Positions 1 to 64,000 of a stretch of 64,000 nucleotides of DNA are shown piece by piece. Source of the stretch: Flavobacterium soyae. Its GTDB lineage: Bacteria; Bacteroidota; Bacteroidia; Flavobacteriales; Flavobacteriaceae. The notes below the pieces were generated by a model that was not told where the DNA came from, ran no database searches, and saw only the letters and a list, made by a program, of their open reading frames with translations. Within the stretch, counting starts at the first letter, position 1. Each line of letters begins with the position of its first letter. A program made the translations under genes and the position numbers. Location of the stretch: NCBI RefSeq assembly GCF_021245985.1, contig NZ_JAJQXA010000012.1:96383-160382 (forward strand), written 5' to 3'.

Positions 1-1560
1 GCTGTGTACCAAACTATTGTGCCAACCGCTGGTGCATTTACCTGAATATCGGCAACTGTCGGAGCATCAACTAAACAGAAGTCTTGTGCTGCATCTGTAG
101 TCGCTGGTGTTCCAGGATCGGTTACGTTTACGGCAATTGCTAATCTAACATTACTTTCGCAGTTTGTTGCTGGGTTTAGAATTGAAGCATAATATGTTCC
201 TGCTGCTAATGCTGTTGTCGAAGGAACTACTGTTCCGCCTGTTGCGGCAGTATACCAAACTATTGTTCCAACGGCTGGTGTGTTTATCTGAATATCGGCA
301 ACGGTTGGCGCATCAACTAAACAGAAGTCTTGTGTGGCATCTGTAGTAGTTGGTGTTCCAGGATCGGTTACACTTACGGCAATTGCTAATCTAACATTGC
401 TTTCGCAGTTGGTTGCTGGATTTAAAATTGAAGCATAATAAGTTCCTGCTGCTAATGCTGTTGTAGTTGGAATCGCTGTTCCGCCTGTCGCAGCTGTGTA
501 CCAAACTATTGTACCAACCGCTGGTGTGTTTACCTGAATATCGGCAACGGTTGGCGCATCAACTAAACAGAAATCTTGTGTGGCATCTGTAGTAGTTGGT
601 GTTCCAGGATCGGTTACACTTACGGCAATTGCTAATCTAACATTGCTTTCGCAGTTGGTTGCTGGATTTAAAATTGAAGCGTAGTATGTTCCTGTTGCTA
701 ATACTGTTGTCGAAGGAACTGCTGTTCCGCCAGTAGCAGCTGTGTACCAAACTATTGTGCCAACCGCTGGTGTGTTTATCTGAATATCGGCAACGGTTGG
801 CGCATCAACTAAACAGAAATCTTGTGCAGTATCTGTAGTCGCTGGTGTTCCAGGATCGGTTACGCTTACAGCAATTGCTAATCTTATATTGCTTTCGCAG
901 TTGGTTGCTGGGTTTAGAATTGAAGCGTAATATGTTCCTGTTGCTAATGCTGTTGTCGAAGGAACTGCTGTTCCGCCAGTAGCAGCTGTGTACCAAACTA
1001 TTGTGCCAACAGCTGGTGCATTTACCTGAATATCGGCAACTGTCGGAGCATCAACTAAACAGAAGTCTTGTGCTGCATCTGTAGTAGTTGGTGTTCCTGG
1101 ATCGGTTACGCTTACAGTAATTGCTAATCTTATATTGCTTTCGCAGTTTGTTACTGGATTTAAAATTGAAGCGTAATAAGTTCCTGTTGCTAATGCTGTT
1201 GTCGAAGGAACTGCTGTTCCGCCAGTAGCAGCTGTGTACCAAACTATTGTGCCAACCGCTGGTGTGTTTACCTGAATATCGGCAGCTGTCGGAGCATCAA
1301 CTAAACAGAAATCTTGTGTCGTATCTGCTGTAGTTGGTGTTCCTGGATCTGTAACTGAAATTGTTACTGCTAATCTTACGCTGCTTTCGCAACCTGTAAT
1401 TACATCTGTAGCAGCTCCATAATAAATACCGCTTGTTAACGCTGCAGTTGATAATAAAGCTGTTCCGCCTGTTGGAGCAGTATACCAAATTACATTTGAT
1501 TCATTTACCTGAATACTTGCAATTGTTGGTGCATCAATTAAACAGAAATCTTGTGTGGTA
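1..1560 (-). repeat. In-frame tandem array, 246-bp (82-aa) unit, in the giant adhesin gene
   Basis: The landmark GCATCAACTAAACAGAA recurs at 64, 310, 556, 802, 1048 and 1294, exactly 246 bp apart, with a diverged copy about 237 bp further on near 1531. Each unit encodes one Ig-like domain containing DFCLxDAPTxADIQVN and GTIVWYTAATGG. The units are nearly identical toward the left edge and become more divergent toward the 5' end of the gene. This pattern is expected of recent unequal exchange or gene conversion inside an array. The array continues beyond the window. Confidence 0.95.
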
Positions 1561-4500
1561 TCTATAGTTGTCGGCGTATTTGGATCACTTATGATAATTA
1601 CAGCATCTTGTAATGTTCCTGCAAGATTTTCACAAGTATTATCACTGGCCGCTGCCGCATAATAAGTAATTGGACTCATTGCTTTTGTTAATCCTACAGC
1701 TGTTAAAACACCCGCTGTATTGATTGTATAAGTAACTCCTCCTATAACTGAACCATTTGTTATTGGCTGTGTCCTAGCTGCATCTAAATACCAGGTAAAT
1801 ACCGGATTTGTTAGTGTTGGTGCAGTTGGAGTTAATGATGCCGATACGCTGTGACAAACTGTTAAGTCATCAACTAAAATATCATTTACAGTTGAAGGAG
1901 GCAGAATTGTAAATGTAATTTGTTTTCTGTCTGCAGCTGCAGTTTCACAAAATTGATCTCCGCTAACTCCTACATAATAGGTGTAAGTTCCCGGAGCTAA
2001 TCCGTTAACGATTAACTGTGAAGTTGTTTCTCCGGTAATTAACTGACTTGTTGTTCCGTTAAAACTGTACCAATAGTAAACTGGAGTTGTTAAAACTGGT
2101 GTTCCGCTCAAACTTGCGGCTAAAGTTACAGTTCCTGATGGAGAACAAATTGAAGTTGCCGTTCCTCCGTTTAACGTAATATTTGTTAAAGCATTTACCG
2201 GAGCAGAAGCTTTAATTTCAACTGTTACTTCTCCTCTTGCAAAAGTTTCACAGCCATAACGTACTGGCTGAACATAATATTTATAGATTCCTGCTGGTAA
2301 ACTTGCCGGTACTGTATAAGTAATTCCTGTAGCAAGTGCAGTTCCTCCTGTTGGTGCATCATACCAAATATAGGTTGAACAGGCTTCTTCGGGTATTTGA
2401 AGCGTTATATCTGCTCCCGGGCAAACTGTTATTTTATTATCCGGATCGGCTCCTATTACGGTTGTGTTTGCAGCTCTTTCTACCGTGTGAATTCTTAATA
2501 AATCTAATACTCCTACAGTTCCCCCTAAACGAATTCTTACTCTATCGTATGATTCTGTTGGTGAAGAAACCAGAACCATTGCCATTGTATTTCCCGGCAA
2601 TAAGTTTGAGCTAAATGATGGGCTTGAATTGTCAATTGGTGCTCCAACAGCAACACTTCCTAAGTAACGCTGAATAGTAAATCCATTTAATAAATTAACA
2701 CTTAAAATTGAACCTGGTCTTGAAACGACAATCCTTAGTGTATCACTTACTACTGATGGTGTTTTAAATTCGACTGTTAAGTCGGCTGCGGCCAAAGCCC
2801 CAGCTCCGCTGTACATTGTAGCAAAAGTTGCAATATCATTGTCTGCAACATTCCACGCATCGCTCACTCCTATTGCACCTGTAACAGTTACAGCTCCCAA
2901 ATCAGTTGCTCCATAAAAAATATCGCGAATATCACCTGGCGTACAAACCGCACTTGAAACTGATCTGTTGTAATGAGCATCGAATACTTTTGTGTTTTGA
3001 ACAACAGTTAAAAGCGAAGCTGACTGAATACGTATTCCGTCATAATTCTGCGGACCCGAAACATCTGAAGGAACAAAAGTAAACTCAAAGGTATTATCTC
3101 CAGGAATTAAATTCAATAATGGGCCAGATACGGGCTGCATCGTTCCAATATCAACTCCGCCTATAGTTCCTATTACTGATAAATTTTGACCAACCGTTAA
3201 TACGTTGGATTCAGAACCTAATTTAATAGTTACCGGCGTTCCTTTTACAATAGGTGCCGGCCAGGTTAAATTTTGCCAGGTTGTACCAACTCCTAAAAGT
3301 CCTAAACCTGTTGTAATTGTAGAGAACGTCTGCGGATCTCCGTCAACTGCATTTGCACCGTCAGTAACAGTTCCTGTAATCATTGTTCCTGATGTTTGTG
3401 CAGTAGCATAAACTCTTTCTGTTAAAGATTGACAGCTGCTAAGATCAATTACATTGATAACTTTTGCTGCTGTTGCAGAACAGATTCCGTCATTGGCAAC
3501 AACGGTATAAGTATAAACTCCCGGTGTATTTAAAACCCCAGTAGTAAAAGTTGGTCCCGTTAAAGCATTTCCTTGCGGATCAAACCATGAAATTGTTCCT
3601 GTTGAAACCGCTGTTAAGGTAACATTTGAGCCTATATTTACTGATTCTGATGGGTTTGTTACTACCAGGCTTGGCAAGGCATTTATTGTTACTGATACAG
3701 ACTGAAGTACTGAAGGACAAGTAACTCCATTACCCTGAGCCAAAATTGAATAAACACCGCTTACTGTAATATTAGCAGCAGCATCTGAAGTTATTACATT
3801 ATTTGATGGATCGTAGAAAGTATAAGTTGTATTTCCTGTTGAATCAAAATTAGTTATTGCATCTCTTAAATTAGCACTTCCACAGCCTGTCAATGCTGCG
3901 TTTACAGTTAAAACAGTAGTAGAGGGAAAGTTAACAGTTACTTGTTTTAATGTTCCATTAACATTTTCACAAGTACCTCCATTTAAAATTGAGACAAAAT
4001 AATTATAAGGTGTTCCTGCAGCATTTAAACCTGCAATAGTAAGTTCTCCTGTTATAGCATCTTTAGTAAATGTTACTCCCGGCTGACTTACTACAGTTGT
4101 TCCGGTTATAATTTCCTGAGTTTTATTTTGATCCGTATAATATCTAAACTCAGCTCCTGTAATTGTTGATGATGTTGGGGTTAAAACTGCATCTCCGGCA
4201 CAAGTAGCCTCAACCGGAGTTGTAATTATAACATCAGCATCTGTAGGAATTTGCAGTACTGTAACGGTAACAGCCTGACGTAAACTATTAATACAAGTTC
4301 CTCCTCGAGTTCCTTCTAAATAATATGTTGTAGTAGATGTTAAAGGGGCAGTTGGATTAACTGCAGCAATGTTTCCTCCTGTTGGAGCATCATACCATGT
4401 AAAGGTTTCTGTTCCTGTAGAAGAAGCTGTCAAAGAAGCTGTCTGCCCTGAACAAATTGGTACCGAAGCTCCTGTTATTACTGCATTTGGAAATCTGTAA

Positions 4501-7500
4501 GAAGCTGCATAAATGTATAAATTAGCTAATGCTGTTGCCAAACCTCCTAATCTTACCTCAACCTGATCAAATGGTGCGGCTGCAGTAAAACTTGCTTTAA
4601 ATCTATTTCCTGTCAGTGGCTGAAGGTTCAATAAATTATTGGTAATTGCAACCCTGTCGTTATTATACGTTACTCCATTATACGTTGCCAGGCTAACCGC
4701 TCCTAATAATGAATTATTAGATAATCCGCCTGGTATTTCTAATTCAACATCAATTATATCTCCTGTCTGACCTGGCGTAGCAAAAGTCAAAAGCTGCTGA
4801 ATATAACCTGTAACACCAAGCGGTACAGTAAGTTCTGCATATGTACTTATATCACCATCTACAGAATTATTTTGATTAGCAGAAGTACACAAAACACACA
4901 AACCACCTGTACTTGTTATTTGAGAGCCAGCTTGCAAACAACTATTAATTGCATTAATTACTGTAACATTAATTACAGCTTTTGCACTACTGACACAATC
5001 TGTTGCTAAATCTACAGCCTCCACATAAAATGTTTTATTTGCAGTTAAAGCCGGAGTTGGAGTATATGTACTACTAGTAGGCTCTAAAATAGTTCCTCCC
5101 GTTGGAGCATCATACCATGTATATCCAATTCCAGGTGAACTTGTAACTGCCAACATCACACTCTGACCTGACTGAATAATCACATTTGAAGAGACAGGAA
5201 CAGGTACTGAAGGTTGTGGATTTATATTTACATTTACCGGAGTACGTGCAGCACTTAAACAACTTCCAATAACCGCTTCAACATAATAAGTTACAGGAGC
5301 AGTTAAATTTGGTGTTGTATAAGAAGTCCCTGTAAACAATAAATTTCCGTTTGAAGCCGCATCATACCAATTATAGGTCGTGCCTACAACTGGTGATTGA
5401 ACCGTTATTGTTGTTGTATCTCCGCTACATATATTTGCAGGTGAAGCAACAACTGATGCTGGTGCAATTGGATTATTTACTGTAACAAGAACCGGATTTC
5501 TTTCACTGTTAACACAGCCATTTCTTGTTACTTCAACATAATAAGTTGTTCCAGTTGTTAAAGCCGGAGTCGTAAATGCGGCTGTAGAAGCTAATGAGGC
5601 CCCGCCAGTCGCTGCACTATACCAATTAACAGTTTCACCAACTGCAAGAGCAGCGGTTAATGTTGTCGTTTGTCCGCTGCAAACAGTTGTGCTGCCTGTT
5701 ATAACCGGAGCTTTATATCTATATGAAGCCTGATAAATATCTAAATTTGCTACTAATGCAGCCAAACCTCCTAATCGAATTTCTACACGATCAAAATTTG
5801 CTCCGGCAGTTACACTTGCTCTAAAACGGTCTCCGCTTAATGCTTGCAAAATAATTGACGGATTGTCAATTGAAATTCTGTCATTATTATATGTAGCTCC
5901 ATTATACGTTGCCAGACTAATCTCTCCTAATAATGAAAGATTGGTTAATCCGCCTGGTATTTCTAATTCAACATCAACGATGTCACCCGTTTTACCTGGA
6001 TTGGTAAATTGCAATGTCTGCTGAATCCATCCATTAATTAAACCTAGAGGAACCGTAAGTCTCGCTGCAGTTGCTGTATTTCCATCTACAGAATTATTTG
6101 GATCTGTAGAACTACACAATAAACACAAACCATTTTGTGCTGTCTGCTGACTGCTGGCTTCAAGGCATCCGCCTAAAACCGACGATTGTACCGTAACCGT
6201 TACAGGAACTCTAGCTGCACTAACACAACTGCCGTTTGGACTTTGAGCTTCAACATAATATGTTGTTGTTGCAGTTAAAATAGGTGTCGTAAAATTTGGT
6301 GTATTTGTTGCAACCGGCGTTCCGCCTGCAGCTACATCGTACCAGTTTAATTGTGCTCCGGGTTCAGAAGTTTCTGCATTTAAAGTTGTATTCTGACCTG
6401 ACTGAATCGTAACACTTTGCGTTAACACTGTTGGCGTTACAGGAACTGCTGTAGAAACTACATTTACTGCAGTTCGTGTAGGACTTATACAACTGCCTAT
6501 CGCACCTTCGACATAAAAGGTTGTGGTACCCAAAGGTACTGTAGGTGAATAATTATCTCCTGTCGCCAGTGCCGTTCCGCCGCTTGAAACAGAATACCAT
6601 GAGTATGTTGTTCCCGGAATAGGATTTAAAAGCGTTAAAGTGGTCTGCTGCGTTGCTCCCGTAGAACAAATAGCTGTCCCGGCGTTATTAACCGCCGGTG
6701 CAACCGGGTTAGAAACATTAAGAACAACTGGTACCCGGACATTGCCTTCACATCCGGCAGTTCGGGAAATACTAATGTAATAAGTGGTATTAGTATTTAA
6801 AACAGGGGTTGTATAAGTATTTCCTGTTGCTAATGGTACAGTCGACGTTTCAGAACTATACCATGCAAGCGTAGTTCCTGCGGCCGGAGTCGCTGTAAGC
6901 GTTGTCGCAGACCCGGCACAAACAGTTTGTGATAAACCGCCAGTAACTGTTGGTTCTGCAAACTCTAAACGAACATCATAAAGTCGTAAGCTGAGCAAAA
7001 GACTTAAATTCCCTCCAACCTGAATTTGCACTTGATTGGCATCGCCTGTTAAGGTATATTCTGCAACCGCAACAGTGTTTCCTAATAAAAAATTCAAATT
7101 CAAATTTGGATCATTTAAAGCCACACTTGAACCTACATTTGTACCAGACATTTTGGCTTGAAGAGATACATTAGATAACAATCCAAGATCCAGCAAACCA
7201 TTTCCTGTACCAAAGTAAATTGCAATTTGATCTCCTGCTCTGGCCGTCTGGTTCAAGGTCATTGTTTCTTCTACGAAACAGCTTACACCAACAGAATTTG
7301 TCAGGGTTGCAAAAGTCGTTAAGCCAGCGCTGTCATAAGCATTGGCAGGACTATCAATGTTTAATCCTACGCACAAAAATCCGCCTTGACTATTTGTTTG
7401 AGACACTGGTCTGCAAATAGTCTGCGAAAATACATTTGTGCATAATAAGAATAAAAATAATAGTCCGAATAATCTCTTCTGAAAATTGAGACTACAAAAA

Positions 7501-7517
7501 GTAAATTTTTTTTTCAT
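1..7517 (-). CDS. Giant secreted Ig-like/CHU-type repeat adhesin (3' end outside window)
   Basis: One reading frame stays open from the ATG at 7517 to the left edge, giving at least 2505 codons; the stop lies outside the window. I checked the frame at several anchors and found no frameshift. Residues 1-32 are a signal peptide ending in NVFSQ. The rest alternates two kinds of module. The first is a beta-rich module of about 160 residues, present five times (near 6950-7418, 5705-6180, 4485-4950, 2955-3442 and 2470-2955). The second is Ig-like CHU-type domains with the pattern CSGxTxxLTA...WYxAxTGG...TTYYVExxxxxC. From about 1560 to the left edge there is an 82-residue tandem array. Proteins of this build in Flavobacterium usually carry a C-terminal type IX secretion sorting domain and act as surface adhesins; that end cannot be seen here. 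No ligand can be predicted. Confidence 0.88.
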   Translation of the reverse strand, partial: MKKKFTFCSLNFQKRLFGLLFLFLLCTNVFSQTICRPVSQTNSQGGFLCVGLNIDSPANAYDSAGLTTFATLTNSVGVSCFVEETMTLNQTARAGDQIAIYFGTGNGLLDLGLLSNVSLQAKMSGTNVGSSVALNDPNLNLNFLLGNTVAVAEYTLTGDANQVQIQVGGNLSLLLSLRLYDVRLEFAEPTVTGGLSQTVCAGSATTLTATPAAGTTLAWYSSETSTVPLATGNTYTTPVLNTNTTYYISISRTAGCEGNVRVPVVLNVSNPVAPAVNNAGTAICSTGATQQTTLTLLNPIPGTTYSWYSVSSGGTALATGDNYSPTVPLGTTTFYVEGAIGSCISPTRTAVNVVSTAVPVTPTVLTQSVTIQSGQNTTLNAETSEPGAQLNWYDVAAGGTPVATNTPNFTTPILTATTTYYVEAQSPNGSCVSAARVPVTVTVQSSVLGGCLEASSQQTAQNGLCLLCSSTDPNNSVDGNTATAARLTVPLGLINGWIQQTLQFTNPGKTGDIVDVELEIPGGLTNLSLLGEISLATYNGATYNNDRISIDNPSIILQALSGDRFRASVTAGANFDRVEIRLGGLAALVANLDIYQASYRYKAPVITGSTTVCSGQTTTLTAALAVGETVNWYSAATGGASLASTAAFTTPALTTGTTYYVEVTRNGCVNSERNPVLVTVNNPIAPASVVASPANICSGDTTTITVQSPVVGTTYNWYDAASNGNLLFTGTSYTTPNLTAPVTYYVEAVIGSCLSAARTPVNVNINPQPSVPVPVSSNVIIQSGQSVMLAVTSSPGIGYTWYDAPTGGTILEPTSSTYTPTPALTANKTFYVEAVDLATDCVSSAKAVINVTVINAINSCLQAGSQITSTGGLCVLCTSANQNNSVDGDISTYAELTVPLGVTGYIQQLLTFATPGQTGDIIDVELEIPGGLSNNSLLGAVSLATYNGVTYNNDRVAITNNLLNLQPLTGNRFKASFTAAAPFDQVEVRLGGLATALANLYIYAASYRFPNAVITGASVPICSGQTASLTASSTGTETFTWYDAPTGGNIAAVNPTAPLTSTTTYYLEGTRGGTCINSLRQAVTVTVLQIPTDADVIITTPVEATCAGDAVLTPTSSTITGAEFRYYTDQNKTQEIITGTTVVSQPGVTFTKDAITGELTIAGLNAAGTPYNYFVSILNGGTCENVNGTLKQVTVNFPSTTVLTVNAALTGCGSANLRDAITNFDSTGNTTYTFYDPSNNVITSDAAANITVSGVYSILAQGNGVTCPSVLQSVSVTINALPSLVVTNPSESVNIGSNVTLTAVSTGTISWFDPQGNALTGPTFTTGVLNTPGVYTYTVVANDGICSATAAKVINVIDLSSCQSLTERVYATAQTSGTMITGTVTDGANAVDGDPQTFSTITTGLGLLGVGTTWQNLTWPAPIVKGTPVTIKLGSESNVLTVGQNLSVIGTIGGVDIGTMQPVSGPLLNLIPGDNTFEFTFVPSDVSGPQNYDGIRIQSASLLTVVQNTKVFDAHYNRSVSSAVCTPGDIRDIFYGATDLGAVTVTGAIGVSDAWNVADNDIATFATMYSGAGALAAADLTVEFKTPSVVSDTLRIVVSRPGSILSVNLLNGFTIQRYLGSVAVGAPIDNSSPSFSSNLLPGNTMAMVLVSSPTESYDRVRIRLGGTVGVLDLLRIHTVERAANTTVIGADPDNKITVCPGADITLQIPEEACSTYIWYDAPTGGTALATGITYTVPASLPAGIYKYYVQPVRYGCETFARGEVTVEIKASAPVNALTNITLNGGTATSICSPSGTVTLAASLSGTPVLTTPVYYWYSFNGTTSQLITGETTSQLIVNGLAPGTYTYYVGVSGDQFCETAAADRKQITFTILPPSTVNDILVDDLTVCHSVSASLTPTAPTLTNPVFTWYLDAARTQPITNGSVIGGVTYTINTAGVLTAVGLTKAMSPITYYAAAASDNTCENLAGTLQDAVIIISDPNTPTTIDTTQDFCLIDAPTIASIQVNESNVIWYTAPTGGTALLSTAALTSGIYYGAATDVITGCESSVRLAVTISVTDPGTPTTADTTQDFCLVDAPTAADIQVNTPAVGTIVWYTAATGGTAVPSTTALATGTYYASILNPVTNCESNIRLAITVSVTDPGTPTTTDAAQDFCLVDAPTVADIQVNAPAVGTIVWYTAATGGTAVPSTTALATGTYYASILNPATNCESNIRLAIAVSVTDPGTPATTDTAQDFCLVDAPTVADIQINTPAVGTIVWYTAATGGTAVPSTTVLATGTYYASILNPATNCESNVRLAIAVSVTDPGTPTTTDATQDFCLVDAPTVADIQVNTPAVGTIVWYTAATGGTAIPTTTALAAGTYYASILNPATNCESNVRLAIAVSVTDPGTPTTTDATQDFCLVDAPTVADIQINTPAVGTIVWYTAATGGTVVPSTTALAAGTYYASILNPATNCESNVRLAIAVNVTDPGTPATTDAAQDFCLVDAPTVADIQVNAPAVGTIVWYT

Positions 7518-8754
7518 AATTTGGAAGATTAGAAAATGGACAATAAAATACCTGCTGCCATAAGCACGCATGCTTAGGCAATTAAAAAAAACATTAAAAA
7601 TCAATTAGTTAAACTCTAAAACAAATCCTTAGCACATAAAGACTATAGTTTAAATTTTTATAAAAAAATTATGTTGTATCTAATATACCGAAGTATACAG
7701 ATGAGAACTTTTTATTTTCTTCAAATAAAAATATTCTCGAAACTTTTGGGGAATATTGATCTGAATCAATCTTCCAAATGAAGTGATTTGTTTTTAAATG
7801 AATTTTCATAAACGAAAATTTAAAGTGTGGGAGGAGAATTTTAATTCTATAATATTTAATCGATTTCAAATAGAAAGCTGATTACTCTTTCTATGATTTT
7901 GATTCATCTAAAACCAAATTCGAAATTGAATCAATTAAACATTAAAGGTTTTATCCATTAAAAAATTTAACAGACAATATTATCGTCAACACAATGCAGA
8001 CAACACTTTAAATATTTAGAATTGAATATTGAAAACTTTTGAAAAAAGTCAGTAACAAAAAAAGTAGAATCAAAAGGATGTAGAAGTTTGTTTTTCTTCA
8101 GAATAATAAAAAATAAAGCTAAAATAATATGAAGACCTAATGCAAACTCAATAAAGAAAGTAAATGTCAATTCCATAAGCAGTCGATTAAAAATTATTAT
8201 TACAAAGCCAATTCGATTATAATTATTACATAGTATACATTTTGATTTTAAAAAGTCATACAGATAAATCTTCTTTTGGTATTTAGTGAAGTAAAGCCGA
8301 AAACCATTTTGTTTAACTTTTGTATCCTAAAATTATAAAAAACAAAATTATAAAACAAGCGTAAAATTCTTATTTTTTTAAAGAAAATAAAATTTAAAAA
8401 ATAATAAATCTTTGTTAATATAAGAAAATACGGAGTTTTTATTACGAAACACCCTGTTTTATTAGGCTTAAAAATACTTACATTTTTATGTTAAATTTAA
8501 TATTTATAAGTTAAATACTACATAAAATATATCGAAAACGATTGAAATTTAACATTTTGACACACATTACAATTCAAAATCTGTTAAAATTAGATGATAT
8601 TTCAAAAATTTAATTATTAACAAAAAAGCACGTAGAAATACGGGTATAAAAAAACACAAAAGTCTAAACAAAAGTTAAAAAAGTAAAAAAAGAATAAACA
8701 ATTAACATGATTGCTTATCCTTTTTTAAAATTTTGAAAATGAAATTATTACAAA
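7518..8754. other. Long AT-rich intergenic region with no convincing gene
   Basis: This 1.2-kb gap lies between the start of the giant adhesin and the end of the DUF6495-type gene. It is extremely AT-rich, with many A and T runs. Two short minus-strand frames are present, 7669-7869 (66 aa) and 7967-8176 (69 aa, hydrophobic N-terminus). Neither has a recognisable domain or a Shine-Dalgarno sequence. I found no good TAnnTTTG box for the adhesin. The stretch may hold the adhesin promoter and leader or decayed sequence. Confidence 0.5.
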
Positions 8755-9228
8755 CTAAGATTCTAAAATTGTATTAATTTGCTTAAATAATTGTCCTTCA
8801 CTTAGAAAAGCCCCCTGCTTAATCAATTCAAAAATTGAAGAATTTCTATCCTCAGTAAAGACCTTTTTTCCAACTTTCATTTCGATATTTTCAGTAAACA
8901 TATTATCACTAAGCCACTGCAAACCTTCTTTCGTCAAAAAATCAGTTTCCGGAAGTAATGATTTCAATACTATCGATTGTACGTAAGTATCAAAACATTG
9001 AAATAAAAAAATATGATTCTTTGAAAAATGTTCTAAAAATTCTGCTCTGCCTAAAACACCTTCCCAGATTAAATCTGAAAAAACATCCAGTTCCTGCTCG
9101 GCAACTTCCGGTTTATTTACTTTAAGAGAATCCCATTCTGCTTTATCTATTGCCTGAGTTGCTAAAAAACTTGCAAATTCTGCATGTAATTCATCAAACT
9201 GCTCTTTTGTTAATCTTGCGTACTTCAT
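8755..9228 (-). CDS. DUF6495-type conserved hypothetical protein
   Basis: A 157-residue soluble acidic protein that starts MKYARLTKEQFDELHAEF and contains VAEQELDVFSDLIWEGVL. From memory this matches the Flavobacteriales family DUF6495; the family name is a recollection, not a search result. It has no signal peptide, membrane segment or catalytic motif that I recognise. It sits alone: about 1.2 kb of AT-rich DNA lies downstream, and the terminator of the Oar-like gene lies upstream at 9281-9300, so it probably has its own promoter. Function unknown. Confidence 0.75.
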   Translation of the reverse strand: MKYARLTKEQFDELHAEFASFLATQAIDKAEWDSLKVNKPEVAEQELDVFSDLIWEGVLGRAEFLEHFSKNHIFLFQCFDTYVQSIVLKSLLPETDFLTKEGLQWLSDNMFTENIEMKVGKKVFTEDRNSSIFELIKQGAFLSEGQLFKQINTILES

Positions 9229-9280
9229 TATTTTTTTATTGTTTAAACGCCTTAAAAGAACTTTTAATAATAAAAAAAAA

Positions 9281-9300
9281 GCCCTCGCAAATGCGAGGGC
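9281..9300 (-). terminator. Rho-independent terminator of the Oar-like gene
   Basis: A perfect GC-rich hairpin with arms GCCCTCGC and GCGAGGGC is followed on the minus strand by a run of T (9280 downwards). It lies 24 bp past the stop codon of the TonB receptor gene. Confidence 0.9.
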
Positions 9301-9324
9301 AAATTTATAACTTTTTTATTATTA

Positions 9325-12300
9325 CTAAAAAATGTATCTAATACCAAATTGAGCCTGCCATCTCGACGTTAAACTGGCATCATAACTAAATGTTTTGGTT
9401 TGGGTATTATTAAACGTATAAGTTGGCGTATTTCCAACAACAGTTACCCCAATAGGCTGAACACTAGTTGGTACCTGAACAACACCCCAATCAGAATTTA
9501 ATAAATTTCCAAAATTTAAAATATCGATACTAAACTGAATCGTGTTTGTTTTTTCAGATGCCGATGAATACTTAAAATTATAATCCTGTAATAATTTAAT
9601 ATCACATCGTCCCCTCCAAGGCGATATTGCACCATAACGTTCTGCATACTGCCCTCTTCTGTCTTTCATATATTTATCCTGCGAAATAAATTTATCAAAA
9701 GCTTCTCCCTGGCCAGCACCGCTAAAAGTCATTTGGGCAATTTCTGCAGTTGTTGGAATATAAATCAAATCATTTACTGTAGAACCATCTCCGTTAATAT
9801 CTCCTCCATATGTATAATTAAAACGTCCTCCCTGAGCATATTCAAAAAACGCAGAAACTGTAGTTGCCCACTTATCTTTTCCGTATTTCCATTTTTTTGA
9901 AGCTACTCCAATAAAACGATGATTATCACCATATTTTGAATTCGAAAGCACATCATTATTTACATTTCCTAAAGCAGGATTAAAAGAAAAAGCATCTCCG
10001 GTAATCTCTGCTTCAATAGAGTTAACATCTTTTGATTTCATATAATTATAAGCAATACTTGCATACAATCCATTTACAAATGTTTTCTGCACTTTAGCAG
10101 AAGCATTAAAAGCACTTCCTTTGCAAGAATTTGTCATTACATAAGCGTTATTCTCGCCATGATCTGCCGCCACATAAATTGGTCTGTTATCCACACCCGC
10201 CAATACTCCTGTTGGAGGTTTTAAACCCCAGTTTTGTACATGTACCGCATTAATATCTTTATTATATGACAAATCAAGCGTTACGATATAATTACTTTCA
10301 AATCTATGATCGTAACCTAAACTTGTTCTCCATACTTGCGGCCATTTATAATCCGGATCCATAATTTGCAAAAAGCTGTCATCTGCGCCGCTTACCTGAT
10401 TTCCTAACCAAACAAACGGAATTCTTCCTGTAAAGATTCCAGACCCTCCTCTAAGCTGCGAAGTCGCATTGCCTTTTACATCCCAGTTAAAACCTATACG
10501 TGGTGACCACAAAATCCTGTCACTAGGTAAATCCGTCGAAATCAATTTAACAGCTTCTCCCGTTTGAGGATCATAATAATCAATATCATTATTTCTACCT
10601 GCCCCGCCGTTATCAGTGTCAATATATTTCTGAATTAAGTCTGCAGTATTAAAATACAAAGGCTTATCAATTCTTAAACCTACGGCTAATTTAAAATCAT
10701 CACTTAAACTAATATCATCCTGAGCATAAAAAGCCCATTGACCTACATTTAGCTCTGCCAGCTTCCAACCGCCATCACTGCCTACAGCATATTGACTTTT
10801 TGTATTATATGTATCTTGAGCATATTGAAGATTTTGTGCAATAATACTTGTAGCATATGGCTGCGCAGCATCGTTTAAGAAATCCTGTACTGTAAAATAA
10901 GGTGTAAAAAATGTTCCCGCATAACCATTTGGGTTTCCAAAATTATCATACCCTGCTAAATTGAAAGAATTTTTAAATTCAAATTTCTCAAAAGAAGTTC
11001 CAAAAGTAAAAGCATGTTTCCCTACAGTATAAGTCAAATTATCAGTAATTTGAATTACTTTTTGATCTAATGTATTATTTATAGAAAAAGGTTCATGACC
11101 TGCAATAATATAATTTGATCCTGCACCGTCCTGAATATTTATAACAGGCGCAGGAACAGAAAACGGTTCTCTGTAATCATCAAAATGAGTATAACCTGCC
11201 TGCAGTTTGTTTGATACCGATTCGCTGAATTTAGAATTCAGCTCCACTAAAAAGGAACTCAATTTATTATTGATTTGATATCCTGAATTTTGAAATTGCA
11301 ATATAGAAGCATTTGGTCCTCTAAAACCAAGAGCTGTTGGGTGTGCCGGTTTATCTTTTGAGGCATCAAGAAAATTATAAATAACCGCTAATTTATGATT
11401 ATCATTAATATTCCAATCTAATTTTATAATCCCTTTGCTTGAATTTGATTCATGCTTAAATCCCTGATAGGCACCGGTATTATAACCTAAATTTGCCAAA
11501 GCGTTCGAAACCGCGATTAAATCTGATTCCAGAACTCTTGATTCATTAATTCCGGTAACCCCATCATTGTTATTAGCAACAAAATTAGAGCCTAAATCAC
11601 TTCGCTTATCAATTTCAAAATTCCCAAAAATGAATAATTTATCTTTAATAATCGGTGCTCCCAAACTAAATCCGGCCTGAGTCTGCTCTAATGAAGGCAC
11701 AAATATTTTCTCTCCTTTAATCTTGCTACCTGTCAAATCCTGATTTCTATAGAATGCATAAGCTGTACCATGAATTTCATTCGTTCCTGATTTGGTAACC
11801 GCATTTACAGAAGCTCCTGTAAAGCCGGATAAAGTTACGTCATAAGGAGCTGTAGCAACCTGAATCTGCTCAATTGCATCTAACGATATTGGCTGAGCAC
11901 CTGTCTGCCCTCCTGGAGTTGCAGCATCAAGTCCGAATGGATTATTAAAAACCGCTCCGTTTAAAGAATAATTGTTATATTGATCATTTCTACCACCAAA
12001 AGAACCTCCGCTTGCAGTTGGCTCTAAACGGGTAAAATCTTCTGCCGATCTTGAAATTGTTGGAAGCGCTGTTAGCTCTTTCCTTCCAATTGTTGTTTCA
12101 GCACCGGTTTTCCCGCTTTTAAAAACTTTATCTTTTGAGGTAACTTTAACTTCCTCAAGCGTCTGACTTTCATCAGCCAGAAGTACATCTATATTAAATG
12201 GTTTTCCTAAATCCAGATATATGTCATTATATTCCTGACTTTGATATCCAACAAAGGTTACTAAAATCTTGTAAGGTCCGCCAATTCTCATATTCAAAAT

Positions 12301-12495
12301 ATTAAACCTTCCATCTTCATTGGAAACGGCAGAATATTTAGTTCCGGTTGGAGTATGAACTGCTAAAATACCAGCTCCCGGCAATAGTTCATTACCTGAA
12401 CTTTTTACTATACCCTTAATACTCGACGTAGTGGTTTGTCCTGTGGCCGCGGTGAGCCCCAGCACACATAACATTAATGCAAATAGTTTTTTCAT
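9325..12495 (-). CDS. Oar-like TonB-dependent outer-membrane receptor
   Basis: A 1056-residue outer-membrane protein. Residues 1-20 form a signal peptide ending TAATGQ. A carboxypeptidase-regulatory-like beta-sandwich follows at about 24-110 (SIKGIVKSSGNELLPGAGI). Next come a plug-like region at about 115-240 with SLNGAVFNNPFGLD and a long beta-barrel ending in aromatic RYIF. The order and length match the Oar family of TonB-dependent transporters, which differs from SusC. The substrate is unknown, and no SusD or TonB gene is adjacent. An AGGAAA sequence lies just before the ATG. The gene follows the ribosomal operon, separated from it by that operon's terminator, and its own leader contains a perfect 10-bp inverted repeat (12504-12529). 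Confidence 0.9.
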   Translation of the reverse strand: MKKLFALMLCVLGLTAATGQTTTSSIKGIVKSSGNELLPGAGILAVHTPTGTKYSAVSNEDGRFNILNMRIGGPYKILVTFVGYQSQEYNDIYLDLGKPFNIDVLLADESQTLEEVKVTSKDKVFKSGKTGAETTIGRKELTALPTISRSAEDFTRLEPTASGGSFGGRNDQYNNYSLNGAVFNNPFGLDAATPGGQTGAQPISLDAIEQIQVATAPYDVTLSGFTGASVNAVTKSGTNEIHGTAYAFYRNQDLTGSKIKGEKIFVPSLEQTQAGFSLGAPIIKDKLFIFGNFEIDKRSDLGSNFVANNNDGVTGINESRVLESDLIAVSNALANLGYNTGAYQGFKHESNSSKGIIKLDWNINDNHKLAVIYNFLDASKDKPAHPTALGFRGPNASILQFQNSGYQINNKLSSFLVELNSKFSESVSNKLQAGYTHFDDYREPFSVPAPVINIQDGAGSNYIIAGHEPFSINNTLDQKVIQITDNLTYTVGKHAFTFGTSFEKFEFKNSFNLAGYDNFGNPNGYAGTFFTPYFTVQDFLNDAAQPYATSIIAQNLQYAQDTYNTKSQYAVGSDGGWKLAELNVGQWAFYAQDDISLSDDFKLAVGLRIDKPLYFNTADLIQKYIDTDNGGAGRNNDIDYYDPQTGEAVKLISTDLPSDRILWSPRIGFNWDVKGNATSQLRGGSGIFTGRIPFVWLGNQVSGADDSFLQIMDPDYKWPQVWRTSLGYDHRFESNYIVTLDLSYNKDINAVHVQNWGLKPPTGVLAGVDNRPIYVAADHGENNAYVMTNSCKGSAFNASAKVQKTFVNGLYASIAYNYMKSKDVNSIEAEITGDAFSFNPALGNVNNDVLSNSKYGDNHRFIGVASKKWKYGKDKWATTVSAFFEYAQGGRFNYTYGGDINGDGSTVNDLIYIPTTAEIAQMTFSGAGQGEAFDKFISQDKYMKDRRGQYAERYGAISPWRGRCDIKLLQDYNFKYSSASEKTNTIQFSIDILNFGNLLNSDWGVVQVPTSVQPIGVTVVGNTPTYTFNNTQTKTFSYDASLTSRWQAQFGIRYIF

Positions 12496-12503
12496 TTTCC
12501 TGG

Positions 12504-12529
12504 TTTTGAGTGAGTTAATTCACTCAAAA
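12504..12529 (-). promoter_or_regulatory. Perfect inverted repeat in the leader of the Oar-like gene
   Basis: Arms TTTTGAGTGA and TCACTCAAAA (10 bp each, 6-bp loop) end 8 bp before the start codon, next to the AGGAAA ribosome-binding sequence. It could be a translational or protein-binding control site. The arms share TCACTC/GAGTGA with the neighbouring rplI terminator, so it may instead be a duplicated piece of that terminator. Confidence 0.45.
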
Positions 12530-12540
12530 TTAGGCAAAAA

Positions 12541-12564
12541 AAAATCACTCCTAAGAGTGATTTT
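12541..12564 (-). terminator. Terminator of the rpsF-rpsR-rplI operon
   Basis: A hairpin with arms AAAATCACTC and GAGTGATTTT is followed on the minus strand by a T run. It lies about 30 bp after the rplI stop codon. Confidence 0.85.
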
Positions 12565-12595
12565 TATATTTTATTAACAAGAAGTTAACAAAATG

Positions 12596-13036
12596 TTATT
12601 TTTCAGCAATGATCTCGTATGGTAATTCAACGATAACATCTCTGTGTAAACGGATGCTCGCAGAATATTTCCCTGTACGTTTCACGATACCGCTAGTGAT
12701 GAATTTTCTGTCGATAGCGTTACCAGATTTCTCTAAAGCTTCAGCAATATCGATGTTTGTGATAGAACCAAAAAGTTTCTCTCCACCAGCTTTTGCAGTA
12801 AGTTTAATTTCAAGAGCTTTTAAAGTTTCAGCTAATACTTTTGCATCAGCAACAATTTTAGCTTCTTTATGTGCTCTTTGTTTTAGGTTTTCAGCTAAAA
12901 CTTTTTTAGCAGAAGGAGTTGCTAATGTAGCAAAACCCTGAGGAATTAAAAAGTTACGACCGTAACCAGGTTTTACAGATACTACATCATCTTTAAATCC
13001 TAAGTTTTGTACGTCTTGTTTTAAAATAAGTTCCAT
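12596..13036 (-). CDS. rplI: 50S ribosomal protein L9
   Basis: A 146-residue protein of normal length for bL9. It starts MELILKQDVQNLGFKDD and continues with the diagnostic GYGRNFLIPQG motif of the N-terminal RNA-binding domain. The C-terminal domain follows a helical linker. L9 binds 23S rRNA near the L1 stalk and helps maintain reading frame. It is the last gene of the rpsF-rpsR-rplI operon, 66 bp after rpsR, and is followed by a strong terminator. Confidence 0.98.
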   Translation of the reverse strand: MELILKQDVQNLGFKDDVVSVKPGYGRNFLIPQGFATLATPSAKKVLAENLKQRAHKEAKIVADAKVLAETLKALEIKLTAKAGGEKLFGSITNIDIAEALEKSGNAIDRKFITSGIVKRTGKYSASIRLHRDVIVELPYEIIAEK

Positions 13037-13102
13037 GTTGTTGTCCTTATATTTTAGAAGTTAGGTTCTGCCTGAACAGAAACCAGCGACTAGAGTTTTT
13101 AA

Positions 13103-13399
13103 TTATTTTAATAAATCGGCCACGTATGGCATTAAAGCTAAGTGACGAGCTCTTTTTACAGCTACAGAAACTTTTCTTTGGTATTTTAATGAAGTTCCAG
13201 TTAAACGACGAGGAAGAATTTTTCCTTGCTCATTTACGAATTTCAATAAGAAATCAGCATCTTTATAATCGATGTATTTGATTCCTGATTTTTTGAAACG
13301 ACAATACTTTTTAGTTTTGTTAGTTTCAATGTTTAAAGGCGTTAAATATCTGATATCTCCGTCTTTTTTTCCTTTTGCAGATTGCTCTATTGTAGACAT
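13103..13399 (-). CDS. rpsR: 30S ribosomal protein S18
   Basis: A 98-residue bS18 with the conserved block [20 protein letters not shown] followed by [12 protein letters not shown]. The N-terminal extension ([20 protein letters not shown]) is of a kind common in Bacteroidota. It begins 5 bp after rpsF, so the two genes are co-transcribed; S6 and S18 bind the 30S subunit as a pair. Confidence 0.98.
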
Positions 13400-13404
13400 A
13401 ATAA

Positions 13405-13746
13405 TTAAGCTTTAGTAGATTTTAATTTTGCTCTTCTTCTCTCCGCCCATGAAATAGCATGCTTGTCTAAACTTACAGTTAAGAAACGCATAACTCTTTC
13501 GTCACGTCTAAATTCAGTTTCAAAAGCAATCAGAACTTCTCCAGCTACTTTGAACTCAAATAAGTGATAAAAACCACTTTTTTTGTTTTGGATTTCGTAA
13601 GCCATTTTTTTAAGACCCCAATCCTCTTTTGATACCATTTCAGCTCCTCTGCTAGTAAGAAATTCTTCAAATTTCGTTACTGTTTCCTTCACCTGAACCT
13701 CAGATAAAACGGGATTTAAAATGAAAACAGTTTCATAATGATTCAT
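13405..13746 (-). CDS. rpsF: 30S ribosomal protein S6
   Basis: A 113-residue bS6 starting [20 protein letters not shown], with the family hallmark [20 protein letters not shown]. First gene of the rpsF-rpsR-rplI operon; no priB or ssb gene is inserted as in some Proteobacteria. A TACTTTTG box lies about 30 bp upstream and fits a Bacteroidota promoter. Confidence 0.98.
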
Positions 13747-13777
13747 AAATAAAAAATTTATTTGTTAAAATTGGGTG

Positions 13778-13785
13778 CAAAAGTA
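13778..13785 (-). promoter_or_regulatory. Predicted -7 box of the rpsF operon
   Basis: On the minus strand this reads TACTTTTG, matching TAnnTTTG, 32 bp before the rpsF ATG. No exact -33 TTTG is present at the usual distance. Confidence 0.55.
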
Positions 13786-13923
13786 ACCATTATTTTTAAA
13801 TATACAACACAATTTTTCTATTATTCGTCATAATGCAAAAAATATACGTTCATTTTAGTTTTTTTTCCAAAAAAACTATATATTTACTACTGCTATCCTG
13901 AATTTATTCTAAATTAAAATGTT

Positions 13924-14622
13924 ATGAAACTAAACTGTGTTGTTGTGGATGATAGTTCTATACAAAGGACAATTATTGCAAAATTAGTTAATAATCACCC
14001 AGGTTTGCACTTAATCGGGGATTTTTCTAATGCAATAGAAGCAAAAAGTTGTATCTCACTAAATAATATCGACTTAATTTTTCTTGATATAGAAATGCCA
14101 GTCATCAATGGCTTTGATTTTCTTGATGGTTTAAAATCTAAACCACAAATTATTTTTATCACTTCTAAAGCTGAATATGCTTTAAAAGCTTTTGATTATG
14201 ATGCCACAGATTATCTGCAAAAACCAATCGCTGTAGACCGTTTTAATGCTTCAGTAAAAAGAGCAATTGATATGCATTTGCTTAAAAAAGAGGTTAAAGA
14301 AGAAGAAGGCGAACATATTTTTATTAAAAGCAACCTTAAAAAACTTAAAATATTTACAGCTAAAATCAAATGGATTGAAGCTTTTGGGGATTACGTAAGG
14401 GTGGTAACTGAAGACGACAGTAATCTGGTACTTTCGACAATGAAATCTTTTGAAAACGATTTATCAAAAGACAAATTCATTCGTGTTCACAAATCGTATA
14501 TCATTAATATTGATAAGGTAGAACGCTTTAATAGCAAATTTGCTGAAATTGGAATTACCAAAATTCCGCTTAGCCGAAACAAGAAAGAAGATTTAGTAAA
14601 AGCATTGTCGACATCTAATTAA
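13924..14622 (+). CDS. LytTR-family response regulator
   Basis: A 232-residue two-domain protein. Residues 1-120 are a receiver domain with an acidic pair (VVDDS), the phospho-acceptor Asp in IDLIFLDIEMPVINGFDFL, a Ser in FITSKAEYA and the Lys in YLQKPI. Residues about 135-230 are a LytTR DNA-binding domain with IKWIEAFGDYVRV and FIRVHKSYIIN. Such regulators usually pair with LytS/YehU-type histidine kinases; no kinase gene is adjacent, so this one is an orphan within the window. It is divergent from the rpsF operon and converges on priA across the composite palindromic repeat. Confidence 0.93.
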   Translation: MKLNCVVVDDSSIQRTIIAKLVNNHPGLHLIGDFSNAIEAKSCISLNNIDLIFLDIEMPVINGFDFLDGLKSKPQIIFITSKAEYALKAFDYDATDYLQKPIAVDRFNASVKRAIDMHLLKKEVKEEEGEHIFIKSNLKKLKIFTAKIKWIEAFGDYVRVVTEDDSNLVLSTMKSFENDLSKDKFIRVHKSYIINIDKVERFNSKFAEIGITKIPLSRNKKEDLVKALSTSN

Positions 14623-15081
14623 TTCAAGTTGCTAGTTAATAAAGTGTAGTCCCTACGGGCAATGTCATTAAGTTAAGAGGAAATCTATAAAATTACTTAA
14701 CAGTTTAATTAAGAAAGTAATTAGAAAAATCAGTTTTTATCAGCGTTTTCGCTTTAGCGAATCAGTAAAATCAGCGTCTAATTGTGACGCAGATAAAACA
14801 GATTTACTTCGTAAAAACGCTGATAAACACGGATTTGATTTGCAATAATTTTATTTTCTAAAAGCTTAACTTAATGACATTGCCCGTAGGGACATTTGAA
14901 ATTCTTGGAAATATCTTTTCTACCGATATGTAATCCAGAGATATTTTTTTTGTTACTCCGTTAGGAGTTAAATATTGGCAGCAGAATAATAAAATCTGCC
15001 AGAAAAAATATCCCGCAGGGATTAATTTTTTTTAGAGTCGATTTATTTATTGAATTATTAAACTAGCAACTTGAATTAATT
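14618..15081. repeat. Nested palindromic composite repeat between convergent genes
   Basis: The gap between the LytTR gene and priA is built from inverted repeats inside one another. The outermost pair is about 25 bp (near 14618-14642 and 15056-15081, sharing CAAGTTGCTAGTTAA and its complement with one extra base). It overlaps both stop codons. Inside is a perfect 29-bp pair at 14649-14677 and 14865-14893, containing GTCCCTACGGGCAATG. Inside that is a third imperfect pair (14739-14779 and 14786-14833) containing GATTTACTTCGTAAA. After the inner element come short GC-containing palindromes CTCCGTTAGGAG and TCCCGCAGGGA. No transposase is present. It resembles a REP/foldback element, perhaps inserted stepwise. 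Confidence 0.85.
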
Positions 15082-17527
15082 AATAGAAGTCGACATTGAC
15101 AACAACTTTTATAGCTCTGTACTGAGCAACAGCTTCAAAACTATTCAACATTTTCTGAATAGTTTTTTTTGTATTTCCTAAATGCAGGTTTTGTGGAATC
15201 TTAATTAATATAGTTCTTATATATTCATTTCGAATTCTGCTTATAGCCGGTTCTTCCGGACCTAAAACAGGCATATTCAGGTTTTGGCTTAAAACCTGAT
15301 ACAGCCACATTGAACCTTCTTTCAATTTATCAAAATCGCGATGTTTTATCGTTAGTTTAATAATCCTGAAATACGGCGGATATTTATAAATCTGCCTGTC
15401 ATACAATTGTTCCTTATACATACCTATATAATTATGGTTTGTAACCTGTTGAATTGTATTGTGACTCGGATTATAAGTTTGAATAACAACTTTACCCTGT
15501 TTCTCTGATCTTCCGGCTCTTCCTGCAACTTGTGTCATCATTTGAAAACTGCGCTCAAAAGCCCTGAAATCAGGATGATGCAGCATATTATCAGCGTTCA
15601 TAATTCCAACCAGGCTTACATTATCAAAATCTAAACCTTTGGCCAGCATTTGAGTTCCAACCAAAATATCGATTTCCCGATTTTTAAAGGTATCGATAAT
15701 CTTTTCAAAACCGAATTTACCACGGGTTGTATCCTGATCCATTCTTGCTGTTTTAGCCTTCGGAAAAAGTGATAGTAACTCCTGCTCTATTTGTTCTGTT
15801 CCAAAACCTTTAGTCGTTAAATCAATGCTGGAACAGCTGTGACAATGCGTTGGTTTAGCAATTGCATAACCGCAGTAATGGCAGCGTAATTGGTTTTTAA
15901 ATTTATGAAAAGTCAAACTCACATCGCACTGCTGACAATGTGGTACGTGTCCGCAGGTGATACACTCTATTATAGGAGAATATCCTCGTCTGTTTTGAAA
16001 CAAAATTACCTGCTCTCCCAGAGACAAAGCCTCGGCAATTTCTTCAATTAAAAGATCGCTAAAATGCCCCGTCATTCTCTTTCTGAAATGCTTGTCTTTT
16101 AAATCAACCAAAACAACTTCCGGCATTCGAACATTGTTATAACGTTCTGTAAGCGTAACCAAGCCGTATTTTTCGCTCTGCGTATTAAAATAGGTTTCAA
16201 TACTTGGCGTTGCCGAGCCTAAAAGCACTTTGGCATTATGAAAATTAGCCAGCACAATTGCCGCATCTCTGGCGTGATATCTCGGCGCTGGATCTGCCTG
16301 TTTAAAAGTCTGTTCATGTTCTTCATCCACAATCAATAAACCAAGATCATTGAAAGGTAAAAACAATGCCGACCTCGCTCCTATTACAATTTGAGCTTTT
16401 TCTGAATTTTCGAGTGTTTGTTTCCAAACCTCAACTCTTTCATTATTACTATATTTAGAATGAAAAACAGCCACTTTATCTCCAAAATGCAATCGTAAAC
16501 GAGAAACTAACTGTGTTGTAAGTGCAATTTCCGGAAGCAGGTACAAAACCTGTCTTCCCGTTTGCAGATATTCTTCAATTAATTTGATATAGATTTCTGT
16601 TTTTCCGCTTGATGTTACGCCGTGAAGCAAGCAGACTTCTTTTTCAGAAAAACTTTCTTTTATAGCGATAAAAGCATTTTGCTGTGCTTCGCTTAATTGT
16701 AATTCCTTATCTGTTTTTTCTCCGTTAAATAAAATACGATCTTGCTGTAAATAATATTCTTCTAAGATTTCATTTTTAATCAAAGTTTTCACAACTGCTG
16801 AACTTGAGCCTGAAACTTCAACCAGTTTATTAACTGTTATTGGCTTTTTTTCTGAAGCACTTATTTGAAAATAAGCCAAAACAATTTCTTTTTGTTTATC
16901 ACTTTTCAGAATATTCAACAACTCACTCAAACCCTGATCTGTTTCGTACTGTGAATGTAATTTTACATACCGAACCAGTTTCGGTTTGTAATTTTCTTTT
17001 ATTTCCTCTTCTAAAATAATAATATCTCTTGCTATTAATTTTTGAAGAATGGGCAGGATATTTTTTCTATTTAAAATCGAAGCAATTTCCTGAACTTTAA
17101 GCGAATTCTGATGCTGCAGCGCTTCGTATACCAAAAATTCATCATCAGAAAGTTCAGAATCGTTTACAACAACTTCTGGTTTATGCGAAACAATAGTTTC
17201 ACTTTCTAATAATAATCCGGTTGGGAATGCGCCGCGGTACACATCACCAATACCGCACATATAATAATTAGCAACCCAAAGCCAGTGTTTAATCTGCGTT
17301 TCGGTTGCAATGGGTTTTTCATCTAAAATTTGATGAATTTCTTTAGCCTCATATAATGTCGGCGCATTTTCATGTATATCTAATACAAGGGCTGTATATA
17401 TTTTACTTTTACCAAAAGGCACCGCCACACGCATTCCTTTTTTTATAAAATGGAATTCGGCCTCAGAAATACGATATGTAAAGGTTTTTGCTAAGGAAAG
17501 CGGTAAAATAACTTCGATAAAAAACAT
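15080..17527 (-). CDS. priA: Primosomal protein N' (replication restart helicase PriA)
   Basis: An 815-residue superfamily 2 helicase that reloads the replisome at stalled forks. The N-terminal DNA-binding region is at about 1-100. The Walker A motif GVTSSGKTE is near 303-311, and the DEEH box sits in the LLIVDEEHEQTFKQ segment. A zinc-binding insertion has paired cysteines (CITCGHVPHCQQC, then CHYCG and CHSC). Helicase motifs V/VI include VGTQMLAKGLDFD and QVAGRAGR. Length and domain order are normal. The stop codon lies inside the outer arm of the palindromic repeat shared with the LytTR gene. Confidence 0.97.
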   Translation of the reverse strand: MFFIEVILPLSLAKTFTYRISEAEFHFIKKGMRVAVPFGKSKIYTALVLDIHENAPTLYEAKEIHQILDEKPIATETQIKHWLWVANYYMCGIGDVYRGAFPTGLLLESETIVSHKPEVVVNDSELSDDEFLVYEALQHQNSLKVQEIASILNRKNILPILQKLIARDIIILEEEIKENYKPKLVRYVKLHSQYETDQGLSELLNILKSDKQKEIVLAYFQISASEKKPITVNKLVEVSGSSSAVVKTLIKNEILEEYYLQQDRILFNGEKTDKELQLSEAQQNAFIAIKESFSEKEVCLLHGVTSSGKTEIYIKLIEEYLQTGRQVLYLLPEIALTTQLVSRLRLHFGDKVAVFHSKYSNNERVEVWKQTLENSEKAQIVIGARSALFLPFNDLGLLIVDEEHEQTFKQADPAPRYHARDAAIVLANFHNAKVLLGSATPSIETYFNTQSEKYGLVTLTERYNNVRMPEVVLVDLKDKHFRKRMTGHFSDLLIEEIAEALSLGEQVILFQNRRGYSPIIECITCGHVPHCQQCDVSLTFHKFKNQLRCHYCGYAIAKPTHCHSCSSIDLTTKGFGTEQIEQELLSLFPKAKTARMDQDTTRGKFGFEKIIDTFKNREIDILVGTQMLAKGLDFDNVSLVGIMNADNMLHHPDFRAFERSFQMMTQVAGRAGRSEKQGKVVIQTYNPSHNTIQQVTNHNYIGMYKEQLYDRQIYKYPPYFRIIKLTIKHRDFDKLKEGSMWLYQVLSQNLNMPVLGPEEPAISRIRNEYIRTILIKIPQNLHLGNTKKTIQKMLNSFEAVAQYRAIKVVVNVDFY

Positions 17528-17573
17528 GCAGATATTTTAATAAAGATTGAAGAATGTATTTGAACAAAAATAT

Positions 17574-17978
17574 TTAGCTTCTTTCAAACCAGTTCTCCAT
17601 TTGAATTCCGTCTAAAAGCTTAAAATCTTTAGTATTATCAGTAACCAAAATCAATTGATTCTCGATTGCAGTTACTCCAATTAAAAGATCAAACTCGTCA
17701 TTAATAGGTTTTCCTATTTTTCTAAGTCTAACTTTCTCAATGGCATATCTCTTTATTGACCCAAAAATTGGAAGTATAGTTAATCCTTTTAGAAAAATAT
17801 TAACAGCTTTATTAGATTTTACAGGATCATCACTGTTTTCGGCGCCAAAACGAAGTTCAGCAACTGTTATTTCAGAAATATAACAGTTTTCTAAACCTAC
17901 TTGTTTCACCGTTTTATCAAGATTAAGTTTTCCTCTAAGAAAGAAAACACAAATACTTGTATCTAGTAAATATCCCAT
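17574..17978 (-). CDS. PIN-domain ribonuclease toxin (VapC-like)
   Basis: A 134-residue PIN domain. Acidic active-site residues are visible in YLLDTSI (first Asp), ITVAELRFGA (Glu), NDEFDLLIGVTA and LVTDNTKDF (last Asp). VapC toxins cleave tRNA or rRNA and are inhibited by a cognate antitoxin. The ATG overlaps the antitoxin stop as TAATG, the coupling typical of toxin-antitoxin operons. The gene looks intact. Its RNA target cannot be inferred. Confidence 0.88.
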   Translation of the reverse strand: MGYLLDTSICVFFLRGKLNLDKTVKQVGLENCYISEITVAELRFGAENSDDPVKSNKAVNIFLKGLTILPIFGSIKRYAIEKVRLRKIGKPINDEFDLLIGVTAIENQLILVTDNTKDFKLLDGIQMENWFERS

Positions 17979-18214
17979 TAAAACTTAATTTCCTTATTTT
18001 TAAAGTTTCTATTAGCTTTTATATCAGAAACAATTTCTTCTGCAGATTTTTCAGATGCAAAAGCTCCAAAAGATTTATAAAAACTATTTTCTTTTGACTT
18101 ATTACTTTTAATAGACTTTGTTAATCGTTCTATAAGTTCAATTTTATTTGAAAAACTAAGTCCTTCAAATAAATTTGAGTAAGTTTCCAATATATTTTTA
18201 TCCGTTACAGTCAT
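17978..18214 (-). CDS. Antitoxin of the VapC-like pair
   Basis: A 78-residue protein starting MTVTDKNILETYSNLFEGL. I chose the ATG at 18214 because AGGAGAT stands directly before it; this is one of the few strong Shine-Dalgarno sequences in the window. A longer TTG-started frame would begin 24 bp earlier, inside the likely promoter. The C-terminus (FGAFASEKSAEEIVSDIK) resembles the toxin-binding tail of VapB-type antitoxins often found with PIN toxins in Bacteroidota. The N-terminus is probably the DNA-binding and dimerisation part, but I cannot assign a fold. Confidence 0.8.
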   Translation of the reverse strand: MTVTDKNILETYSNLFEGLSFSNKIELIERLTKSIKSNKSKENSFYKSFGAFASEKSAEEIVSDIKANRNFKNKEIKF

Positions 18215-18235
18215 ATCTCCTCTTATTAATTCAAA

Positions 18236-18243
18236 CAAAATTA
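18236..18243 (-). promoter_or_regulatory. Predicted -7 box of the toxin-antitoxin operon
   Basis: On the minus strand this reads TAATTTTG (TAnnTTTG), ending 21 bp before the antitoxin ATG at 18214. That fits a short leader and supports the ATG start. Confidence 0.5.
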
Positions 18244-18283
18244 AACTATTTTTTAACTACAATCAGAATTTAATAGTTATCTG

Positions 18284-19030
18284 TTACTTTTTTCCTGAAG
18301 ATTTTTGAGCTAAATACTCATCAACCAATTTCAAAGTATGATTTAAAGATTCTGTATTAGTCCAGTCTTCATGACCTGGAATAATATATTTTGGATTCTT
18401 AAATTGTACCTTCACTCTACCAATCGATTTTTTCCATTCTTTTACGTCAGAATCTCCTAAATAACCAAGATCCTGAGCATCGGCACTTTTTATAAAACAA
18501 GCTCCGTAAAGTACTTTTTCTTTATTAAACCAAACTACAATATTGTCAGGCGCATGGCCTTTTCCCGGATAGTAAACCTCAAAAGTATGCTGTCCAACTG
18601 TAAAAAACTTATCATTTGGAATTATAAATTCAGCTCTCGGTTTGTTCTCTTTTTTAAGAATATCATCTGTTAACTTAATCGAATATGTTTTGATTCCTTT
18701 TTTTCTGTAAAAATCAAATCCTCCTGCACGATCATCATGAGAATGTGTTGCAAAAAGCATTATCACTTCTTTATTATGTTTTGCTTTTATACTATCTAAT
18801 AAAGGCTGAAACTGAGTTTCGTCCCAAGGAGCATCAAACAATACAACGCCTTTATCTGTAACAAGATACATGGCATTGGCAGAAATCAACGTTCCATTAT
18901 AATCATGAAATGTTTTATAAACATAAAAGTCACCTGTAAGATGACTTATTGGTAATGGCGAATTCTTCTTTTGTCCAAAACTATTTAAGGTTATGACTAA
19001 GAATAAAACTATTGAAGCTAATTTTCGCAT
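18284..19030 (-). CDS. bla: Subclass B1 metallo-beta-lactamase (JOHN/IND-like)
   Basis: A 248-residue exported enzyme with a signal peptide at 1-19 (ending LNSFGQ). The complete B1 zinc-ligand set is visible. HSHDD at 96-100 gives the His-x-His-x-Asp motif. His159 lies in PGKGHAPDN, Cys178 in YGACFI and His220 in IIPGHEDW. Lys181 follows the Cys as in other B1 enzymes. The family hydrolyses penicillins, cephalosporins and carbapenems in the periplasm. Length and motifs fit the chromosomal enzymes of Flavobacterium and Chryseobacterium such as JOHN-1 and IND; which one it is closest to needs an alignment. No integron, IS or other mobility feature is nearby, so it is probably intrinsic. Confidence 0.92.
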   Translation of the reverse strand: MRKLASIVLFLVITLNSFGQKKNSPLPISHLTGDFYVYKTFHDYNGTLISANAMYLVTDKGVVLFDAPWDETQFQPLLDSIKAKHNKEVIMLFATHSHDDRAGGFDFYRKKGIKTYSIKLTDDILKKENKPRAEFIIPNDKFFTVGQHTFEVYYPGKGHAPDNIVVWFNKEKVLYGACFIKSADAQDLGYLGDSDVKEWKKSIGRVKVQFKNPKYIIPGHEDWTNTESLNHTLKLVDEYLAQKSSGKK

Positions 19031-19041
19031 TTAATTTTGAA

Positions 19042-19470
19042 TTAGTTTTTTACTCGCGTCCAGTACTGCGTTCTTCCCATAATAGAAATTCCAACATAAC
19101 CGCGAAGTTTTAATTTATCTCCAGATTCTAATGAAATATAACATTTGTATTTTTTACCGCTGGTTGGGTCTAAAATTGTTCCTCCGTTATATTCTGAACC
19201 GTCTTTTTTAAGACCGTTAATAATCATCATTCCTAAAATTGGTTTGTTTTTTTCGGCACCTTCACACTTTATACAAACATCTTTTTTATGATTTTCGCGA
19301 AGTATTTCTACAATCTTTCCGTAAATTTTTCCTGATTTTTCATAAATCTCAACTACAGATTTAGCTTCTCCTGTTTCATCATCAATTGTCTTCCATTTTC
19401 CTATAACATTTTGAGCCTGAATACTCAATGCAAAGAAAAACACACCAATCATTAACATCCAATTTTTCAT
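19042..19470 (-). CDS. DUF2147-family exported protein
   Basis: A 142-residue protein with a signal peptide (MKNWMLMIGVFFFALSIQAQ). The DUF2147 pattern is visible: NVIGKWKTIDDETGEAKSVV, then KIYGKIVEI, CIKCEGAEKNKPILGMMII and LKLRGYVGISIMGRTQYWTR. The family is a small exported beta-barrel domain of unknown function. It lies 1 bp from the YihY-family gene upstream and 11 bp before the beta-lactamase, so the three are likely co-transcribed. Only proximity links it to beta-lactam resistance. Confidence 0.88.
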   Translation of the reverse strand: MKNWMLMIGVFFFALSIQAQNVIGKWKTIDDETGEAKSVVEIYEKSGKIYGKIVEILRENHKKDVCIKCEGAEKNKPILGMMIINGLKKDGSEYNGGTILDPTSGKKYKCYISLESGDKLKLRGYVGISIMGRTQYWTRVKN

Positions 19471-19471
19471 A

Positions 19472-20395
19472 TTATTTATTTTTTTTTTGTTTTAATTTTC
19501 TGATAGAAGCATTCAATTCGAACCCTAAAAGCAGAATCATACAGTTTATCCAAATATAAAACATTAGAATTAATAATGTTCCAATTGAACCGTAAAGTTC
19601 ATTGTATTTTGAGAATTTTATAACCCAAATCCCAAAAAAGAACGAAGATATAACAATTAGTACCGTTGTAAAAACAGATCCAATACTTATAAAAGGCACT
19701 TTATTGTACTGTTTTGTACCATAACGTAATAATATTGAAGATGTTATCAAAATCATCAGAACAACAAATAAATATCGTCCTAAAATGATAAGAGGAATAC
19801 GGTCACTCAATACATCCTGAATGATTGTTTTTTGAATAAAAACCTCAAAAACAACAATTGTCGCCACAGTCACAAACAATATAATAGTCATTAGAAGTGA
19901 AATTGCCAAGGCAACCAAGTATTGCCTGAAAAAACCACGTTTATCAAATACGTGTTTAGATGATTCGAAACCACTTAAAATTCCGTTAACACCATTGGCC
20001 ATCAAAAAAATAGAAAGCAAAAAACCTGATGATAATAAACCTGAATGACTATTATTTAAGATGTCACTGATGATTTTACTAATTGCATCATAGGTATTTG
20101 GAGGAACGCCTTGCTGCACAAATTGAAGAAAATCATTCTGAAAATTATCTATAGGGATAAACGGAATTAAATTTAAAATAAATAAGGCAAAAGGAAATAA
20201 AGCCATAAAAAAACTAAAAGAAACTGCACTGGCATGATACGAAAATGCTCCTTCAAGAATTCCTAAAGTGTACATTTCAAGCAAATCATACAGTGAAAAA
20301 CCTTCTAACCAAGGTAGTTTTATTCTCTTAAAAAATCGGGCTGCATTGCGTATTACAGGCAGTTTTTCAATCCGATCTTCTATTTCTTTTGACAT
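19472..20395 (-). CDS. YihY/BrkB-family inner-membrane protein
   Basis: A 307-residue integral membrane protein with about six hydrophobic segments. Family motifs GAFSYHASAVSFSFFMALFP and GTLLILMFYIWINCMILLLG are present. YihY (formerly and wrongly called RNase BN) proteins have no firmly established function; an envelope transport or flippase-like role has been suggested. The gene is first in a probable operon with DUF2147 and bla. Confidence 0.9.
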   Translation of the reverse strand: MSKEIEDRIEKLPVIRNAARFFKRIKLPWLEGFSLYDLLEMYTLGILEGAFSYHASAVSFSFFMALFPFALFILNLIPFIPIDNFQNDFLQFVQQGVPPNTYDAISKIISDILNNSHSGLLSSGFLLSIFLMANGVNGILSGFESSKHVFDKRGFFRQYLVALAISLLMTIILFVTVATIVVFEVFIQKTIIQDVLSDRIPLIILGRYLFVVLMILITSSILLRYGTKQYNKVPFISIGSVFTTVLIVISSFFFGIWVIKFSKYNELYGSIGTLLILMFYIWINCMILLLGFELNASIRKLKQKKNK

Positions 20396-20459
20396 ATTTT
20401 TTTTGATTTTAGATTTTAGAATTTAGATTTATTTATAATCAATTGTTTTCAAAACCAAA

Positions 20460-20508
20460 CTCATAACTCATAACTCATAACTTATAACTTATAACTTATA
20501 ACTTATAA
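20460..20508. repeat. Seven tandem heptamers between nadC and the YihY gene
   Basis: CTCATAA occurs three times, then CTTATAA four times, all in register (7 x 7 bp), followed by the related CTCAAAATTCATAA. Preceding words (TTTAGATTTTAGAATTTAGA) are also repetitive. The tract lies downstream of nadC. A simple tract like this is prone to slippage and may vary in copy number between strains. Confidence 0.9.
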
Positions 20509-20527
20509 CTCAAAATTCATAACTTTA

Positions 20528-21385
20528 TTAAAAAGCTTTTAAGCTCAAATCCATATTGTAAACAGAATGCGTTAAAGCACCTGATGAAATATAATTTACA
20601 CCACATAAAGCATATTCACGAACTGTTTTTTCACTTATATTCCCCGAAGATTCAGTCTGGCATTTTGTACCAATCAAATTTACTGCTGTTTTTGTATCTG
20701 CATAATTAAAGTTATCAATCAGTATTCTGTAAACGCCGTCGCTTAGCAAAATTTCTCTAATTTCATCAAGATTACGGGCCTCCACAATAATTTTCAAATC
20801 CAGATTATGCTCTTTTAAATACTCTTTAGTTTTAGATATCGCACGTGTTATTCCGCCGGCAAAATCAATGTGATTGTCTTTTAGCATAATCATATCATAA
20901 AGGGCAAAACGGTGATTTTCACCTCCGCCTATTTTTACAGCCCATTTTTCAGCAACTCTAAAATTTGGCGTAGTCTTACGTGTATCTAATATTTTAGCAT
21001 TAGTTCCTTCTAAAAGTTTCATTAAATGACTTGTTTTTGTAGCAATGGCAGACATACGCTGCATTGTATTCAAAACCACTCTTTCGGCCTTTAAAATAGA
21101 CTGTGAGCTTCCTGAAACCTCAAAAACAACTTCGCCGTATTCTACATGTGTTCCGTCTTCAATAAACGTTTTTACTTTTAGTTTTGGATCTACATGTTCA
21201 AATATCATTTTGGCTGCTTCAACACCGGCAATTATTCCCTGATCTTTTACCAGTAATTTTGCCTGGCCATGAGCAGTATCAGGAATACAGGCAAGTGAAC
21301 TATAATCGCCTGAACCAACATCCTCTCTAATGGCATTGCTTATCAAAAGTTGCAATTCTGCTTGAAATTGAGCTTCGCTTATCAT
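20528..21385 (-). CDS. nadC: Nicotinate-nucleotide pyrophosphorylase (carboxylating)
   Basis: A 285-residue quinolinate phosphoribosyltransferase that makes nicotinate mononucleotide in de novo NAD synthesis. Visible motifs include EDVGSGDYSS near the N-terminus, VVLNTMQRMSAIATKT, ILDTRKTTPNFRVAEKWAVK with the catalytic Arg/Lys cluster, GGGENHRFALYDMIMLKDNH, and the C-terminal SGNISEKTVREYA and ISSGALTHS. It is complete and of normal size. No nadA or nadB is in the window. Confidence 0.97.
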   Translation of the reverse strand: MISEAQFQAELQLLISNAIREDVGSGDYSSLACIPDTAHGQAKLLVKDQGIIAGVEAAKMIFEHVDPKLKVKTFIEDGTHVEYGEVVFEVSGSSQSILKAERVVLNTMQRMSAIATKTSHLMKLLEGTNAKILDTRKTTPNFRVAEKWAVKIGGGENHRFALYDMIMLKDNHIDFAGGITRAISKTKEYLKEHNLDLKIIVEARNLDEIREILLSDGVYRILIDNFNYADTKTAVNLIGTKCQTESSGNISEKTVREYALCGVNYISSGALTHSVYNMDLSLKAF

Positions 21386-21700
21386 TTTTCTAATTTTAAT
21401 AATATGCTAAATTAGGACTTATTTTATGGATTTGAAAATTTAGAGCATTTGAAAAAAACTTAATTTTTTATTTAAATGTTGATAACAAAGTGATTCCATT
21501 ACAAACCTGCAAAAAAAACTTATAATGTTATTTTAAAAACTTTTAAAGGATGCTTGTTAGTTCATTTTAAAAATACCTTTATCAGAATAGCTATTAAAAA
21601 TATCAAAACCAGTTTAAACAGTATGAACTATTTACAGGAATAAAATTTCAAAATAGTTTCAAAAAATTTAAACCTATTCTATTAATTAAATTTTATAAAG
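21386..21700. other. Divergent intergenic region, nadC/lipase
   Basis: This 315-bp AT-rich region must hold the promoters of the divergent nadC and lipase genes. I see no clear TAnnTTTG box, hairpin or repeat in it. Confidence 0.4.
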
Positions 21701-23017
21701 ATGAACAAATTTACGCTCTTATTGATTTTTGCTGCACTTTTCTTTTCTTGCGATAAGGAAGATAATCCTGCTCCTCAGCCTTATATTCCGGGAGAACAAC
21801 CCACGGCAAATTTACCCGCCTATCCAGCTCATCGTCAAAATAATTATCCTATAGTACTCGTACATGGAATGTGCGGCTGGGGAAGAGATGAAATGAATGG
21901 TTTTTATTATTGGGGTGGTAAAGGTGATATTCAAACTTATTTAAACACACAGGGTTATACAACCTATACCGCTTCAATGGGGCCATTATCCAGTAATTGG
22001 GACCGAGCCGTTGAATTGTATTATAATATAGTGGGTGGTGTGGTCGATTATGGAGCTGTGCATGCTATGCGCCACGGACACAATCGATACGGAGAATCCT
22101 ACCCGGGATTTTACCCTAAATGGAGTGCTGCCAACAAAGTTCATTTTATAGGACATAGTATGGGAGGCCCTACCCCAAGATTATTAATTGAGTTACTCGA
22201 AAACGGTGATGAACAGGAGAAAGCCTATATTCCCGGCCCTCATGAAGCACCAACTTCTGATTTATTTAAAGGTGGAAAAAATAACTGGGCAGCCAGTCAT
22301 ACAACTGTTTCTGGTGTTCACGATGGCGCCCTGCCTGCAGATTTTGTAGATTTTCGTGATAACATAAAGAAAATGCTGATTGGTATGGGTGCAATGGGCG
22401 GAATTGTGCTCGAAGAAAATGCCATTTATAATTTTGATTTGGGACAATGGGGGCTTCAAAGACAGGAAAACGAAAGTCCTAAAGCATACATGGAACGTGT
22501 TTTTGGCAAAACAGCGGCAGATGAAGGTTCTGCAGCCCGTTTTTGGCAGTCACAGGATAATTGCGTTTATGATTTAAGCGTAAAAGCATCGCAAATGCAA
22601 AATTATTGGGCAAAAAGTTCTCGTAATGTATACTATGCTTCTTATTCATTTAATGATATGACAGAGCAATCAGATGGAACCTGGACACCTTCGGATAATA
22701 TGAATCCACTATTAAAACCAGATGGAGCTGGCATAGGTAAAACTACCTTAGACTTACCTTTGGGGTATAATAAGTGGAGACCTTGCGATGGATTAGTAAG
22801 TGTGCCTTCTGGCCAATATCCAATTGGACATGATTATATTTTAACAGATACAATTCATAGAAAATTAGCCCCAAAAGGCGTTTGGGATGTACATCCCGTT
22901 ATTCAGGGGCAAGACCATATTAGTATTATTACACCAGATAATAAACAATCTACAACAAACTGGTTGAATAAATTTTACTTAAAAATTGCTAAAGATCTTT
23001 CTTGTTTACCAAACTAA
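21701..23017 (+). CDS. Lipoprotein triacylglycerol lipase, family I.5-like
   Basis: A 438-residue alpha/beta-hydrolase. The N-terminus MNKFTLLLIFAALFFSC is a lipoprotein signal with Cys17 as the lipidation site. The oxyanion motif IVLVHGMCGWGRDEM, the segment RHGHNRYGESYPGF and the nucleophile elbow FIGHSMGG resemble the zinc-containing family I.5 lipases of Geobacillus and Staphylococcus. The catalytic His is probably in VIQGQDHISII near the C-terminus. It should hydrolyse long-chain acylglycerols at the cell surface or periplasm. Monocistronic, with a strong terminator after it. Confidence 0.87.
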   Translation: MNKFTLLLIFAALFFSCDKEDNPAPQPYIPGEQPTANLPAYPAHRQNNYPIVLVHGMCGWGRDEMNGFYYWGGKGDIQTYLNTQGYTTYTASMGPLSSNWDRAVELYYNIVGGVVDYGAVHAMRHGHNRYGESYPGFYPKWSAANKVHFIGHSMGGPTPRLLIELLENGDEQEKAYIPGPHEAPTSDLFKGGKNNWAASHTTVSGVHDGALPADFVDFRDNIKKMLIGMGAMGGIVLEENAIYNFDLGQWGLQRQENESPKAYMERVFGKTAADEGSAARFWQSQDNCVYDLSVKASQMQNYWAKSSRNVYYASYSFNDMTEQSDGTWTPSDNMNPLLKPDGAGIGKTTLDLPLGYNKWRPCDGLVSVPSGQYPIGHDYILTDTIHRKLAPKGVWDVHPVIQGQDHISIITPDNKQSTTNWLNKFYLKIAKDLSCLPN

Positions 23018-23024
23018 ATTATTT

Positions 23025-23069
23025 AAAAGCCGAAAAATCAATATTCATAGTTTTGATTTTTCGGCTTTT
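23025..23069 (+). terminator. Terminator of the lipase gene
   Basis: A perfect 17-bp stem (AAAAGCCGAAAAATCAA and its complement) with an 11-bp loop runs into TTTTATTTTATT, 8 bp after the lipase stop. Confidence 0.9.
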
Positions 23070-23201
23070 ATTTTATTACTTACCTATAACTCAATTTATT
23101 TTATAAAACGTTTAAAAAAACGCATTGCCCTTTATGATATATCTTAAATAAAAATCCCTGTTCTTAAATAATTTGTTTGTCAAAAATCAAAGAACATTAA
23201 A

Positions 23202-23209
23202 TATCTTTG
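23202..23209 (+). promoter_or_regulatory. Predicted promoter of the AlkC-like gene
   Basis: The -7 box TATCTTTG lies 22 bp after a TTTG at 23176-23179. It ends 21 bp before the ATG at 23231 and covers an upstream TTG (23207) that could otherwise be taken as the start. Confidence 0.65.
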
Positions 23210-23230
23210 AGGTTCAATCAAGCAAAATTT

Positions 23231-24331
23231 ATGGGATTAATTAAAGATATTTACTCGGTTTCTTTTTACGAAAAATTTAGTCAGGCTGTCGCCGAAGTAT
23301 ATCCGCCATTCAACAAACAAAAATTTATTGAGGTAATTTACGAAGGTGATTTTGCTCAAAAAGAATGGAAAGAAAGAATGAAACATACCACAGTTGTGTT
23401 TCACCAATTTATGCCGCAAAATTTCCCCGAAGCCGTTTCTATAATTGATAAAATCATCGAAAACTTAAAGAAAAATAATTTTACCGATGGTAATCTGGCA
23501 TTCATTTTCTTTGCCGATTATATCGAAATGTACGGTTTAGCCGATTTTAAAACTTCGGTGAAAGCCTTTGTTTCTATAACTCAGTTTATAAGCTGCGAAT
23601 TTGCAGTTCGTCCTTTTATTTTAAAATATAAAGAGCAAATGATCGACGAGATGACAAAATGGTCTTTGCATAAAAGTCATCACGTTCGAAGATTAGCCAG
23701 CGAAGGTTCACGCCCAAGATTACCGTGGGCAATGGCAATTCCGTTTTTGAAAAAAGATCCTTCCCCTATTCTTCCAATTTTAGACAATCTAAAAAACGAT
23801 CCATCAGAATATGTCCGCAGAAGCGTTGCCAATAACTTAAATGATATTGCAAAAGATAATCCGCAGATTGTACTTGAAATTGCTTCAAAATGGAAAGGAC
23901 ACAGTAAAGAAACTGACGGAATTATAAAACACGGCTGCCGAACTTTATTAAAACAAGGTCATCCTGAAATTTTAAGTCATTATGGCTTAGAAAGCTCCAA
24001 TATTGAGCTTTCTTCTTTTGAAATAATAACTCCCATTGTAAAAATTGGAGATTATCTGCAATTCCAATTTCATTTAAATAATAAAAATAATGAACCAAAA
24101 ACGATTCGTTTAGAATATGCTGTTCATTATAAAAAAGCAAAAGGGCATTTGGCGAAAAAAGTCTTTAAAATCAGTGAGAAAACCTATCAGCCCAATCAAT
24201 TAACCAAAATCGAAAGAAACCAATCTTTTAAATTGATTACAACGAGAGTTTTTCATACGGGAGCGCATCAGTTGTCGATTATTATAAATGGAACTGAGAG
24301 TGAAATTTTAGAATTTGAATTGATTGATTAA
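23231..24331 (+). CDS. AlkC-type DNA alkylation repair glycosylase (HEAT repeats)
   Basis: A 366-residue protein starting MGLIKDIYSVSFYEKF. A frame could extend to a TTG at 23207, but that lies in the predicted -7 box, so I use the ATG. Residues about 1-250 are HEAT-like helical repeats with HHVRRLASEGSRPRLPWA and SEYVRRSVANNLNDIAKDNP, the hallmark of the AlkC/AlkD superfamily. Residues about 260-366 look like a beta-sandwich (VKIGDYLQFQFHLNNKNNEP), matching the Ig-like domain reported for AlkC. AlkC excises N3-alkyladenine from DNA. Assignment to AlkC rather than AlkD rests on length and the C-terminal domain. Confidence 0.8.
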   Translation: MGLIKDIYSVSFYEKFSQAVAEVYPPFNKQKFIEVIYEGDFAQKEWKERMKHTTVVFHQFMPQNFPEAVSIIDKIIENLKKNNFTDGNLAFIFFADYIEMYGLADFKTSVKAFVSITQFISCEFAVRPFILKYKEQMIDEMTKWSLHKSHHVRRLASEGSRPRLPWAMAIPFLKKDPSPILPILDNLKNDPSEYVRRSVANNLNDIAKDNPQIVLEIASKWKGHSKETDGIIKHGCRTLLKQGHPEILSHYGLESSNIELSSFEIITPIVKIGDYLQFQFHLNNKNNEPKTIRLEYAVHYKKAKGHLAKKVFKISEKTYQPNQLTKIERNQSFKLITTRVFHTGAHQLSIIINGTESEILEFELID

Positions 24332-24337
24332 TTTCTA

Positions 24338-24473
24338 AACACATAGAAACATAGTTTTCAGTGCTGTAAAAAGGCATTTCACTTGCATTAACAAACATAG
24401 CTATGTGTGAAAATCTAGATTTTTTTTTAGATAATCTTCCTTTTACAATTTTAAATCTATGTTTCTATGTGTT
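24338..24473. repeat. Intergenic palindrome, AACACATAGAAACATA family
   Basis: Perfect 16-bp arms at 24338-24353 and 24458-24473 flank about 100 bp with further small palindromes (ACATAGCTATGT, ATCTAGAT). It lies between the AlkC-like and pirin genes. It may end transcription of the first gene but lacks a compact stem and T-run, so it looks more like a repeat element. Confidence 0.8.
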
Positions 24474-24580
24474 AAATTTAATCTACACTACAAAAACAAC
24501 ATCGTAGGTTTTCCTTACTTTTATAATTCAAAAACAAGTTTTCTTAATCTAAATTAAGTTACAAACACGCCCAGTTGTTC

Positions 24581-24588
24581 TAATTTTG
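24581..24588 (+). promoter_or_regulatory. Predicted -7 box of the pirin gene
   Basis: TAATTTTG lies 23 bp before the pirin ATG; the -33 element is not clear. Confidence 0.5.
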
Positions 24589-24611
24589 TTTTCAAATCAA
24601 ATAAAAATACC

Positions 24612-25493
24612 ATGTCAAATATCAGTTTAATCATCGAAGAACGTGCTGCCAATATTGGTAATTTTATGGTGGGTCGTTTATTGCCTTTCCGTGAAAAAAG
24701 AGCTGTCGGACCATTTGTGTTTATTGATCATATGGGACCTGCACATTTAAATCAACATCAAAATATGGATGTTCCGCCGCATCCGCATATCGGACTTTCG
24801 ACTTTGACCTTTTTGTTTGAAGGAAGCATCATGCACCGTGATAGTTTAGGAACAGAATTAGAAATAAAACCAGGTGCTGTAAACTGGATGACTGCCGGAA
24901 AAGGAATCGTGCATTCTGAAAGAACACCAGAATATTTAAGACATTCAGACAAAATGCTTCACGGATTGCAGATTTGGGTAGCGCTTCCTAAAGAATTAGA
25001 GCAAATGGATCCGAATTTTACACATGTTGAAGCTGATGGTATTCCAGCTTGGGAAGAAGACGGAGTTTCATATAAATTAATTGCCGGTGAAGCTTTTGGC
25101 AAAAAATCCCCGGTTCCTGTTTACAGTCCGCTTTATTTTATTGAAATCAAAAGTACCGATGCTAAAAAAATAAACATTGGCAAGGATTTATTCGGCGAAA
25201 GCGGTTTGTATATTTTAGAAGGAACAATTAAAAGCGGTGAACACGTTTATGAGCCGAAACAAATTTTAATTACAACCGACAGTACACTCTGCGAGTTTGA
25301 AATTTCCGAAAACTCTAGGGTTTATATCTTTGGAGGAACTCCGTTTCCTGAAGAACATTTTATCTTTTGGAATTTTGTTTCTTCAGACAAAAACCTCATC
25401 GAAAAAGCAAAAACTGACTGGACAAACCAAACTTTCCCAAAAGTTCCAGGCGAAACAGAATTTGTTCCATTACCTGAACCGAGAATCAAATAA
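24612..25493 (+). CDS. Pirin-family bicupin protein
   Basis: A 293-residue bicupin. The N-terminal cupin carries FVFIDHMGPAHL, the metal-binding block PPHPHIGLSTLTFLFEGSIM with two His, and the later GIVHSER and GLQIWVALP. These are hallmarks of pirins, some of which have quercetinase activity while others modulate transcription or metabolism. The C-terminal cupin is at about 180-280. Two bp separate it from the OsmC gene, so the pair is co-transcribed with the GNAT gene. That context suggests detoxification of oxidants or electrophiles (inference). Confidence 0.92.
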   Translation: MSNISLIIEERAANIGNFMVGRLLPFREKRAVGPFVFIDHMGPAHLNQHQNMDVPPHPHIGLSTLTFLFEGSIMHRDSLGTELEIKPGAVNWMTAGKGIVHSERTPEYLRHSDKMLHGLQIWVALPKELEQMDPNFTHVEADGIPAWEEDGVSYKLIAGEAFGKKSPVPVYSPLYFIEIKSTDAKKINIGKDLFGESGLYILEGTIKSGEHVYEPKQILITTDSTLCEFEISENSRVYIFGGTPFPEEHFIFWNFVSSDKNLIEKAKTDWTNQTFPKVPGETEFVPLPEPRIK

Positions 25494-25495
25494 AT

Positions 25496-25891
25496 ATGAA
25501 TACTATATCAGCAAAAATAGATACGCGTTTGTATCGAACAGAAATAGCATCAGCCAGCGGAAACATTTTAATTTCTGATGAACCTCAGGAAATTGGAGGA
25601 AAGAATTTAGGCCTGAATCCAACAGAACTTTTGGCGGCATCATTGGCTTCCTGCACAGTAATTACTTTACGAATGTACATTAATCGTAAACAATGGAACG
25701 TTTCAGAAATTAATGTCAAAATTGATTTCGAAAGAAATTCTGATCGAAATGTATCATTATTCACAAGAAAAATTGAAGTAATTGGCGAAGTTGACGATAC
25801 ACAAAGGCAACGATTAGAAACTATTGCCAATAGCTGCCCAATACATAAAACACTTACACATTCAATAGAAATTAAAACCACATTAATATAA
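25496..25891 (+). CDS. OsmC/Ohr-family protein
   Basis: A 131-residue OsmC-like thiol peroxidase domain. GGKNLGLNPTELLAASLASC holds the first catalytic Cys, followed by TVITLRMYI. The second Cys is in IANSCPIHKTL, so both redox cysteines are present. OsmC proteins reduce organic hydroperoxides. This short form is close to the YhfA/OsmC-like branch, where the natural substrate is less clear. Middle gene of the pirin-osmC-GNAT operon. Confidence 0.92.
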   Translation: MNTISAKIDTRLYRTEIASASGNILISDEPQEIGGKNLGLNPTELLAASLASCTVITLRMYINRKQWNVSEINVKIDFERNSDRNVSLFTRKIEVIGEVDDTQRQRLETIANSCPIHKTLTHSIEIKTTLI

Positions 25892-25897
25892 TTTATC

Positions 25898-26182
25898 ATG
25901 GAAATTCAACAAATTAACGATACAAGAAGAGGATATTTTGAAGCCGTAGAAGATGGAAAACAAGCCGGAAAAATGACTTACACCTGGGCTGGTGACAGCA
26001 AATTTATAATCGACCACACAGAAGTTAACGAAGAATTTAACGGAAAAGGTGTTGGCAAAAAATTAGTTATGGCTGCCGTAGAATATGCGAGAGCTAATAA
26101 CCTGAAAATTATTCCGCTTTGCCCTTTTGCAAAAAGCGTTTTTGACAGGGTTGAGGCAATTCATGATGTATTGTTTTCTTAA
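25898..26182 (+). CDS. Small GNAT-fold N-acetyltransferase (COG2388 type)
   Basis: A 94-residue single-domain acetyltransferase. The acetyl-CoA binding loop is visible as FNGKGVGKKLVMAAVEYARANN, with the downstream strand IIPLCPFAKSVFDR typical of the YjdJ/COG2388 minimal GNAT family. The substrate is unknown. It starts 6 bp after the OsmC-family gene and ends a three-gene operon. Confidence 0.88.
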   Translation: MEIQQINDTRRGYFEAVEDGKQAGKMTYTWAGDSKFIIDHTEVNEEFNGKGVGKKLVMAAVEYARANNLKIIPLCPFAKSVFDRVEAIHDVLFS

Positions 26183-26184
26183 GG

Positions 26185-26340
26185 TTCAAAGTGGCAAAGG
26201 AACAAAGGCTCAAAGGTTTTTTCGTAGAGACGCACTGCAGTGCGTCTTTCGCATTTTATGAACTTAGGTAATCTAAAAAAGACTTAGCGTTCTTTGCGAA
26301 AAACCTTAGCGAGCTTTGCGGTAAAAAACCAACACAACGA
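26185..26340. repeat. Intergenic palindromic repeat with a perfect 20-bp palindrome
   Basis: Contains the perfect palindrome AGACGCACTGCAGTGCGTCT at 26228-26247. Outside it are further word pairs (AAGGTTTTTTCG and GCGAAAAACCTT, and GCAAAG/CTTTGC-type words). It follows the GNAT gene stop immediately and separates it from the adenosine deaminase promoter. Confidence 0.8.
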
Positions 26341-26371
26341 AAATCAATTTTTTAATCTCCTCCAAAACTCT

Positions 26372-26379
26372 TACATTTG
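26372..26379 (+). promoter_or_regulatory. Predicted -7 box of the adenosine deaminase gene
   Basis: TACATTTG lies 21 bp before the ATG at 26401 and fits the Bacteroidota TAnnTTTG consensus; no -33 TTTG is present. Confidence 0.55.
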
Positions 26380-26400
26380 CATGTAATTTAAACTTAGAGT

Positions 26401-27816
26401 ATGACAAGGATAATTACGCTTTTCTGTATTTTTATAGCGCAAATCGGCTTTTCTCAAACAGCTGAAAGTTATTTAGAAAAAATCAGAAATAATGAAGCTC
26501 TCTTAACAGCTTTTTTTCAACAAATGCCAAAAGGAGGCGATTTACACCACCATTTTTCAGGATCGGTTTATGCAGAACCACTTTTAGAAAGAGCCATTGC
26601 AGAAGACTTTTATTTGAATTTAGAAACCATGGAAGTTTCTAAAACCAAACCTGAAAAAGGAAACTGGCAGACTTTTTCTTCTCTTAAAAACAACGGAAAA
26701 TTAGCTCAATACGAACAACAGGTAATGCAAACCTGGTCGGCTAAAGATTATAATGGCTCTGTTCCTTCTGATGATTTATTTTTTGATTCTTTTATGAAAT
26801 TTGAACCCACTATTGCAGGTCATTTTGCAGAAGGAATGCTTGAATTAAAAAAACGCGCCATTAGTGAAAATGTAAGTTATATAGAAACACAACTATCAAC
26901 AATTCCCTGCGATATGAATATTTCTGATTTAACTGATTTTAATACAAAACTTCGTCAGGCAGCCAGTCAAAAAGATGAAAAAGCAGTATTAAAACTTTTA
27001 GACGAATTGTACAAATCGATTGAGAAAAAAGATGCTAAAAAATATGCCGAAGATTTCAATAACAATTTCATAGCAAAACTGCATAAAGATTTAAAAATTG
27101 ACGATGAGCGTTTTGCCATGCGTTACCAAAATTTTGTGCTGCGTTTTATGGAACCGGTTGATTTATTTAAAAATCTGATTATCGCTTTCATTTCTTCAAA
27201 CGAAAGCAAATTAACTGCCGGCGTAAACATAGTTTCTCCTGAACATGGAGAAAATTCAATGAAAGATTACTGGTTACATATGGTAATGTTTAAATACTGC
27301 CACTCTAAATTTCCAGATGTAAAATATACTCTTCACGCTGGTGAATTGACTTTAGGTTTGGTGCAGCCAGAAGATCTAACATGGCATATTAACGACGCCA
27401 TATATGTTGCCGGTGCAAATAGGATTGGTCACGGAGTTGATATCGCTTACGAAGCAAATTCGTATGATTTATTAAAATATATGTCTAAAAATAATATTCC
27501 TATTGAGATCAATTTAGCAAGTAATGAGTTCATTTTAAAAGTAAAAGAAAACAGACATCCGTTTACGCTTTACAAAGAATTTAATGTTCCAATTGTAATC
27601 AGTACAGACGATGCAGGAATTTTAAGAAGTAATATGACCGAACAATATGTTTTATTAGCAAAAAGATATCCTGATGTTAATTACGAAGTAATAAAGAAAT
27701 ACGTTTACAACAGCATCAATTACAGTTTTATTCAGGATGAATCGGTTAAAAAACAATTAATAAAAGATCTTGATAATAGATTTAAAATTTTTGAAGCGAA
27801 GTTTTCTAAAAACTAA
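26401..27816 (+). CDS. Exported adenosine deaminase (ADGF/ADA2-like)
   Basis: A 471-residue amidohydrolase with a signal peptide (MTRIITLFCIFIAQIGFSQT). Zinc and catalytic motifs: MPKGGDLHHHFSGS (His-x-His), YTLHAGELTLG (His and catalytic Glu), RIGHGVDIAY (catalytic His) and VISTDDAGIL (Asp pair). Its length, MPKG motif and secretion signal are closer to the secreted ADGF/ADA2 branch than to cytoplasmic Add (about 330 aa); this is an inference from layout. It would deaminate adenosine or deoxyadenosine outside the inner membrane. Probably monocistronic. Confidence 0.9.
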   Translation: MTRIITLFCIFIAQIGFSQTAESYLEKIRNNEALLTAFFQQMPKGGDLHHHFSGSVYAEPLLERAIAEDFYLNLETMEVSKTKPEKGNWQTFSSLKNNGKLAQYEQQVMQTWSAKDYNGSVPSDDLFFDSFMKFEPTIAGHFAEGMLELKKRAISENVSYIETQLSTIPCDMNISDLTDFNTKLRQAASQKDEKAVLKLLDELYKSIEKKDAKKYAEDFNNNFIAKLHKDLKIDDERFAMRYQNFVLRFMEPVDLFKNLIIAFISSNESKLTAGVNIVSPEHGENSMKDYWLHMVMFKYCHSKFPDVKYTLHAGELTLGLVQPEDLTWHINDAIYVAGANRIGHGVDIAYEANSYDLLKYMSKNNIPIEINLASNEFILKVKENRHPFTLYKEFNVPIVISTDDAGILRSNMTEQYVLLAKRYPDVNYEVIKKYVYNSINYSFIQDESVKKQLIKDLDNRFKIFEAKFSKN

Positions 27817-27837
27817 AACTGTTAATTTGTGTAAAAA

Positions 27838-27938
27838 TTGCACGCAGATTTTAAACAGATTTAAGCTGATGAACGCAGATTTTTTTTATGTCAAAATATT
27901 AAAAAATAAAATCTGTTTAAATCTGCAAAATCTGCGTA
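27838..27938. repeat. Intergenic palindrome, CACGCAGATTTAAAC family
   Basis: The left half holds CACGCAGATTTTAAACAGAT and AACGCAGATT. The right half holds the complements AAATCTGTTTAAATCTGC and AAAATCTGCGT. Together they form an imperfect long inverted repeat between the deaminase and ABM genes. The words recur in related form at 37582-37680 and 61545-61738. Confidence 0.75.
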
Positions 27939-27956
27939 AAAAAAATATTTATAAAT

Positions 27957-28259
27957 ATGATTCTAGAAGCCGCATATCTTTTTGTAAAACCTGAATTAGC
28001 ACCTCAATTTGAAGCTGATTTTGCAAAAGCAAGCCAATACATCTCATCAATTGATGGTTATTTAGGACATCGCTTAGAGAAATGTCTTGAAGTTGAAAAC
28101 AAATATCTTTTATTGGTTGATTGGAATACACTTGAAGATCATACTGTAGGTTTTAGAACTTCTGAAGCATATCTAGAATGGAAAAAGATTTTACATCATT
28201 ATTATGAGCCGTTTCCTATTGTAGAACATTTCGAAACGGTTTTTGAGAATAAAAAATAA
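27957..28259 (+). CDS. Antibiotic biosynthesis monooxygenase (ABM)-domain protein
   Basis: A 100-residue ferredoxin-like ABM domain. It shows ILEAAYLFVKPELAPQFEADF, a central DGYLGHRLEKCLEVENKYLLLVDWNTLEDH with the family's W-x-[ST]-x-E-D-H, and LHHYYEPFPIVEHFE. Such proteins include small quinol monooxygenases and proteins of unknown role; the substrate cannot be predicted. It is flanked on both sides by palindromic repeats. Confidence 0.88.
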   Translation: MILEAAYLFVKPELAPQFEADFAKASQYISSIDGYLGHRLEKCLEVENKYLLLVDWNTLEDHTVGFRTSEAYLEWKKILHHYYEPFPIVEHFETVFENKK

Positions 28260-28261
28260 TC

Positions 28262-28362
28262 TTAGCCACAGATTAAAAGGATTAAAAAGGATTTTTTATT
28301 TTCCTTTAAACAATCTGTGGCAAAAAAAATAAATTCATGCTAATTCGAGCAATTCGTGGCAA
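28262..28362. repeat. Intergenic palindrome, GCCACAGATTAAAAGGATT family (copy 1)
   Basis: GCCACAGATT at 28265-28274 pairs with AATCTGTGGC at 28312-28321. Tandem AAAAGGATT words lie in the left arm, and an inner-type word (GCTAATTCGAG...AATTCGTGGC) follows. The same two words occur nested at 34131-34277. Confidence 0.85.
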
Positions 28363-28374
28363 AATAAAAGAACA

Positions 28375-28848
28375 ATGAATATCAAACTCATCGCCATTGG
28401 CAAAACTGATAATAAATCACTTCAAACCTTGATTGACGATTATACCAAACGTTTGTCGTTTTACATCAAATTTGATTTGGAGATTATTCCCGATATCAAA
28501 AACGTAAAAAACTTATCTGAAAGTCAGCAAAAAGAAAAAGAAGGCGAATTGATTCTGTCTAAACTTTCACCAGCCGATCAGTTGATTTTATTGGATGAAA
28601 ACGGAAAAAACTTCTCCAGTGTTAGTTTTTCTGAAGAACTGCAAAAGAAAATGAATTCGGGAATCAAAACTTTGGTTTTCGTAATTGGAGGCCCATACGG
28701 ATTCTCTGAAACGGTTTACAGTAAAGCGCAGGGAAAAGTTTCGCTTTCGCTGATGACATTTTCACACCAAATGGTTCGCTTATTTTTTATCGAACAATTA
28801 TATCGTGGGTTTACAATTTTAAGGAACGAACCTTATCATCATCAATAG
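28375..28848 (+). CDS. rlmH: 23S rRNA (pseudouridine1915-N3)-methyltransferase RlmH
   Basis: A 157-residue SPOUT methyltransferase of standard length. It starts MNIKLIAIGKTDNK and has LILLDENGKNFSS, the SAM-binding VFVIGGPYGFSETV knot and the C-terminal SLMTFSHQMVRLFFIEQLYR and NEPYHHQ. RlmH methylates pseudouridine 1915 of helix 69 in 23S rRNA. Complete. Confidence 0.98.
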   Translation: MNIKLIAIGKTDNKSLQTLIDDYTKRLSFYIKFDLEIIPDIKNVKNLSESQQKEKEGELILSKLSPADQLILLDENGKNFSSVSFSEELQKKMNSGIKTLVFVIGGPYGFSETVYSKAQGKVSLSLMTFSHQMVRLFFIEQLYRGFTILRNEPYHHQ

Positions 28849-28897
28849 AGTTTTTTGTTTTTTTGTTTCAGGTTTTCTTTATTTCAGGTTTCAAGTT

Positions 28898-29530
28898 TTA
28901 GTTAATGAATTCTACCGGAAGTTTATCAAGATTATAAGTTACATGTTTTTGCAGTAGAATTTTATACTGAATATATTCTTCATAACTCATGTTTTTATCG
29001 AAGAAAAATACCAAATCTGGCACTCTTTCAAATTTTATACTGTAAAAATGTTGTAATATTTCTGAAATTTTTATTTCCTTATTTGCCATGAAAACCTGTT
29101 TTTTTCCTTTTCTAAAATAAACTACCAAATTTTCTCTACTTGGCTTTTCCGTTTTATAATACACTTTCGTAAAAGGCACAAAGGCTAGATTTTTCCCGAT
29201 AGAATCTGCATAAGAATAATAATTTTCTGCATTTTCGTTTTTATGGGCGCTGTCAGCTCGCTTTTTTTCCTGTAATTTCATTACTTCCGGAATTACCAAT
29301 TTTAAAGGCAGACGTTTGTCAATATTGAAAATCCAGTTGGTTGAAATTATCGCACTTTTACGGTTTACATCTGCGATTGTATCTTTTCCTTCGGTTTCAA
29401 AAAAGATATAAATTGGCGAAAGATCTTGTACGTCTTTTACAATTGTTATGTTTGATTTTGGAAGTAAAACATCTTGTTTTTTTCCGCAGGAGAAAAGAAG
29501 AAAAGCAATAATTAGAGCAACGTATTTCAT
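28898..29530 (-). CDS. Hypothetical lipoprotein
   Basis: A 210-residue protein from the ATG at 29530 (an alternative ATG lies at 29536). It begins MKYVALIIAFLLFSCGKKQD, a lipoprotein signal with lipobox Cys at LFSC. The frame extends upstream to 29662, but that part is translated palindromic repeat DNA (29558-29655), so I reject the longer start. No domain is recognised; the mature part is soluble with many charged residues (KKRADSAHKNENAENYYSYA). It lies between rlmH (convergent) and folP. Confidence 0.7.
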   Translation of the reverse strand: MKYVALIIAFLLFSCGKKQDVLLPKSNITIVKDVQDLSPIYIFFETEGKDTIADVNRKSAIISTNWIFNIDKRLPLKLVIPEVMKLQEKKRADSAHKNENAENYYSYADSIGKNLAFVPFTKVYYKTEKPSRENLVVYFRKGKKQVFMANKEIKISEILQHFYSIKFERVPDLVFFFDKNMSYEEYIQYKILLQKHVTYNLDKLPVEFIN

Positions 29531-29557
29531 ATTCATTTTTATTTTAGTACAAAGTAT

Positions 29558-29655
29558 GTCATTCCGAGGAACGAGGAATCGCACTAGTACTTCCTCAAAG
29601 AAAGTCGTCAATCTTTGTCGAGTTTCGAGTACGATTCCTCGTTCCTCGGAATGAC
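29558..29655. repeat. Intergenic palindrome with perfect 24-bp arms
   Basis: Arms at 29558-29581 and 29632-29655 are exact reverse complements over 24 bp (containing ATTCCGAGGAACGAGGAATC) around a 50-bp centre. It lies between folP and the lipoprotein gene. Similar 'attccgag..aacgaggaatc' repeats are, from memory, scattered through several Bacteroidota genomes. Confidence 0.9.
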
Positions 29656-29675
29656 AAACCAAGCGATTATTTATA

Positions 29676-30500
29676 TCATAAACTTAATTTATTAAACAAA
29701 GCCACACATTCCGCCGCTTCTTTTACATCGTGAACACGAAGGATTTTCACTCCTTTTGTCAACGCAATTGTATTCAAAAAAGTTGTTCCGTTTAAAGCTT
29801 CCTGCGCCGTAATATTAAGTGCTTTATAAATCATCGATTTTCTTGAAACACCTGCTAAAACAGGTAATTCTAATAAATTAAAAAGTTCCATTTTTTGCAT
29901 GACTTCATAATTCTGATCTGTTGTTTTTGCGAAACCGAAACCGGGATCAAGAATCAAATCGTTAATTCCTAAACTTCTGGCTTTTTTTACTTTTTCAGAA
30001 AAATAGAACAGTATTTCTTTTACAATATCATCATATTGCGTCAAACTCTGCATTGTCTGCGGATTACCGCGCATGTGCATCATAATGTACGGAACGTTGT
30101 ATTTTGCAATAACTTCAAACATTTTATCGTCTAATTCACCCGCTGCAATATCATTTATAATCGCTGCACCGATTTCTATGCTCGCTTTTGCAACTTCGGC
30201 CCTAAAAGTATCGATTGATAATAAAGCTTTCGGAAAATGCTTTAAAATCAATTCTATGACAGGAATAATTCGGTCAATTTCTTCTTGTTCCGAAACAAAT
30301 TCGGCACTGGGTTTACTTGAATAGGCGCCAATATCAATAAATGCCGCCCCTTCAGAAAGCATTTTATCAACCTGAGAAATGATTTCATCTTCGTTTTTAT
30401 ATTTTCCTCCATCAAAGAAAGAATTGGGCGTGATATTCAAAATTCCCATTATTTTAGGAATCGATAAATCTATAAGCTCACCTTTACAGTTAATCAACAT
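29676..30500 (-). CDS. folP: Dihydropteroate synthase
   Basis: A 274-residue TIM barrel that condenses p-aminobenzoate with dihydropterin pyrophosphate in folate synthesis; the sulfonamide target. Motifs: IMGILNITPNSFFDGG, AAFIDIGAYSSKP, LLSIDTFRAEVA, INDIAAGELD, ILDPGFGFAKT and VLAGVSRKSMI, with RVHD near the end. Complete and of normal length. It has palindromic repeats on both sides. Confidence 0.97.
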   Translation of the reverse strand: MLINCKGELIDLSIPKIMGILNITPNSFFDGGKYKNEDEIISQVDKMLSEGAAFIDIGAYSSKPSAEFVSEQEEIDRIIPVIELILKHFPKALLSIDTFRAEVAKASIEIGAAIINDIAAGELDDKMFEVIAKYNVPYIMMHMRGNPQTMQSLTQYDDIVKEILFYFSEKVKKARSLGINDLILDPGFGFAKTTDQNYEVMQKMELFNLLELPVLAGVSRKSMIYKALNITAQEALNGTTFLNTIALTKGVKILRVHDVKEAAECVALFNKLSL

Positions 30501-30502
30501 TT

Positions 30503-30680
30503 TGTTTCAAGTTTTATTGGTTTCAAGTTTCAAGTTGATGCAGATTACGTCAGTTCGAGAACTTGAAACCTGAAACTTGAAACTTTTATTATTTCTTAGT
30601 TTCAAGTTATCGGCATTAACACTTTGTTTAGAAAAAACTTGAAACAAAGAAAACCTTAAACTTGAAACTCTTTAATTTAA
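30503..30680. repeat. Intergenic palindromic cluster, TTTCAAGTTTCAAGTT family
   Basis: Left words GTTTCAAGTT and GTTTCAAGTTTCAAGTT pair with right words AACTTGAAACCTGAAACTTG. A second set (TTTCAAGTT, ACTTGAAACAAAG, AACTTGAAACTC) follows, giving several overlapping stems between divergent folP and the DUF1599 gene. A short piece with TTTCAGGTTTCAAGTTTT stands at 28880-28897. Confidence 0.8.
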
Positions 30681-30684
30681 TCCT

Positions 30685-30692
30685 TATTTTTG
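30685..30692 (+). promoter_or_regulatory. Predicted -7 box of the DUF1599 gene
   Basis: TATTTTTG lies 29 bp before the ATG; it is preceded directly by the palindromic cluster. Confidence 0.5.
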
Positions 30693-30721
30693 GAGAAATT
30701 TTAGCAAATATACAGCAATAA

Positions 30722-31264
30722 ATGAAGAATACTTCCCTTGAATTTGATAATGTAATTACGGTTTGCCGAACCTTATTTATCAATAAAATGAAAGATTACG
30801 GCAGTGCATGGAGAATTTTGAGACTTCCATCATTGACCGATCAAATTTTCATAAAAGCACAACGAATCAGAAGTTTACAAGAAAATGATATCCGTAAAGT
30901 TGATGAAGATGAAAAAGGAGAATTTATCGGAATCATCAATTATTCTATCATGGCTTTGATTCAGTTAGAATTGGGTGTTGTTGATCAGCCGGATCTTGAT
31001 GTTGAAAAAGCAACCGAATTATACGATGCTAAAGTAAAATTAACCAAAGAATTAATGGAAGCCAAAAATCACGATTACGGCGAAGCCTGGCGTGACATGC
31101 GTGTAAGTTCTTTAACAGATTTAATTTTACAAAAGTTACTTCGCGTAAAACAAATTGAGGACAATAAAGGGCTGACTTTAGTCTCTGAAGGTATCGATGC
31201 TAATTATCAGGATATGATTAATTATTCCGTTTTTGCTTTAATTCTCAATCCGATAAACAAATAA
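30722..31264 (+). CDS. DUF1599-domain protein with internal duplication
   Basis: A 180-residue soluble protein. Two halves repeat the same pattern: KMKDYGSAWRILRLPSLTDQ near residues 20-40 and KNHDYGEAWRDMRVSSLTDL near 115-135, each followed by a basic helix (QRIRSLQ, LRVKQIE) and an INYSxxALI helix. DUF1599 is a Bacteroidota family of unknown biochemical function. From memory it is often found beside the DoxX-like gene and tpiA, as here. Confidence 0.88.
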   Translation: MKNTSLEFDNVITVCRTLFINKMKDYGSAWRILRLPSLTDQIFIKAQRIRSLQENDIRKVDEDEKGEFIGIINYSIMALIQLELGVVDQPDLDVEKATELYDAKVKLTKELMEAKNHDYGEAWRDMRVSSLTDLILQKLLRVKQIEDNKGLTLVSEGIDANYQDMINYSVFALILNPINK

Positions 31265-31365
31265 AATTCCAAAAAAATAATCCCGAAGTTTCGGGACCAA
31301 ATTCCAATTTTCCAACAAGATTTTGGAATTTGGGATTTAAAAATTCGGAATTTCAACTTTAATAT
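31265..31365. repeat. Intergenic palindrome, AATTCCAA/TTGGAATT family
   Basis: Contains the small palindrome TCCCGAAGTTTCGGGA and the pair AAATTCCAA/TTGGAATTT, plus GGGATTTAAAAATTCGGAATT. It lies between DUF1599 and the DoxX-like gene. Confidence 0.7.
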
Positions 31366-31372
31366 TTACTCC

Positions 31373-32494
31373 ATGAAAAACATCATTACTCAATTCTCCC
31401 GATTATTTGTCGGTGTATTATTTATCATTTCCGGATTAATAAAACTAAATGACCCCGTTGGTTTCTCTTATAAATTAACTGAATATTTTAGTGAGCCGGT
31501 TTTCAATATGCCATTTTTAGAGCCATTAACATTAGGATTAGCCATTTTCTTAGTGATTTTTGAAGTAGTACTAGGAGTTATGTTATTGGTTGGATACAAA
31601 ACAAGAACAACAATCTGGGCTTTATTGCTATTAATCGTTTTCTTTACATTCCTTACCTTCTACTCTGCTTATTTTGATGTGGTAAAAGATTGCGGCTGCT
31701 TTGGCGATGCGCTGCATTTAACACCTTGGCAGTCATTTACAAAAGATGTTGTTTTATTATTTTTTATTTTGGTTTTGTTCATCAATCAAAGATTAATAAA
31801 ACCATTATTTTCAACTCCAAAAACCAATTTTGCAGTTTATGTAAGCGTAGTTTTATGTGCTTTTATAGCTGTTTGGGTTTTAAACCATAATCCGATAAAA
31901 GATTTCCGTCCTTACAAAGTTGGAACTAACATCGAAAAAGGAATGGAAATTCCTGAAGGTGCTCCAAAATCAGTAGTCGAAATGGTGTTTATTTATAAAG
32001 TAAATGGCGTTGATAAAGAATTTACAGAGAAAGATTTAATGAATATTCCTGAAGGTGCAACATTTGTTGACAGAAAAGATAAAGTGATTACAGAAGGATA
32101 TGTACCGCCAATTCACGATTTTACAATGACTAAGGACGATTCTGATTACAAAGCAGAATTACTAAAAGAACCAAAATTATTGATTTTTGTAACTTACGAT
32201 TTAACTAAATCTGAACCGGCCGGGATGAAAAAACTAGCCAAAGTTACTGCAGAAGCTAAAGCAAAAGGTTATAAAGTAATTGCAATGACGGCTTCTGGAG
32301 CGGAGGAAATTGCAAAAGCAAAAAAACAATATAATTTAGATGTCGATTTTTATTTCTGCGATGCAACAGCTTTAAAAACTATTGAAAGAGCAAATCCAAG
32401 TATTGTAGTATTACACAACGGAACTATTGTTCAAAAAGTACACTATAATGATGTTGATGATTTAAAACTATCTGATGTCGCTTATGGCATTTAA
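31373..32494 (+). CDS. BT_3928-family DoxX/MauE-like membrane protein with thioredoxin-like tail
   Basis: A 373-residue protein. Residues about 1-180 hold four to five membrane helices of the DoxX/MauE type (FSRLFVGVLFIISGLIKLND, then FLVIFEVVLGVMLLVGYKTR), with a Cys pair in DVVKDCGCFGDALHLTPWQS. Residues about 255-373 look like a degenerate thioredoxin fold (PKLLIFVTYDLTKSEPAGMK) without a CxxC. From memory the family is named BT_3928 and is conserved across Bacteroidota next to tpiA. The CGCFGD motif and MauE-like helices suggest a link to disulfide or quinone redox chemistry (inference). Confidence 0.85.
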   Translation: MKNIITQFSRLFVGVLFIISGLIKLNDPVGFSYKLTEYFSEPVFNMPFLEPLTLGLAIFLVIFEVVLGVMLLVGYKTRTTIWALLLLIVFFTFLTFYSAYFDVVKDCGCFGDALHLTPWQSFTKDVVLLFFILVLFINQRLIKPLFSTPKTNFAVYVSVVLCAFIAVWVLNHNPIKDFRPYKVGTNIEKGMEIPEGAPKSVVEMVFIYKVNGVDKEFTEKDLMNIPEGATFVDRKDKVITEGYVPPIHDFTMTKDDSDYKAELLKEPKLLIFVTYDLTKSEPAGMKKLAKVTAEAKAKGYKVIAMTASGAEEIAKAKKQYNLDVDFYFCDATALKTIERANPSIVVLHNGTIVQKVHYNDVDDLKLSDVAYGI

Positions 32495-32510
32495 AAAATC
32501 ATATCATTCA

Positions 32511-32540
32511 AAAAAGCTGCAATTTGTATTGCAGCTTTTT
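32511..32540 (+). terminator. Terminator after the DoxX-like gene
   Basis: A perfect 13-bp stem (AAAAAGCTGCAAT and its complement), loop TTGT, then a T run. Confidence 0.9.
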
Positions 32541-32739
32541 TTATTGAAACCTGACGTTTTTTTGCCTTTAAAATTAGTCTCAAAATAAAAAAATCATTCA
32601 TTTTTTGTATTTAAAAAAATACCGGTCAAAAAAATCCAGGATTTTAACCTCAACTATTACGATTTCATTCAGCTTTTTCTAACCGAAAATTAACTTTTTG
32701 TTACAAAATAAACGACTCTTCAAATTTTGTTAATCTGTA

Positions 32740-32769
32740 TTTGGCTTTCCAATTGTTTGTTTAACTTTG
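32740..32769 (+). promoter_or_regulatory. Predicted promoter of the thioredoxin-like gene
   Basis: TTTG at 32740-32743, 18 bp spacing, then TAACTTTG at 32762-32769. This is one of the best matches to the Bacteroidota consensus in the window. It ends 18 bp before the ATG at 32788. Confidence 0.7.
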
Positions 32770-32787
32770 TTAAAAATCATTTATTGT

Positions 32788-33288
32788 ATGAAACAATTAG
32801 CGCTAATCATTATTTCATTTATAACTTTCTCATGCACACAGGCTCAGAAAACAAGTTTTTCGAAAGAAGCTTTGTCTGAAAAATTATTAACCCTTGATGG
32901 AGGCCAGGCTTCTTTCAAAAACATTTTAAAAAAATATAAAGGAAAAACTTTAGTCATTGAAGTTTGGGCTTCATGGTGCGGCGACTGTGTAAAAGCTATG
33001 CCAAAAGTTAAAGAGCTGCAGGCTAATAATCCTAATGTTTCATATCTATTCCTTTCTGCAGATAAAACTGCTGAAAAATGGAAAATTGGAATCGAAAAAC
33101 ACGAATTAAAAGGCGATCATTTTATGATGAACGATGGAATGAAAGGTGTTTTTGGAAAAGCTATTGACTTAGACTGGATTCCGAGATATATTATCGTAGA
33201 CAAAACTGGAAAAATTGTTTTATACCGTGCTATCGAAACTGATTTCGACAAAATCAATGAAACTTTAGCAAGTCTAAAATCAATATAA
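32788..33288 (+). CDS. TlpA-like thioredoxin-fold lipoprotein
   Basis: A 166-residue exported protein from the ATG at 32788; a TTG-started frame 21 bp upstream overlaps the -7 box and is unlikely. MKQLALIIISFITFSCTQAQ is a lipoprotein signal with Cys16. The redox motif is in VWASWCGDCVKAMPKV (CGDC), and the cis-Pro region is DLDWIPRYIIVDKTGKIV. Probably a periplasmic thiol-disulfide reductase. It lies between the DoxX-like gene and tpiA. Confidence 0.9.
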   Translation: MKQLALIIISFITFSCTQAQKTSFSKEALSEKLLTLDGGQASFKNILKKYKGKTLVIEVWASWCGDCVKAMPKVKELQANNPNVSYLFLSADKTAEKWKIGIEKHELKGDHFMMNDGMKGVFGKAIDLDWIPRYIIVDKTGKIVLYRAIETDFDKINETLASLKSI

Positions 33289-33290
33289 AT

Positions 33291-33316
33291 GTCAAAAATC
33301 AATTTCAATTTTTGAC
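33291..33316 (+). terminator. Weak hairpin after the thioredoxin-like gene
   Basis: Arms GTCAAAAAT and ATTTTTGAC (9 bp, 8-bp loop) 2 bp after the stop, followed only by TTTACTTC. It may be a weak terminator, or tpiA may be read through. Confidence 0.45.
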
Positions 33317-33365
33317 TTTACTTCATTAAAAACAAAAAATTAAAAAAATAACAAAAACTACCAAA

Positions 33366-34118
33366 ATGAGAAAAAAGATTGTTGCAGGAAACTGGAAAAT
33401 GCATAAAAACGCAGCACAGACTGAAGAATTGTTAAGCGAATTAATTACTAAAATACCAGCACAAACTACTGCGCAAGTAATCGTTGCTCCAACATTTGTA
33501 AACTTGCAAGCTGCTGTGGCAAAAGTAAAAAACACAACTATAGGTGTTGCTGCTCAAAACGTTCACCAGGCTGAAGGCGGCGCTTTTACAGGAGAAATTT
33601 CTGCAGATATGTTAACAAGTATTGGTGTTAATACCGTAATTCTGGGGCACTCTGAGCGTAGAGCTATTTTTCACGAAACTGATGCATTAATCGCAAATAA
33701 AGTTGATACTGCTTTAAAACATGATTTAACTGTAATTTTCTGTTTTGGAGAAGAATTAAAAGATCGTCAGTCAGGGAATCATTTCAATATTGTTGAAAAT
33801 CAATTACGTGATGGGTTATTCCACATTGCAAAAGAATCCTGGACAAAAGTTGTTTTAGCTTATGAGCCTGTTTGGGCAATTGGAACTGGAGAAACTGCTT
33901 CGCCAGAACAAGCACAGGAAATGCACGAATTTATCAGACAAACTATCCGTAAAGCTTTTGGGGCTGAAATCGCTGATGAAGTTTCTATTTTATACGGTGG
34001 TTCTGTAAAACCAGAAAATGCTAAGGAAATCTTCTCTAAACCAGACGTTGATGGTGGTTTAATTGGAGGTGCTGCTTTAAAAGCAGATGATTTCTTAGCA
34101 ATTGTAACGGCTATCTAA
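33366..34118 (+). CDS. tpiA: Triose-phosphate isomerase
   Basis: A 250-residue TIM barrel interconverting dihydroxyacetone phosphate and glyceraldehyde 3-phosphate. Catalytic residues are visible: Asn/Lys in GNWKMHK near the N-terminus, His in VILGHSERR and Glu in AYEPVWAIGTG. Phosphate-binding ILYGGSVKPENA and GGLIGGAAL close the site. Complete. Confidence 0.98.
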   Translation: MRKKIVAGNWKMHKNAAQTEELLSELITKIPAQTTAQVIVAPTFVNLQAAVAKVKNTTIGVAAQNVHQAEGGAFTGEISADMLTSIGVNTVILGHSERRAIFHETDALIANKVDTALKHDLTVIFCFGEELKDRQSGNHFNIVENQLRDGLFHIAKESWTKVVLAYEPVWAIGTGETASPEQAQEMHEFIRQTIRKAFGAEIADEVSILYGGSVKPENAKEIFSKPDVDGGLIGGAALKADDFLAIVTAI

Positions 34119-34130
34119 ATTTATTTTTTA

Positions 34131-34277
34131 GCCACAGATTAAAATGATTTACACAAATTTTATTTTCTGTGTTTTTTCGCAACAAATTCACGAATTCAAA
34201 TTCAAAAAATTCGTGAATTCGTAGCAAAAAAAATCCTTTTAATCCTTTTAATCTTTTTAATCTTTTTAATCTGTGGC
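34131..34277. repeat. Nested palindrome, GCCACAGATTAAAA family (copy 2)
   Basis: Outer arms GCCACAGATTAAAA (34131-34144) and its complement (34264-34277) are exact over 14 bp. Inside are the paired words AAATTCACGAATTC and AATTCGTGAATTC. The right arm carries a 9-bp tandem (AATCCTTTT twice, AATCTTTTT twice, 34232-34267). Both outer and inner words match the repeat at 28262-28362. Confidence 0.88.
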
Positions 34278-34290
34278 AAAAACAAAATAT

Positions 34291-34315
34291 AAGCGATACT
34301 CAAAAAGTGTCGCTT
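34291..34315 (+). terminator. Terminator downstream of tpiA
   Basis: Arms AAGCGATACT and AGTGTCGCTT (one G-U pair), 5-bp loop, then a run of seven T. It stands after the nested palindrome, about 170 bp past tpiA. Confidence 0.8.
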
Positions 34316-34362
34316 TTTTTATATTTTAAATAATTCTTAAATTAAGAATGTTCACTTAGATT

Positions 34363-34396
34363 TTTGAACAACTTCTGCTTTGGATTCTTACCTTTG
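34363..34396 (+). promoter_or_regulatory. Predicted promoter of prmA
   Basis: TTTG at 34363-34366, 22 bp, then TACCTTTG at 34389-34396, 14 bp before the prmA ATG. Confidence 0.65.
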
Positions 34397-34410
34397 CAAA
34401 AAAATTATTT

Positions 34411-35244
34411 ATGTCAAATATATATTTAGGATATCATTTTACGATAGAGCCAAAGGAACTTGGTTCAGAAATTTTAGTTGCTGAATTAGGCGAAAAAGCG
34501 TTTGAAAGTTTTACAGAAACAGAAAACGGAATTTCGGCTTTCGTGAAAAAAGATTTATGGGATGAGAATATTCTGGATGATATTTACATTTTACAATCAG
34601 AAGAGTTTAAAATTGAATATACAATTGAAGAAATCGATCAGGTAAACTGGAACGAAGAGTGGGAAAAGAATTTCGAACCTATTGATGTTGACGGAAAATG
34701 CCATGTCCGCGCTCCTTTTCACCCAAAAACAGATGCTGAATTTGATATCGTAATCGAACCAAAAATGAGTTTTGGAACCGGGCACCACGAAACAACCCAC
34801 ATGATGATTCAGCATTTATTAGAAATGGATATTAAAGGCCTTAAAACTTTAGACATGGGCTGCGGAACTGCTATTTTGGCTATTTTGGCAGAAATGAAAG
34901 GTGCAGAACCAATCGATGCCATTGATATTGACAATTGGTGTTATTTAAATTCTATCGAAAATGCCGAACGCAATAATTGCAGACATATCAGCGTTTACGA
35001 AGGCGATGCTGCTTTATTAGCCGGGAAAAGTTACGATTTGATTATTGCTAACATCAATAGAAATATTTTATTAAACGATATGCAGAGTTATGTAGATTGT
35101 TTAAACAAAAATGGAATTATATTATTTAGCGGTTTTTATGAAGAAGACATTCCTTTTATTGATGCTTCCTGCACTGAAAAAGGGCTAACATATGTTAAAA
35201 AAATTCAAAGAAACAACTGGGTTTCATTAAAATACGTAAATTAG
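34411..35244 (+). CDS. prmA: Ribosomal protein L11 methyltransferase
   Basis: A 277-residue class I methyltransferase. The substrate-recognition domain is at about 1-110. The SAM-binding domain has MSFGTGHHETTHMMIQHLLE, LDMGCGTAILAILA (motif I), IDIDNWCYLNSIENAERN and DLIIANINRNILL (the NINxNxL catalytic region). PrmA trimethylates L11. A clpS gene follows 38 bp later. Confidence 0.95.
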   Translation: MSNIYLGYHFTIEPKELGSEILVAELGEKAFESFTETENGISAFVKKDLWDENILDDIYILQSEEFKIEYTIEEIDQVNWNEEWEKNFEPIDVDGKCHVRAPFHPKTDAEFDIVIEPKMSFGTGHHETTHMMIQHLLEMDIKGLKTLDMGCGTAILAILAEMKGAEPIDAIDIDNWCYLNSIENAERNNCRHISVYEGDAALLAGKSYDLIIANINRNILLNDMQSYVDCLNKNGIILFSGFYEEDIPFIDASCTEKGLTYVKKIQRNNWVSLKYVN

Positions 35245-35282
35245 TTAATAGTAATTACAGCAGTACAAAAAACTAAAAAGAA

Positions 35283-35558
35283 ATGAGTACTAAAGAAAAA
35301 GTAAGAGAAAGAGTTCGCGAAAAAGAGGCGACCGGATTCAATAACGAAATCATTGTGTATAACGACGATGTGAACACTTTTGACCACGTAATTGATACCT
35401 TAATGCGAGTGTGTAATCACACATCTGAACAAGCAGAACAATGTTCCTTAATTGTACATTACAACGGAAAATGCACTGTAAAAACAGGACCAATGGATAA
35501 ATTAAAACCTCAATGTACACAACTTTTGGAAGCTGGACTTAGCGCCGAAATTGTTTAA
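35283..35558 (+). CDS. clpS: ATP-dependent Clp protease adaptor ClpS
   Basis: A 91-residue adaptor. IIVYNDDVNTFDHVIDTLMRV is the signature that contacts N-degron substrates and ClpA/ClpC; HTSEQAEQCSLIVHYNGKC and the C-terminal LKPQCTQLLEAGLSAEIV follow. It delivers N-end-rule substrates to a Clp protease. In an apparent operon with prmA. Confidence 0.97.
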   Translation: MSTKEKVRERVREKEATGFNNEIIVYNDDVNTFDHVIDTLMRVCNHTSEQAEQCSLIVHYNGKCTVKTGPMDKLKPQCTQLLEAGLSAEIV

Positions 35559-35572
35559 TTTACCAATAATTT

Positions 35573-35622
35573 AAAAAACATTCTATTTTATTCTATATTT
35601 GGGATAAAATAGAATGTTTTTT
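35573..35622 (+). terminator. clpS terminator abutting the next start codon
   Basis: A perfect 18-bp stem (35573-35590 and 35605-35622; AAAAAACATTCTATTTTA and its complement) with a 14-bp loop. Its T-run ends one base before the ATG of the sterol-desaturase-family gene (35624), and its loop contains a TAnnTTTG box. Confidence 0.85.
35594..35601 (+). promoter_or_regulatory. Predicted -7 box inside the clpS terminator loop
   Basis: TATATTTG lies in the terminator loop, 22 bp before the ATG at 35624, matching the usual spacing. The -33 element is unclear. Confidence 0.5.
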
Positions 35623-35623
35623 T

Positions 35624-36904
35624 ATGGAAGAATATGGAAAAATATTAATTATCGCAATGCCGATTTTTTTAGTCTTAATTGTAATTGAAAAACTATATGG
35701 CATTTACAAAAAAAACGATACTGCTCCATTAATTGACAGTGTTTCCAGCATCAGCTCTGGAATTACCAATTCTGTAAAAGATGTTTTGGGACTAAGCGTC
35801 ACTTTTCTTTCCTATGAATGGATGGTTTCAAAAATTGCTATTTTCCATCAGGAAGCTAACGTTCTCTCCTATATTATTGCCTTTTTTGTCATCGATTTTT
35901 ACGGCTACTGGAGCCATCGACTGGCGCATCAAATTAATTTCCTTTGGAACAAACATGCCATTCACCACAGCAGTGAAGAGTTTAATCTTGCCTGTGCGCT
36001 TCGTCAGCCCATTGCGAGTCTTGTTAATTTGTTTACTTTTCTCCTAATTCCTGCAGCTTTATTAGGCGTTCCGGCTTCTGTAATTGCTATTACACTTCCA
36101 CTCCATTTGTTTTTACAATTTTGGTATCATACCAAACACATTAAAAAAATGGGATTTGCAGAGCACATTATAGTAACGCCTTCGCATCATCGTGTTCATC
36201 ATGCTATAAACCCTGAATATTTAGATAAAAACCATTCGCAGATATTTATTTTCTGGGACAAACTTTTTGGTACTTTTCAGGAAGAATTAGATGATGTTCC
36301 TCCTGTTTACGGAATCACAAGACCTGCCAATACCTGGAACCCTGTAAAAATAAATTTTCAACATTTGACGTTATTAATAAAAGATGCCTGGCGTGCTGAA
36401 AACTGGAAAGATAAACTTACAATCTGGTTTAAACCAACCGGATGGAGACCTGAAAATTTCGAAGAAAAATATCCGGTAAACAAAATTGAAGATGTTTTTA
36501 ATTTTGATAAATACGGAACACAGAATTCGCAAAAACTAATTTATTGGTCGGTTACACAAATTCTAATTACGCTTTTGTTTGTGAGTTTTCTTTTTGATAA
36601 TATTGCCAAAATTGGCCTTCCAGATATCTTTGTTTACGGCTTTTTTATTCTCGTTACTATTTACAGTAATTCTGAATTAATGGACAAAAGCCGATTTGCT
36701 GTTTTTTGGGAAGGTTTTCGGTTATCAATTGCTATTGGTATTATAGCATTTTACGGCGATTGGTTTGGTTTAAATTCAGTTTTCTCTTTAAGTAATTATA
36801 TAATTTTAGGGTATTTAAGTTTATCATTTTTGATAACGATTTACTTTGTAACCATCAATTTTAGAACTAACCAAAACCAAACCATAAAATCTCAAACCAC
36901 ATAA
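35624..36904 (+). CDS. Sterol desaturase-family di-iron enzyme, alkylglycerol monooxygenase-like
   Basis: A 426-residue integral membrane oxygenase. The eight-His metal site is complete: SHRLAH (HxxxH), KHAIHHSSEEFNLACALRQP (HxxHH) and TPSHHRVHHAINPEYLDKNH (HxxHH). The surrounding HHSSEEFNLACALRQ, FWDKLFGTFQEE and VYGITRPANTWNPV segments, together with three or four extra C-terminal membrane helices (about 295-415), resemble animal alkylglycerol monooxygenase (AGMO/TMEM195) more than C-5 sterol desaturases or fatty acid hydroxylases. AGMO cleaves ether bonds of alkylglycerols using tetrahydrobiopterin. The resemblance is from memory of the animal protein. The TAATG overlap couples it to the lysoplasmalogenase-like gene. 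Confidence 0.85.
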   Translation: MEEYGKILIIAMPIFLVLIVIEKLYGIYKKNDTAPLIDSVSSISSGITNSVKDVLGLSVTFLSYEWMVSKIAIFHQEANVLSYIIAFFVIDFYGYWSHRLAHQINFLWNKHAIHHSSEEFNLACALRQPIASLVNLFTFLLIPAALLGVPASVIAITLPLHLFLQFWYHTKHIKKMGFAEHIIVTPSHHRVHHAINPEYLDKNHSQIFIFWDKLFGTFQEELDDVPPVYGITRPANTWNPVKINFQHLTLLIKDAWRAENWKDKLTIWFKPTGWRPENFEEKYPVNKIEDVFNFDKYGTQNSQKLIYWSVTQILITLLFVSFLFDNIAKIGLPDIFVYGFFILVTIYSNSELMDKSRFAVFWEGFRLSIAIGIIAFYGDWFGLNSVFSLSNYIILGYLSLSFLITIYFVTINFRTNQNQTIKSQTT

Positions 36905-37581
36905 TGAAAAACACCGTATTTTTTAAAATTTATATTGCTTTCAGCTTTACTTATTTACTGCTTTTATATCTTGGGTATGAAAGTTTAGACTGTTATTTAA
37001 AACCTGCTCTAATTCCTTTGTTAATTGTAGGAGTTTATTTTTCTAAAAAATTCCCAACGCAAAATATCCTTATAACAGCGTTGGTATTTTCCTGGATTGG
37101 CGACGTAATTTTGCTTTTTGCAGACATTGCCGAAATCTATTTTATTCTGGGGCTGGTTTCTTTTCTAATCGCTCACATTATGTATTGTATCCTTTTTAAT
37201 AGACAGATTAAAGAGAAAGTAAAAAAGGATGCTATAATTTTTATTTTCGGAAGCCTCATTATTGCTTGTTATTTAATCGGAATGTTATCGGTTTTACTAC
37301 CTGCTTTAGGCGATTTAAAAATTCCGGTTATCATTTATGCCAGCGTAATTTCTGTTATGCTTTTGTTTGCTTACAACGGACTTTTAATTTGGAAAAAACC
37401 TGCGAATCAATATGTTTTTTTGGGGGCGCTGTTTTTTGTAGTTTCTGATAGCATATTGGCAATCAACAAGTTTCATATGCCAATTCAAAAAAGTTCGTTC
37501 ATTATTATGCTTACTTATCTTGTGGCACAATATCTGATTGTAAAAGGTATATTAAAACTGAATTTAAAAAAGGAAGTATAA
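36904..37581 (+). CDS. YhhN/TMEM86-family lysoplasmalogenase-like membrane protein
   Basis: A 225-residue protein with about seven to eight membrane helices. YhhN hallmarks: CYLKPALIPLLIVGVYF, VFSWIGDVILLFA, FILGLVSFLIAHIMYCILF and FFVVSDSILAINKFH, which hold the conserved Lys, Asp and His residues. The animal homologues TMEM86A/B hydrolyse the vinyl-ether bond of lysoplasmalogens; bacterial members have shown related activity. The ATG overlaps the stop of the AGMO-like gene by one base, implying coupled translation and a joint role in ether or vinyl-ether lipid turnover (inference). Confidence 0.9.
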   Translation: MKNTVFFKIYIAFSFTYLLLLYLGYESLDCYLKPALIPLLIVGVYFSKKFPTQNILITALVFSWIGDVILLFADIAEIYFILGLVSFLIAHIMYCILFNRQIKEKVKKDAIIFIFGSLIIACYLIGMLSVLLPALGDLKIPVIIYASVISVMLLFAYNGLLIWKKPANQYVFLGALFFVVSDSILAINKFHMPIQKSSFIIMLTYLVAQYLIVKGILKLNLKKEV

Positions 37582-37670
37582 TAGCACGCAGATAACACAG
37601 ATTAAACAAATTATCACGGAGTTTTTATTCTATTTTCTTTTTGAATTTATAATCTGTGACAAAAACCTTT
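37582..37670. repeat. Intergenic palindrome, ACACAGATTA family
   Basis: CACGCAGATAACACAGATTA on the left is answered by TATAATCTGTGAC on the right. Short and imperfect, it belongs to the same vocabulary as the repeats at 27838, 28262 and 61545. Confidence 0.6.
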
Positions 37671-37678
37671 TACATTTG
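37671..37678 (+). promoter_or_regulatory. Predicted -7 box of the small lipoprotein gene
   Basis: TACATTTG lies 23 bp before the ATG at 37702, just after the palindrome. Confidence 0.55.
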
Positions 37679-37701
37679 TGTGACCAAAATAAACCTCAAC
37701 C

Positions 37702-38154
37702 ATGAAAAAAATAAGTCTTTTTATTATTCTATTAATTTCAGTAACTTCTTGTATCAGTACAAAATCTACTTTGAAAAATGTAGACGATAATGCTCCTGAT
37801 TTAATTTTAAATAAGAATAATACGTTTGTTATTACACAATTTAGCAAAGACAAAAAATACGGCTATGATCCTGATTATCCTGTAAATATATTTTTTAGAA
37901 ATACGCAGGATGAAGCGACAAATGAGGTTCGTTTTTTGAATGCTTTAGCCGGCCCTAATGGTGAAAAAATCACTTATAAACGTTTAGAAACCTGCTGCCC
38001 TTTTCCAACTAAAAGAAGCAACATGGGCGCCGGATTTTTAAATGTATATGAACTAACCTGGGAAGGACAAAAAAAGTCTGTAACACTGTATTTGAATATT
38101 TATGAAAAAGGAATTTTAATGGTTCCGATGGGATTGTCTTTGAAGAAAGAGTAA
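37702..38154 (+). CDS. Small conserved lipoprotein near kdsA
   Basis: A 150-residue lipoprotein (signal MKKISLFIILLISVTSC, lipid Cys17). It has DDNAPDLILNKNNTFVITQF, KKYGYDPDYPVNIFFRN, ALAGPNGEKITYKRLETCCP and LNVYELTWEGQKKSVTLYLN. It recurs in flavobacteria near kdsA and, as I recall, is sometimes named 'KDO 8-phosphate aldolase' in databases. It shows no aldolase fold or motif, so that name would be a transfer error. Function unknown; probably periplasmic. Confidence 0.75.
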   Translation: MKKISLFIILLISVTSCISTKSTLKNVDDNAPDLILNKNNTFVITQFSKDKKYGYDPDYPVNIFFRNTQDEATNEVRFLNALAGPNGEKITYKRLETCCPFPTKRSNMGAGFLNVYELTWEGQKKSVTLYLNIYEKGILMVPMGLSLKKE

Positions 38155-38182
38155 ATTATAATTGACAAAAATATAAGCCGAA

Positions 38183-38515
38183 ATGTTTGGGACAACTCCT
38201 TTAATTTTAATCGTTTTACCTTTATTATTTCAATTAATATTTGGCACAATTGCAATTTTAAAACCTATTTTCTTAAGGTTTAAAGCTGTATTAATTACAA
38301 ATATAGTTCTTCAAATTGTTCTCTCAATTGTTTCATTTTATATCGGCTCATATAATTTTTCAAAGTATTTTGAACAAAATCCTACTTCTACAAGATGCGG
38401 AATGCCGCTTATCGGTCTCGCTTCATCTATTATATTTTCTTCTTTAGTTCTTCTGATCGTTATTATTATTCAATATTTTGTAAAAAGATTACTAGATCGT
38501 AAAACTAAATTGTAA
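38183..38515 (+). CDS. Small hypothetical membrane protein
   Basis: A 110-residue protein with three hydrophobic helices (8-30, 35-55 and 80-102) and a basic C-terminus (KRLLDRKTKL). It starts 28 bp after the lipoprotein gene and is probably co-transcribed with it. No family recognised. Confidence 0.6.
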   Translation: MFGTTPLILIVLPLLFQLIFGTIAILKPIFLRFKAVLITNIVLQIVLSIVSFYIGSYNFSKYFEQNPTSTRCGMPLIGLASSIIFSSLVLLIVIIIQYFVKRLLDRKTKL

Positions 38516-38718
38516 TGTTTTATTATACTTGTTTTCGAAGCAAAAATTCTTTTTTGAGAAAGCCATTTTTTTGACTTTTATAAAAGAATCCAGAAGTTTC
38601 GGTACAAAATCATTCTAAAAAGCAAGAAAAAACACAATTAAAGAAAAATATTACATTATTAACAATTATTGGTCTTAAAATAATCTTAAATCTTCATCTG
38701 CTATTCATAAATCATAAC

Positions 38719-38726
38719 TACCTTTG
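38719..38726 (+). promoter_or_regulatory. Predicted -7 box of kdsA
   Basis: TACCTTTG lies 21 bp before the ATG at 38748. It overlaps an upstream TTG that would otherwise extend the frame, supporting the ATG. Confidence 0.6.
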
Positions 38727-38747
38727 CATTGCAAAAAAAATAATTTT

Positions 38748-39566
38748 ATGAACTTACAGCATATTCCACAAATTAAGCATACTGACAGCGGGAATTTCTT
38801 TTTATTGGCGGGGCCTTGCGCTATTGAAGGAGAGGAAATGGCTCTTAGAATTGCTGAAAAATTAGTTGGTATTACCGACAAACTTCAGATTCCTTATGTT
38901 TTTAAAGGGTCTTTTAAAAAAGCAAATCGTTCCAGAATTGATAGTTTTTCTGGAATTGGAGATGAAAAAGCTTTAAAAATTTTAAGAAAAGTTTCAGAAA
39001 CTTTTCACATTCCAACAGTTACAGACATTCATACTAACGAAGATGCCGATATGGCAGCACAATATGTTGATGTTCTACAAATTCCTGCATTTTTAGTCCG
39101 TCAGACTGATTTAGTTGTTGCAGCAGCTAATACCGGCAAAACAGTAAACCTGAAAAAAGGGCAATTTATGAGTCCGGAAAGTATGAAGCATGCTGTACAA
39201 AAAGTATTAGACTGTAATAATGAAAATGTTATGGTTACAGATCGCGGTACTATGTTTGGTTATCAGGACATGATTGTTGATTTTAGAGGAATTCCTACTA
39301 TGCAGCAATATGCAACAACGGTATTAGATGTTACGCATTCTTTACAGCAGCCAAACCAAACTGCCGGAGTAACAGGAGGAAGACCTGATATGATCGAAAC
39401 TGTAGCTAAAGCTGGTATTGCAGTGGGTGTTGACGGAATTTTTATCGAAACACACTTTGATCCTGCAAACGCAAAAAGCGATGGCGCTAACATGCTTCAT
39501 TTAGACTATTTTGAAGGTTTAATGAATAAGTTGGTTGCTATTAGAAAAACTGTAAACGCCTTTTAA
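38748..39566 (+). CDS. kdsA: 3-deoxy-8-phosphooctulonate (KDO-8-P) synthase
   Basis: A 272-residue TIM barrel from the ATG at 38748 (a TTG 24 bp upstream lies in the promoter). It condenses PEP with arabinose 5-phosphate for the lipopolysaccharide sugar KDO. Motifs: FFLLAGPCAIEGEEMALRIA, PYVFKGSFKKANRSRIDSFS, VTDIHTNEDA, QIPAFLVRQTDL, NLKKGQFMSP, VTDRGTMFGYQDM, VTGGRPDMIETVA and FIETHFDP. GPCA is the standard active-site motif. Complete. Confidence 0.96.
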   Translation: MNLQHIPQIKHTDSGNFFLLAGPCAIEGEEMALRIAEKLVGITDKLQIPYVFKGSFKKANRSRIDSFSGIGDEKALKILRKVSETFHIPTVTDIHTNEDADMAAQYVDVLQIPAFLVRQTDLVVAAANTGKTVNLKKGQFMSPESMKHAVQKVLDCNNENVMVTDRGTMFGYQDMIVDFRGIPTMQQYATTVLDVTHSLQQPNQTAGVTGGRPDMIETVAKAGIAVGVDGIFIETHFDPANAKSDGANMLHLDYFEGLMNKLVAIRKTVNAF

Positions 39567-39585
39567 TTTTTTATCTAATATTTCT

Positions 39586-40503
39586 TTGAAAACAAAATTT
39601 TTATTTTTGCCTTTCTTTTTAATGTGTTTTGCTGTCAACACATTTGCTCAGGAAGAAATTGCAATACAAGACAAATACACAGCACACAATAAAGGAAAGT
39701 TCTTTGTTTCTTGGGGTGGTAATAGAGAAAGTTACTCAAAATCTGATGTGACATTTACCGGAAAAGATTACAAGTTTAGAGTAGAAAACATGGCTGCTCA
39801 CGACAAACCTAAAGGATGGCATGTTGATTATATCAACCCTGCTAATATGACAATTCCGCAGACTAACCTGAAATTTGGTTATTTTATCAGCGATCATTAC
39901 AGCGTTGCCATTGGTGTTGACCACATGAAATATGTAATGACTCAGAATCAAACGGCCAAAGTTAATGGTTATATTAATTTACCTGCGAATGATCCTGCTG
40001 CTGCTCTCTACAATGGAGATTACATCAATAGACCTGTAGATATGTCTTTAAATGGTGCTATAGAAGGTGGTTATGACATGGGTGTTACTAATCCAAATGG
40101 TCCTGCATTTTTAATGTACGAGCATACAGATGGTTTAAACTACATCAATACTGAAGTTGCCAGACATGATGACATTTCAAAATGGTTTGGTTTACCAAAT
40201 ATTGATAAAGTTCAAATTAATTTAACTGAAGGTATTGGCGGAGGAATTTTATATCCTAAAACAAATACAACTCTTTTAGGAAAAGAACGTCACGATGATT
40301 TTCATGTTTCAGGTTATGGTTTATCAGCAAAAGCAGGTATTAACTTTACTTTCTTTAAACACTTCTATCTTCAGGGTGAGCTAAAGGGCGGTTATATTGA
40401 TATGCACGATATCAAAACTACTGTAAGTAATGAGGATAAAGCATCACAACACTTTTATTTCTTTCAAAGAATTATTGCTGTTGGCGGTATTTTTAGAATC
40501 TAA
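39586..40503 (+). CDS. Exported, probably outer-membrane beta-barrel protein (TTG start)
   Basis: A 305-residue protein with a clear signal peptide (KTKFLFLPFFLMCFAVNTFA). No ATG precedes this signal in frame, and translation most likely starts at the TTG at 39586, 19 bp after kdsA. Alternating strands (FGYFISDHYSVAIGVDHMKY, FFKHFYLQGELKGGYIDM) and the terminal Phe-Arg-Ile suggest an 8-10 stranded outer-membrane barrel. The linkage to kdsA suggests envelope biogenesis. No family recognised with certainty. Confidence 0.75.
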   Translation: MKTKFLFLPFFLMCFAVNTFAQEEIAIQDKYTAHNKGKFFVSWGGNRESYSKSDVTFTGKDYKFRVENMAAHDKPKGWHVDYINPANMTIPQTNLKFGYFISDHYSVAIGVDHMKYVMTQNQTAKVNGYINLPANDPAAALYNGDYINRPVDMSLNGAIEGGYDMGVTNPNGPAFLMYEHTDGLNYINTEVARHDDISKWFGLPNIDKVQINLTEGIGGGILYPKTNTTLLGKERHDDFHVSGYGLSAKAGINFTFFKHFYLQGELKGGYIDMHDIKTTVSNEDKASQHFYFFQRIIAVGGIFRI

Positions 40504-40525
40504 TACTTCTTCAAAAATATATTCT

Positions 40526-40559
40526 AAAAATAGTTATCATTTATTTGGTAACTATTTTT
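40526..40559 (+). terminator. Terminator of the kdsA/outer-membrane-protein unit
   Basis: An 11-bp stem AAAAATAGTTA/TAACTATTTTT with a 12-bp loop runs into TTTTTATT, 22 bp after the stop. Confidence 0.85.
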
Positions 40560-40610
40560 TTTATTATTTACTTTGCAACTCAAAGTACTTTAAATACTTT
40601 TTGATAAGCT

Positions 40611-41291
40611 ATGAAAAAACAAAAATATATTTTTCTAATCATTACATTTCTGCTGAGTTTTGGCTGTGCATTATTTGTGGCGATGAAAGTTTTTCCAAAT
40701 AATCCATTTTCTAAAGCAAAATCTGAAACGAATATAGTTTTAGATAAAATTCAGGATGGAGATATTATATTCCAAACTTCACAATCTCCTCAATGTGAAG
40801 CGGTGAGAATTGCAACCAATTCTAAATTTTCTCATTGCGGTATCATTTATAATATAAACGGAAATTGGTTTGTTTTTGAGGCAGTTCAGCCTGTGAAACT
40901 TACACCGCTTGATGAATGGATTCAGCACGGAAAAGACAATAAATATGTGGTAAAACGATTAAAAAATGCTGATAAAGTTTTAACCCCGCCCGTTCTTCAA
41001 AAAATGAAAGATTACAGCCAGCAGTTTGATGGAAAAGAATATGATGCCTATTTTGAATGGACTGATACAAAGATTTATTGTTCTGAATTAGTTTGGAAGA
41101 TTTATAAAAACGCCGCCGGAATCGAACTTTCAAAACTAAGAGAATTGAAGAGTTTTAATCTAGAAGATCCAAGGGTTCAAAAAATATTAAAGGAAAGATA
41201 TGGTAATGAAATTCCGTTAGAAGAAAAAGTAACTGCCCCTTCTGACCTAGCCAATTCAAATTTGCTTACAGCTATAATTGATAATTATTAA
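40611..41291 (+). CDS. YiiX/YebB-like permuted papain-fold (NlpC/P60-superfamily) enzyme
   Basis: A 226-residue exported or membrane-anchored protein with an N-terminal hydrophobic segment (MKKQKYIFLIITFLLSFGCA). The permuted NlpC/P60 pattern is visible: IQDGDIIFQTSQSPQ, then His in NSKFSHCGIIYN, and the catalytic Cys in KIYCSELVWKIYKNAAG. YiiX-type enzymes are thought to act on amide or thioester bonds; lipid or peptide substrates have been proposed. It ends at a hairpin terminator. Confidence 0.88.
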   Translation: MKKQKYIFLIITFLLSFGCALFVAMKVFPNNPFSKAKSETNIVLDKIQDGDIIFQTSQSPQCEAVRIATNSKFSHCGIIYNINGNWFVFEAVQPVKLTPLDEWIQHGKDNKYVVKRLKNADKVLTPPVLQKMKDYSQQFDGKEYDAYFEWTDTKIYCSELVWKIYKNAAGIELSKLRELKSFNLEDPRVQKILKERYGNEIPLEEKVTAPSDLANSNLLTAIIDNY

Positions 41292-41299
41292 AATTCAAT

Positions 41300-41329
41300 A
41301 AAAGCTAATGCTAAAACCAATTAGCTTTT
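41300..41329 (+). terminator. Terminator of the YiiX-like gene
   Basis: Stem AAAAGCTAAT/ATTAGCTTTT with a 10-bp loop and a T run, 9 bp after the stop. An ATG at 41308 lies inside this hairpin and is not a credible start for the next gene. Confidence 0.85.
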
Positions 41330-41379
41330 TTATTTCACTATTCACTTTGAAATTCAAAGAACTTTTAACTACCCAAAAT

Positions 41380-41832
41380 ATGAGAGATTATTTAATTGAA
41401 AGATTATATGAATACACAAAAAAGCCTTATCAAAAATATTTTAAGAAGAATGAGCCATGGGAAATTAATAAAGCCGAATTAATGAATTTCCCGAAAGATA
41501 GTTTGGGATATGGTTTAGGAAATTTTCTCTATAAACATCATTTTGATATTCAGGAAAAACTGGAAGATCATGATATTATTCATGTTTTAACTAATACCGG
41601 AATTTCTGTTTATGAAGAAATCGGGATGCAGTATTATCTTCTTGGCAATGGAAAAAGAAGTTTGTATTTGTTCATGGTAATTTTATCAGGAACATTATTT
41701 TATCCAAAACAGATAAAATACTTCGTTCGACAATTTATCAGGGGAAAACGAGCGCATTCATTCTATTATCTGGATTTTTCAAAAATGCTTTTAATGCCCA
41801 TAGTATCTATTCAGCAAACATTTAAAATTTAA
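41380..41832 (+). CDS. Coq4-like protein
   Basis: A 150-residue protein from the ATG at 41380 (MRDYLIERLYEYTKKPYQKY). A longer frame reaches an ATG at 41308, but that lies inside the terminator of the previous gene. The segment EDHDIIHVLTNTGISVYEEIG carries the HDxxH-x11-E metal-binding motif of COQ4, and FPKDSLGYGLGNFLYKHHFD precedes it as in that family. COQ4 organises ubiquinone synthesis in eukaryotes. Flavobacteria use menaquinone, so the role here is open. The next gene starts 6 bp later. Confidence 0.8.
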   Translation: MRDYLIERLYEYTKKPYQKYFKKNEPWEINKAELMNFPKDSLGYGLGNFLYKHHFDIQEKLEDHDIIHVLTNTGISVYEEIGMQYYLLGNGKRSLYLFMVILSGTLFYPKQIKYFVRQFIRGKRAHSFYYLDFSKMLLMPIVSIQQTFKI

Positions 41833-41837
41833 ACCTT

Positions 41838-42140
41838 ATGAAAACCATCAACCATAAATCTTTTGAAGAAAAACAATCTACTGAATTAGCAATTGGAACC
41901 TTTATAATCATTACACTGCTGTTTATACTTTATATTGTGTCAAATGAAAGTTCAAATATCTTAATCATTGCGTGGCCATTTGTACTTTCTGCAATAGTAT
42001 TAAATACGATAATGCTTTTTTATTTAACAGAAAGATTTATTCATCTTCCTGAGCAAAGGAGAGATATTGCGGTTAAAATTTTAATTCTGTTTTCTAATAT
42101 TCCAATTACATTTTTTTATTATTTAGTAATGAAAAATTAA
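41838..42140 (+). CDS. Small hypothetical membrane protein
   Basis: A 100-residue protein with three hydrophobic helices (about 17-37, 43-63 and 78-97). It lies 6 bp after the Coq4-like gene and is probably co-transcribed. No family recognised. Confidence 0.65.
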   Translation: MKTINHKSFEEKQSTELAIGTFIIITLLFILYIVSNESSNILIIAWPFVLSAIVLNTIMLFYLTERFIHLPEQRRDIAVKILILFSNIPITFFYYLVMKN

Positions 42141-42163
42141 ACTTAGAATTTTATCAAATAAAA

Positions 42164-42191
42164 AAAGCTGCGAGTTTATACTCGCAGCTTT
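42164..42191. terminator. Bidirectional terminator
   Basis: A perfect 12-bp stem AAAGCTGCGAGT/ACTCGCAGCTTT, loop TTAT, with A and T runs outside. It lies between convergent genes: it serves the small membrane protein gene, and probably the M28 peptidase gene whose stop is at 42214. Confidence 0.9.
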
Positions 42192-42213
42192 CAAATATGC
42201 TGATTAAAAAGTC

Positions 42214-43605
42214 TTAATTTGCTGATGGAAGAACAATTCCCGTTTGGTCTATTAAATAGATTAACGAAGTCATCGTTGCTGCCCCAAGCTCTAATTCTCT
42301 TTTGTTAATGGCATCAAATTTATCGTTTGCTGCGTGGTGATAATCAAAATAACGCTGTGAATCTGGCATTAAACCTGCTTTTACAATTGTTTTTGAAGTT
42401 AAATGCTCAATATCTGAACCTGCATGTCCTTTGATAAAACTATTAATAAAATATGGCTCGAAGAAATCTTTAAATCCTTGAATCTTTTTAAAATTAGCAT
42501 CGTCAGCTTCGATAGAAAAACCTCTTGGAGTAAATCCGCCTGAATCACTTTCTAAAGCAAAAATATGGTTCTCGTTCTTTTGTTTTGAAACTTCCTCATA
42601 TTTAGCACCGCCTTTTCCTCCATTTTCTTCATTCATAAACAAAACAACGCGAATAGTATTTTTTGGTTTATAGTTTAGGTTTTTCAAAATACGGACAACT
42701 TCCATACTTTGTACTACTCCTGCTCCATCGTCATGAGAACCATCGGCTAAATCCCAAGAATCTAAATGCCCGCCAACAACAATAATGTTCTCCGGAGTTA
42801 CAGTTCCTGTTAATTCTCCAATAACATTATAGGATAATGCATCCGGCAATGTTTCACAAGATTGTTTGAAATAGAATTTTAAAGCCGGATTTGCTTTTAA
42901 TAATTTACTCAATAATTCAGCTCCATTTGTGCTGATTGCCGCTGCCGGAATATATTGATTTTTAGGTAAATCATCGTAGCTTTGAGCTCCTGTATGAGGA
43001 AAATCGTCTAAACGAAAATTTAATGAACGCACAATTGCACCCACTGCCCCAAGTTTTGCAGCTTCTTTTGCACCACTTCTTCTTTGATCTCCTGCACCTG
43101 AATAAGATTCAAATGCTGCGATATTTTCAGGATTCATTGGTCTGTTAAAAAATACAATTTTACCTTTTACTTTATCTCCAAGACCTTTCAATTCGTCAAT
43201 GCTTTGTACTTCGATTACCTCAGCAGTAATTCCTGTTTTTGGAGTTGCAACTGAACCTCCAAGTGCGCAGATTGGCACCGCAGTTTTTACTTTTCCATCT
43301 AAAATAAAAGCAGTTTCTTTTTCGCCTCGAACCCAGTGAGGAACCATAACTTCCTGAAGATAAACTTTGTCAAGCCCCAGACCTTCTAATTGTCTTTTTG
43401 TATACTCAACAGCTTCTGCAGCACCTTTTGATCCAGATAAACGGCTTCCGATATCATTTGAAAGATATTCTAACCAAGAATAACATTTAGCTTCGGTTAA
43501 AGCTTTTTTATAAAATAATTTAATGTTTTTTTCATCATTTGACTGAGCAAAAGATGCGGTCAATCCATTTAAAACTAAAGCAGTTAAAAGAATCGTTTTT
43601 TTCAT
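42214..43605 (-). CDS. Exported M28-family metallopeptidase (carboxypeptidase Q-like)
   Basis: A 463-residue protein with a signal peptide (MKKTILLTALVLNGLTASFA). A PA-type insert lies at about 120-230 (LKGLGDKVKGKIVFFNRPMN). The co-catalytic zinc site follows: VVGGHLDSWDLADGSHDDGAG (His and bridging Asp), LFMNEENGGKGG (catalytic Glu and Glu ligand), ALESDSGGF (Asp) and a C-terminal His in YFDYHHAANDKFD. An aminopeptidase or dipeptidase in the periplasm or outside is expected. It is separated from the PUL by a terminator and is probably not part of it. Confidence 0.92.
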   Translation of the reverse strand: MKKTILLTALVLNGLTASFAQSNDEKNIKLFYKKALTEAKCYSWLEYLSNDIGSRLSGSKGAAEAVEYTKRQLEGLGLDKVYLQEVMVPHWVRGEKETAFILDGKVKTAVPICALGGSVATPKTGITAEVIEVQSIDELKGLGDKVKGKIVFFNRPMNPENIAAFESYSGAGDQRRSGAKEAAKLGAVGAIVRSLNFRLDDFPHTGAQSYDDLPKNQYIPAAAISTNGAELLSKLLKANPALKFYFKQSCETLPDALSYNVIGELTGTVTPENIIVVGGHLDSWDLADGSHDDGAGVVQSMEVVRILKNLNYKPKNTIRVVLFMNEENGGKGGAKYEEVSKQKNENHIFALESDSGGFTPRGFSIEADDANFKKIQGFKDFFEPYFINSFIKGHAGSDIEHLTSKTIVKAGLMPDSQRYFDYHHAANDKFDAINKRELELGAATMTSLIYLIDQTGIVLPSAN

Positions 43606-43707
43606 AATTTTAATAACATTTTGGGGTTATGTTGCTTTTTTGGCTTCTCTTACAAAGAAACAAAATTCTATAGAACTGTCAGGTATTTTTCGCAGCCTTT
43701 TCTCAAA

Positions 43708-43752
43708 AAAAACTCTAATTATAAACCTTTTTTGTTCATAATTAGAGTTTTT
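43708..43752 (-). terminator. Terminator at the end of the PUL
   Basis: A perfect 15-bp stem (AAAAACTCTAATTAT and its complement) with a 15-bp loop and a T run on the minus strand, 22 bp after the GH43-like gene stop. Confidence 0.9.
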
Positions 43753-43773
43753 CTTGTTTTCTTTAAAATAATG

Positions 43774-45684
43774 TTACTTTACTTCGATAATCTTATTTTT
43801 TATGCCAATACCGTTTTCATTAAAGGCTTCTATAGTAAAATAATACTTTGTTCCTTTGTCTAAACCTCTAAAATCGTACGTGTTATCTCCATAAACCATA
43901 ATACTGTTGTATAATTTATCCGGAGCAATTCCATAATAAATATTATATCCAACGGCATCATTTTGTTTTTTCCATGAAATCATAGCGTTTCTTGAATCCA
44001 GTTTATTTCTGTCCACTTTAAACGACGTAACCGCTTTTGGTTTCTCTGATAATCCATTTCCAAAAACTCTGAAATCTGAAATAGCAAACAATCCAGATGC
44101 ATTGTGAATGTTAACCATTTTTATGTAACGTGCTTTAAACGATTTTGTTAATTCAACATAATCATGTGGTGCATCTTTATCATTTTTAGATTTGTCAACC
44201 ACCAAAGTCCAGTTTTGTGCATCATCAGACATAAAAATTTTATACTGATAATAAATATCCATCGCCTTGTTATACTGCGTTGCTTTATGGTCTGCATAAT
44301 TGATCTGCAAGGCCTTAATTTCCATTTGACGGCCTAAATCCATTTGAAGCCATTCGTCCGGATTTCCTGTTTTAGCAGACCAATAGGTTTGGATATTTTC
44401 ATCGGTTAAATTTTCAGGGCCATAACAAAATTTCTCGTAAACTTTTTTTCCGCCGTTATCCATTCTGTGTGTTTCAACTTCTAAACATTCCTCAGAAGAA
44501 GAAACAGTTACAGGCTTTTTATACGAAAGTAACATCCATCCAGATGAAGCTCCTTTTGTCTGATCACGATTACCCGTTGGAAGAACAATTGGAAAATCTC
44601 CATAAGAAGTTATCGAATACATAACATCATCTTTATCAAAACCTGCCGGAAACATATCGATACGACGCTCAAAACGGTCTTTTATAGAAATCTTACATGT
44701 TCCTGTGTTCCAATAATTTCCGTAGTTATCTGCAAAAGTATTTCCGTGTCCAGCTCCAATCACAAATCCGCCTGGTTTATATGACATTGGATTGTGTTTT
44801 TGATAGGTAAATGGCCCTAACGGATTATCTCCAACATGAACTCCGTTTGCATAACCTTTAAATTCAGTTGCAGGTGCGCCATATTGCATATAATATTTTC
44901 CGTTGTGTTTGGTCATCCACGCTCCTTCAATGAAATTTCCCCAAGGTGCTGGTTCCATATCATTGTTTGGGCCAAAACGTTCCCAGCCGTGCGCTGCAGG
45001 GTCTAAAACAGCAACTTCTTTGATCTGCCCATACGGACGCTGAATATCTTCTACTTCTGTTGCTTTGTATAATTGTGCATAATCGGCCTGATTTCCTTTT
45101 GGAAGCCATGTATTATAATCAACCTCTGTTCCTACAAGCGGCAGCTTTCCGCTTGAACCGTAATACATATATACTTTCTTGTCATCATCCTGAAAAATCG
45201 CAGGATCCCAAGTTGGCAGCATGGCTTTGTCTACGTGACGTGTCCATCTTCCTGATTTTGGATCGGCAGTTTTCCAAATTGGATGATCTCTATTCCATGT
45301 TGAACCCACATAAAATAAAGTATCGTTTACAACCCACGCCGCAGGGGCGCATTGATCGTCGTCACCAGGTTTTCTTTGAAAACTTCCATAAACAAAATTC
45401 CAGTCTGACATATCTTTACTCCAGAAGAAACCTGCCTGATTCGTAGCAAATAAATAGTATTCGCCTTTATAGGTAATAATTACCGGATCGGCACTGGAAC
45501 GGCGCGATTCAGGAATTCCATTATGATTGTGAGTAGTAAAATTGTATCCAATATTAATTGGATTACAATAAGTTGTTGCAGGTTTATTTGGGTCAAACCA
45601 ATCTGTTTTCCCGGGAATATTAGCTTTTTGCGGCCAAATACTTGTTGTACAGGCAGCCAAAAGCAATAGGAATATCTTTTTCAT
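43774..45684 (-). CDS. GH43-like glycosidase with F5/8C and fibronectin III domains
   Basis: A 636-residue exported protein from the ATG at 45684; the frame extends to a TTG at 45714 but MKKIFLLLLAACTTSIWPQ is the natural signal peptide. Residues about 55-370 form a five-bladed propeller of the GH43 type. The probable catalytic base is in RRSSADPVIITYKGEYYLFA, a second acidic residue in MLPTWDPAIFQDDDKKVYM, and the acid in GNFIEGAWMTKHNGKYYM. A discoidin-like F5/8C domain follows (about 410-545, YWSAKTGNPDEWLQMDLGRQ), then one FN3 domain (about 550-636). GH43 enzymes act on arabinosyl, xylosyl or galactosyl linkages; the linkage cut here is not predictable. Last gene of the PUL. Confidence 0.85.
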   Translation of the reverse strand: MKKIFLLLLAACTTSIWPQKANIPGKTDWFDPNKPATTYCNPINIGYNFTTHNHNGIPESRRSSADPVIITYKGEYYLFATNQAGFFWSKDMSDWNFVYGSFQRKPGDDDQCAPAAWVVNDTLFYVGSTWNRDHPIWKTADPKSGRWTRHVDKAMLPTWDPAIFQDDDKKVYMYYGSSGKLPLVGTEVDYNTWLPKGNQADYAQLYKATEVEDIQRPYGQIKEVAVLDPAAHGWERFGPNNDMEPAPWGNFIEGAWMTKHNGKYYMQYGAPATEFKGYANGVHVGDNPLGPFTYQKHNPMSYKPGGFVIGAGHGNTFADNYGNYWNTGTCKISIKDRFERRIDMFPAGFDKDDVMYSITSYGDFPIVLPTGNRDQTKGASSGWMLLSYKKPVTVSSSEECLEVETHRMDNGGKKVYEKFCYGPENLTDENIQTYWSAKTGNPDEWLQMDLGRQMEIKALQINYADHKATQYNKAMDIYYQYKIFMSDDAQNWTLVVDKSKNDKDAPHDYVELTKSFKARYIKMVNIHNASGLFAISDFRVFGNGLSEKPKAVTSFKVDRNKLDSRNAMISWKKQNDAVGYNIYYGIAPDKLYNSIMVYGDNTYDFRGLDKGTKYYFTIEAFNENGIGIKNKIIEVK

Positions 45685-45740
45685 TTGTATTCTTTTTAAG
45701 TTTATAGAATTCAATCTCTTAGTAAAATGATGATGAAAAT

Positions 45741-46526
45741 CTATTTTTTTTCTTTTAATCTTTCGCTTAAAAGTTCAGGTTCGTTTGTGGTAATGTAATT
45801 GAATTTATTTTCTATAATCCAATCCATATCAGCCGCTTCGTTAACTGTCCAGGCATTTAGAATTATATTATTGTCTTTTGCTTCTTTAATCCATTCAGGA
45901 TGTTTTTTAAAGACTGAATAATGATAATCAACACCGTTAATATTATCTATTTTTACTTCTTTCGGAGATTTATTTCCTTCTAAATACTGCAAAACCGTTT
46001 TCTGGTCAACTTGTCTAATTTGTTTTAGAATTTCATAGTCAAAACTTATGTAACAGGTATTTTTATCTGCTTTTAGTTTTTTGATGGTTTCAACTGCTTT
46101 TATGGCAGTTTGTTTTCCTCTTTCTTTATTAATTTCCGAAGGTTTTATTTCGCAGACTAAAAGAGTGTGTTTGTTGTTCTTTTTTCCTTCTGAAATATAT
46201 TCGTGTAATGTTGGAAGTTTTTCTCCATTAGAAAGTTTAAACTTTATTAAGTCAGCATAATTGGTTTGTTCGATAAGCAATTTGTTATAATGCGCATCGT
46301 GGTTGATTACGAGCGAATCATCTGCGGTTCTCCAAACGTCAAATTCTGAACCGGGCAATTTTAAGTCAATGGCATGTCTTAAAGATGCGATAGAATTTTC
46401 GGGAAGATTATTTTTTTTCCATGCACCACGGTGTGCCACTATTGCATTCTCTTTTACGCAGCACGATTGAAAAACAATTGTTACTGCTAAAAAAAGTGGT
46501 ATTTTGAGTGCTTTAATAGTTTTCAT
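45741..46526 (-). CDS. Lipoprotein glycerophosphodiester phosphodiesterase (GDPD)
   Basis: A 261-residue TIM barrel. MKTIKALKIPLFLAVTIVFQSC is a lipoprotein signal. Catalytic motifs are complete: AHRGAWKKNNLPENS (His-Arg and Glu), GSEFDVWRTADDSLVINHD (metal-binding Glu/Asp and catalytic His), LVCEIKPSE (Glu) and ILNAWTVNE. The family hydrolyses glycerophosphodiesters to glycerol 3-phosphate and an alcohol. Because it is exported and sits between bglX and the GH43-like gene, it may remove phosphoglycerol groups from the glycan handled by the PUL (inference); housekeeping phospholipid scavenging is the alternative. Confidence 0.93.
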   Translation of the reverse strand: MKTIKALKIPLFLAVTIVFQSCCVKENAIVAHRGAWKKNNLPENSIASLRHAIDLKLPGSEFDVWRTADDSLVINHDAHYNKLLIEQTNYADLIKFKLSNGEKLPTLHEYISEGKKNNKHTLLVCEIKPSEINKERGKQTAIKAVETIKKLKADKNTCYISFDYEILKQIRQVDQKTVLQYLEGNKSPKEVKIDNINGVDYHYSVFKKHPEWIKEAKDNNIILNAWTVNEAADMDWIIENKFNYITTNEPELLSERLKEKK

Positions 46527-46571
46527 TATTTTAAAAATTATGATTTATAAAAAATGTTCTTTTATAAAAAA

Positions 46572-46596
46572 GCCCTCCGTCAACCAAACGAAGGGC
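46572..46596 (-). terminator. Terminator after bglX
   Basis: Stem GCCCTCCGT/ACGAAGGGC (one G-U pair), 7-bp loop, T run on the minus strand. It separates the beta-glucosidase gene from the GDPD/GH43 pair, which may be expressed less or from their own promoter. Confidence 0.8.
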
Positions 46597-46617
46597 CCTT
46601 ACTAATCAATAAACCAA

Positions 46618-48918
46618 CTATTTAGTTAACTCAAAACTAACTTTCTTGTCGGCAGTTGAATTTCCTCCAACGAAAATATCAAACTGTCCAGGTTCTGCTG
46701 CGAATTGCAAATCAGAATTATAAAATTTTAAATCCTCAACAGTAATATCAAAACTTACTGTTTGTTTTTCACCTTTTTTAAGTGCTATTTTTTGGAAACC
46801 TTTCAATTCTCTAACTGGTCTTGTTACGGAACCAACTAAATCTCTAATGTATAATTGAACTGTTTCTTTTCCGTCAAAATTTCCTGTATTTGCTACGTCA
46901 ACCGTTACTTTTAGTTTTCCGCTGAAGTTCATTTTATCAGAAGAAATTTTAAGGTTTGAGTAATCAAAAGTCGTGTAGCTTAAACCAAAACCAAATGGGA
47001 ATAATGGCTCGTTTCTTTCGTCAATATAGTTTGATCTGAATTTTTCGAATTTTCCTTCTGTATTAGAAAGCGGTCTTCCAGTATTTTTGTGCGCGTAGTA
47101 AATTGGTAACTGCCCTACACTTCTTGGAAAAGTTGTTGTTAATTTTCCAGAAGGGTTTACATCTCCAAATAAAACGTCAGCAATTGCGTAACCTGCTTCT
47201 GTACCCGCAAACCAAGCATTTAAAATGGCTGGAACTGTTTTTTCTTCGTCAGTAATCACTAACGGACGTCCGTCAAATAATACTACAACTACTGGTTTTC
47301 CAGTTTTTAATAATGCGTTTAATAAGTCTTTTTGTGCTTGTGGAATTTCTAAATTCGTACGGCTGCTTGATTCCCCGCTCATTTCAGCAGATTCTCCAAG
47401 TGCAGCAATAATTACATCTGATTGCTGTGCAACTTTTAAAGCTTCTGCTAATAATTCTTCTTTTGAACGACCGTCACGGTGTAATGTTTTTCCAAACATT
47501 GTAGCTTTAGTTTCAAATTCTTCGTCGTAATCTAAATTACTTCCTTTAGCATATAAAACTTTTGTTGATGGTCCTGCAACTTCCTTAATTCCTGCCAATA
47601 ATGAAACAGCATTTTCCATTCTTGTAGCTACACTCCATGTTCCCGGCATGTTTTCTTTAGCATCTGCCAAAGGCCCGATTAAACCAATTGTTCCTGATTT
47701 TTTAAGAGGTAATAATTGATTTTGGTTTTTTAATAAAACCAATGATTGTGCAGCGATTTGACGTGCTTCTTTTCTGCTGTCTGCTGTGAATATTTCAGTT
47801 TTAGCTCTTTTTTCGTCGCAATATTTATATGGATCCTGGAATAATCCTAAATCATATTTTGCTTCTAAAATAAGTCTAACGGCATTATCTATTGTCTCGA
47901 TAGAAACTCTTTTTTCGTCTAATGATTTTTTCAATGTTCCTAAGAAACCTTCTCCAACCATATCCATTTCTACACCAGCATTTAATGCTAAGGCAGAAAC
48001 GTCTTGAAGGTTCCCCATTCCATGTTCGATCATTTCAGGAATTCCTGTAAAATCTGTCACTACGAAACCTTTAAAACCCCATTGTTTTCTTAAAACATCT
48101 GTCATTAACCATTTGTTTCCAGTTGCAGGAATTCCGTCAATTTCATTGAAAGAAGCCATAACTGAACCTACTCCAGCGTCAACAGCTGCTTTGTAAGGCG
48201 GGAAATAATCATTAAACATTCTGATATGGCTCATATCAACTGTATTGTAATCACGACCACCTTCTGGCGCTCCGTACAATGCAAAGTGTTTTACACACGC
48301 TAAAATGGAGTTGTTTTTTGAAAGATCGTGCTGTTGGTATCCGTTTACCATCGCTTTTGCAATCTGGCTTCCTAAATACGGATCTTCTCCTGAACCCTCA
48401 GAAACTCTTCCCCAGCGCGGATCACGGGAAATATCTACCATTGGTGAAAATGTCCAGTTGATTCCGTCTGCGCTTGCCTCTTTTGCAGCAATCTGTGCGC
48501 TTCTTTCAATTAAAGCCATATCCCAAGTACAAGATAATCCTAACGGAATTGGGAATGTTGTTTCGTAACCGTGAATAACATCCATACCAAAAAGCAATGG
48601 AATTTTTAAACGGCTTTGTTCTACAGCTATTTTTTGTACTTCTTTAATTTTTTGCACTGATTTTATATTGAACAAACCGCCCACTTTTCCTTCTGCGATA
48701 TTTTTTGCAACATTTGAGCTGTTTGCCTGCCCTGTTGTAATATCACCAGATGTTGGTAAATTTAACTGTCCTAATTTTTCCTCTAATGTCATTTTTGACA
48801 TTAACTCTGCTACAAACTCTGACTTAGGTTTAATTTTCACTGTACTTTTTGTGCTCTTTTTTTGAGCGTAACCCAAAACAGCACATCCTAAAAAAAGTAA
48901 GACTAATTTGTTTTTCAT
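46618..48918 (-). CDS. bglX: GH3 beta-glucosidase (BglX-like)
   Basis: A 766-residue exported enzyme (signal MKNKLVLLFLGCAVLGYAQ). Domains: GH3 TIM barrel at about 35-360 with MDVIHGYETTFPIPLG, KHFALYGAPEGGRDYN and the nucleophile Asp in KGFVVTDFTGIPEM; GH3 alpha/beta sandwich at about 390-620 with LLPLKKSGTIGLIGPLAD and AALGESAEMSGESSSRTNL (acid/base region); C-terminal FN3-like domain at about 660-760. It should release glucose from beta-gluco-oligosaccharides in the periplasm. With a GH144 enzyme upstream, sophoro-oligosaccharides are the likely substrate; GH3 enzymes with that specificity are known from Bacteroides. Confidence 0.93.
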   Translation of the reverse strand: MKNKLVLLFLGCAVLGYAQKKSTKSTVKIKPKSEFVAELMSKMTLEEKLGQLNLPTSGDITTGQANSSNVAKNIAEGKVGGLFNIKSVQKIKEVQKIAVEQSRLKIPLLFGMDVIHGYETTFPIPLGLSCTWDMALIERSAQIAAKEASADGINWTFSPMVDISRDPRWGRVSEGSGEDPYLGSQIAKAMVNGYQQHDLSKNNSILACVKHFALYGAPEGGRDYNTVDMSHIRMFNDYFPPYKAAVDAGVGSVMASFNEIDGIPATGNKWLMTDVLRKQWGFKGFVVTDFTGIPEMIEHGMGNLQDVSALALNAGVEMDMVGEGFLGTLKKSLDEKRVSIETIDNAVRLILEAKYDLGLFQDPYKYCDEKRAKTEIFTADSRKEARQIAAQSLVLLKNQNQLLPLKKSGTIGLIGPLADAKENMPGTWSVATRMENAVSLLAGIKEVAGPSTKVLYAKGSNLDYDEEFETKATMFGKTLHRDGRSKEELLAEALKVAQQSDVIIAALGESAEMSGESSSRTNLEIPQAQKDLLNALLKTGKPVVVVLFDGRPLVITDEEKTVPAILNAWFAGTEAGYAIADVLFGDVNPSGKLTTTFPRSVGQLPIYYAHKNTGRPLSNTEGKFEKFRSNYIDERNEPLFPFGFGLSYTTFDYSNLKISSDKMNFSGKLKVTVDVANTGNFDGKETVQLYIRDLVGSVTRPVRELKGFQKIALKKGEKQTVSFDITVEDLKFYNSDLQFAAEPGQFDIFVGGNSTADKKVSFELTK

Positions 48919-49010
48919 GTGTATTTAATATTTGTTTTTTAATGGAAATGGAATCGCTTTTCTTCATTCTATTTGTAATTTGGAATCATAGCGATTTCAT
49001 TCTATAATAT

Positions 49011-49724
49011 TTATTTGTTCATATTCAATTTTTTCTGTTTCAACATCCAGTCATAAATTTCGGGATTGTCATAAACTCTTGTCCAGCTGTCATGCCCTGC
49101 ATCATCAAAAATAGTTAACTGAACATCTTTTGCATTACACTTTTTTAGCTCTTTATAAACGCTTATGGCATAATCTACTTTTACCACATCATCTAATAAT
49201 CCGTGGAAAATTCTGGTTGGAATATTGGCTATTTCACAAGTTTTCTCTAACTGAATTAAATCTACAAAGCCAGCGACAGGTACGTTTGCGGCAAATAGAT
49301 CCGGATGTGCAAAAGCCAAATTCCATGATGCCCAGCCTCCTGAGCTTAAACCAGTAACATATATTCTTTCTGAATCAATTTTGTTCTCTTTCTGAATTTT
49401 TAAAATCAGTTCGTAAATTGATTCTGTATCCCAATTCTCCTGTTCTTTGCATTGCGGCGCCAAAACATAAGCGTCTAATGTATTTGTTTTTAAATATTTT
49501 AAAGGGCCGTGAACTTTTATTTTTTCAATATCTGTCCCTTTTTCTCCATCTCCTGAAATAAAAACTATTAGCGGCTTTTTATCTTTCGTATTTGCTGGTT
49601 TGTGTAGTACATAACCTAATTCATAATTGGTTACTACAACTGTTTTTAACTTTCCTGTTGTTTCACTTTGAGCAAAACCCAATACGGAAATAAAAAGCAA
49701 TACTAAACCCAGTTTATATTTCAT
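49011..49724 (-). CDS. Exported alpha/beta-hydrolase (CE1/phospholipase-like esterase)
   Basis: A 237-residue enzyme with a signal peptide (MKYKLGLVLLFISVLGFAQ). The catalytic triad is visible: Ser in YVTGLSSGGWASWN, Asp in IFHGLLDDVVKVD and His in FDDAGHDSWTRVY. The oxyanion region is LIVFISGDGEKG. The fold resembles poly(3-hydroxybutyrate) depolymerase/feruloyl esterase-type carbohydrate esterases. Thirteen bp after the GH144 gene, it probably removes acyl groups from the PUL substrate (inference). It could instead be a general esterase or peptidase. Confidence 0.85.
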   Translation of the reverse strand: MKYKLGLVLLFISVLGFAQSETTGKLKTVVVTNYELGYVLHKPANTKDKKPLIVFISGDGEKGTDIEKIKVHGPLKYLKTNTLDAYVLAPQCKEQENWDTESIYELILKIQKENKIDSERIYVTGLSSGGWASWNLAFAHPDLFAANVPVAGFVDLIQLEKTCEIANIPTRIFHGLLDDVVKVDYAISVYKELKKCNAKDVQLTIFDDAGHDSWTRVYDNPEIYDWMLKQKKLNMNK

Positions 49725-49737
49725 AATAGATTATATC

Positions 49738-51123
49738 TTAAAAACCGTATTTTCCTGATGTAAAGCCAAGCTTTTTTAAACCTTGTTTAGTATCAGATGC
49801 ATTCATAAATAACTTCCATAATAAACCAGTTCTGTAGTTTTCTATCATTGGCGCTATTGTTCCCTGATCGATCGCTAAATATCGAGGTGTTACCCAATTG
49901 TATTGCGGCGAAAAAGCATCATAAGGCCCTGCTATTCCAACATATTTTGCTTTGTTTTCATCATATAAATAATGCAGAAACTTCATAGATTCTACCGGCG
50001 TATAAGGAAACGATGATAATGCAGCAGTTGGCGAAATTACACCATTGTCATTATTAGGCTGGTGTGCTGTATAACCCGTTGTACCATCAGGGTTTCTGGT
50101 ATAGCTTGCTGTTAATCCCCAGCATTTATCTGAATAATCTTTAAAGCCTTTTGGGTTGGCGATACTGTACTGAACCATAATTTTAGCATGGTTTTGAGTC
50201 AATTGCCAGTAATCTGCATATTTATCTTTTAAGTTATTTGGATCTAAACCTAAATAAGAATAATGCGACCAGAACATTGGTCCAACATTTCCAGAAGCCC
50301 CATTGTAGTTTAAAACTACCGGAATACCGTATTGAGATCTGCCATCTGCTATAGCCCCATTTCTTGCCCAAGCTTTATGATAAGCTTCTGCAGAAATTGG
50401 ATGTGTTGGCGAAGAAGCTGCCATTACATACGTAATTAAACATTCGTTATATCCTTCTAGTTTAAAGTTCATTTCCCAACCATAATTTGGAGACCAATGC
50501 CAGTATAGTGCATCTTGTCCTTGTGTGTACCAATCCCATTCTACGCCTTTCCAAAGTTCATCAGCTTTTGTGGCTAATTCTTTTTCAGCTGTGCTTCCGT
50601 TTTTAAAATATTCTCTGATAGTAATTAATGCCTGGCAGACAAAAGAAGTTTCTACTAAATCTCCTCCATTATCTTTTGTACCAAACGGAATTACTTTTCC
50701 TGATTTATTATCCATCCAGTGCGGCCATGCTCCGTGAAAACGTTCTGCTTTTTCCAGAAAAGTTAATGCTGTTGTAAGTCTAGAAACAGCTTCTGCCCTA
50801 GGTAAAAAACCTCTTTCTACACCTACAATTATGCTCATTAAACCAAAAGCTGAGCCTCCTGTTGTTATAATATTTGCTTCAAAATTAGGATCATCAGTAA
50901 GATATCTTTCTCTTGCAAGTTTTGAATTAGAATCTGCATATTCCCAAAAATATTTTATTGCATCTTTCTGCACCTGATCCATAGCTTCAGCATCTGTTAA
51001 AGGCTTTGTTGGTGTGGTTGGAGTTGTTGGTAATGGGGTTCCGCCAGAGGTTCCGTCTGGTCCAGACGATGAACATGAGTTAAAAAAACTAAAAAGAGAG
51101 ACTATGTATATTGAAATTTTCAT
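49738..51123 (-). CDS. GH144-type (PF10091) lipoprotein, probable endo-beta-1,2-glucanase
   Basis: A 461-residue lipoprotein: signal MKISIYIVSLFSFFNSC, then a Ser/Gly/Thr/Pro-rich linker to about residue 42. The rest is an (alpha/alpha)6 barrel with AIKYFWEYADSNSKLARERY, GGSAFGLMSIIVGVERGFLP, GAWPHWMDNKSGKVIPFG, NGGDLVETSFVCQALITIRE, WNWHW-like ALYWHWSPNYGWEMNFKLEG and MFWSHYSYLGLDPNNL. PF10091 is often labelled 'glucoamylase', but family GH144 was founded on Bacteroidota endo-beta-1,2-glucanases of this layout, from memory. It probably cuts beta-1,2-glucan at the cell surface. A perfect hairpin separates it from the LamG gene. Confidence 0.87.
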   Translation of the reverse strand: MKISIYIVSLFSFFNSCSSSGPDGTSGGTPLPTTPTTPTKPLTDAEAMDQVQKDAIKYFWEYADSNSKLARERYLTDDPNFEANIITTGGSAFGLMSIIVGVERGFLPRAEAVSRLTTALTFLEKAERFHGAWPHWMDNKSGKVIPFGTKDNGGDLVETSFVCQALITIREYFKNGSTAEKELATKADELWKGVEWDWYTQGQDALYWHWSPNYGWEMNFKLEGYNECLITYVMAASSPTHPISAEAYHKAWARNGAIADGRSQYGIPVVLNYNGASGNVGPMFWSHYSYLGLDPNNLKDKYADYWQLTQNHAKIMVQYSIANPKGFKDYSDKCWGLTASYTRNPDGTTGYTAHQPNNDNGVISPTAALSSFPYTPVESMKFLHYLYDENKAKYVGIAGPYDAFSPQYNWVTPRYLAIDQGTIAPMIENYRTGLLWKLFMNASDTKQGLKKLGFTSGKYGF

Positions 51124-51155
51124 GTCGATAAATAATGTATTAACTAATTAAAATA

Positions 51156-51180
51156 CACCTGGAGGATAAACCTCCAGGTG
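51156..51180 (-). promoter_or_regulatory. Strong hairpin between the LamG and GH144 genes
   Basis: Perfect 10-bp GC-rich stem (CACCTGGAGG/CCTCCAGGTG, 5-bp loop), 12 bp after the LamG stop and 33 bp before the GH144 ATG. On the minus strand it is followed by TATTTTAATTAG, a poor T run. It may be a leaky terminator or an mRNA 3'-end stabiliser that favours susCD-LamG expression over the enzymes. Confidence 0.7.
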
Positions 51181-51192
51181 TGTAAAAAATGC

Positions 51193-52092
51193 TTATCTTT
51201 TGTCTTTTTCTAATTTATAAAGAGCTACGACTTCATTGTCAGTAAGAGCTGCATCATAAATTCTGAATTCGTCCATTAAGCCTGTATAATGAAGCATCCA
51301 CCCATCTGCATTGCCCCAAGGAGCACCTAAATGCTGCTGATAACCTCCAATGATAAATTTAGAAACTTCAGAATTTGCTAATTCTCCATAAGGAGCCCCT
51401 CCCGTTGTAGGATCGCTCGCATATCTTTTTGCAATAGATGCAGGGATATTCAGCTTTTGTCCATCAATGTAAATGCTATAAGTAGAACTTGTACCATTGT
51501 ATGTCCATACTAAATGTTTCCATGTTCCAAACATATTTATTAAAACATTTGCTCCGCCATGCTCAATAAATTGCCCTGCCCAGGGAATACTTGGTGTAAC
51601 ATCTTTTTGAATATGGTTTTTAAGCAGCATTGTTGTTGCTGGTCCTGTTCCTTCAATAAGTGTAAAAATATTTCCCCAAAAATCTGTTTTTTTAGGAAGC
51701 ATAAATAATGATTGTGCACCGCCAGTATGTGGATCTGTTTTAATCCACATTGAAACTGTTATGCTTTTTACGTTTACTACTGAATTTGCAACTGTATTAT
51801 ATGAAATAAAAGAACTAGGAGATCCTTTATAAGCTTCTCCTTTTATACCGGTTTCATAGGTTACATTTGTTGCTGATCCGTCTGTTATACTATTTTTTGA
51901 ATCTGCAATATTACCATCAAAACTAAATTTAGATACTAAGTGAGCAGCTGCAATATCATCTGAATTTTCATATCCTCCAATTGACTCATACGGAATTGGA
52001 CTGTTTACTTTATCAATACTATCTTCGCAGCCAGCAAACAATGCTGAAACCAAAACAAAAGAAAGCATGAAAATAGATTTATTTTTTTTCAT
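51193..52092 (-). CDS. LamG-domain lipoprotein (probable surface glycan-binding protein)
   Basis: A 299-residue lipoprotein (signal MKKNKSIFMLSFVLVSALFAGC). Residues about 50-290 are a LamG/concanavalin-like sandwich: LVSKFSFDGNIADSKNSITD, KSITVSMWIKTDPHTGGAQS, WKHLVWTYNGTSSTYSIYID and LMDEFRIYDAALTDNEVVAL. It occupies the place, directly after susD, where PULs encode the SusE/SusF-type surface glycan-binding protein. It has no catalytic residues I recognise. Eighteen bp after susD. Confidence 0.88.
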   Translation of the reverse strand: MKKNKSIFMLSFVLVSALFAGCEDSIDKVNSPIPYESIGGYENSDDIAAAHLVSKFSFDGNIADSKNSITDGSATNVTYETGIKGEAYKGSPSSFISYNTVANSVVNVKSITVSMWIKTDPHTGGAQSLFMLPKKTDFWGNIFTLIEGTGPATTMLLKNHIQKDVTPSIPWAGQFIEHGGANVLINMFGTWKHLVWTYNGTSSTYSIYIDGQKLNIPASIAKRYASDPTTGGAPYGELANSEVSKFIIGGYQQHLGAPWGNADGWMLHYTGLMDEFRIYDAALTDNEVVALYKLEKDKR

Positions 52093-52110
52093 TTTTAATG
52101 TCTTTAAGAA

Positions 52111-53565
52111 TTAATAACCAGGATTTTGAGCTGATAAACCATTTGCCTGTTTGATGAATGACGCCGGGATAGGAAATAATTCGTTTTTACCCTCAGTAAA
52201 AGTTTTTCCATCTACTGCAAAAGCAGCTTTAGCCTGACCTGTACGTACTAAATCAAAAAATCTGTCGTGCTCAAAAGCCATTTCTACTCTTCTTTCTTTC
52301 CAAATTGCAATTCTAACATCTGCTTGAGAAACTGCCGGAGTATTTCCTAAACCTGCTCTGTTTCTAATTTGGTTTAATAATGGAATAGCGTCTGAAGTTT
52401 GTCCTAGTTCATTTAATGCTTCTGCTTTCATTAATAAAACTTCGGCATATCTTAGGTATTTAATGTCAACATCTGTTTCCCAAGCACTAGTGTATAATGA
52501 TGAGTAAGCTTTGTAGTTGTATCTTTCATTTTCAACTGTTGTTGGAATAAGTCTTCCATCATATAAAGTTTGTCCTCTAAAAATGATAGTTGCAGCTTTT
52601 CTAACGTCACCAGCCTCGTATGCGTTTACTAAACTTTGAGATGGTGTATTAAACCCCCAGCCCCAGCCGCCAGTACCACGAGCACCTTGCGTGTTAGAAT
52701 ACCCTTCGATTCCTTTAGCAGGAACAGCTCCTTGTGCATAAATTTCGAAGATAGATTCTGAATCAAATTTTCCTGATGCTCTGTACATTGACGCATAATC
52801 GCTAACAATTGAGTAACCTGTAACTTTGTTAGCATTATCAATTACTTGCTGCCATTTCTTTTGATATAAACTTACTTTTGCTAATAATGCATAAGCAGCA
52901 CCCTTTGAAGCTCTTGATTTTTCATTAGCTCCATAAGCTCCTTTTTCAGGTAATGCAGCAATTGCATCATTTAAATCTGCTTCGATAAAAGCATATACTT
53001 CTGCAGGTGTTTTACGAGTTAACTGCATTATTCTGTCTGAGTCTGAACCCGGAACCGGTAAATGATCTACAATTGGTACTCCACCATAACATTTTACCAA
53101 AGTAAAATACATAAAAGCTCTTAAAAACTTAGCCTCACCTGCTAATCTGTTTCTTAAGGCAGCATCTACTTTATCTAATTTTGGAAGTATATTTAAGGCC
53201 TGATTACATCTGTTTATTCCATCATAATTGGCTATAAAAGTACTTTCTGCAGAAGGATTAGAAGCATTATAAGTCAAAGCATCCAATACATCTTTATCTG
53301 TTCCTGTATCTCCGGCAGAAGATCCTTTATCAGCATCATCAGATGTAATACTTGATAACCCGATCCAGCCGAATGAAGTCATATCCCAATTTAGAAACTT
53401 ATTATAAATTGCTGTCACGAACTGAGCTGCTCCTGCATCGTTATTAAATAACTCTACATCGCTTGTAGAAATAGATTCTGTTTGATCTACATCTAAATAA
53501 TCGTCTGCACATGCTGTAAAAAAGAATGCTGATAATACAAACGCTGCTATATATATCTTTTTCAT
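52111..53565 (-). CDS. susD: RagB/SusD-family glycan-binding lipoprotein
   Basis: A 484-residue lipoprotein (signal MKKIYIAAFVLSAFFFTAC). SusD hallmarks: ADDYLDVDQTESIS, NYDGINRCNQALNILPKLD, FLRAFMYFTLVKCYGGVPIV, a TPR-like helical core with ASKGAAYALLAKVSLYQKKW, and DIKYLRYAEVLLMKAEALNE with INQIRNRAGL and WKERRVEMAFEHDRFFDLVR. It forms the lid over the SusC channel and binds the oligosaccharide. Five bp from susC. Confidence 0.97.
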   Translation of the reverse strand: MKKIYIAAFVLSAFFFTACADDYLDVDQTESISTSDVELFNNDAGAAQFVTAIYNKFLNWDMTSFGWIGLSSITSDDADKGSSAGDTGTDKDVLDALTYNASNPSAESTFIANYDGINRCNQALNILPKLDKVDAALRNRLAGEAKFLRAFMYFTLVKCYGGVPIVDHLPVPGSDSDRIMQLTRKTPAEVYAFIEADLNDAIAALPEKGAYGANEKSRASKGAAYALLAKVSLYQKKWQQVIDNANKVTGYSIVSDYASMYRASGKFDSESIFEIYAQGAVPAKGIEGYSNTQGARGTGGWGWGFNTPSQSLVNAYEAGDVRKAATIIFRGQTLYDGRLIPTTVENERYNYKAYSSLYTSAWETDVDIKYLRYAEVLLMKAEALNELGQTSDAIPLLNQIRNRAGLGNTPAVSQADVRIAIWKERRVEMAFEHDRFFDLVRTGQAKAAFAVDGKTFTEGKNELFPIPASFIKQANGLSAQNPGY

Positions 53566-53569
53566 AATA

Positions 53570-56500
53570 TTAAAATTTTAAATTAGCACCAAGTACAAAT
53601 GATCTTAAAGTTGGGTAAGCATCAAGCTCAACACCTTGAGTTCCATAAGGATTTCCATCTCCGTTTAATTCTGGAGTGAACCCTGAGAATTTTTGTGTAA
53701 TAAATGGATTAATCGCATTTAAATAAATTCTGCATGCACTTATGAAACTACCTTCCTGCAATGGTAATTTGTATCCTAGTGTAATATTGTTGATTCTAAA
53801 AAAGTCCCCTGATTCTAAGTAATAAGTAGAAGCCACCGGCACCTGATTAAAAGGTGCAGGATTTGAAGCTGTTACATTATTTGCTGTCCAGAAATCAGTA
53901 GCAATTGAGTTTTCGATGTTTTCTCCGTAAAAACGCTGTGCTTTTTTCCCGTTGTATACTTTTGCACCAGCGGTACCATAACCATCAACAGAAAAATCAA
54001 AGTTTTTGTAATTGAATCCTAAAGAAACTCCGTAATTAGATTTTGGTAAACTTGAACCAACATATTTTTTGTCGGCTGTAGCACTCAAAGCATCCTGAGT
54101 TACTTTATCTCCTGCAGCATTGTAGTATAACATTTTTCCTGTTGCAGAATCAAAACCAGCGTACTCATAGATATAAAAACTTCCTAATGGCTGACCTATA
54201 GTAGTGTTATCAAGTAATTTGGTATCCTGACCATTTCCTAATCCACCTCCAATAACCGGAGATAAAATAACATTTTTTAAACCAGTAAGCTCATTTTTAT
54301 TGTTAGAGAAGTTACCCCCAACATAGTAGCTGAAATTTTCGCCTATTTTATCATCCCAGCGTAAAGAGATTTCAAAACCTTTGTTAGACACTTCTCCAAC
54401 GTGTGCCGGTGATGCAGAAGTAATTCCTGATGTCATATAAGGCTTTGTATTCAAAATTACGTTGTCTGTATTTTTATCATACACGTCAAAAGTTCCTTTT
54501 AATCTGCTGTCTAAAAACTCAAAATCTAAACCTGCAGAAGATTCCTCAGTAACTTCCCAAGACAAACTTGGGTCAATTTGTGAGTTAATTGTAGTTCCTT
54601 CATTTAAAATAGAACCTCCTAAATAGGCATTCAGACCTGAAGTATAACCCTGACTGTTAAGCGGTACATTTTGATTTCCTAATTTACCCCAGCTTCCTCT
54701 TAATTTTAATAAGTTAAGTCCTTTAACATCAGCCATGAAATTTTCTTTGGTAATGATCCATCCTGCTCCAAAAGCCGGGAATGTTCCCCAACGATAATCT
54801 TTAGCAAAATTTGAAGATCCATCACGTCTAACTGTTCCTGTCAATAAATATCTATCCATCAATTTGTACTGGAAACGACCTAAGTAAGATGCTAATTTAG
54901 TTTCGTTAAAAACCTCATCTTTATAACTTGTTACATTTGTCGCATATTCAACATCTTTTAAAGACCAATAATTAGCATCAGCATTTACATTCTTTCTTTT
55001 AATGGTCAATTTTTCTCTTGATCCTTTAACATAGGTTTCAATACCAGCAGTCACTTCGACATCGTGGATTTCGTTAAATACTTTATTATATGTTAAGTAG
55101 TTAGATAAACTCCAGTTATAGTATTGTTCTCTTCCTTTTGTTAATAAATTGATATTAGCAGTTGGAAACTCTGTTCTATAATCCGTTGACGTTTTATTAG
55201 GATTTGCAGCTAACCAAATGTTTTCTGTATCATCATAATTATATTGTTTCCAAGTATAATATTCACCATTAAATTGTGAAGTAAATTTTAAAGATTTAAA
55301 AATTTCATAATCTAATTTTAAACCTCCTTGTAAAGTAATACTTCGTTGTTGTTCATCAAAGAAATCAAGTTGAGCAACCGGATTTCCAACATTATTAATT
55401 GAGTTTCCAGTTTCACTTGCAAAACCATCATCTCCAACACGAGCCACTCCATATTTGCCATCTGCAAAATATACAGGAACTACAGGTGATTGTTTGTAAG
55501 CATTTGTAAAAGCTGATAATGGCTGTGGAGCTGATTTAGTTGATGTTAAACTAAAATTTTGAGTTAAAGTTAGTTTCTTAGAAATTTTATATTCATTATT
55601 ATTTCTAAAAGTAGTACGGCCATAATCTAAACCGTTTAATATCCCTTTTTCTTCATAATTTCCTAAACTGAAAAAGTATTTAATGTTTTCTGTAGCTCCA
55701 GAAACAGATATGTTATTTTGAGTATAACTTCCTGTTCTTGTAATCTCGTCAAACCAATCTGTATTAACAGGCTGGTCCTGAGAATATGTAGTAGATTGTA
55801 AAGCCGAATTGGTATAGTATGCATATTTATTACTACCCGCCATTTTTACTTTTTTAAGCGGAGTTCTTACACCACCAAAGCTTTCAATTTCAACAGAGAC
55901 TTTATCTCCTTTACCTTTTTTAGTAGTAATAATGATTACTCCATTTGCAGCTCTTGTACCATAAATAGCTAAGGCAGAAGCATCTTTTAAAATGTCATAT
56001 GAAGTAATATCATTTGTATTGATATTGTTGATATTTTCTGTTGCCATACCATCTACAATATACAAAGGTGTTCTTCCTCCTAAAGCTGTACCTAAACCTC
56101 TAATTACTACAGAAGGAGTACTTCCTGGTACATCAGAAGAAGTTACTTGTACACCTGCCGCTTTACCCTGAATAGCCTGAGATGCATTTAGAACTTTTGT
56201 TTTTGCTACATCTTCTCCTTTTAGTGAAGAAATTGCTGTAGTATTGTCAATCTTTTTTCTGGTACCGTACCCAATTACAACAACTTCTTTTAAGGCAGTA
56301 TCAGCTGCTTCTTTTAAAGTGATTGTCATTGGTGTGGCAGCTGCCGGTACAGAAACTGAGTCAAAACCTAACATAGAGACTTTTAAAATGTCTCCGGGTT
56401 TTGCATTGATGGTAAAGTTTCCGTCGAAATCTGCATCAGCAGTTGCTCTGGCATCAGATGAAGCAATTACCGCTCCGGGAATTCCCATTCCGCTGCTGTC

Positions 56501-56590
56501 AACTACTTTTCCTTTAATTGCTTGTACCTGCCCAGACATATACGCTGGCAGTAATAAGAGCGCTAAAAAGCTAAAAATAAAATTTTTCAT
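53570..56590 (-). CDS. susC: SusC/RagA-family TonB-linked outer-membrane transporter
   Basis: A 1006-residue receptor with a signal peptide (ends PAYMSGQ), a carboxypeptidase-D regulatory-like domain at about 24-95, the SusC signature KEVVVIGYGTRKKID near 100, a plug at about 110-230 (VIRGLGTALGGRTPLYIVDG, ANGVIIITTKKGK) and a 22-strand barrel ending AYPTLRSFVLGANLKF. It imports oligosaccharides with SusD, powered by TonB. First gene of the PUL operon; two palindromic sites lie in the 245-bp gap to the regulator. Confidence 0.97.
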   Translation of the reverse strand: MKNFIFSFLALLLLPAYMSGQVQAIKGKVVDSSGMGIPGAVIASSDARATADADFDGNFTINAKPGDILKVSMLGFDSVSVPAAATPMTITLKEAADTALKEVVVIGYGTRKKIDNTTAISSLKGEDVAKTKVLNASQAIQGKAAGVQVTSSDVPGSTPSVVIRGLGTALGGRTPLYIVDGMATENINNINTNDITSYDILKDASALAIYGTRAANGVIIITTKKGKGDKVSVEIESFGGVRTPLKKVKMAGSNKYAYYTNSALQSTTYSQDQPVNTDWFDEITRTGSYTQNNISVSGATENIKYFFSLGNYEEKGILNGLDYGRTTFRNNNEYKISKKLTLTQNFSLTSTKSAPQPLSAFTNAYKQSPVVPVYFADGKYGVARVGDDGFASETGNSINNVGNPVAQLDFFDEQQRSITLQGGLKLDYEIFKSLKFTSQFNGEYYTWKQYNYDDTENIWLAANPNKTSTDYRTEFPTANINLLTKGREQYYNWSLSNYLTYNKVFNEIHDVEVTAGIETYVKGSREKLTIKRKNVNADANYWSLKDVEYATNVTSYKDEVFNETKLASYLGRFQYKLMDRYLLTGTVRRDGSSNFAKDYRWGTFPAFGAGWIITKENFMADVKGLNLLKLRGSWGKLGNQNVPLNSQGYTSGLNAYLGGSILNEGTTINSQIDPSLSWEVTEESSAGLDFEFLDSRLKGTFDVYDKNTDNVILNTKPYMTSGITSASPAHVGEVSNKGFEISLRWDDKIGENFSYYVGGNFSNNKNELTGLKNVILSPVIGGGLGNGQDTKLLDNTTIGQPLGSFYIYEYAGFDSATGKMLYYNAAGDKVTQDALSATADKKYVGSSLPKSNYGVSLGFNYKNFDFSVDGYGTAGAKVYNGKKAQRFYGENIENSIATDFWTANNVTASNPAPFNQVPVASTYYLESGDFFRINNITLGYKLPLQEGSFISACRIYLNAINPFITQKFSGFTPELNGDGNPYGTQGVELDAYPTLRSFVLGANLKF

Positions 56591-56633
56591 ACAGTTTGTA
56601 ATCGTTTAAGTTAGTAGAGCCAAATTAAGCAAT

Positions 56634-56645
56634 TACAACGTTGTA
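56634..56645. promoter_or_regulatory. 12-bp palindrome upstream of susC
   Basis: TACAACGTTGTA, a perfect palindrome 44-55 bp upstream of the susC ATG. A candidate operator for the adjacent LuxR-type regulator; position and symmetry are the only evidence. Confidence 0.4.
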
Positions 56646-56679
56646 GTACATCAAAAACCACTACAGCATAGCCACATCA

Positions 56680-56695
56680 TTGTGTTAAAACACAA
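56680..56695. promoter_or_regulatory. Second inverted repeat upstream of susC
   Basis: TTGTGTT-AA-AACACAA, arms of 7 bp with a 2-bp spacer, about 90-105 bp upstream of the susC start. A candidate activator site for the PUL regulator. Confidence 0.4.
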
Positions 56696-56834
56696 GCGTA
56701 TCCTAATGATTATCAGTATCATAAATGTTAAATTAATTTCATTAACATAACCTTATGATGTAGTAATGATGTATTGGAATTATGTAAATTTTGATGTGAA
56801 AAAATATAAATTCTATAAAAAACAAACTCAAATC

Positions 56835-59579
56835 TTACAGAGTTAATAAAAACTTTGACAGGTTTTCGTCCTGAGTCAGATTTAATTTCTTTCTTAGACG
56901 ATATCTGTGCAGTTCTACACCTCTAAAAGAGATGTTCATCATAGGTGCAATTTCCTTAGAAGAAAGGTTCATTTTAAGATAAACACACAGTTTTATATCT
57001 TTTGGGGTTAAGTGCGGATATTTTTTAGACAGATTTATGATAAACTCATTATGAATTTGATTCAAGTTTGTCTCGAATATTTCCCATTCGTGCTTATTTA
57101 CTTCATTTATCTTGATTGCTTTTTTTATCTCGCTTTTAAGTTTGTTAAAATCTTTTTCAGAATCTAAAATGCTTTGGATATTGTCAATCATTTCGCTTTG
57201 CTTAGCAATTGATAAAGATTTTCCGGCAACCTCAGAAGATTTTGTCAGCAGTTCCAGTTCTAAAATATGTTTTTCATATTCCTGAATATTTAATTCGTTT
57301 TCCTTTTTTAATTCCATTTCAAGAATTTCACGCTGGTGCTTTAATTCTTCGGCCTGTAATTTTAATTTTTGAGTGTAACGAAGTTTATTCCATTTATAAT
57401 AGAAAAATAAAACCGCTGCTATTATTAACAGGTAAAGTAATATCATCCAAAAGGAGAAATACCACGGCTGTGCCACTCTAAAATCAAAACTGGAAACTTT
57501 ATCGTAATTGGCTCCGTCATGTTTAAAAATTGCAATTGAATGCGAACCGCTGCTTAAATTATTTAAAACTATTGCTCCATTTGAAATTGGGATATAATTT
57601 TTGCCTTTATTAATTTGATAAAACAAATTTGGTTTGCTTGCACCATAAATTCCGGAAATAACATTTATTCGAAGTTCTGTATTGTGTTTTATTTTTCCGT
57701 CGTTATCAAGCAGTTCATTATCATTGTAAGCTTCAACTTTAACGCCTTTGTTTTGTTTGTTTTCATATCCTAACTGAAGCGAAATAAATCCATCATCAAG
57801 ATTCAGTAAATAATGATTCTGGCTTCTAAAAATTCTCAGGTTTTCGTTAATCAGCTTTCCTTTATAATATTTCTCCTGAATGATGTTCCAGACAAACTTA
57901 TTATCGTGCGAATATATATGGTATAGAATTCCATCCTGAAGAACCATAAAATGATCCTTATCGATTGCTACAACGTCAGAGATGTTTTTGAAATTGGTGT
58001 TGAATAATTCATTTTCTTCTAATTTATTTGAAATAGAATTAAATGTGTACCAAACATTATTAATCAGAAAAAGGATTTCATTTCTAAATTCAAAAATCTT
58101 GACACCAAAATCATTTTTGATTTTGCTTTGCTGGGTGATATTTTCAACTTTTACAGTTTTAAAATTATCATCGAGAAAAACCCGATATAATCCGCGATAA
58201 TTGTCAGCTGCCCAAATTTCATTTTTTTTGTTTTGGGCTACATATTTAATGGGTTTCGAAAGATCATTTATCCTCAGATTCTGTGTTAGTTTTGATGCAT
58301 TATCATAAACTAAAACTCCGCTGTATGTAGACTGAAAGTAGGTATCGTTAATAGTACTTTTTGATAAATTCCATCCTCCGCTCACATTATTTATTTTTTC
58401 TAAAGCTCCATTTTCATAGCAAAAAGTTCCGTCGTTATGACCTATAACATATTTATTGCCAATTTTAGTAATATTCCAGCCCTGTCCTTGTGTATTGGGA
58501 AGCATTTTAAAATTACCCGAATCAAATTCAAAAATTCCGTGATTTGAAGCAATTAGATAACCTTTATCAATAGTAGCAACCGAATATACTGATCCCAGAA
58601 TTCCGGAATTATCATAAAAGAATGAAATAGGAGAATTGACCTCAACATGAGCAAGTCCGTTATCCAGGCCCAGCCATAAATCTTCTTCTTTATCAAAACC
58701 AATACTTAAAACCGAATTGTTCATTAAAACATTATTCCGGTCGATATTTTTAAAAGTATTGGTATTAAAATCATATATAAAAACCCCTTTATTTCCGGTT
58801 CCGACAACTAATTTGTTGTTTTTAATAAACTTGGCTACATTAATTCCATTTGATTTTAATGTTTCATTTAATGGATTATTCCAAGGTTTTAAACCATTAT
58901 TTTCAGCAATAAAAATCCCTTTTTTTTGTGTAAAAATATAAGTCCTGCCCTTGTATGTTTCGATCGCATGAACAACAGTGTTTTTTAAAACATCCCAGTT
59001 TTTTGGGGTTGCAATTTTGGAACCTTTCATTTTAAAAAGGCCTTTATCAACCGAAGCGACATACAAATTATTATCAACTACAAAACAGTAGGATATTAAA
59101 AAAGGAAATTTAATTTTTTGAATGCGTTTTCCATCGTAAATAAAAACGTCATTGAAAGACTGAAAATATAATGAGCCATTAAACCTGAAAATTTTCCAGA
59201 TTTCTTCATTGTCTTTTTCATCAAATAAGCGAAGATTTTTGGTAATTGAAACGTAGCGCATTTTACCATTTTCTCTATACCAATATCCAAATTCTTTATA
59301 AGAACCGGAATAAATTCGATCTCCCTCAATTAAAATAGAACGAATGATAGTTTTATTTGGCAGAGAATATTTTTCCCAGATAACGCCGTCATAACGCAAT
59401 AAATAATGGTTATTGGCAAAATACATAGCTTTATCTATACCCTGAGCCACATTCCAGATTTGGTTATCGCCCTGATAGTCTGATTTATTATAATTTTCTA
59501 CGAAAGGAAGTAGTTCTTGTGCTTGAATTTGAAAAGCAGCGAAAAACAAGAAAATTGATTTTAAAAGTATCGATTTCAA
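56835..59579 (-). CDS. Membrane-spanning propeller/triple-tyrosine LuxR-type regulator of the PUL
   Basis: A 914-residue protein read from the TTG at 59579, giving the signal peptide MKSILLKSIFLFFAAFQIQA; the frame reaches another TTG at 59633, but a TATCTTTG box lies between the two. Residues about 25-640 form a periplasmic beta-propeller of regulator type. A Y_Y_Y-like Ig domain follows (RINVISGIYGASKPNLFYQI), then one membrane helix (SFWMILLYLLIIAAVLFFYY), a coiled coil (KLKLQAEELKHQREILEMEL) and a C-terminal LuxR-type HTH (YPHLTPKDIKLCVYLKMNLS, SSKEIAPMMNISFRGVELHR). There is no kinase or receiver domain, so sensing is probably passed directly to the HTH. It probably senses oligosaccharide and activates susC. 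Confidence 0.9.
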   Translation of the reverse strand: MKSILLKSIFLFFAAFQIQAQELLPFVENYNKSDYQGDNQIWNVAQGIDKAMYFANNHYLLRYDGVIWEKYSLPNKTIIRSILIEGDRIYSGSYKEFGYWYRENGKMRYVSITKNLRLFDEKDNEEIWKIFRFNGSLYFQSFNDVFIYDGKRIQKIKFPFLISYCFVVDNNLYVASVDKGLFKMKGSKIATPKNWDVLKNTVVHAIETYKGRTYIFTQKKGIFIAENNGLKPWNNPLNETLKSNGINVAKFIKNNKLVVGTGNKGVFIYDFNTNTFKNIDRNNVLMNNSVLSIGFDKEEDLWLGLDNGLAHVEVNSPISFFYDNSGILGSVYSVATIDKGYLIASNHGIFEFDSGNFKMLPNTQGQGWNITKIGNKYVIGHNDGTFCYENGALEKINNVSGGWNLSKSTINDTYFQSTYSGVLVYDNASKLTQNLRINDLSKPIKYVAQNKKNEIWAADNYRGLYRVFLDDNFKTVKVENITQQSKIKNDFGVKIFEFRNEILFLINNVWYTFNSISNKLEENELFNTNFKNISDVVAIDKDHFMVLQDGILYHIYSHDNKFVWNIIQEKYYKGKLINENLRIFRSQNHYLLNLDDGFISLQLGYENKQNKGVKVEAYNDNELLDNDGKIKHNTELRINVISGIYGASKPNLFYQINKGKNYIPISNGAIVLNNLSSGSHSIAIFKHDGANYDKVSSFDFRVAQPWYFSFWMILLYLLIIAAVLFFYYKWNKLRYTQKLKLQAEELKHQREILEMELKKENELNIQEYEKHILELELLTKSSEVAGKSLSIAKQSEMIDNIQSILDSEKDFNKLKSEIKKAIKINEVNKHEWEIFETNLNQIHNEFIINLSKKYPHLTPKDIKLCVYLKMNLSSKEIAPMMNISFRGVELHRYRLRKKLNLTQDENLSKFLLTL

Positions 59580-59597
59580 GATATTCGGTTTTATATT

Positions 59598-59605
59598 CAA
59601 AGATA
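59598..59605 (-). promoter_or_regulatory. Predicted -7 box of the PUL regulator
   Basis: On the minus strand this reads TATCTTTG, 18 bp before the TTG at 59579. This supports that TTG over the one at 59633. Confidence 0.5.
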
Positions 59606-59631
59606 CTGACAAATATTCATTTTTTAAATGC

Positions 59632-59665
59632 AAAAAAAAGCTTCTGGATTGAGAAGCTTTTTTTT
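59632..59665 (-). terminator. Terminator of the pta-ackA-hypothetical unit
   Basis: A 14-bp stem AAAAAAAAGCTTCT/AGAAGCTTTTTTTT with a 6-bp loop, about 16 bp after the stop of the 218-aa hypothetical gene. Confidence 0.85.
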
Positions 59666-59681
59666 TGTATTTTCGATAAAA

Positions 59682-60338
59682 TTATTTTTTCAACCTGAAT
59701 AACACCGATTTAGGGGAGTAATTAATAATAAATCCTTTTTCTAAAGATTTTTTCACTTGTTCTAAATATTCTTCATTGAGAGTTTTTCTATCTTTAAATT
59801 CCATCAATTCAGTTTCAGTTTTTAATTCAGTTTCATTTCTAATTTCAAACATATCCCATTCAGAATAATCTTTTGGATTAATTAAACAAGAAACTGTCTG
59901 TGGTCGAATACTATTTACAAACTCATCAAAATTACAAATCCCATTTTCTAATTTATAATTCAACCAGTCTTTATCTGCAATATCAGAAACATGAAAAACA
60001 TGCACTGTATTTTTTATCTTATTTAATAGTACAATTTCCGTAAAATTGTATAAATGACCTACTTGAAGAAAATGATCTGAAATTTCAGATCTAAACTCTT
60101 TTTCAAAAACATCTAATTCTTCTGATGAGTTTAAAAAACTAAATGGCTTTTCAAATTCATCATCGTCACCATCGATAATTAAATTTGCTGGGATAGAAAG
60201 TAGATTATCTCCAAAAATTTTATATGTATAAATTTCTCTAAAATTTTCAGGAAACAACAAACGGATTTTTATGTCTAATTGAGAATATTCAGAATAATCT
60301 TCCAGTTGTTTTTCAAGCTCAAATAGTTTATTCTCCAT
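59682..60338 (-). CDS. Hypothetical protein downstream of ackA
   Basis: A 218-residue acidic soluble protein (MENKLFELEKQLEDYSEYSQ). No family is recognised with confidence; the middle (FTEIVLLNKIKNTVHVFHVS, ICNFDEFVNSIRP) has a faint likeness to SUKH/SMI1-KNR4 proteins. It begins 8 bp after ackA, so it is co-transcribed with ackA, and is followed by a terminator. A role in acetate metabolism is not implied by sequence. Confidence 0.65.
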   Translation of the reverse strand: MENKLFELEKQLEDYSEYSQLDIKIRLLFPENFREIYTYKIFGDNLLSIPANLIIDGDDDEFEKPFSFLNSSEELDVFEKEFRSEISDHFLQVGHLYNFTEIVLLNKIKNTVHVFHVSDIADKDWLNYKLENGICNFDEFVNSIRPQTVSCLINPKDYSEWDMFEIRNETELKTETELMEFKDRKTLNEEYLEQVKKSLEKGFIINYSPKSVLFRLKK

Positions 60339-60346
60339 CTTAAATC

Positions 60347-61531
60347 TTAATTATTTAGCAACTGAAAAACCTGATTTGCAATTTCATATTCTTCATCAGT
60401 TGGCACAACCAGAACTTTAGTTTTTGAATCTACTGTACTAATTTCTCTTATTTCTTTTGACCGAATTTGATTTTTTTCCTGATCAATTTCAATTCCAAAA
60501 TAATCCATATCAGTACAAATTAATTTACGCATGTACGAAGAATTTTCACCAATCCCTGCGGTAAAAATGATAGCATCTAATCCGTTTAAAGCTGCTGTAT
60601 ATGAACCTATAGTTTTTCTAATTCTGTAGGCATTTATTAATAAGGCTAATTGACAATCTTTATTTCCTTCTTCGGCTTTTGCTTCGATATCGCGAAGATC
60701 ACTATAACCTGTTAAACCAAGCATTCCACTTTGTTTCAGCAAAATAGAATTTACTTCATCTGGTGTATAGCCTAAATTTTTAACCATATAAAAAATAACC
60801 GATTGATCGATATCACCGGCACGAGTTCCCATAACCAAACCATTTGCCGGAGAAAACCCCATTGTTGTATCGATACTTTTTCCATCTTTTACAGCGGTCA
60901 TACTGCAGCCGTTTCCTAAATGGATTGTAATTATTCTCGAAACTTTTTCTAAATAACCAATGGCTTTTTCTGAAACATATTTATGACTTGTTCCATGAAA
61001 ACCATATACACGAACTTTATGTTCTGTTAAAAGGAAATTTGGAATAGCATACTTATAAGCCTCTACCGGAATTGTCTGGTGGAAAGCAGTATCAAAAACT
61101 GCTACTTGTTTTGCTCCCGAAAAAATTTCTTCGGCAACATTTATCCCTACTAAATGAGCAGGATTATGAAGTGGAGCCAGTTCTGAAAGTTCTTTTATTT
61201 TCTCTTTAACTTCTTCAGTAATTATAGTTGTATTTGAGAAATAACTTCCGCCATGCACTACTCTATGACCAACTGCAGTAATTTCTGAAGTTGTTTTTAT
61301 AACTCCTTTTTCAGCATCTAAAAGCATATCGGCAACCTTTTGCAAACCAATTTTATGGGTATGAACAGGCAGTATTTCTTCATAGGAATTTGAAGCTGTT
61401 TTAAAAGTAATATTTGATGTTTCTAAACCAATTCTATCGATCATACCCGTACAAATTACTTCATTTTCCGGCATAACCATCAATTGGTATTTTATGGATG
61501 AACTTCCTGAGTTTATAATTAGTATTTTCAT
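60347..61531 (-). CDS. ackA: Acetate kinase
   Basis: A 394-residue ASKHA-fold kinase converting acetyl phosphate plus ADP to acetate plus ATP. Motifs: ILIINSGSSSIKYQL at the start, AVGHRVVHGGSYFSN, VAVFDTAFHQTIP, YGFHGTSHKYVS, IITIHLGNGCSM, DTTMGFSPANGLVMGTRAGD and IIFTAGIGENS. Complete. Encoded after pta, from which it is separated by a 221-bp gap filled with a palindromic repeat, so coupling is looser than in most pta-ackA operons. Confidence 0.98.
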   Translation of the reverse strand: MKILIINSGSSSIKYQLMVMPENEVICTGMIDRIGLETSNITFKTASNSYEEILPVHTHKIGLQKVADMLLDAEKGVIKTTSEITAVGHRVVHGGSYFSNTTIITEEVKEKIKELSELAPLHNPAHLVGINVAEEIFSGAKQVAVFDTAFHQTIPVEAYKYAIPNFLLTEHKVRVYGFHGTSHKYVSEKAIGYLEKVSRIITIHLGNGCSMTAVKDGKSIDTTMGFSPANGLVMGTRAGDIDQSVIFYMVKNLGYTPDEVNSILLKQSGMLGLTGYSDLRDIEAKAEEGNKDCQLALLINAYRIRKTIGSYTAALNGLDAIIFTAGIGENSSYMRKLICTDMDYFGIEIDQEKNQIRSKEIREISTVDSKTKVLVVPTDEEYEIANQVFQLLNN

Positions 61532-61544
61532 TTTTTATGTTTTT

Positions 61545-61738
61545 GCCACAAAGGCGCTAAGTCACTAAGTTTATTTTAATCTCGAAGACATTTTTTTTGC
61601 CGAGATTGGCACGCGGATGACGCGGATTTACTTCGTAAAGACACGGATTAAAACGGGTTTTTATTCTATCAAAAATAAAATCCGTGTAAATCTGCGTTTT
61701 CGCGGTAGCGAATCAGTCTAATCCGCGTTCTATTTTTT
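61545..61738. repeat. Palindromic repeat between pta and ackA, CGCGGATTTAC family
   Basis: The left half has ACGCGGATGACGCGGATTTA and ACACGGATTAAAAC. The right half has the complements AAAATCCGTGTAAATCTGCG and CTAATCCGCG. It shares GATTTACTTCGTAAA (61625-61639) exactly with 14801-14815. It also shares a 24-bp word with two mismatches (61694-61717 versus 14743-14766, ending TAGCGAATCAGT), in the opposite order. This ties it to the core of the composite repeat at 14618-15081. Confidence 0.85.
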
Positions 61739-61752
61739 AATTTTTAATTGAT

Positions 61753-63846
61753 TTATAATCCCTGTGCCTGTATTGCCGTAATTACAACCGTATTGATAAT
61801 ATCATCGACTGTACAGCCTCGGCTTAAATCGTTTACAGGTTTGTTTAAACCTTGTAACATTGGACCAATTGCTAAAGCCCCTGTTTCTCTTTGAACTGCT
61901 TTATAGGTATTATTTCCGGTATTTAAATCAGGGAAAATAAGTACGCTCGCCTGCCCTGCTACTTCAGAATCCGGCATTTTGCTTTTTCCAACTTCGCGGT
62001 CAACAGCAGCATCGTATTGAATTGGTCCTTCAATTTTTAAGTCAGGACGTTTTTGTTTTACGATTTCGGTTGCCGTTCTTACTTTATCAACCTCATCTCC
62101 TTTTCCAGAAGCACCGGAAGAGTAAGAAAGCATGGCAATTTTTGGCTCAATTCCGAAGGCAGAACTTGATTCTGCAGATGAAATTGCAATTTCTGCCAAT
62201 TGCTCTGCCGTTGGGTTTGGATTAATGGCACAATCACCAAAAACAGAAACCCTGTCTTCTAAACACATAAAAAATACAGATGAAACAACCGATGAATTTG
62301 GTTTAGTTTTAATGAATTGAAGTGCTGGTAAAATAGTATGCTGCGTTGTATGCGCCGCACCCGAAACCATTCCGTCAGCATGACCTTTGTACACCATCAT
62401 AGTTCCAAAATACGAAACGTCTTCCATTAAATCCCTTGCCATTGTAATGCTTACATTTTTAGCTTTTCTAAGTTCGTAATACGTATTGGCATAATCTTCA
62501 TAAAGTTCAGATTCTTTTGGATTAATGATATTTATCTTCGAAAAATCAAATGCAATTCCAAGTTCTAACACTTTACTTTCAATTTGTTTTTTGTCTCCGA
62601 TAATTGAAATATCGACTACATCCATCGCTAAAAGCCTTGAAGCTGCAATAATAATTCTATCATCATTTCCTTCAGGCAGAACGATATGTTTACGGTGCTG
62701 TCTGGCTCTTTTAACCATGTTGTATTGAAACATTTTTGGCGTCATGCCTTCTGCTTCAAAAGTGATTAATCTTTCAGATAAAGCGTCGTTATCAACGTAT
62801 TTCTCAAATGTAGTTATTGAAGTTTCAATCTTGTGCGTATTGTTAGCGTAGATTTTAGATTTAATAGACCCAATTCTGTTTGTAATGTGATAAGTTCCAC
62901 CGTCAACTGCAATAATTGGAACAATGGCAGAAAGTCCTTCAATCAGCTTTAAAATACTTTCCTCCGGAACTATATTTCCCGTTAGAATTATTCCTGAAAT
63001 GGTTGGATAATTTATTGATTCATTTGCCTGTAATGCGCCCAGAATAATATCAGATCGATCTCCGGGTGTAATTACAAGTGCGTTATTGTGTAAGTGAACC
63101 AAATAGTTATGCAATTGCATGGCTCCCACGCTAAAATGCCCAATCTCATTATTAAGATAATTTTCTCCAAACAAAACTTTTGCATCAAGTTCGTTTACAA
63201 TTTCCTGCATTGTTGGATTGTTCAAACTTGAAACTAGCGGAATTGTATTTACTAAAACATTTGAAGGAAGACTTTTTTGAAGGCTTTTTGTAACTAATTC
63301 AATATTTTCGGGTTGTACTTTATTGGCAAAAACAGATAAAACTTCAACCTCTTTTACTTTGAAAGAATCATAAACTAAATACAAACTATCAACCAGCTCT
63401 TCCAGCGTTTTTCCAATCCCTGAACCAATAATTATGGTTGGAATTCCGAGGTTTTTTGCAATTAAAACATTCAAATCTAATTCGATAGAGGTCCCTTCAC
63501 CCGTAAAACTCGTTCCTTCAACTAAAACAAAATCAAAACGTTCTTCAAGTTTTTTATATTTCTCGATAATTAAATCCAGAACCTCTCCTATTTTTCCTTT
63601 GTTTTTCTTTTTAATAAGTTTGCTTTTTGTAATGGCATATGCATCTTCAAAATGAATATCAAGGTTAAAATAAGACAAAACTGTTTCGATATGATTATCA
63701 ACCTCTCCATCTATAAAATCTTCGATTATAGGCCTGAAATAACCCACTTTAGCCGTTTTACCAATCAAAATGCTCATTAAGCCGAGTGTAATTATCGACT
63801 TCCCGCTGTTTTGATCACTTGTGGCTATATATACCGCTTTACTCAT
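61753..63846 (-). CDS. pta: Phosphate acetyltransferase (long form)
   Basis: A 697-residue three-domain Pta. An N-terminal BioD-like P-loop domain at about 1-220 starts KAVYIATSDQNSGKSIITLG; a DRTGG regulatory domain lies at about 225-340; the catalytic PTA/PTB domain at about 375-697 has RARQHRKHIVLPEGNDDRII, MARDLMEDVSYFGTMMVYKG, GAAHTTQHTILPALQ, SYSSGASGKGDEVDKVRTA and GPIQYDAAVDREVGKSKMP. It interconverts acetyl-CoA and acetyl phosphate. Normal length for the long form. Confidence 0.98.
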   Translation of the reverse strand: MSKAVYIATSDQNSGKSIITLGLMSILIGKTAKVGYFRPIIEDFIDGEVDNHIETVLSYFNLDIHFEDAYAITKSKLIKKKNKGKIGEVLDLIIEKYKKLEERFDFVLVEGTSFTGEGTSIELDLNVLIAKNLGIPTIIIGSGIGKTLEELVDSLYLVYDSFKVKEVEVLSVFANKVQPENIELVTKSLQKSLPSNVLVNTIPLVSSLNNPTMQEIVNELDAKVLFGENYLNNEIGHFSVGAMQLHNYLVHLHNNALVITPGDRSDIILGALQANESINYPTISGIILTGNIVPEESILKLIEGLSAIVPIIAVDGGTYHITNRIGSIKSKIYANNTHKIETSITTFEKYVDNDALSERLITFEAEGMTPKMFQYNMVKRARQHRKHIVLPEGNDDRIIIAASRLLAMDVVDISIIGDKKQIESKVLELGIAFDFSKINIINPKESELYEDYANTYYELRKAKNVSITMARDLMEDVSYFGTMMVYKGHADGMVSGAAHTTQHTILPALQFIKTKPNSSVVSSVFFMCLEDRVSVFGDCAINPNPTAEQLAEIAISSAESSSAFGIEPKIAMLSYSSGASGKGDEVDKVRTATEIVKQKRPDLKIEGPIQYDAAVDREVGKSKMPDSEVAGQASVLIFPDLNTGNNTYKAVQRETGALAIGPMLQGLNKPVNDLSRGCTVDDIINTVVITAIQAQGL

Positions 63847-63897
63847 AATTTATATTTTGAAACTAAACATCTGTATTTGAATTATATTTTAATACTG

Positions 63898-64000
63898 CTA
63901 AAACCAACGTCTTTTTTTGAAATAGACAATTAGAGCAACAACTAAGAAAAACATTGCCATCATAACGCTGTGATAACCATATTTAAATTTAAGCTCGGGC
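63898..64000 (-). CDS. corA: CorA magnesium/cobalt transporter, C-terminal end (partial)
   Basis: The last 33 residues of a gene that continues beyond the right edge. They read PELKFKYGYHSVMMAMFFLV, then VALIVYFKKRRWF and a stop at 63898. The PEL...YGY sequence, then a membrane helix and a short basic tail, matches the end of CorA channels just after the GMN motif. Only the final helix is visible. Confidence 0.75.
   Translation of the reverse strand, partial: PELKFKYGYHSVMMAMFFLVVALIVYFKKRRWF

What the first reader, a model, noticed from the sequence alone, without database searches (positions are those of the whole stretch)
43774..59579. PUL predicted to target decorated (anionic) beta-1,2-glucan
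GH144-type and GH3 enzymes in one SusCD locus point to beta-1,2-glucan. Two further exported enzymes fit the substituents known on rhizobial and Agrobacterium cyclic beta-1,2-glucans: a lipoprotein GDPD could act on sn-1-phosphoglycerol groups, and a CE1-like esterase on succinyl-type esters. A PUL that strips charged groups from periplasmic glucans of other bacteria would be a new kind of substrate adaptation, sensible for a root-associated Flavobacterium. The GH43-like enzyme is not explained by this model.
Basis: partly seen in the sequence, partly recalled or inferred. Interest (0 to 1): 0.72.

Follow-up and report, generated by a model that had tools for sequence, protein, structure and literature searches.

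The report
Beta-1,2-glucan uptake operon with phosphodiesterase
A soil or root Flavobacterium carries an operon for eating beta-1,2-glucan, a sugar chain made by other bacteria, and its own branch of the genus has added an enzyme that probably strips phosphate-linked groups from that sugar, a terrestrial counterpart of the sulfatases that related bacteria carry at the same kind of locus.

Summary
The operon is real (window 59633-43774, minus strand): regulator, SusC, SusD, LamG lipoprotein, GH144, alpha/beta-hydrolase, GH3, GDPD lipoprotein, GH43. GH144 membership is firm: 54% identity to CpSGL, and every residue reported as essential there is conserved. GH3 belongs to the group that holds BT3567. 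The target backbone is therefore very likely beta-1,2-glucan, and GH144 PULs are already a known, abundant kind.
The GDPD is not an accident. In 229 Flavobacterium genomes, 38 of 38 close orthologues lie 3.2-4.6 kb from GH144, against 0 of 11 distant paralogues. It is nevertheless a lineage-specific add-on: 38 of 98 GH144 genomes have it, it was lost about four times, and none of 60 GH144 loci elsewhere has it (one independent case, L145). Its nearest relatives sit in other beta-glucan PULs, often fused to GH16. Other genera carry a dedicated sulfatase in GH144 PULs (published 2019) or a sugar-phosphatase relative. The GDPD variant I did not find in the papers searched.
Removal of a phosphodiester substituent is the best reading. 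Phosphoglycerol of the sn-1 type, succinyl esters and a rhizobial source remain unproven. The GH43 is a recurrent GH144 partner of unknown specificity. New variant of a known kind.

The parts
56835..59633 (-). Sensor/regulator, 932 aa, with C-terminal LuxR-type helix-turn-helix (PF00196)
   Evidence: first gene of the conserved block
53570..56590 (-). SusC/RagA TonB-dependent transporter
   Evidence: TIGR04056 725 bits
52111..53565 (-). SusD-like lipoprotein
   Evidence: PF07980 and PF14322
51193..52092 (-). LamG (Laminin_G_3) lipoprotein, probable surface glycan-binding protein
   Evidence: PF13385; replaced or absent in some loci
49738..51123 (-). GH144 lipoprotein, predicted endo-beta-1,2-glucanase
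   Evidence: PF10091; 54% identity to CpSGL; D151, D155, E158, E227 match CpSGL D135, D139, E142, E211
49011..49724 (-). Alpha/beta-hydrolase, predicted exported esterase (GxSxG, D, H motifs)
   Evidence: PF00326 best, PF00756 borderline; solved relatives 3doh, 4q82, 3wyd; motifs
46618..48918 (-). GH3 beta-glucosidase of the BT3567/JMB19063 group
   Evidence: phmmer 5xxl 1095 bits, 3u48 1168 bits
45741..46526 (-). GDPD lipoprotein, predicted phosphodiesterase
   Evidence: PF03009; H32 R33 E61 D63 H76 E126 invariant in 16 homologues; linked to GH144 in 38 of 38 Flavobacterium genomes
43774..45714 (-). GH43 + F5/8 type C + fn3, exported, unassigned subfamily (start more likely the ATG at 45684)
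   Evidence: PF04616, PF00754, PF00041; relatives within 15 kb of GH144 in 39 of 79 hits across the phylum
42214..43605 (-). M28 peptidase, syntenic neighbour, probably not part of the glycan pathway
   Evidence: PF04389; 168-bp gap

Best explanation
It is a GH144-type polysaccharide utilization locus for a beta-1,2-glucan made by other bacteria, in a lineage-specific form whose added GDPD removes a phosphodiester-linked substituent from the glucan. Likely order of work: LamG and SusD capture the glucan at the surface; the GH144 lipoprotein cuts the backbone; SusC imports the pieces; the GDPD lipoprotein removes phosphodiester groups, most plausibly phosphoglycerol, by attack of a neighbouring hydroxyl through a cyclic phosphate; the exported esterase removes O-acyl groups; GH43 acts on a side group not yet known; GH3 releases glucose. 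Shown by sequence: the families, intact active sites, operon layout and GDPD-GH144 linkage. Inferred: the substrate, the order of steps and the identity of the substituents.
For: GH144 and GH3 assignments with GH144 catalytic residues conserved. In 229 Flavobacterium genomes all 38 GDPDs of at least 77% identity lie 3.2-4.6 kb from GH144 while 0 of 11 more distant GDPDs do. Independent GH144-GDPD adjacency in a genome outside the order (L145). The nearest other GDPDs (50-69% identity) are PUL proteins: 9 of 11 contexts have SusC/SusD, several are GDPD-GH16 fusions, with GH30, GH3 or an EEP relative of the mannosyl-6-phosphatase 4c1r nearby. Other GH144 PULs carry a dedicated sulfatase (16 of 17 orthologues within 12 kb of GH144, compared by hand) or the EEP protein. 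The genome lacks MdoG/OpgG, so it does not appear to make OpgG-type glucans itself.
Against: GDPD was lost about four times inside its clade with the rest of the operon kept and is absent from 60 of 60 GH144 loci sampled elsewhere, so it is not needed for beta-1,2-glucan use as such. Characterised GlpQ enzymes do not cleave sn-1-glycerophosphoryl groups (PMC7086022), the form expected on periplasmic glucans. GH43 has no known role on a pure glucan. No activity data exist.
Confidence: 0.55

Rival explanations
1. The operon degrades beta-1,2-glucan, but the GDPD only collects glycerol phosphate or phosphate from free glycerophosphodiesters and does not act on the glucan.
For: GDPDs commonly do this (family knowledge; PMC7086022). 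It can be lost without loss of the rest. The closest GDPDs outside this branch are in other PULs, so the protein is not tied to one sugar.
Against: Fixed slot in the operon and 38 of 38 linkage. The genome already has another GDPD, at C11. Homologues are fused to a glucanase domain.
Confidence: 0.2
2. The real substrate is a heteropolymer with a beta-1,2-glucan stretch, carrying side sugars removed by GH43 (and by GH97 in sister loci) as well as esters and phosphodiesters; it need not be a periplasmic glucan.
For: Relatives of the GH43 sit within 15 kb of GH144 in 39 of 79 phylum hits and co-occur with GH144 by genome (67 of 76 against 105 of 395). GH97, GH2 or GH30 appear in sister loci. Lapebie et al. 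proposed an unknown polysaccharide for GH144 PULs (PMC6499787).
Against: GH43 and GH97 are absent from many GH144 operons, for example L177-L183. The subfamily's specificity is unknown and it could act on glucose.
Confidence: 0.17
3. The GDPD serves a different target that occurs together with beta-1,2-glucan, such as glycerol teichoic acid or phosphodiesters of fungal walls.
For: GlpQ degrades glycerol wall teichoic acid (PMC7086022). Related GDPDs sit with GH16, GH30 and GH3, a set that suits fungal or other beta-1,3/1,6-glucans.
Against: The operon holds no teichoic-acid or chitin/mannan enzymes, and beta-1,2-glucan is not a known major fungal wall polymer (own knowledge).
Confidence: 0.08

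Closest known systems
GH144-containing PULs of Bacteroidota (Lapebie et al. 2019, PMC6499787), including those with a sulfatase
   Same: SusC/SusD, GH144 and GH3 in one operon; an anion-removing enzyme added in one lineage
   Different: Here the added enzyme is a GDPD phosphodiesterase, not a sulfatase; the passages I read score sulfatases and peptidases as accessories and do not mention GDPD
CpSGL of Chitinophaga pinensis (GH144) and BT3567 of Bacteroides thetaiotaomicron (GH3)
   Same: 54% identity and conserved essential residues for GH144; the same GH3 group
   Different: Activity of the window proteins not measured; JMB19063 scores slightly higher than BT3567 for the GH3
GDPD-GH16 fusion proteins of beta-glucan PULs (L143 shown by Pfam; PDB 7wwc and 7ww4, L146, L149, L150 by length and GDPD half)
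   Same: Homologous GDPD domain inside glycan operons
   Different: Stand-alone lipoprotein here, with GH144 instead of GH16 and no EEP neighbour
GlpQ/LpgD glycerophosphodiester phosphodiesterases (PMC7086022, PMC10404611)
   Same: HRG, ExD, H and E active-site motifs; cyclic-phosphate chemistry expected
   Different: Only remote similarity; by motif the glutamine that holds the glycerol C3 hydroxyl in GlpQ (Gln188) appears to be Ile160 here; substrate unknown

Membership tests
GH144 | Sequence similarity to CpSGL over the whole catalytic domain | tested here: met
   54% identity over 421 aligned residues; E 3.6e-154
GH144 | Residues whose mutation removes or strongly reduces CpSGL activity (D135, D139, E142, E211) and clan residues F268, Y330 | tested here: met
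   D151, D155, E158, E227, F284, Y351; roles from PMC12102758
GH144 | Hydrolysis of beta-1,2-glucan | not testable with these tools
   needs an enzyme assay
Polysaccharide utilization locus | Adjacent susC and susD with CAZyme genes | tested here: met
GDPD family | PF03009 profile and intact metal and catalytic residues | tested here: met
   86.9 bits against a cut-off of 23.6; H32 R33 E61 D63 H76 E126 invariant
GDPD family | Activity on a glycerophosphodiester, and its stereospecificity | not testable with these tools
   the AlphaFold model was too poor to judge the pocket (pLDDT 59.8)
Anionic beta-1,2-glucan PUL with GDPD | GDPD present in homologous GH144 PULs | tested here: inconclusive
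   38 of 98 GH144 genomes in the genus, 0 of 60 loci elsewhere, one independent case L145
Carbohydrate esterase family CE1 | CE1 (PF00756-type) sequence | tested here: inconclusive
   PF00756 22.2 bits at a cut-off of 22, PF00326 56.6 bits
GH43 | PF04616 match and the D/D/E triad | tested here: met
   60.9 bits; D76, D170, E263 invariant in 25 homologues; fold match to GH43 from a low-confidence model

The most novel reading that the evidence does not exclude
GH144 PULs across Bacteroidota share one beta-1,2-glucan backbone target and swap in different enzymes for different anionic substituents: GDPD for phosphodiesters in soil Flavobacterium, a dedicated sulfatase in other Flavobacteriaceae, and a sugar-6-phosphatase-like EEP protein elsewhere. 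The GDPD would then be the first described enzyme that removes phosphoglycerol from bacterial glucans for feeding.
Probability: 0.3. Interest if true: 0.68.

Novelty: new variant of a known kind. Interest (0 to 1): 0.5.

Why it matters
Phosphoglycerol- and succinyl-bearing periplasmic glucans of Proteobacteria are symbiosis and virulence factors, and enzymes that remove their charged groups in nature are not described in the papers I could search. If the GDPD does this, it gives a tool to edit such glucans and an example of soil bacteria feeding on the osmoprotectants of their neighbours. It also gives a terrestrial counterpart to the sulfatase-bearing GH144 PULs whose substrate is an open question. 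The recurrent GH43 partner makes a second open specificity testable.

Tried and rejected
AlphaFold of the GDPD (16 close homologues) gave pLDDT 59.8, so pocket and stereospecificity could not be judged. AlphaFold of the GH43 gave pLDDT 62; Foldseek found only generic GH43 xylosidase, arabinofuranosidase and galactosidase folds, and a profile search found no close solved relative. Mutual exclusion of GDPD and GH97 in the same slot looks strong (37 GDPD only, 24 GH97 only, 27 neither, 0 both; Fisher 1e-7), but the tree gives only five independent GDPD contrasts and no significant result, so I do not rely on it. A Flavobacterium-type promoter was not found upstream of susC. Contexts of GH43 copies away from GH144 were uninformative; they stand alone, in some genomes near housekeeping genes. 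A paper search for GDPD together with polysaccharide utilization loci returned none. The sulfatase pattern first looked new but was already published.

Full report
What is there. Between 59633 and 43774 on the minus strand lie nine genes in a row: a sensor/LuxR-type regulator, SusC, SusD, a LamG lipoprotein, a PF10091 protein, an alpha/beta-hydrolase, a GH3 enzyme, a GDPD lipoprotein and a GH43 enzyme with F5/8C and fn3 domains. Gaps from SusC to GH43 are 4 to 92 bp, and the gap before SusC is 244 bp. The M28 peptidase that follows is separated by 168 bp.

Backbone target. The PF10091 protein matches CpSGL, the founding GH144 endo-beta-1,2-glucanase, with 54% identity over 421 residues. Residues reported as essential in CpSGL (D135, D139, E142, E211) and the clan residues F268 and Y330 (PMC12102758) are all conserved. 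The GH3 enzyme scores 1095 bits against BT3567, a known beta-1,2-glucooligosaccharide beta-glucosidase (identification from my own knowledge), but slightly more against JMB19063, so the GH3 alone does not fix the linkage. The block regulator-SusC-SusD-GH144-esterase-GH3 is conserved across Flavobacterium, and a shorter SusC-SusD-GH144-esterase-GH3 block is found in a second family of the order.

The GDPD. Its metal and catalytic positions (H32, R33, E61, D63, H76, E126) are invariant in 16 homologues and its lipobox cysteine nearly so. The GH144-anchored loci are biased towards finding operons, so I tested linkage with a genus sample not chosen for GH144. In 229 Flavobacterium genomes, 38 GDPDs have at least 77% identity and all 38 lie 3.2-4.6 kb from a GH144 gene; of 11 less similar GDPDs none does. 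In the other direction, 38 of 98 genomes with a close GH144 relative carry the linked GDPD. The GDPD also sits beside two GH144 subtypes that are only about 60% identical. On a GH3 tree the GDPD label needs five changes, compatible with one gain and four losses. It is therefore a stable but dispensable, lineage-specific module.

Outside the genus. None of 60 GH144 loci from other genera and orders has a GDPD nearby. One independent case exists in a genome outside the order: SusC-SusD-LamG-GH144-GDPD-GH27 (L145). The nearest other GDPDs (50-69% identity) are mostly PUL proteins themselves: SusC/SusD lie in 9 of 11 contexts (L143-L153). L143 is a GDPD-GH16 fusion by Pfam, beside EEP, GH2 and GH30; others have the same length and GDPD half, some beside GH3 or GH16. 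In five genomes an EEP-family protein, whose best named solved relative is the mannosyl-6-phosphatase 4c1r, lies next to the GDPD. GDPDs below 50% identity mostly stand outside PULs (L154-L162). This argues that the subfamily works on glycans and not on stray lipids.

Other anion-removing enzymes in GH144 PULs. In other Flavobacteriaceae, a sulfatase at 64-70% identity to the L227 copy lies within 12 kb of GH144 in 16 of 17 cases, while none of its 19 more distant paralogues does (distances compared by hand). Its solved relatives include 9s03 and a GlcNAc-6-sulfatase. The EEP protein also recurs near GH144. The sulfatase-bearing GH144 PUL is not new: Lapebie et al. 2019 described it for marine organisms and proposed an unknown sulfated relative of a terrestrial polysaccharide (PMC6499787). 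The genomes searched here are unnamed, so I do not claim their habitat. I found no paper that links GDPD with PULs, within an open-access library only.

GH43. Relatives of this GH43 lie within 15 kb of GH144 in 39 of 79 phylum-wide hits, where chance would give about 0.7% per pair, and 67 of 76 genomes with it also have GH144 against 105 of 395 overall (phylogeny is not corrected for). It is thus a recurrent partner of GH144. It has no close characterised relative, and its substrate is unknown.

Mechanism and its weak point. Periplasmic glucans carry succinate, phosphoglycerol and phosphoethanolamine (PMC11842490; PMC10514313). GDPD enzymes act through a cyclic phosphate formed by a neighbouring hydroxyl (PMC10404611), so phosphoglycerol fits the chemistry and phosphoethanolamine does not (inference). 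However, GlpQ enzymes are strictly specific for sn-3 glycerophosphoryl groups (PMC7086022), whereas glucan phosphoglycerol is sn-1 (own knowledge). A GDPD for this job needs altered glycerol recognition. By motif, the GlpQ glutamine that binds the glycerol C3 hydroxyl appears to be Ile160 here; this is suggestive only, as no reliable model was obtained. The review also states that the modified positions on linear periplasmic glucans are not known, so any statement about the position of the substituent is tentative.

The esterase. The alpha/beta-hydrolase has the serine-hydrolase motifs, is present in 67 of 90 Flavobacterium loci, and fits removal of some O-acyl group. Its CE1 label is borderline, and nothing here shows succinyl specificity.

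Verdict. This is a GH144 beta-1,2-glucan PUL, a known kind, in a variant with a tightly linked GDPD that I judge more likely than not to act on a phosphodiester substituent.

Noticed in passing
L143, L146, L149, L150, L153: Loci with SusC/SusD and a GDPD (a GDPD-GH16 fusion in L143; similar length in L146, L149, L150) followed by an EEP-family protein related to a mannosyl-6-phosphatase, with GH30 or GH3 in some: possible PULs for a phosphate-bearing beta-1,3/1,6-glucan.
   Followed up: partly
L103:14658-16757 and 23 other Flavobacterium loci: GH97 with SusB-like (inverting alpha-glucosidase) motifs fills the slot that the GDPD has in the window's clade; it could suit alpha-1,6-cyclised beta-1,2-glucans. 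The tree gives too few contrasts to test exclusivity.
   Followed up: partly
L227:13894-15600 and orthologues in other Flavobacteriaceae genomes: A sulfatase subfamily found almost only next to GH144; its solved relatives include a GlcNAc-6-sulfatase.
   Followed up: partly
L265:12746-17020 (own genome, contig C20): A second GH144 domain (44% identity) fused to an alpha-L-fucosidase (GH29) domain in a 1425-aa protein, outside any SusCD locus.
   Followed up: no
L208:12465-13412 and L202:8038-8889: EEP phosphatase-like genes directly adjacent to GH144 in distant Bacteroidota; L202 also has a type I phosphodiesterase (PF01663) between GH144 genes.
   Followed up: partly
window:60347-63846: The operon lies close beside ackA and a phosphotransacetylase gene; the ackA neighbourhood is kept in many relatives.
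   Followed up: no
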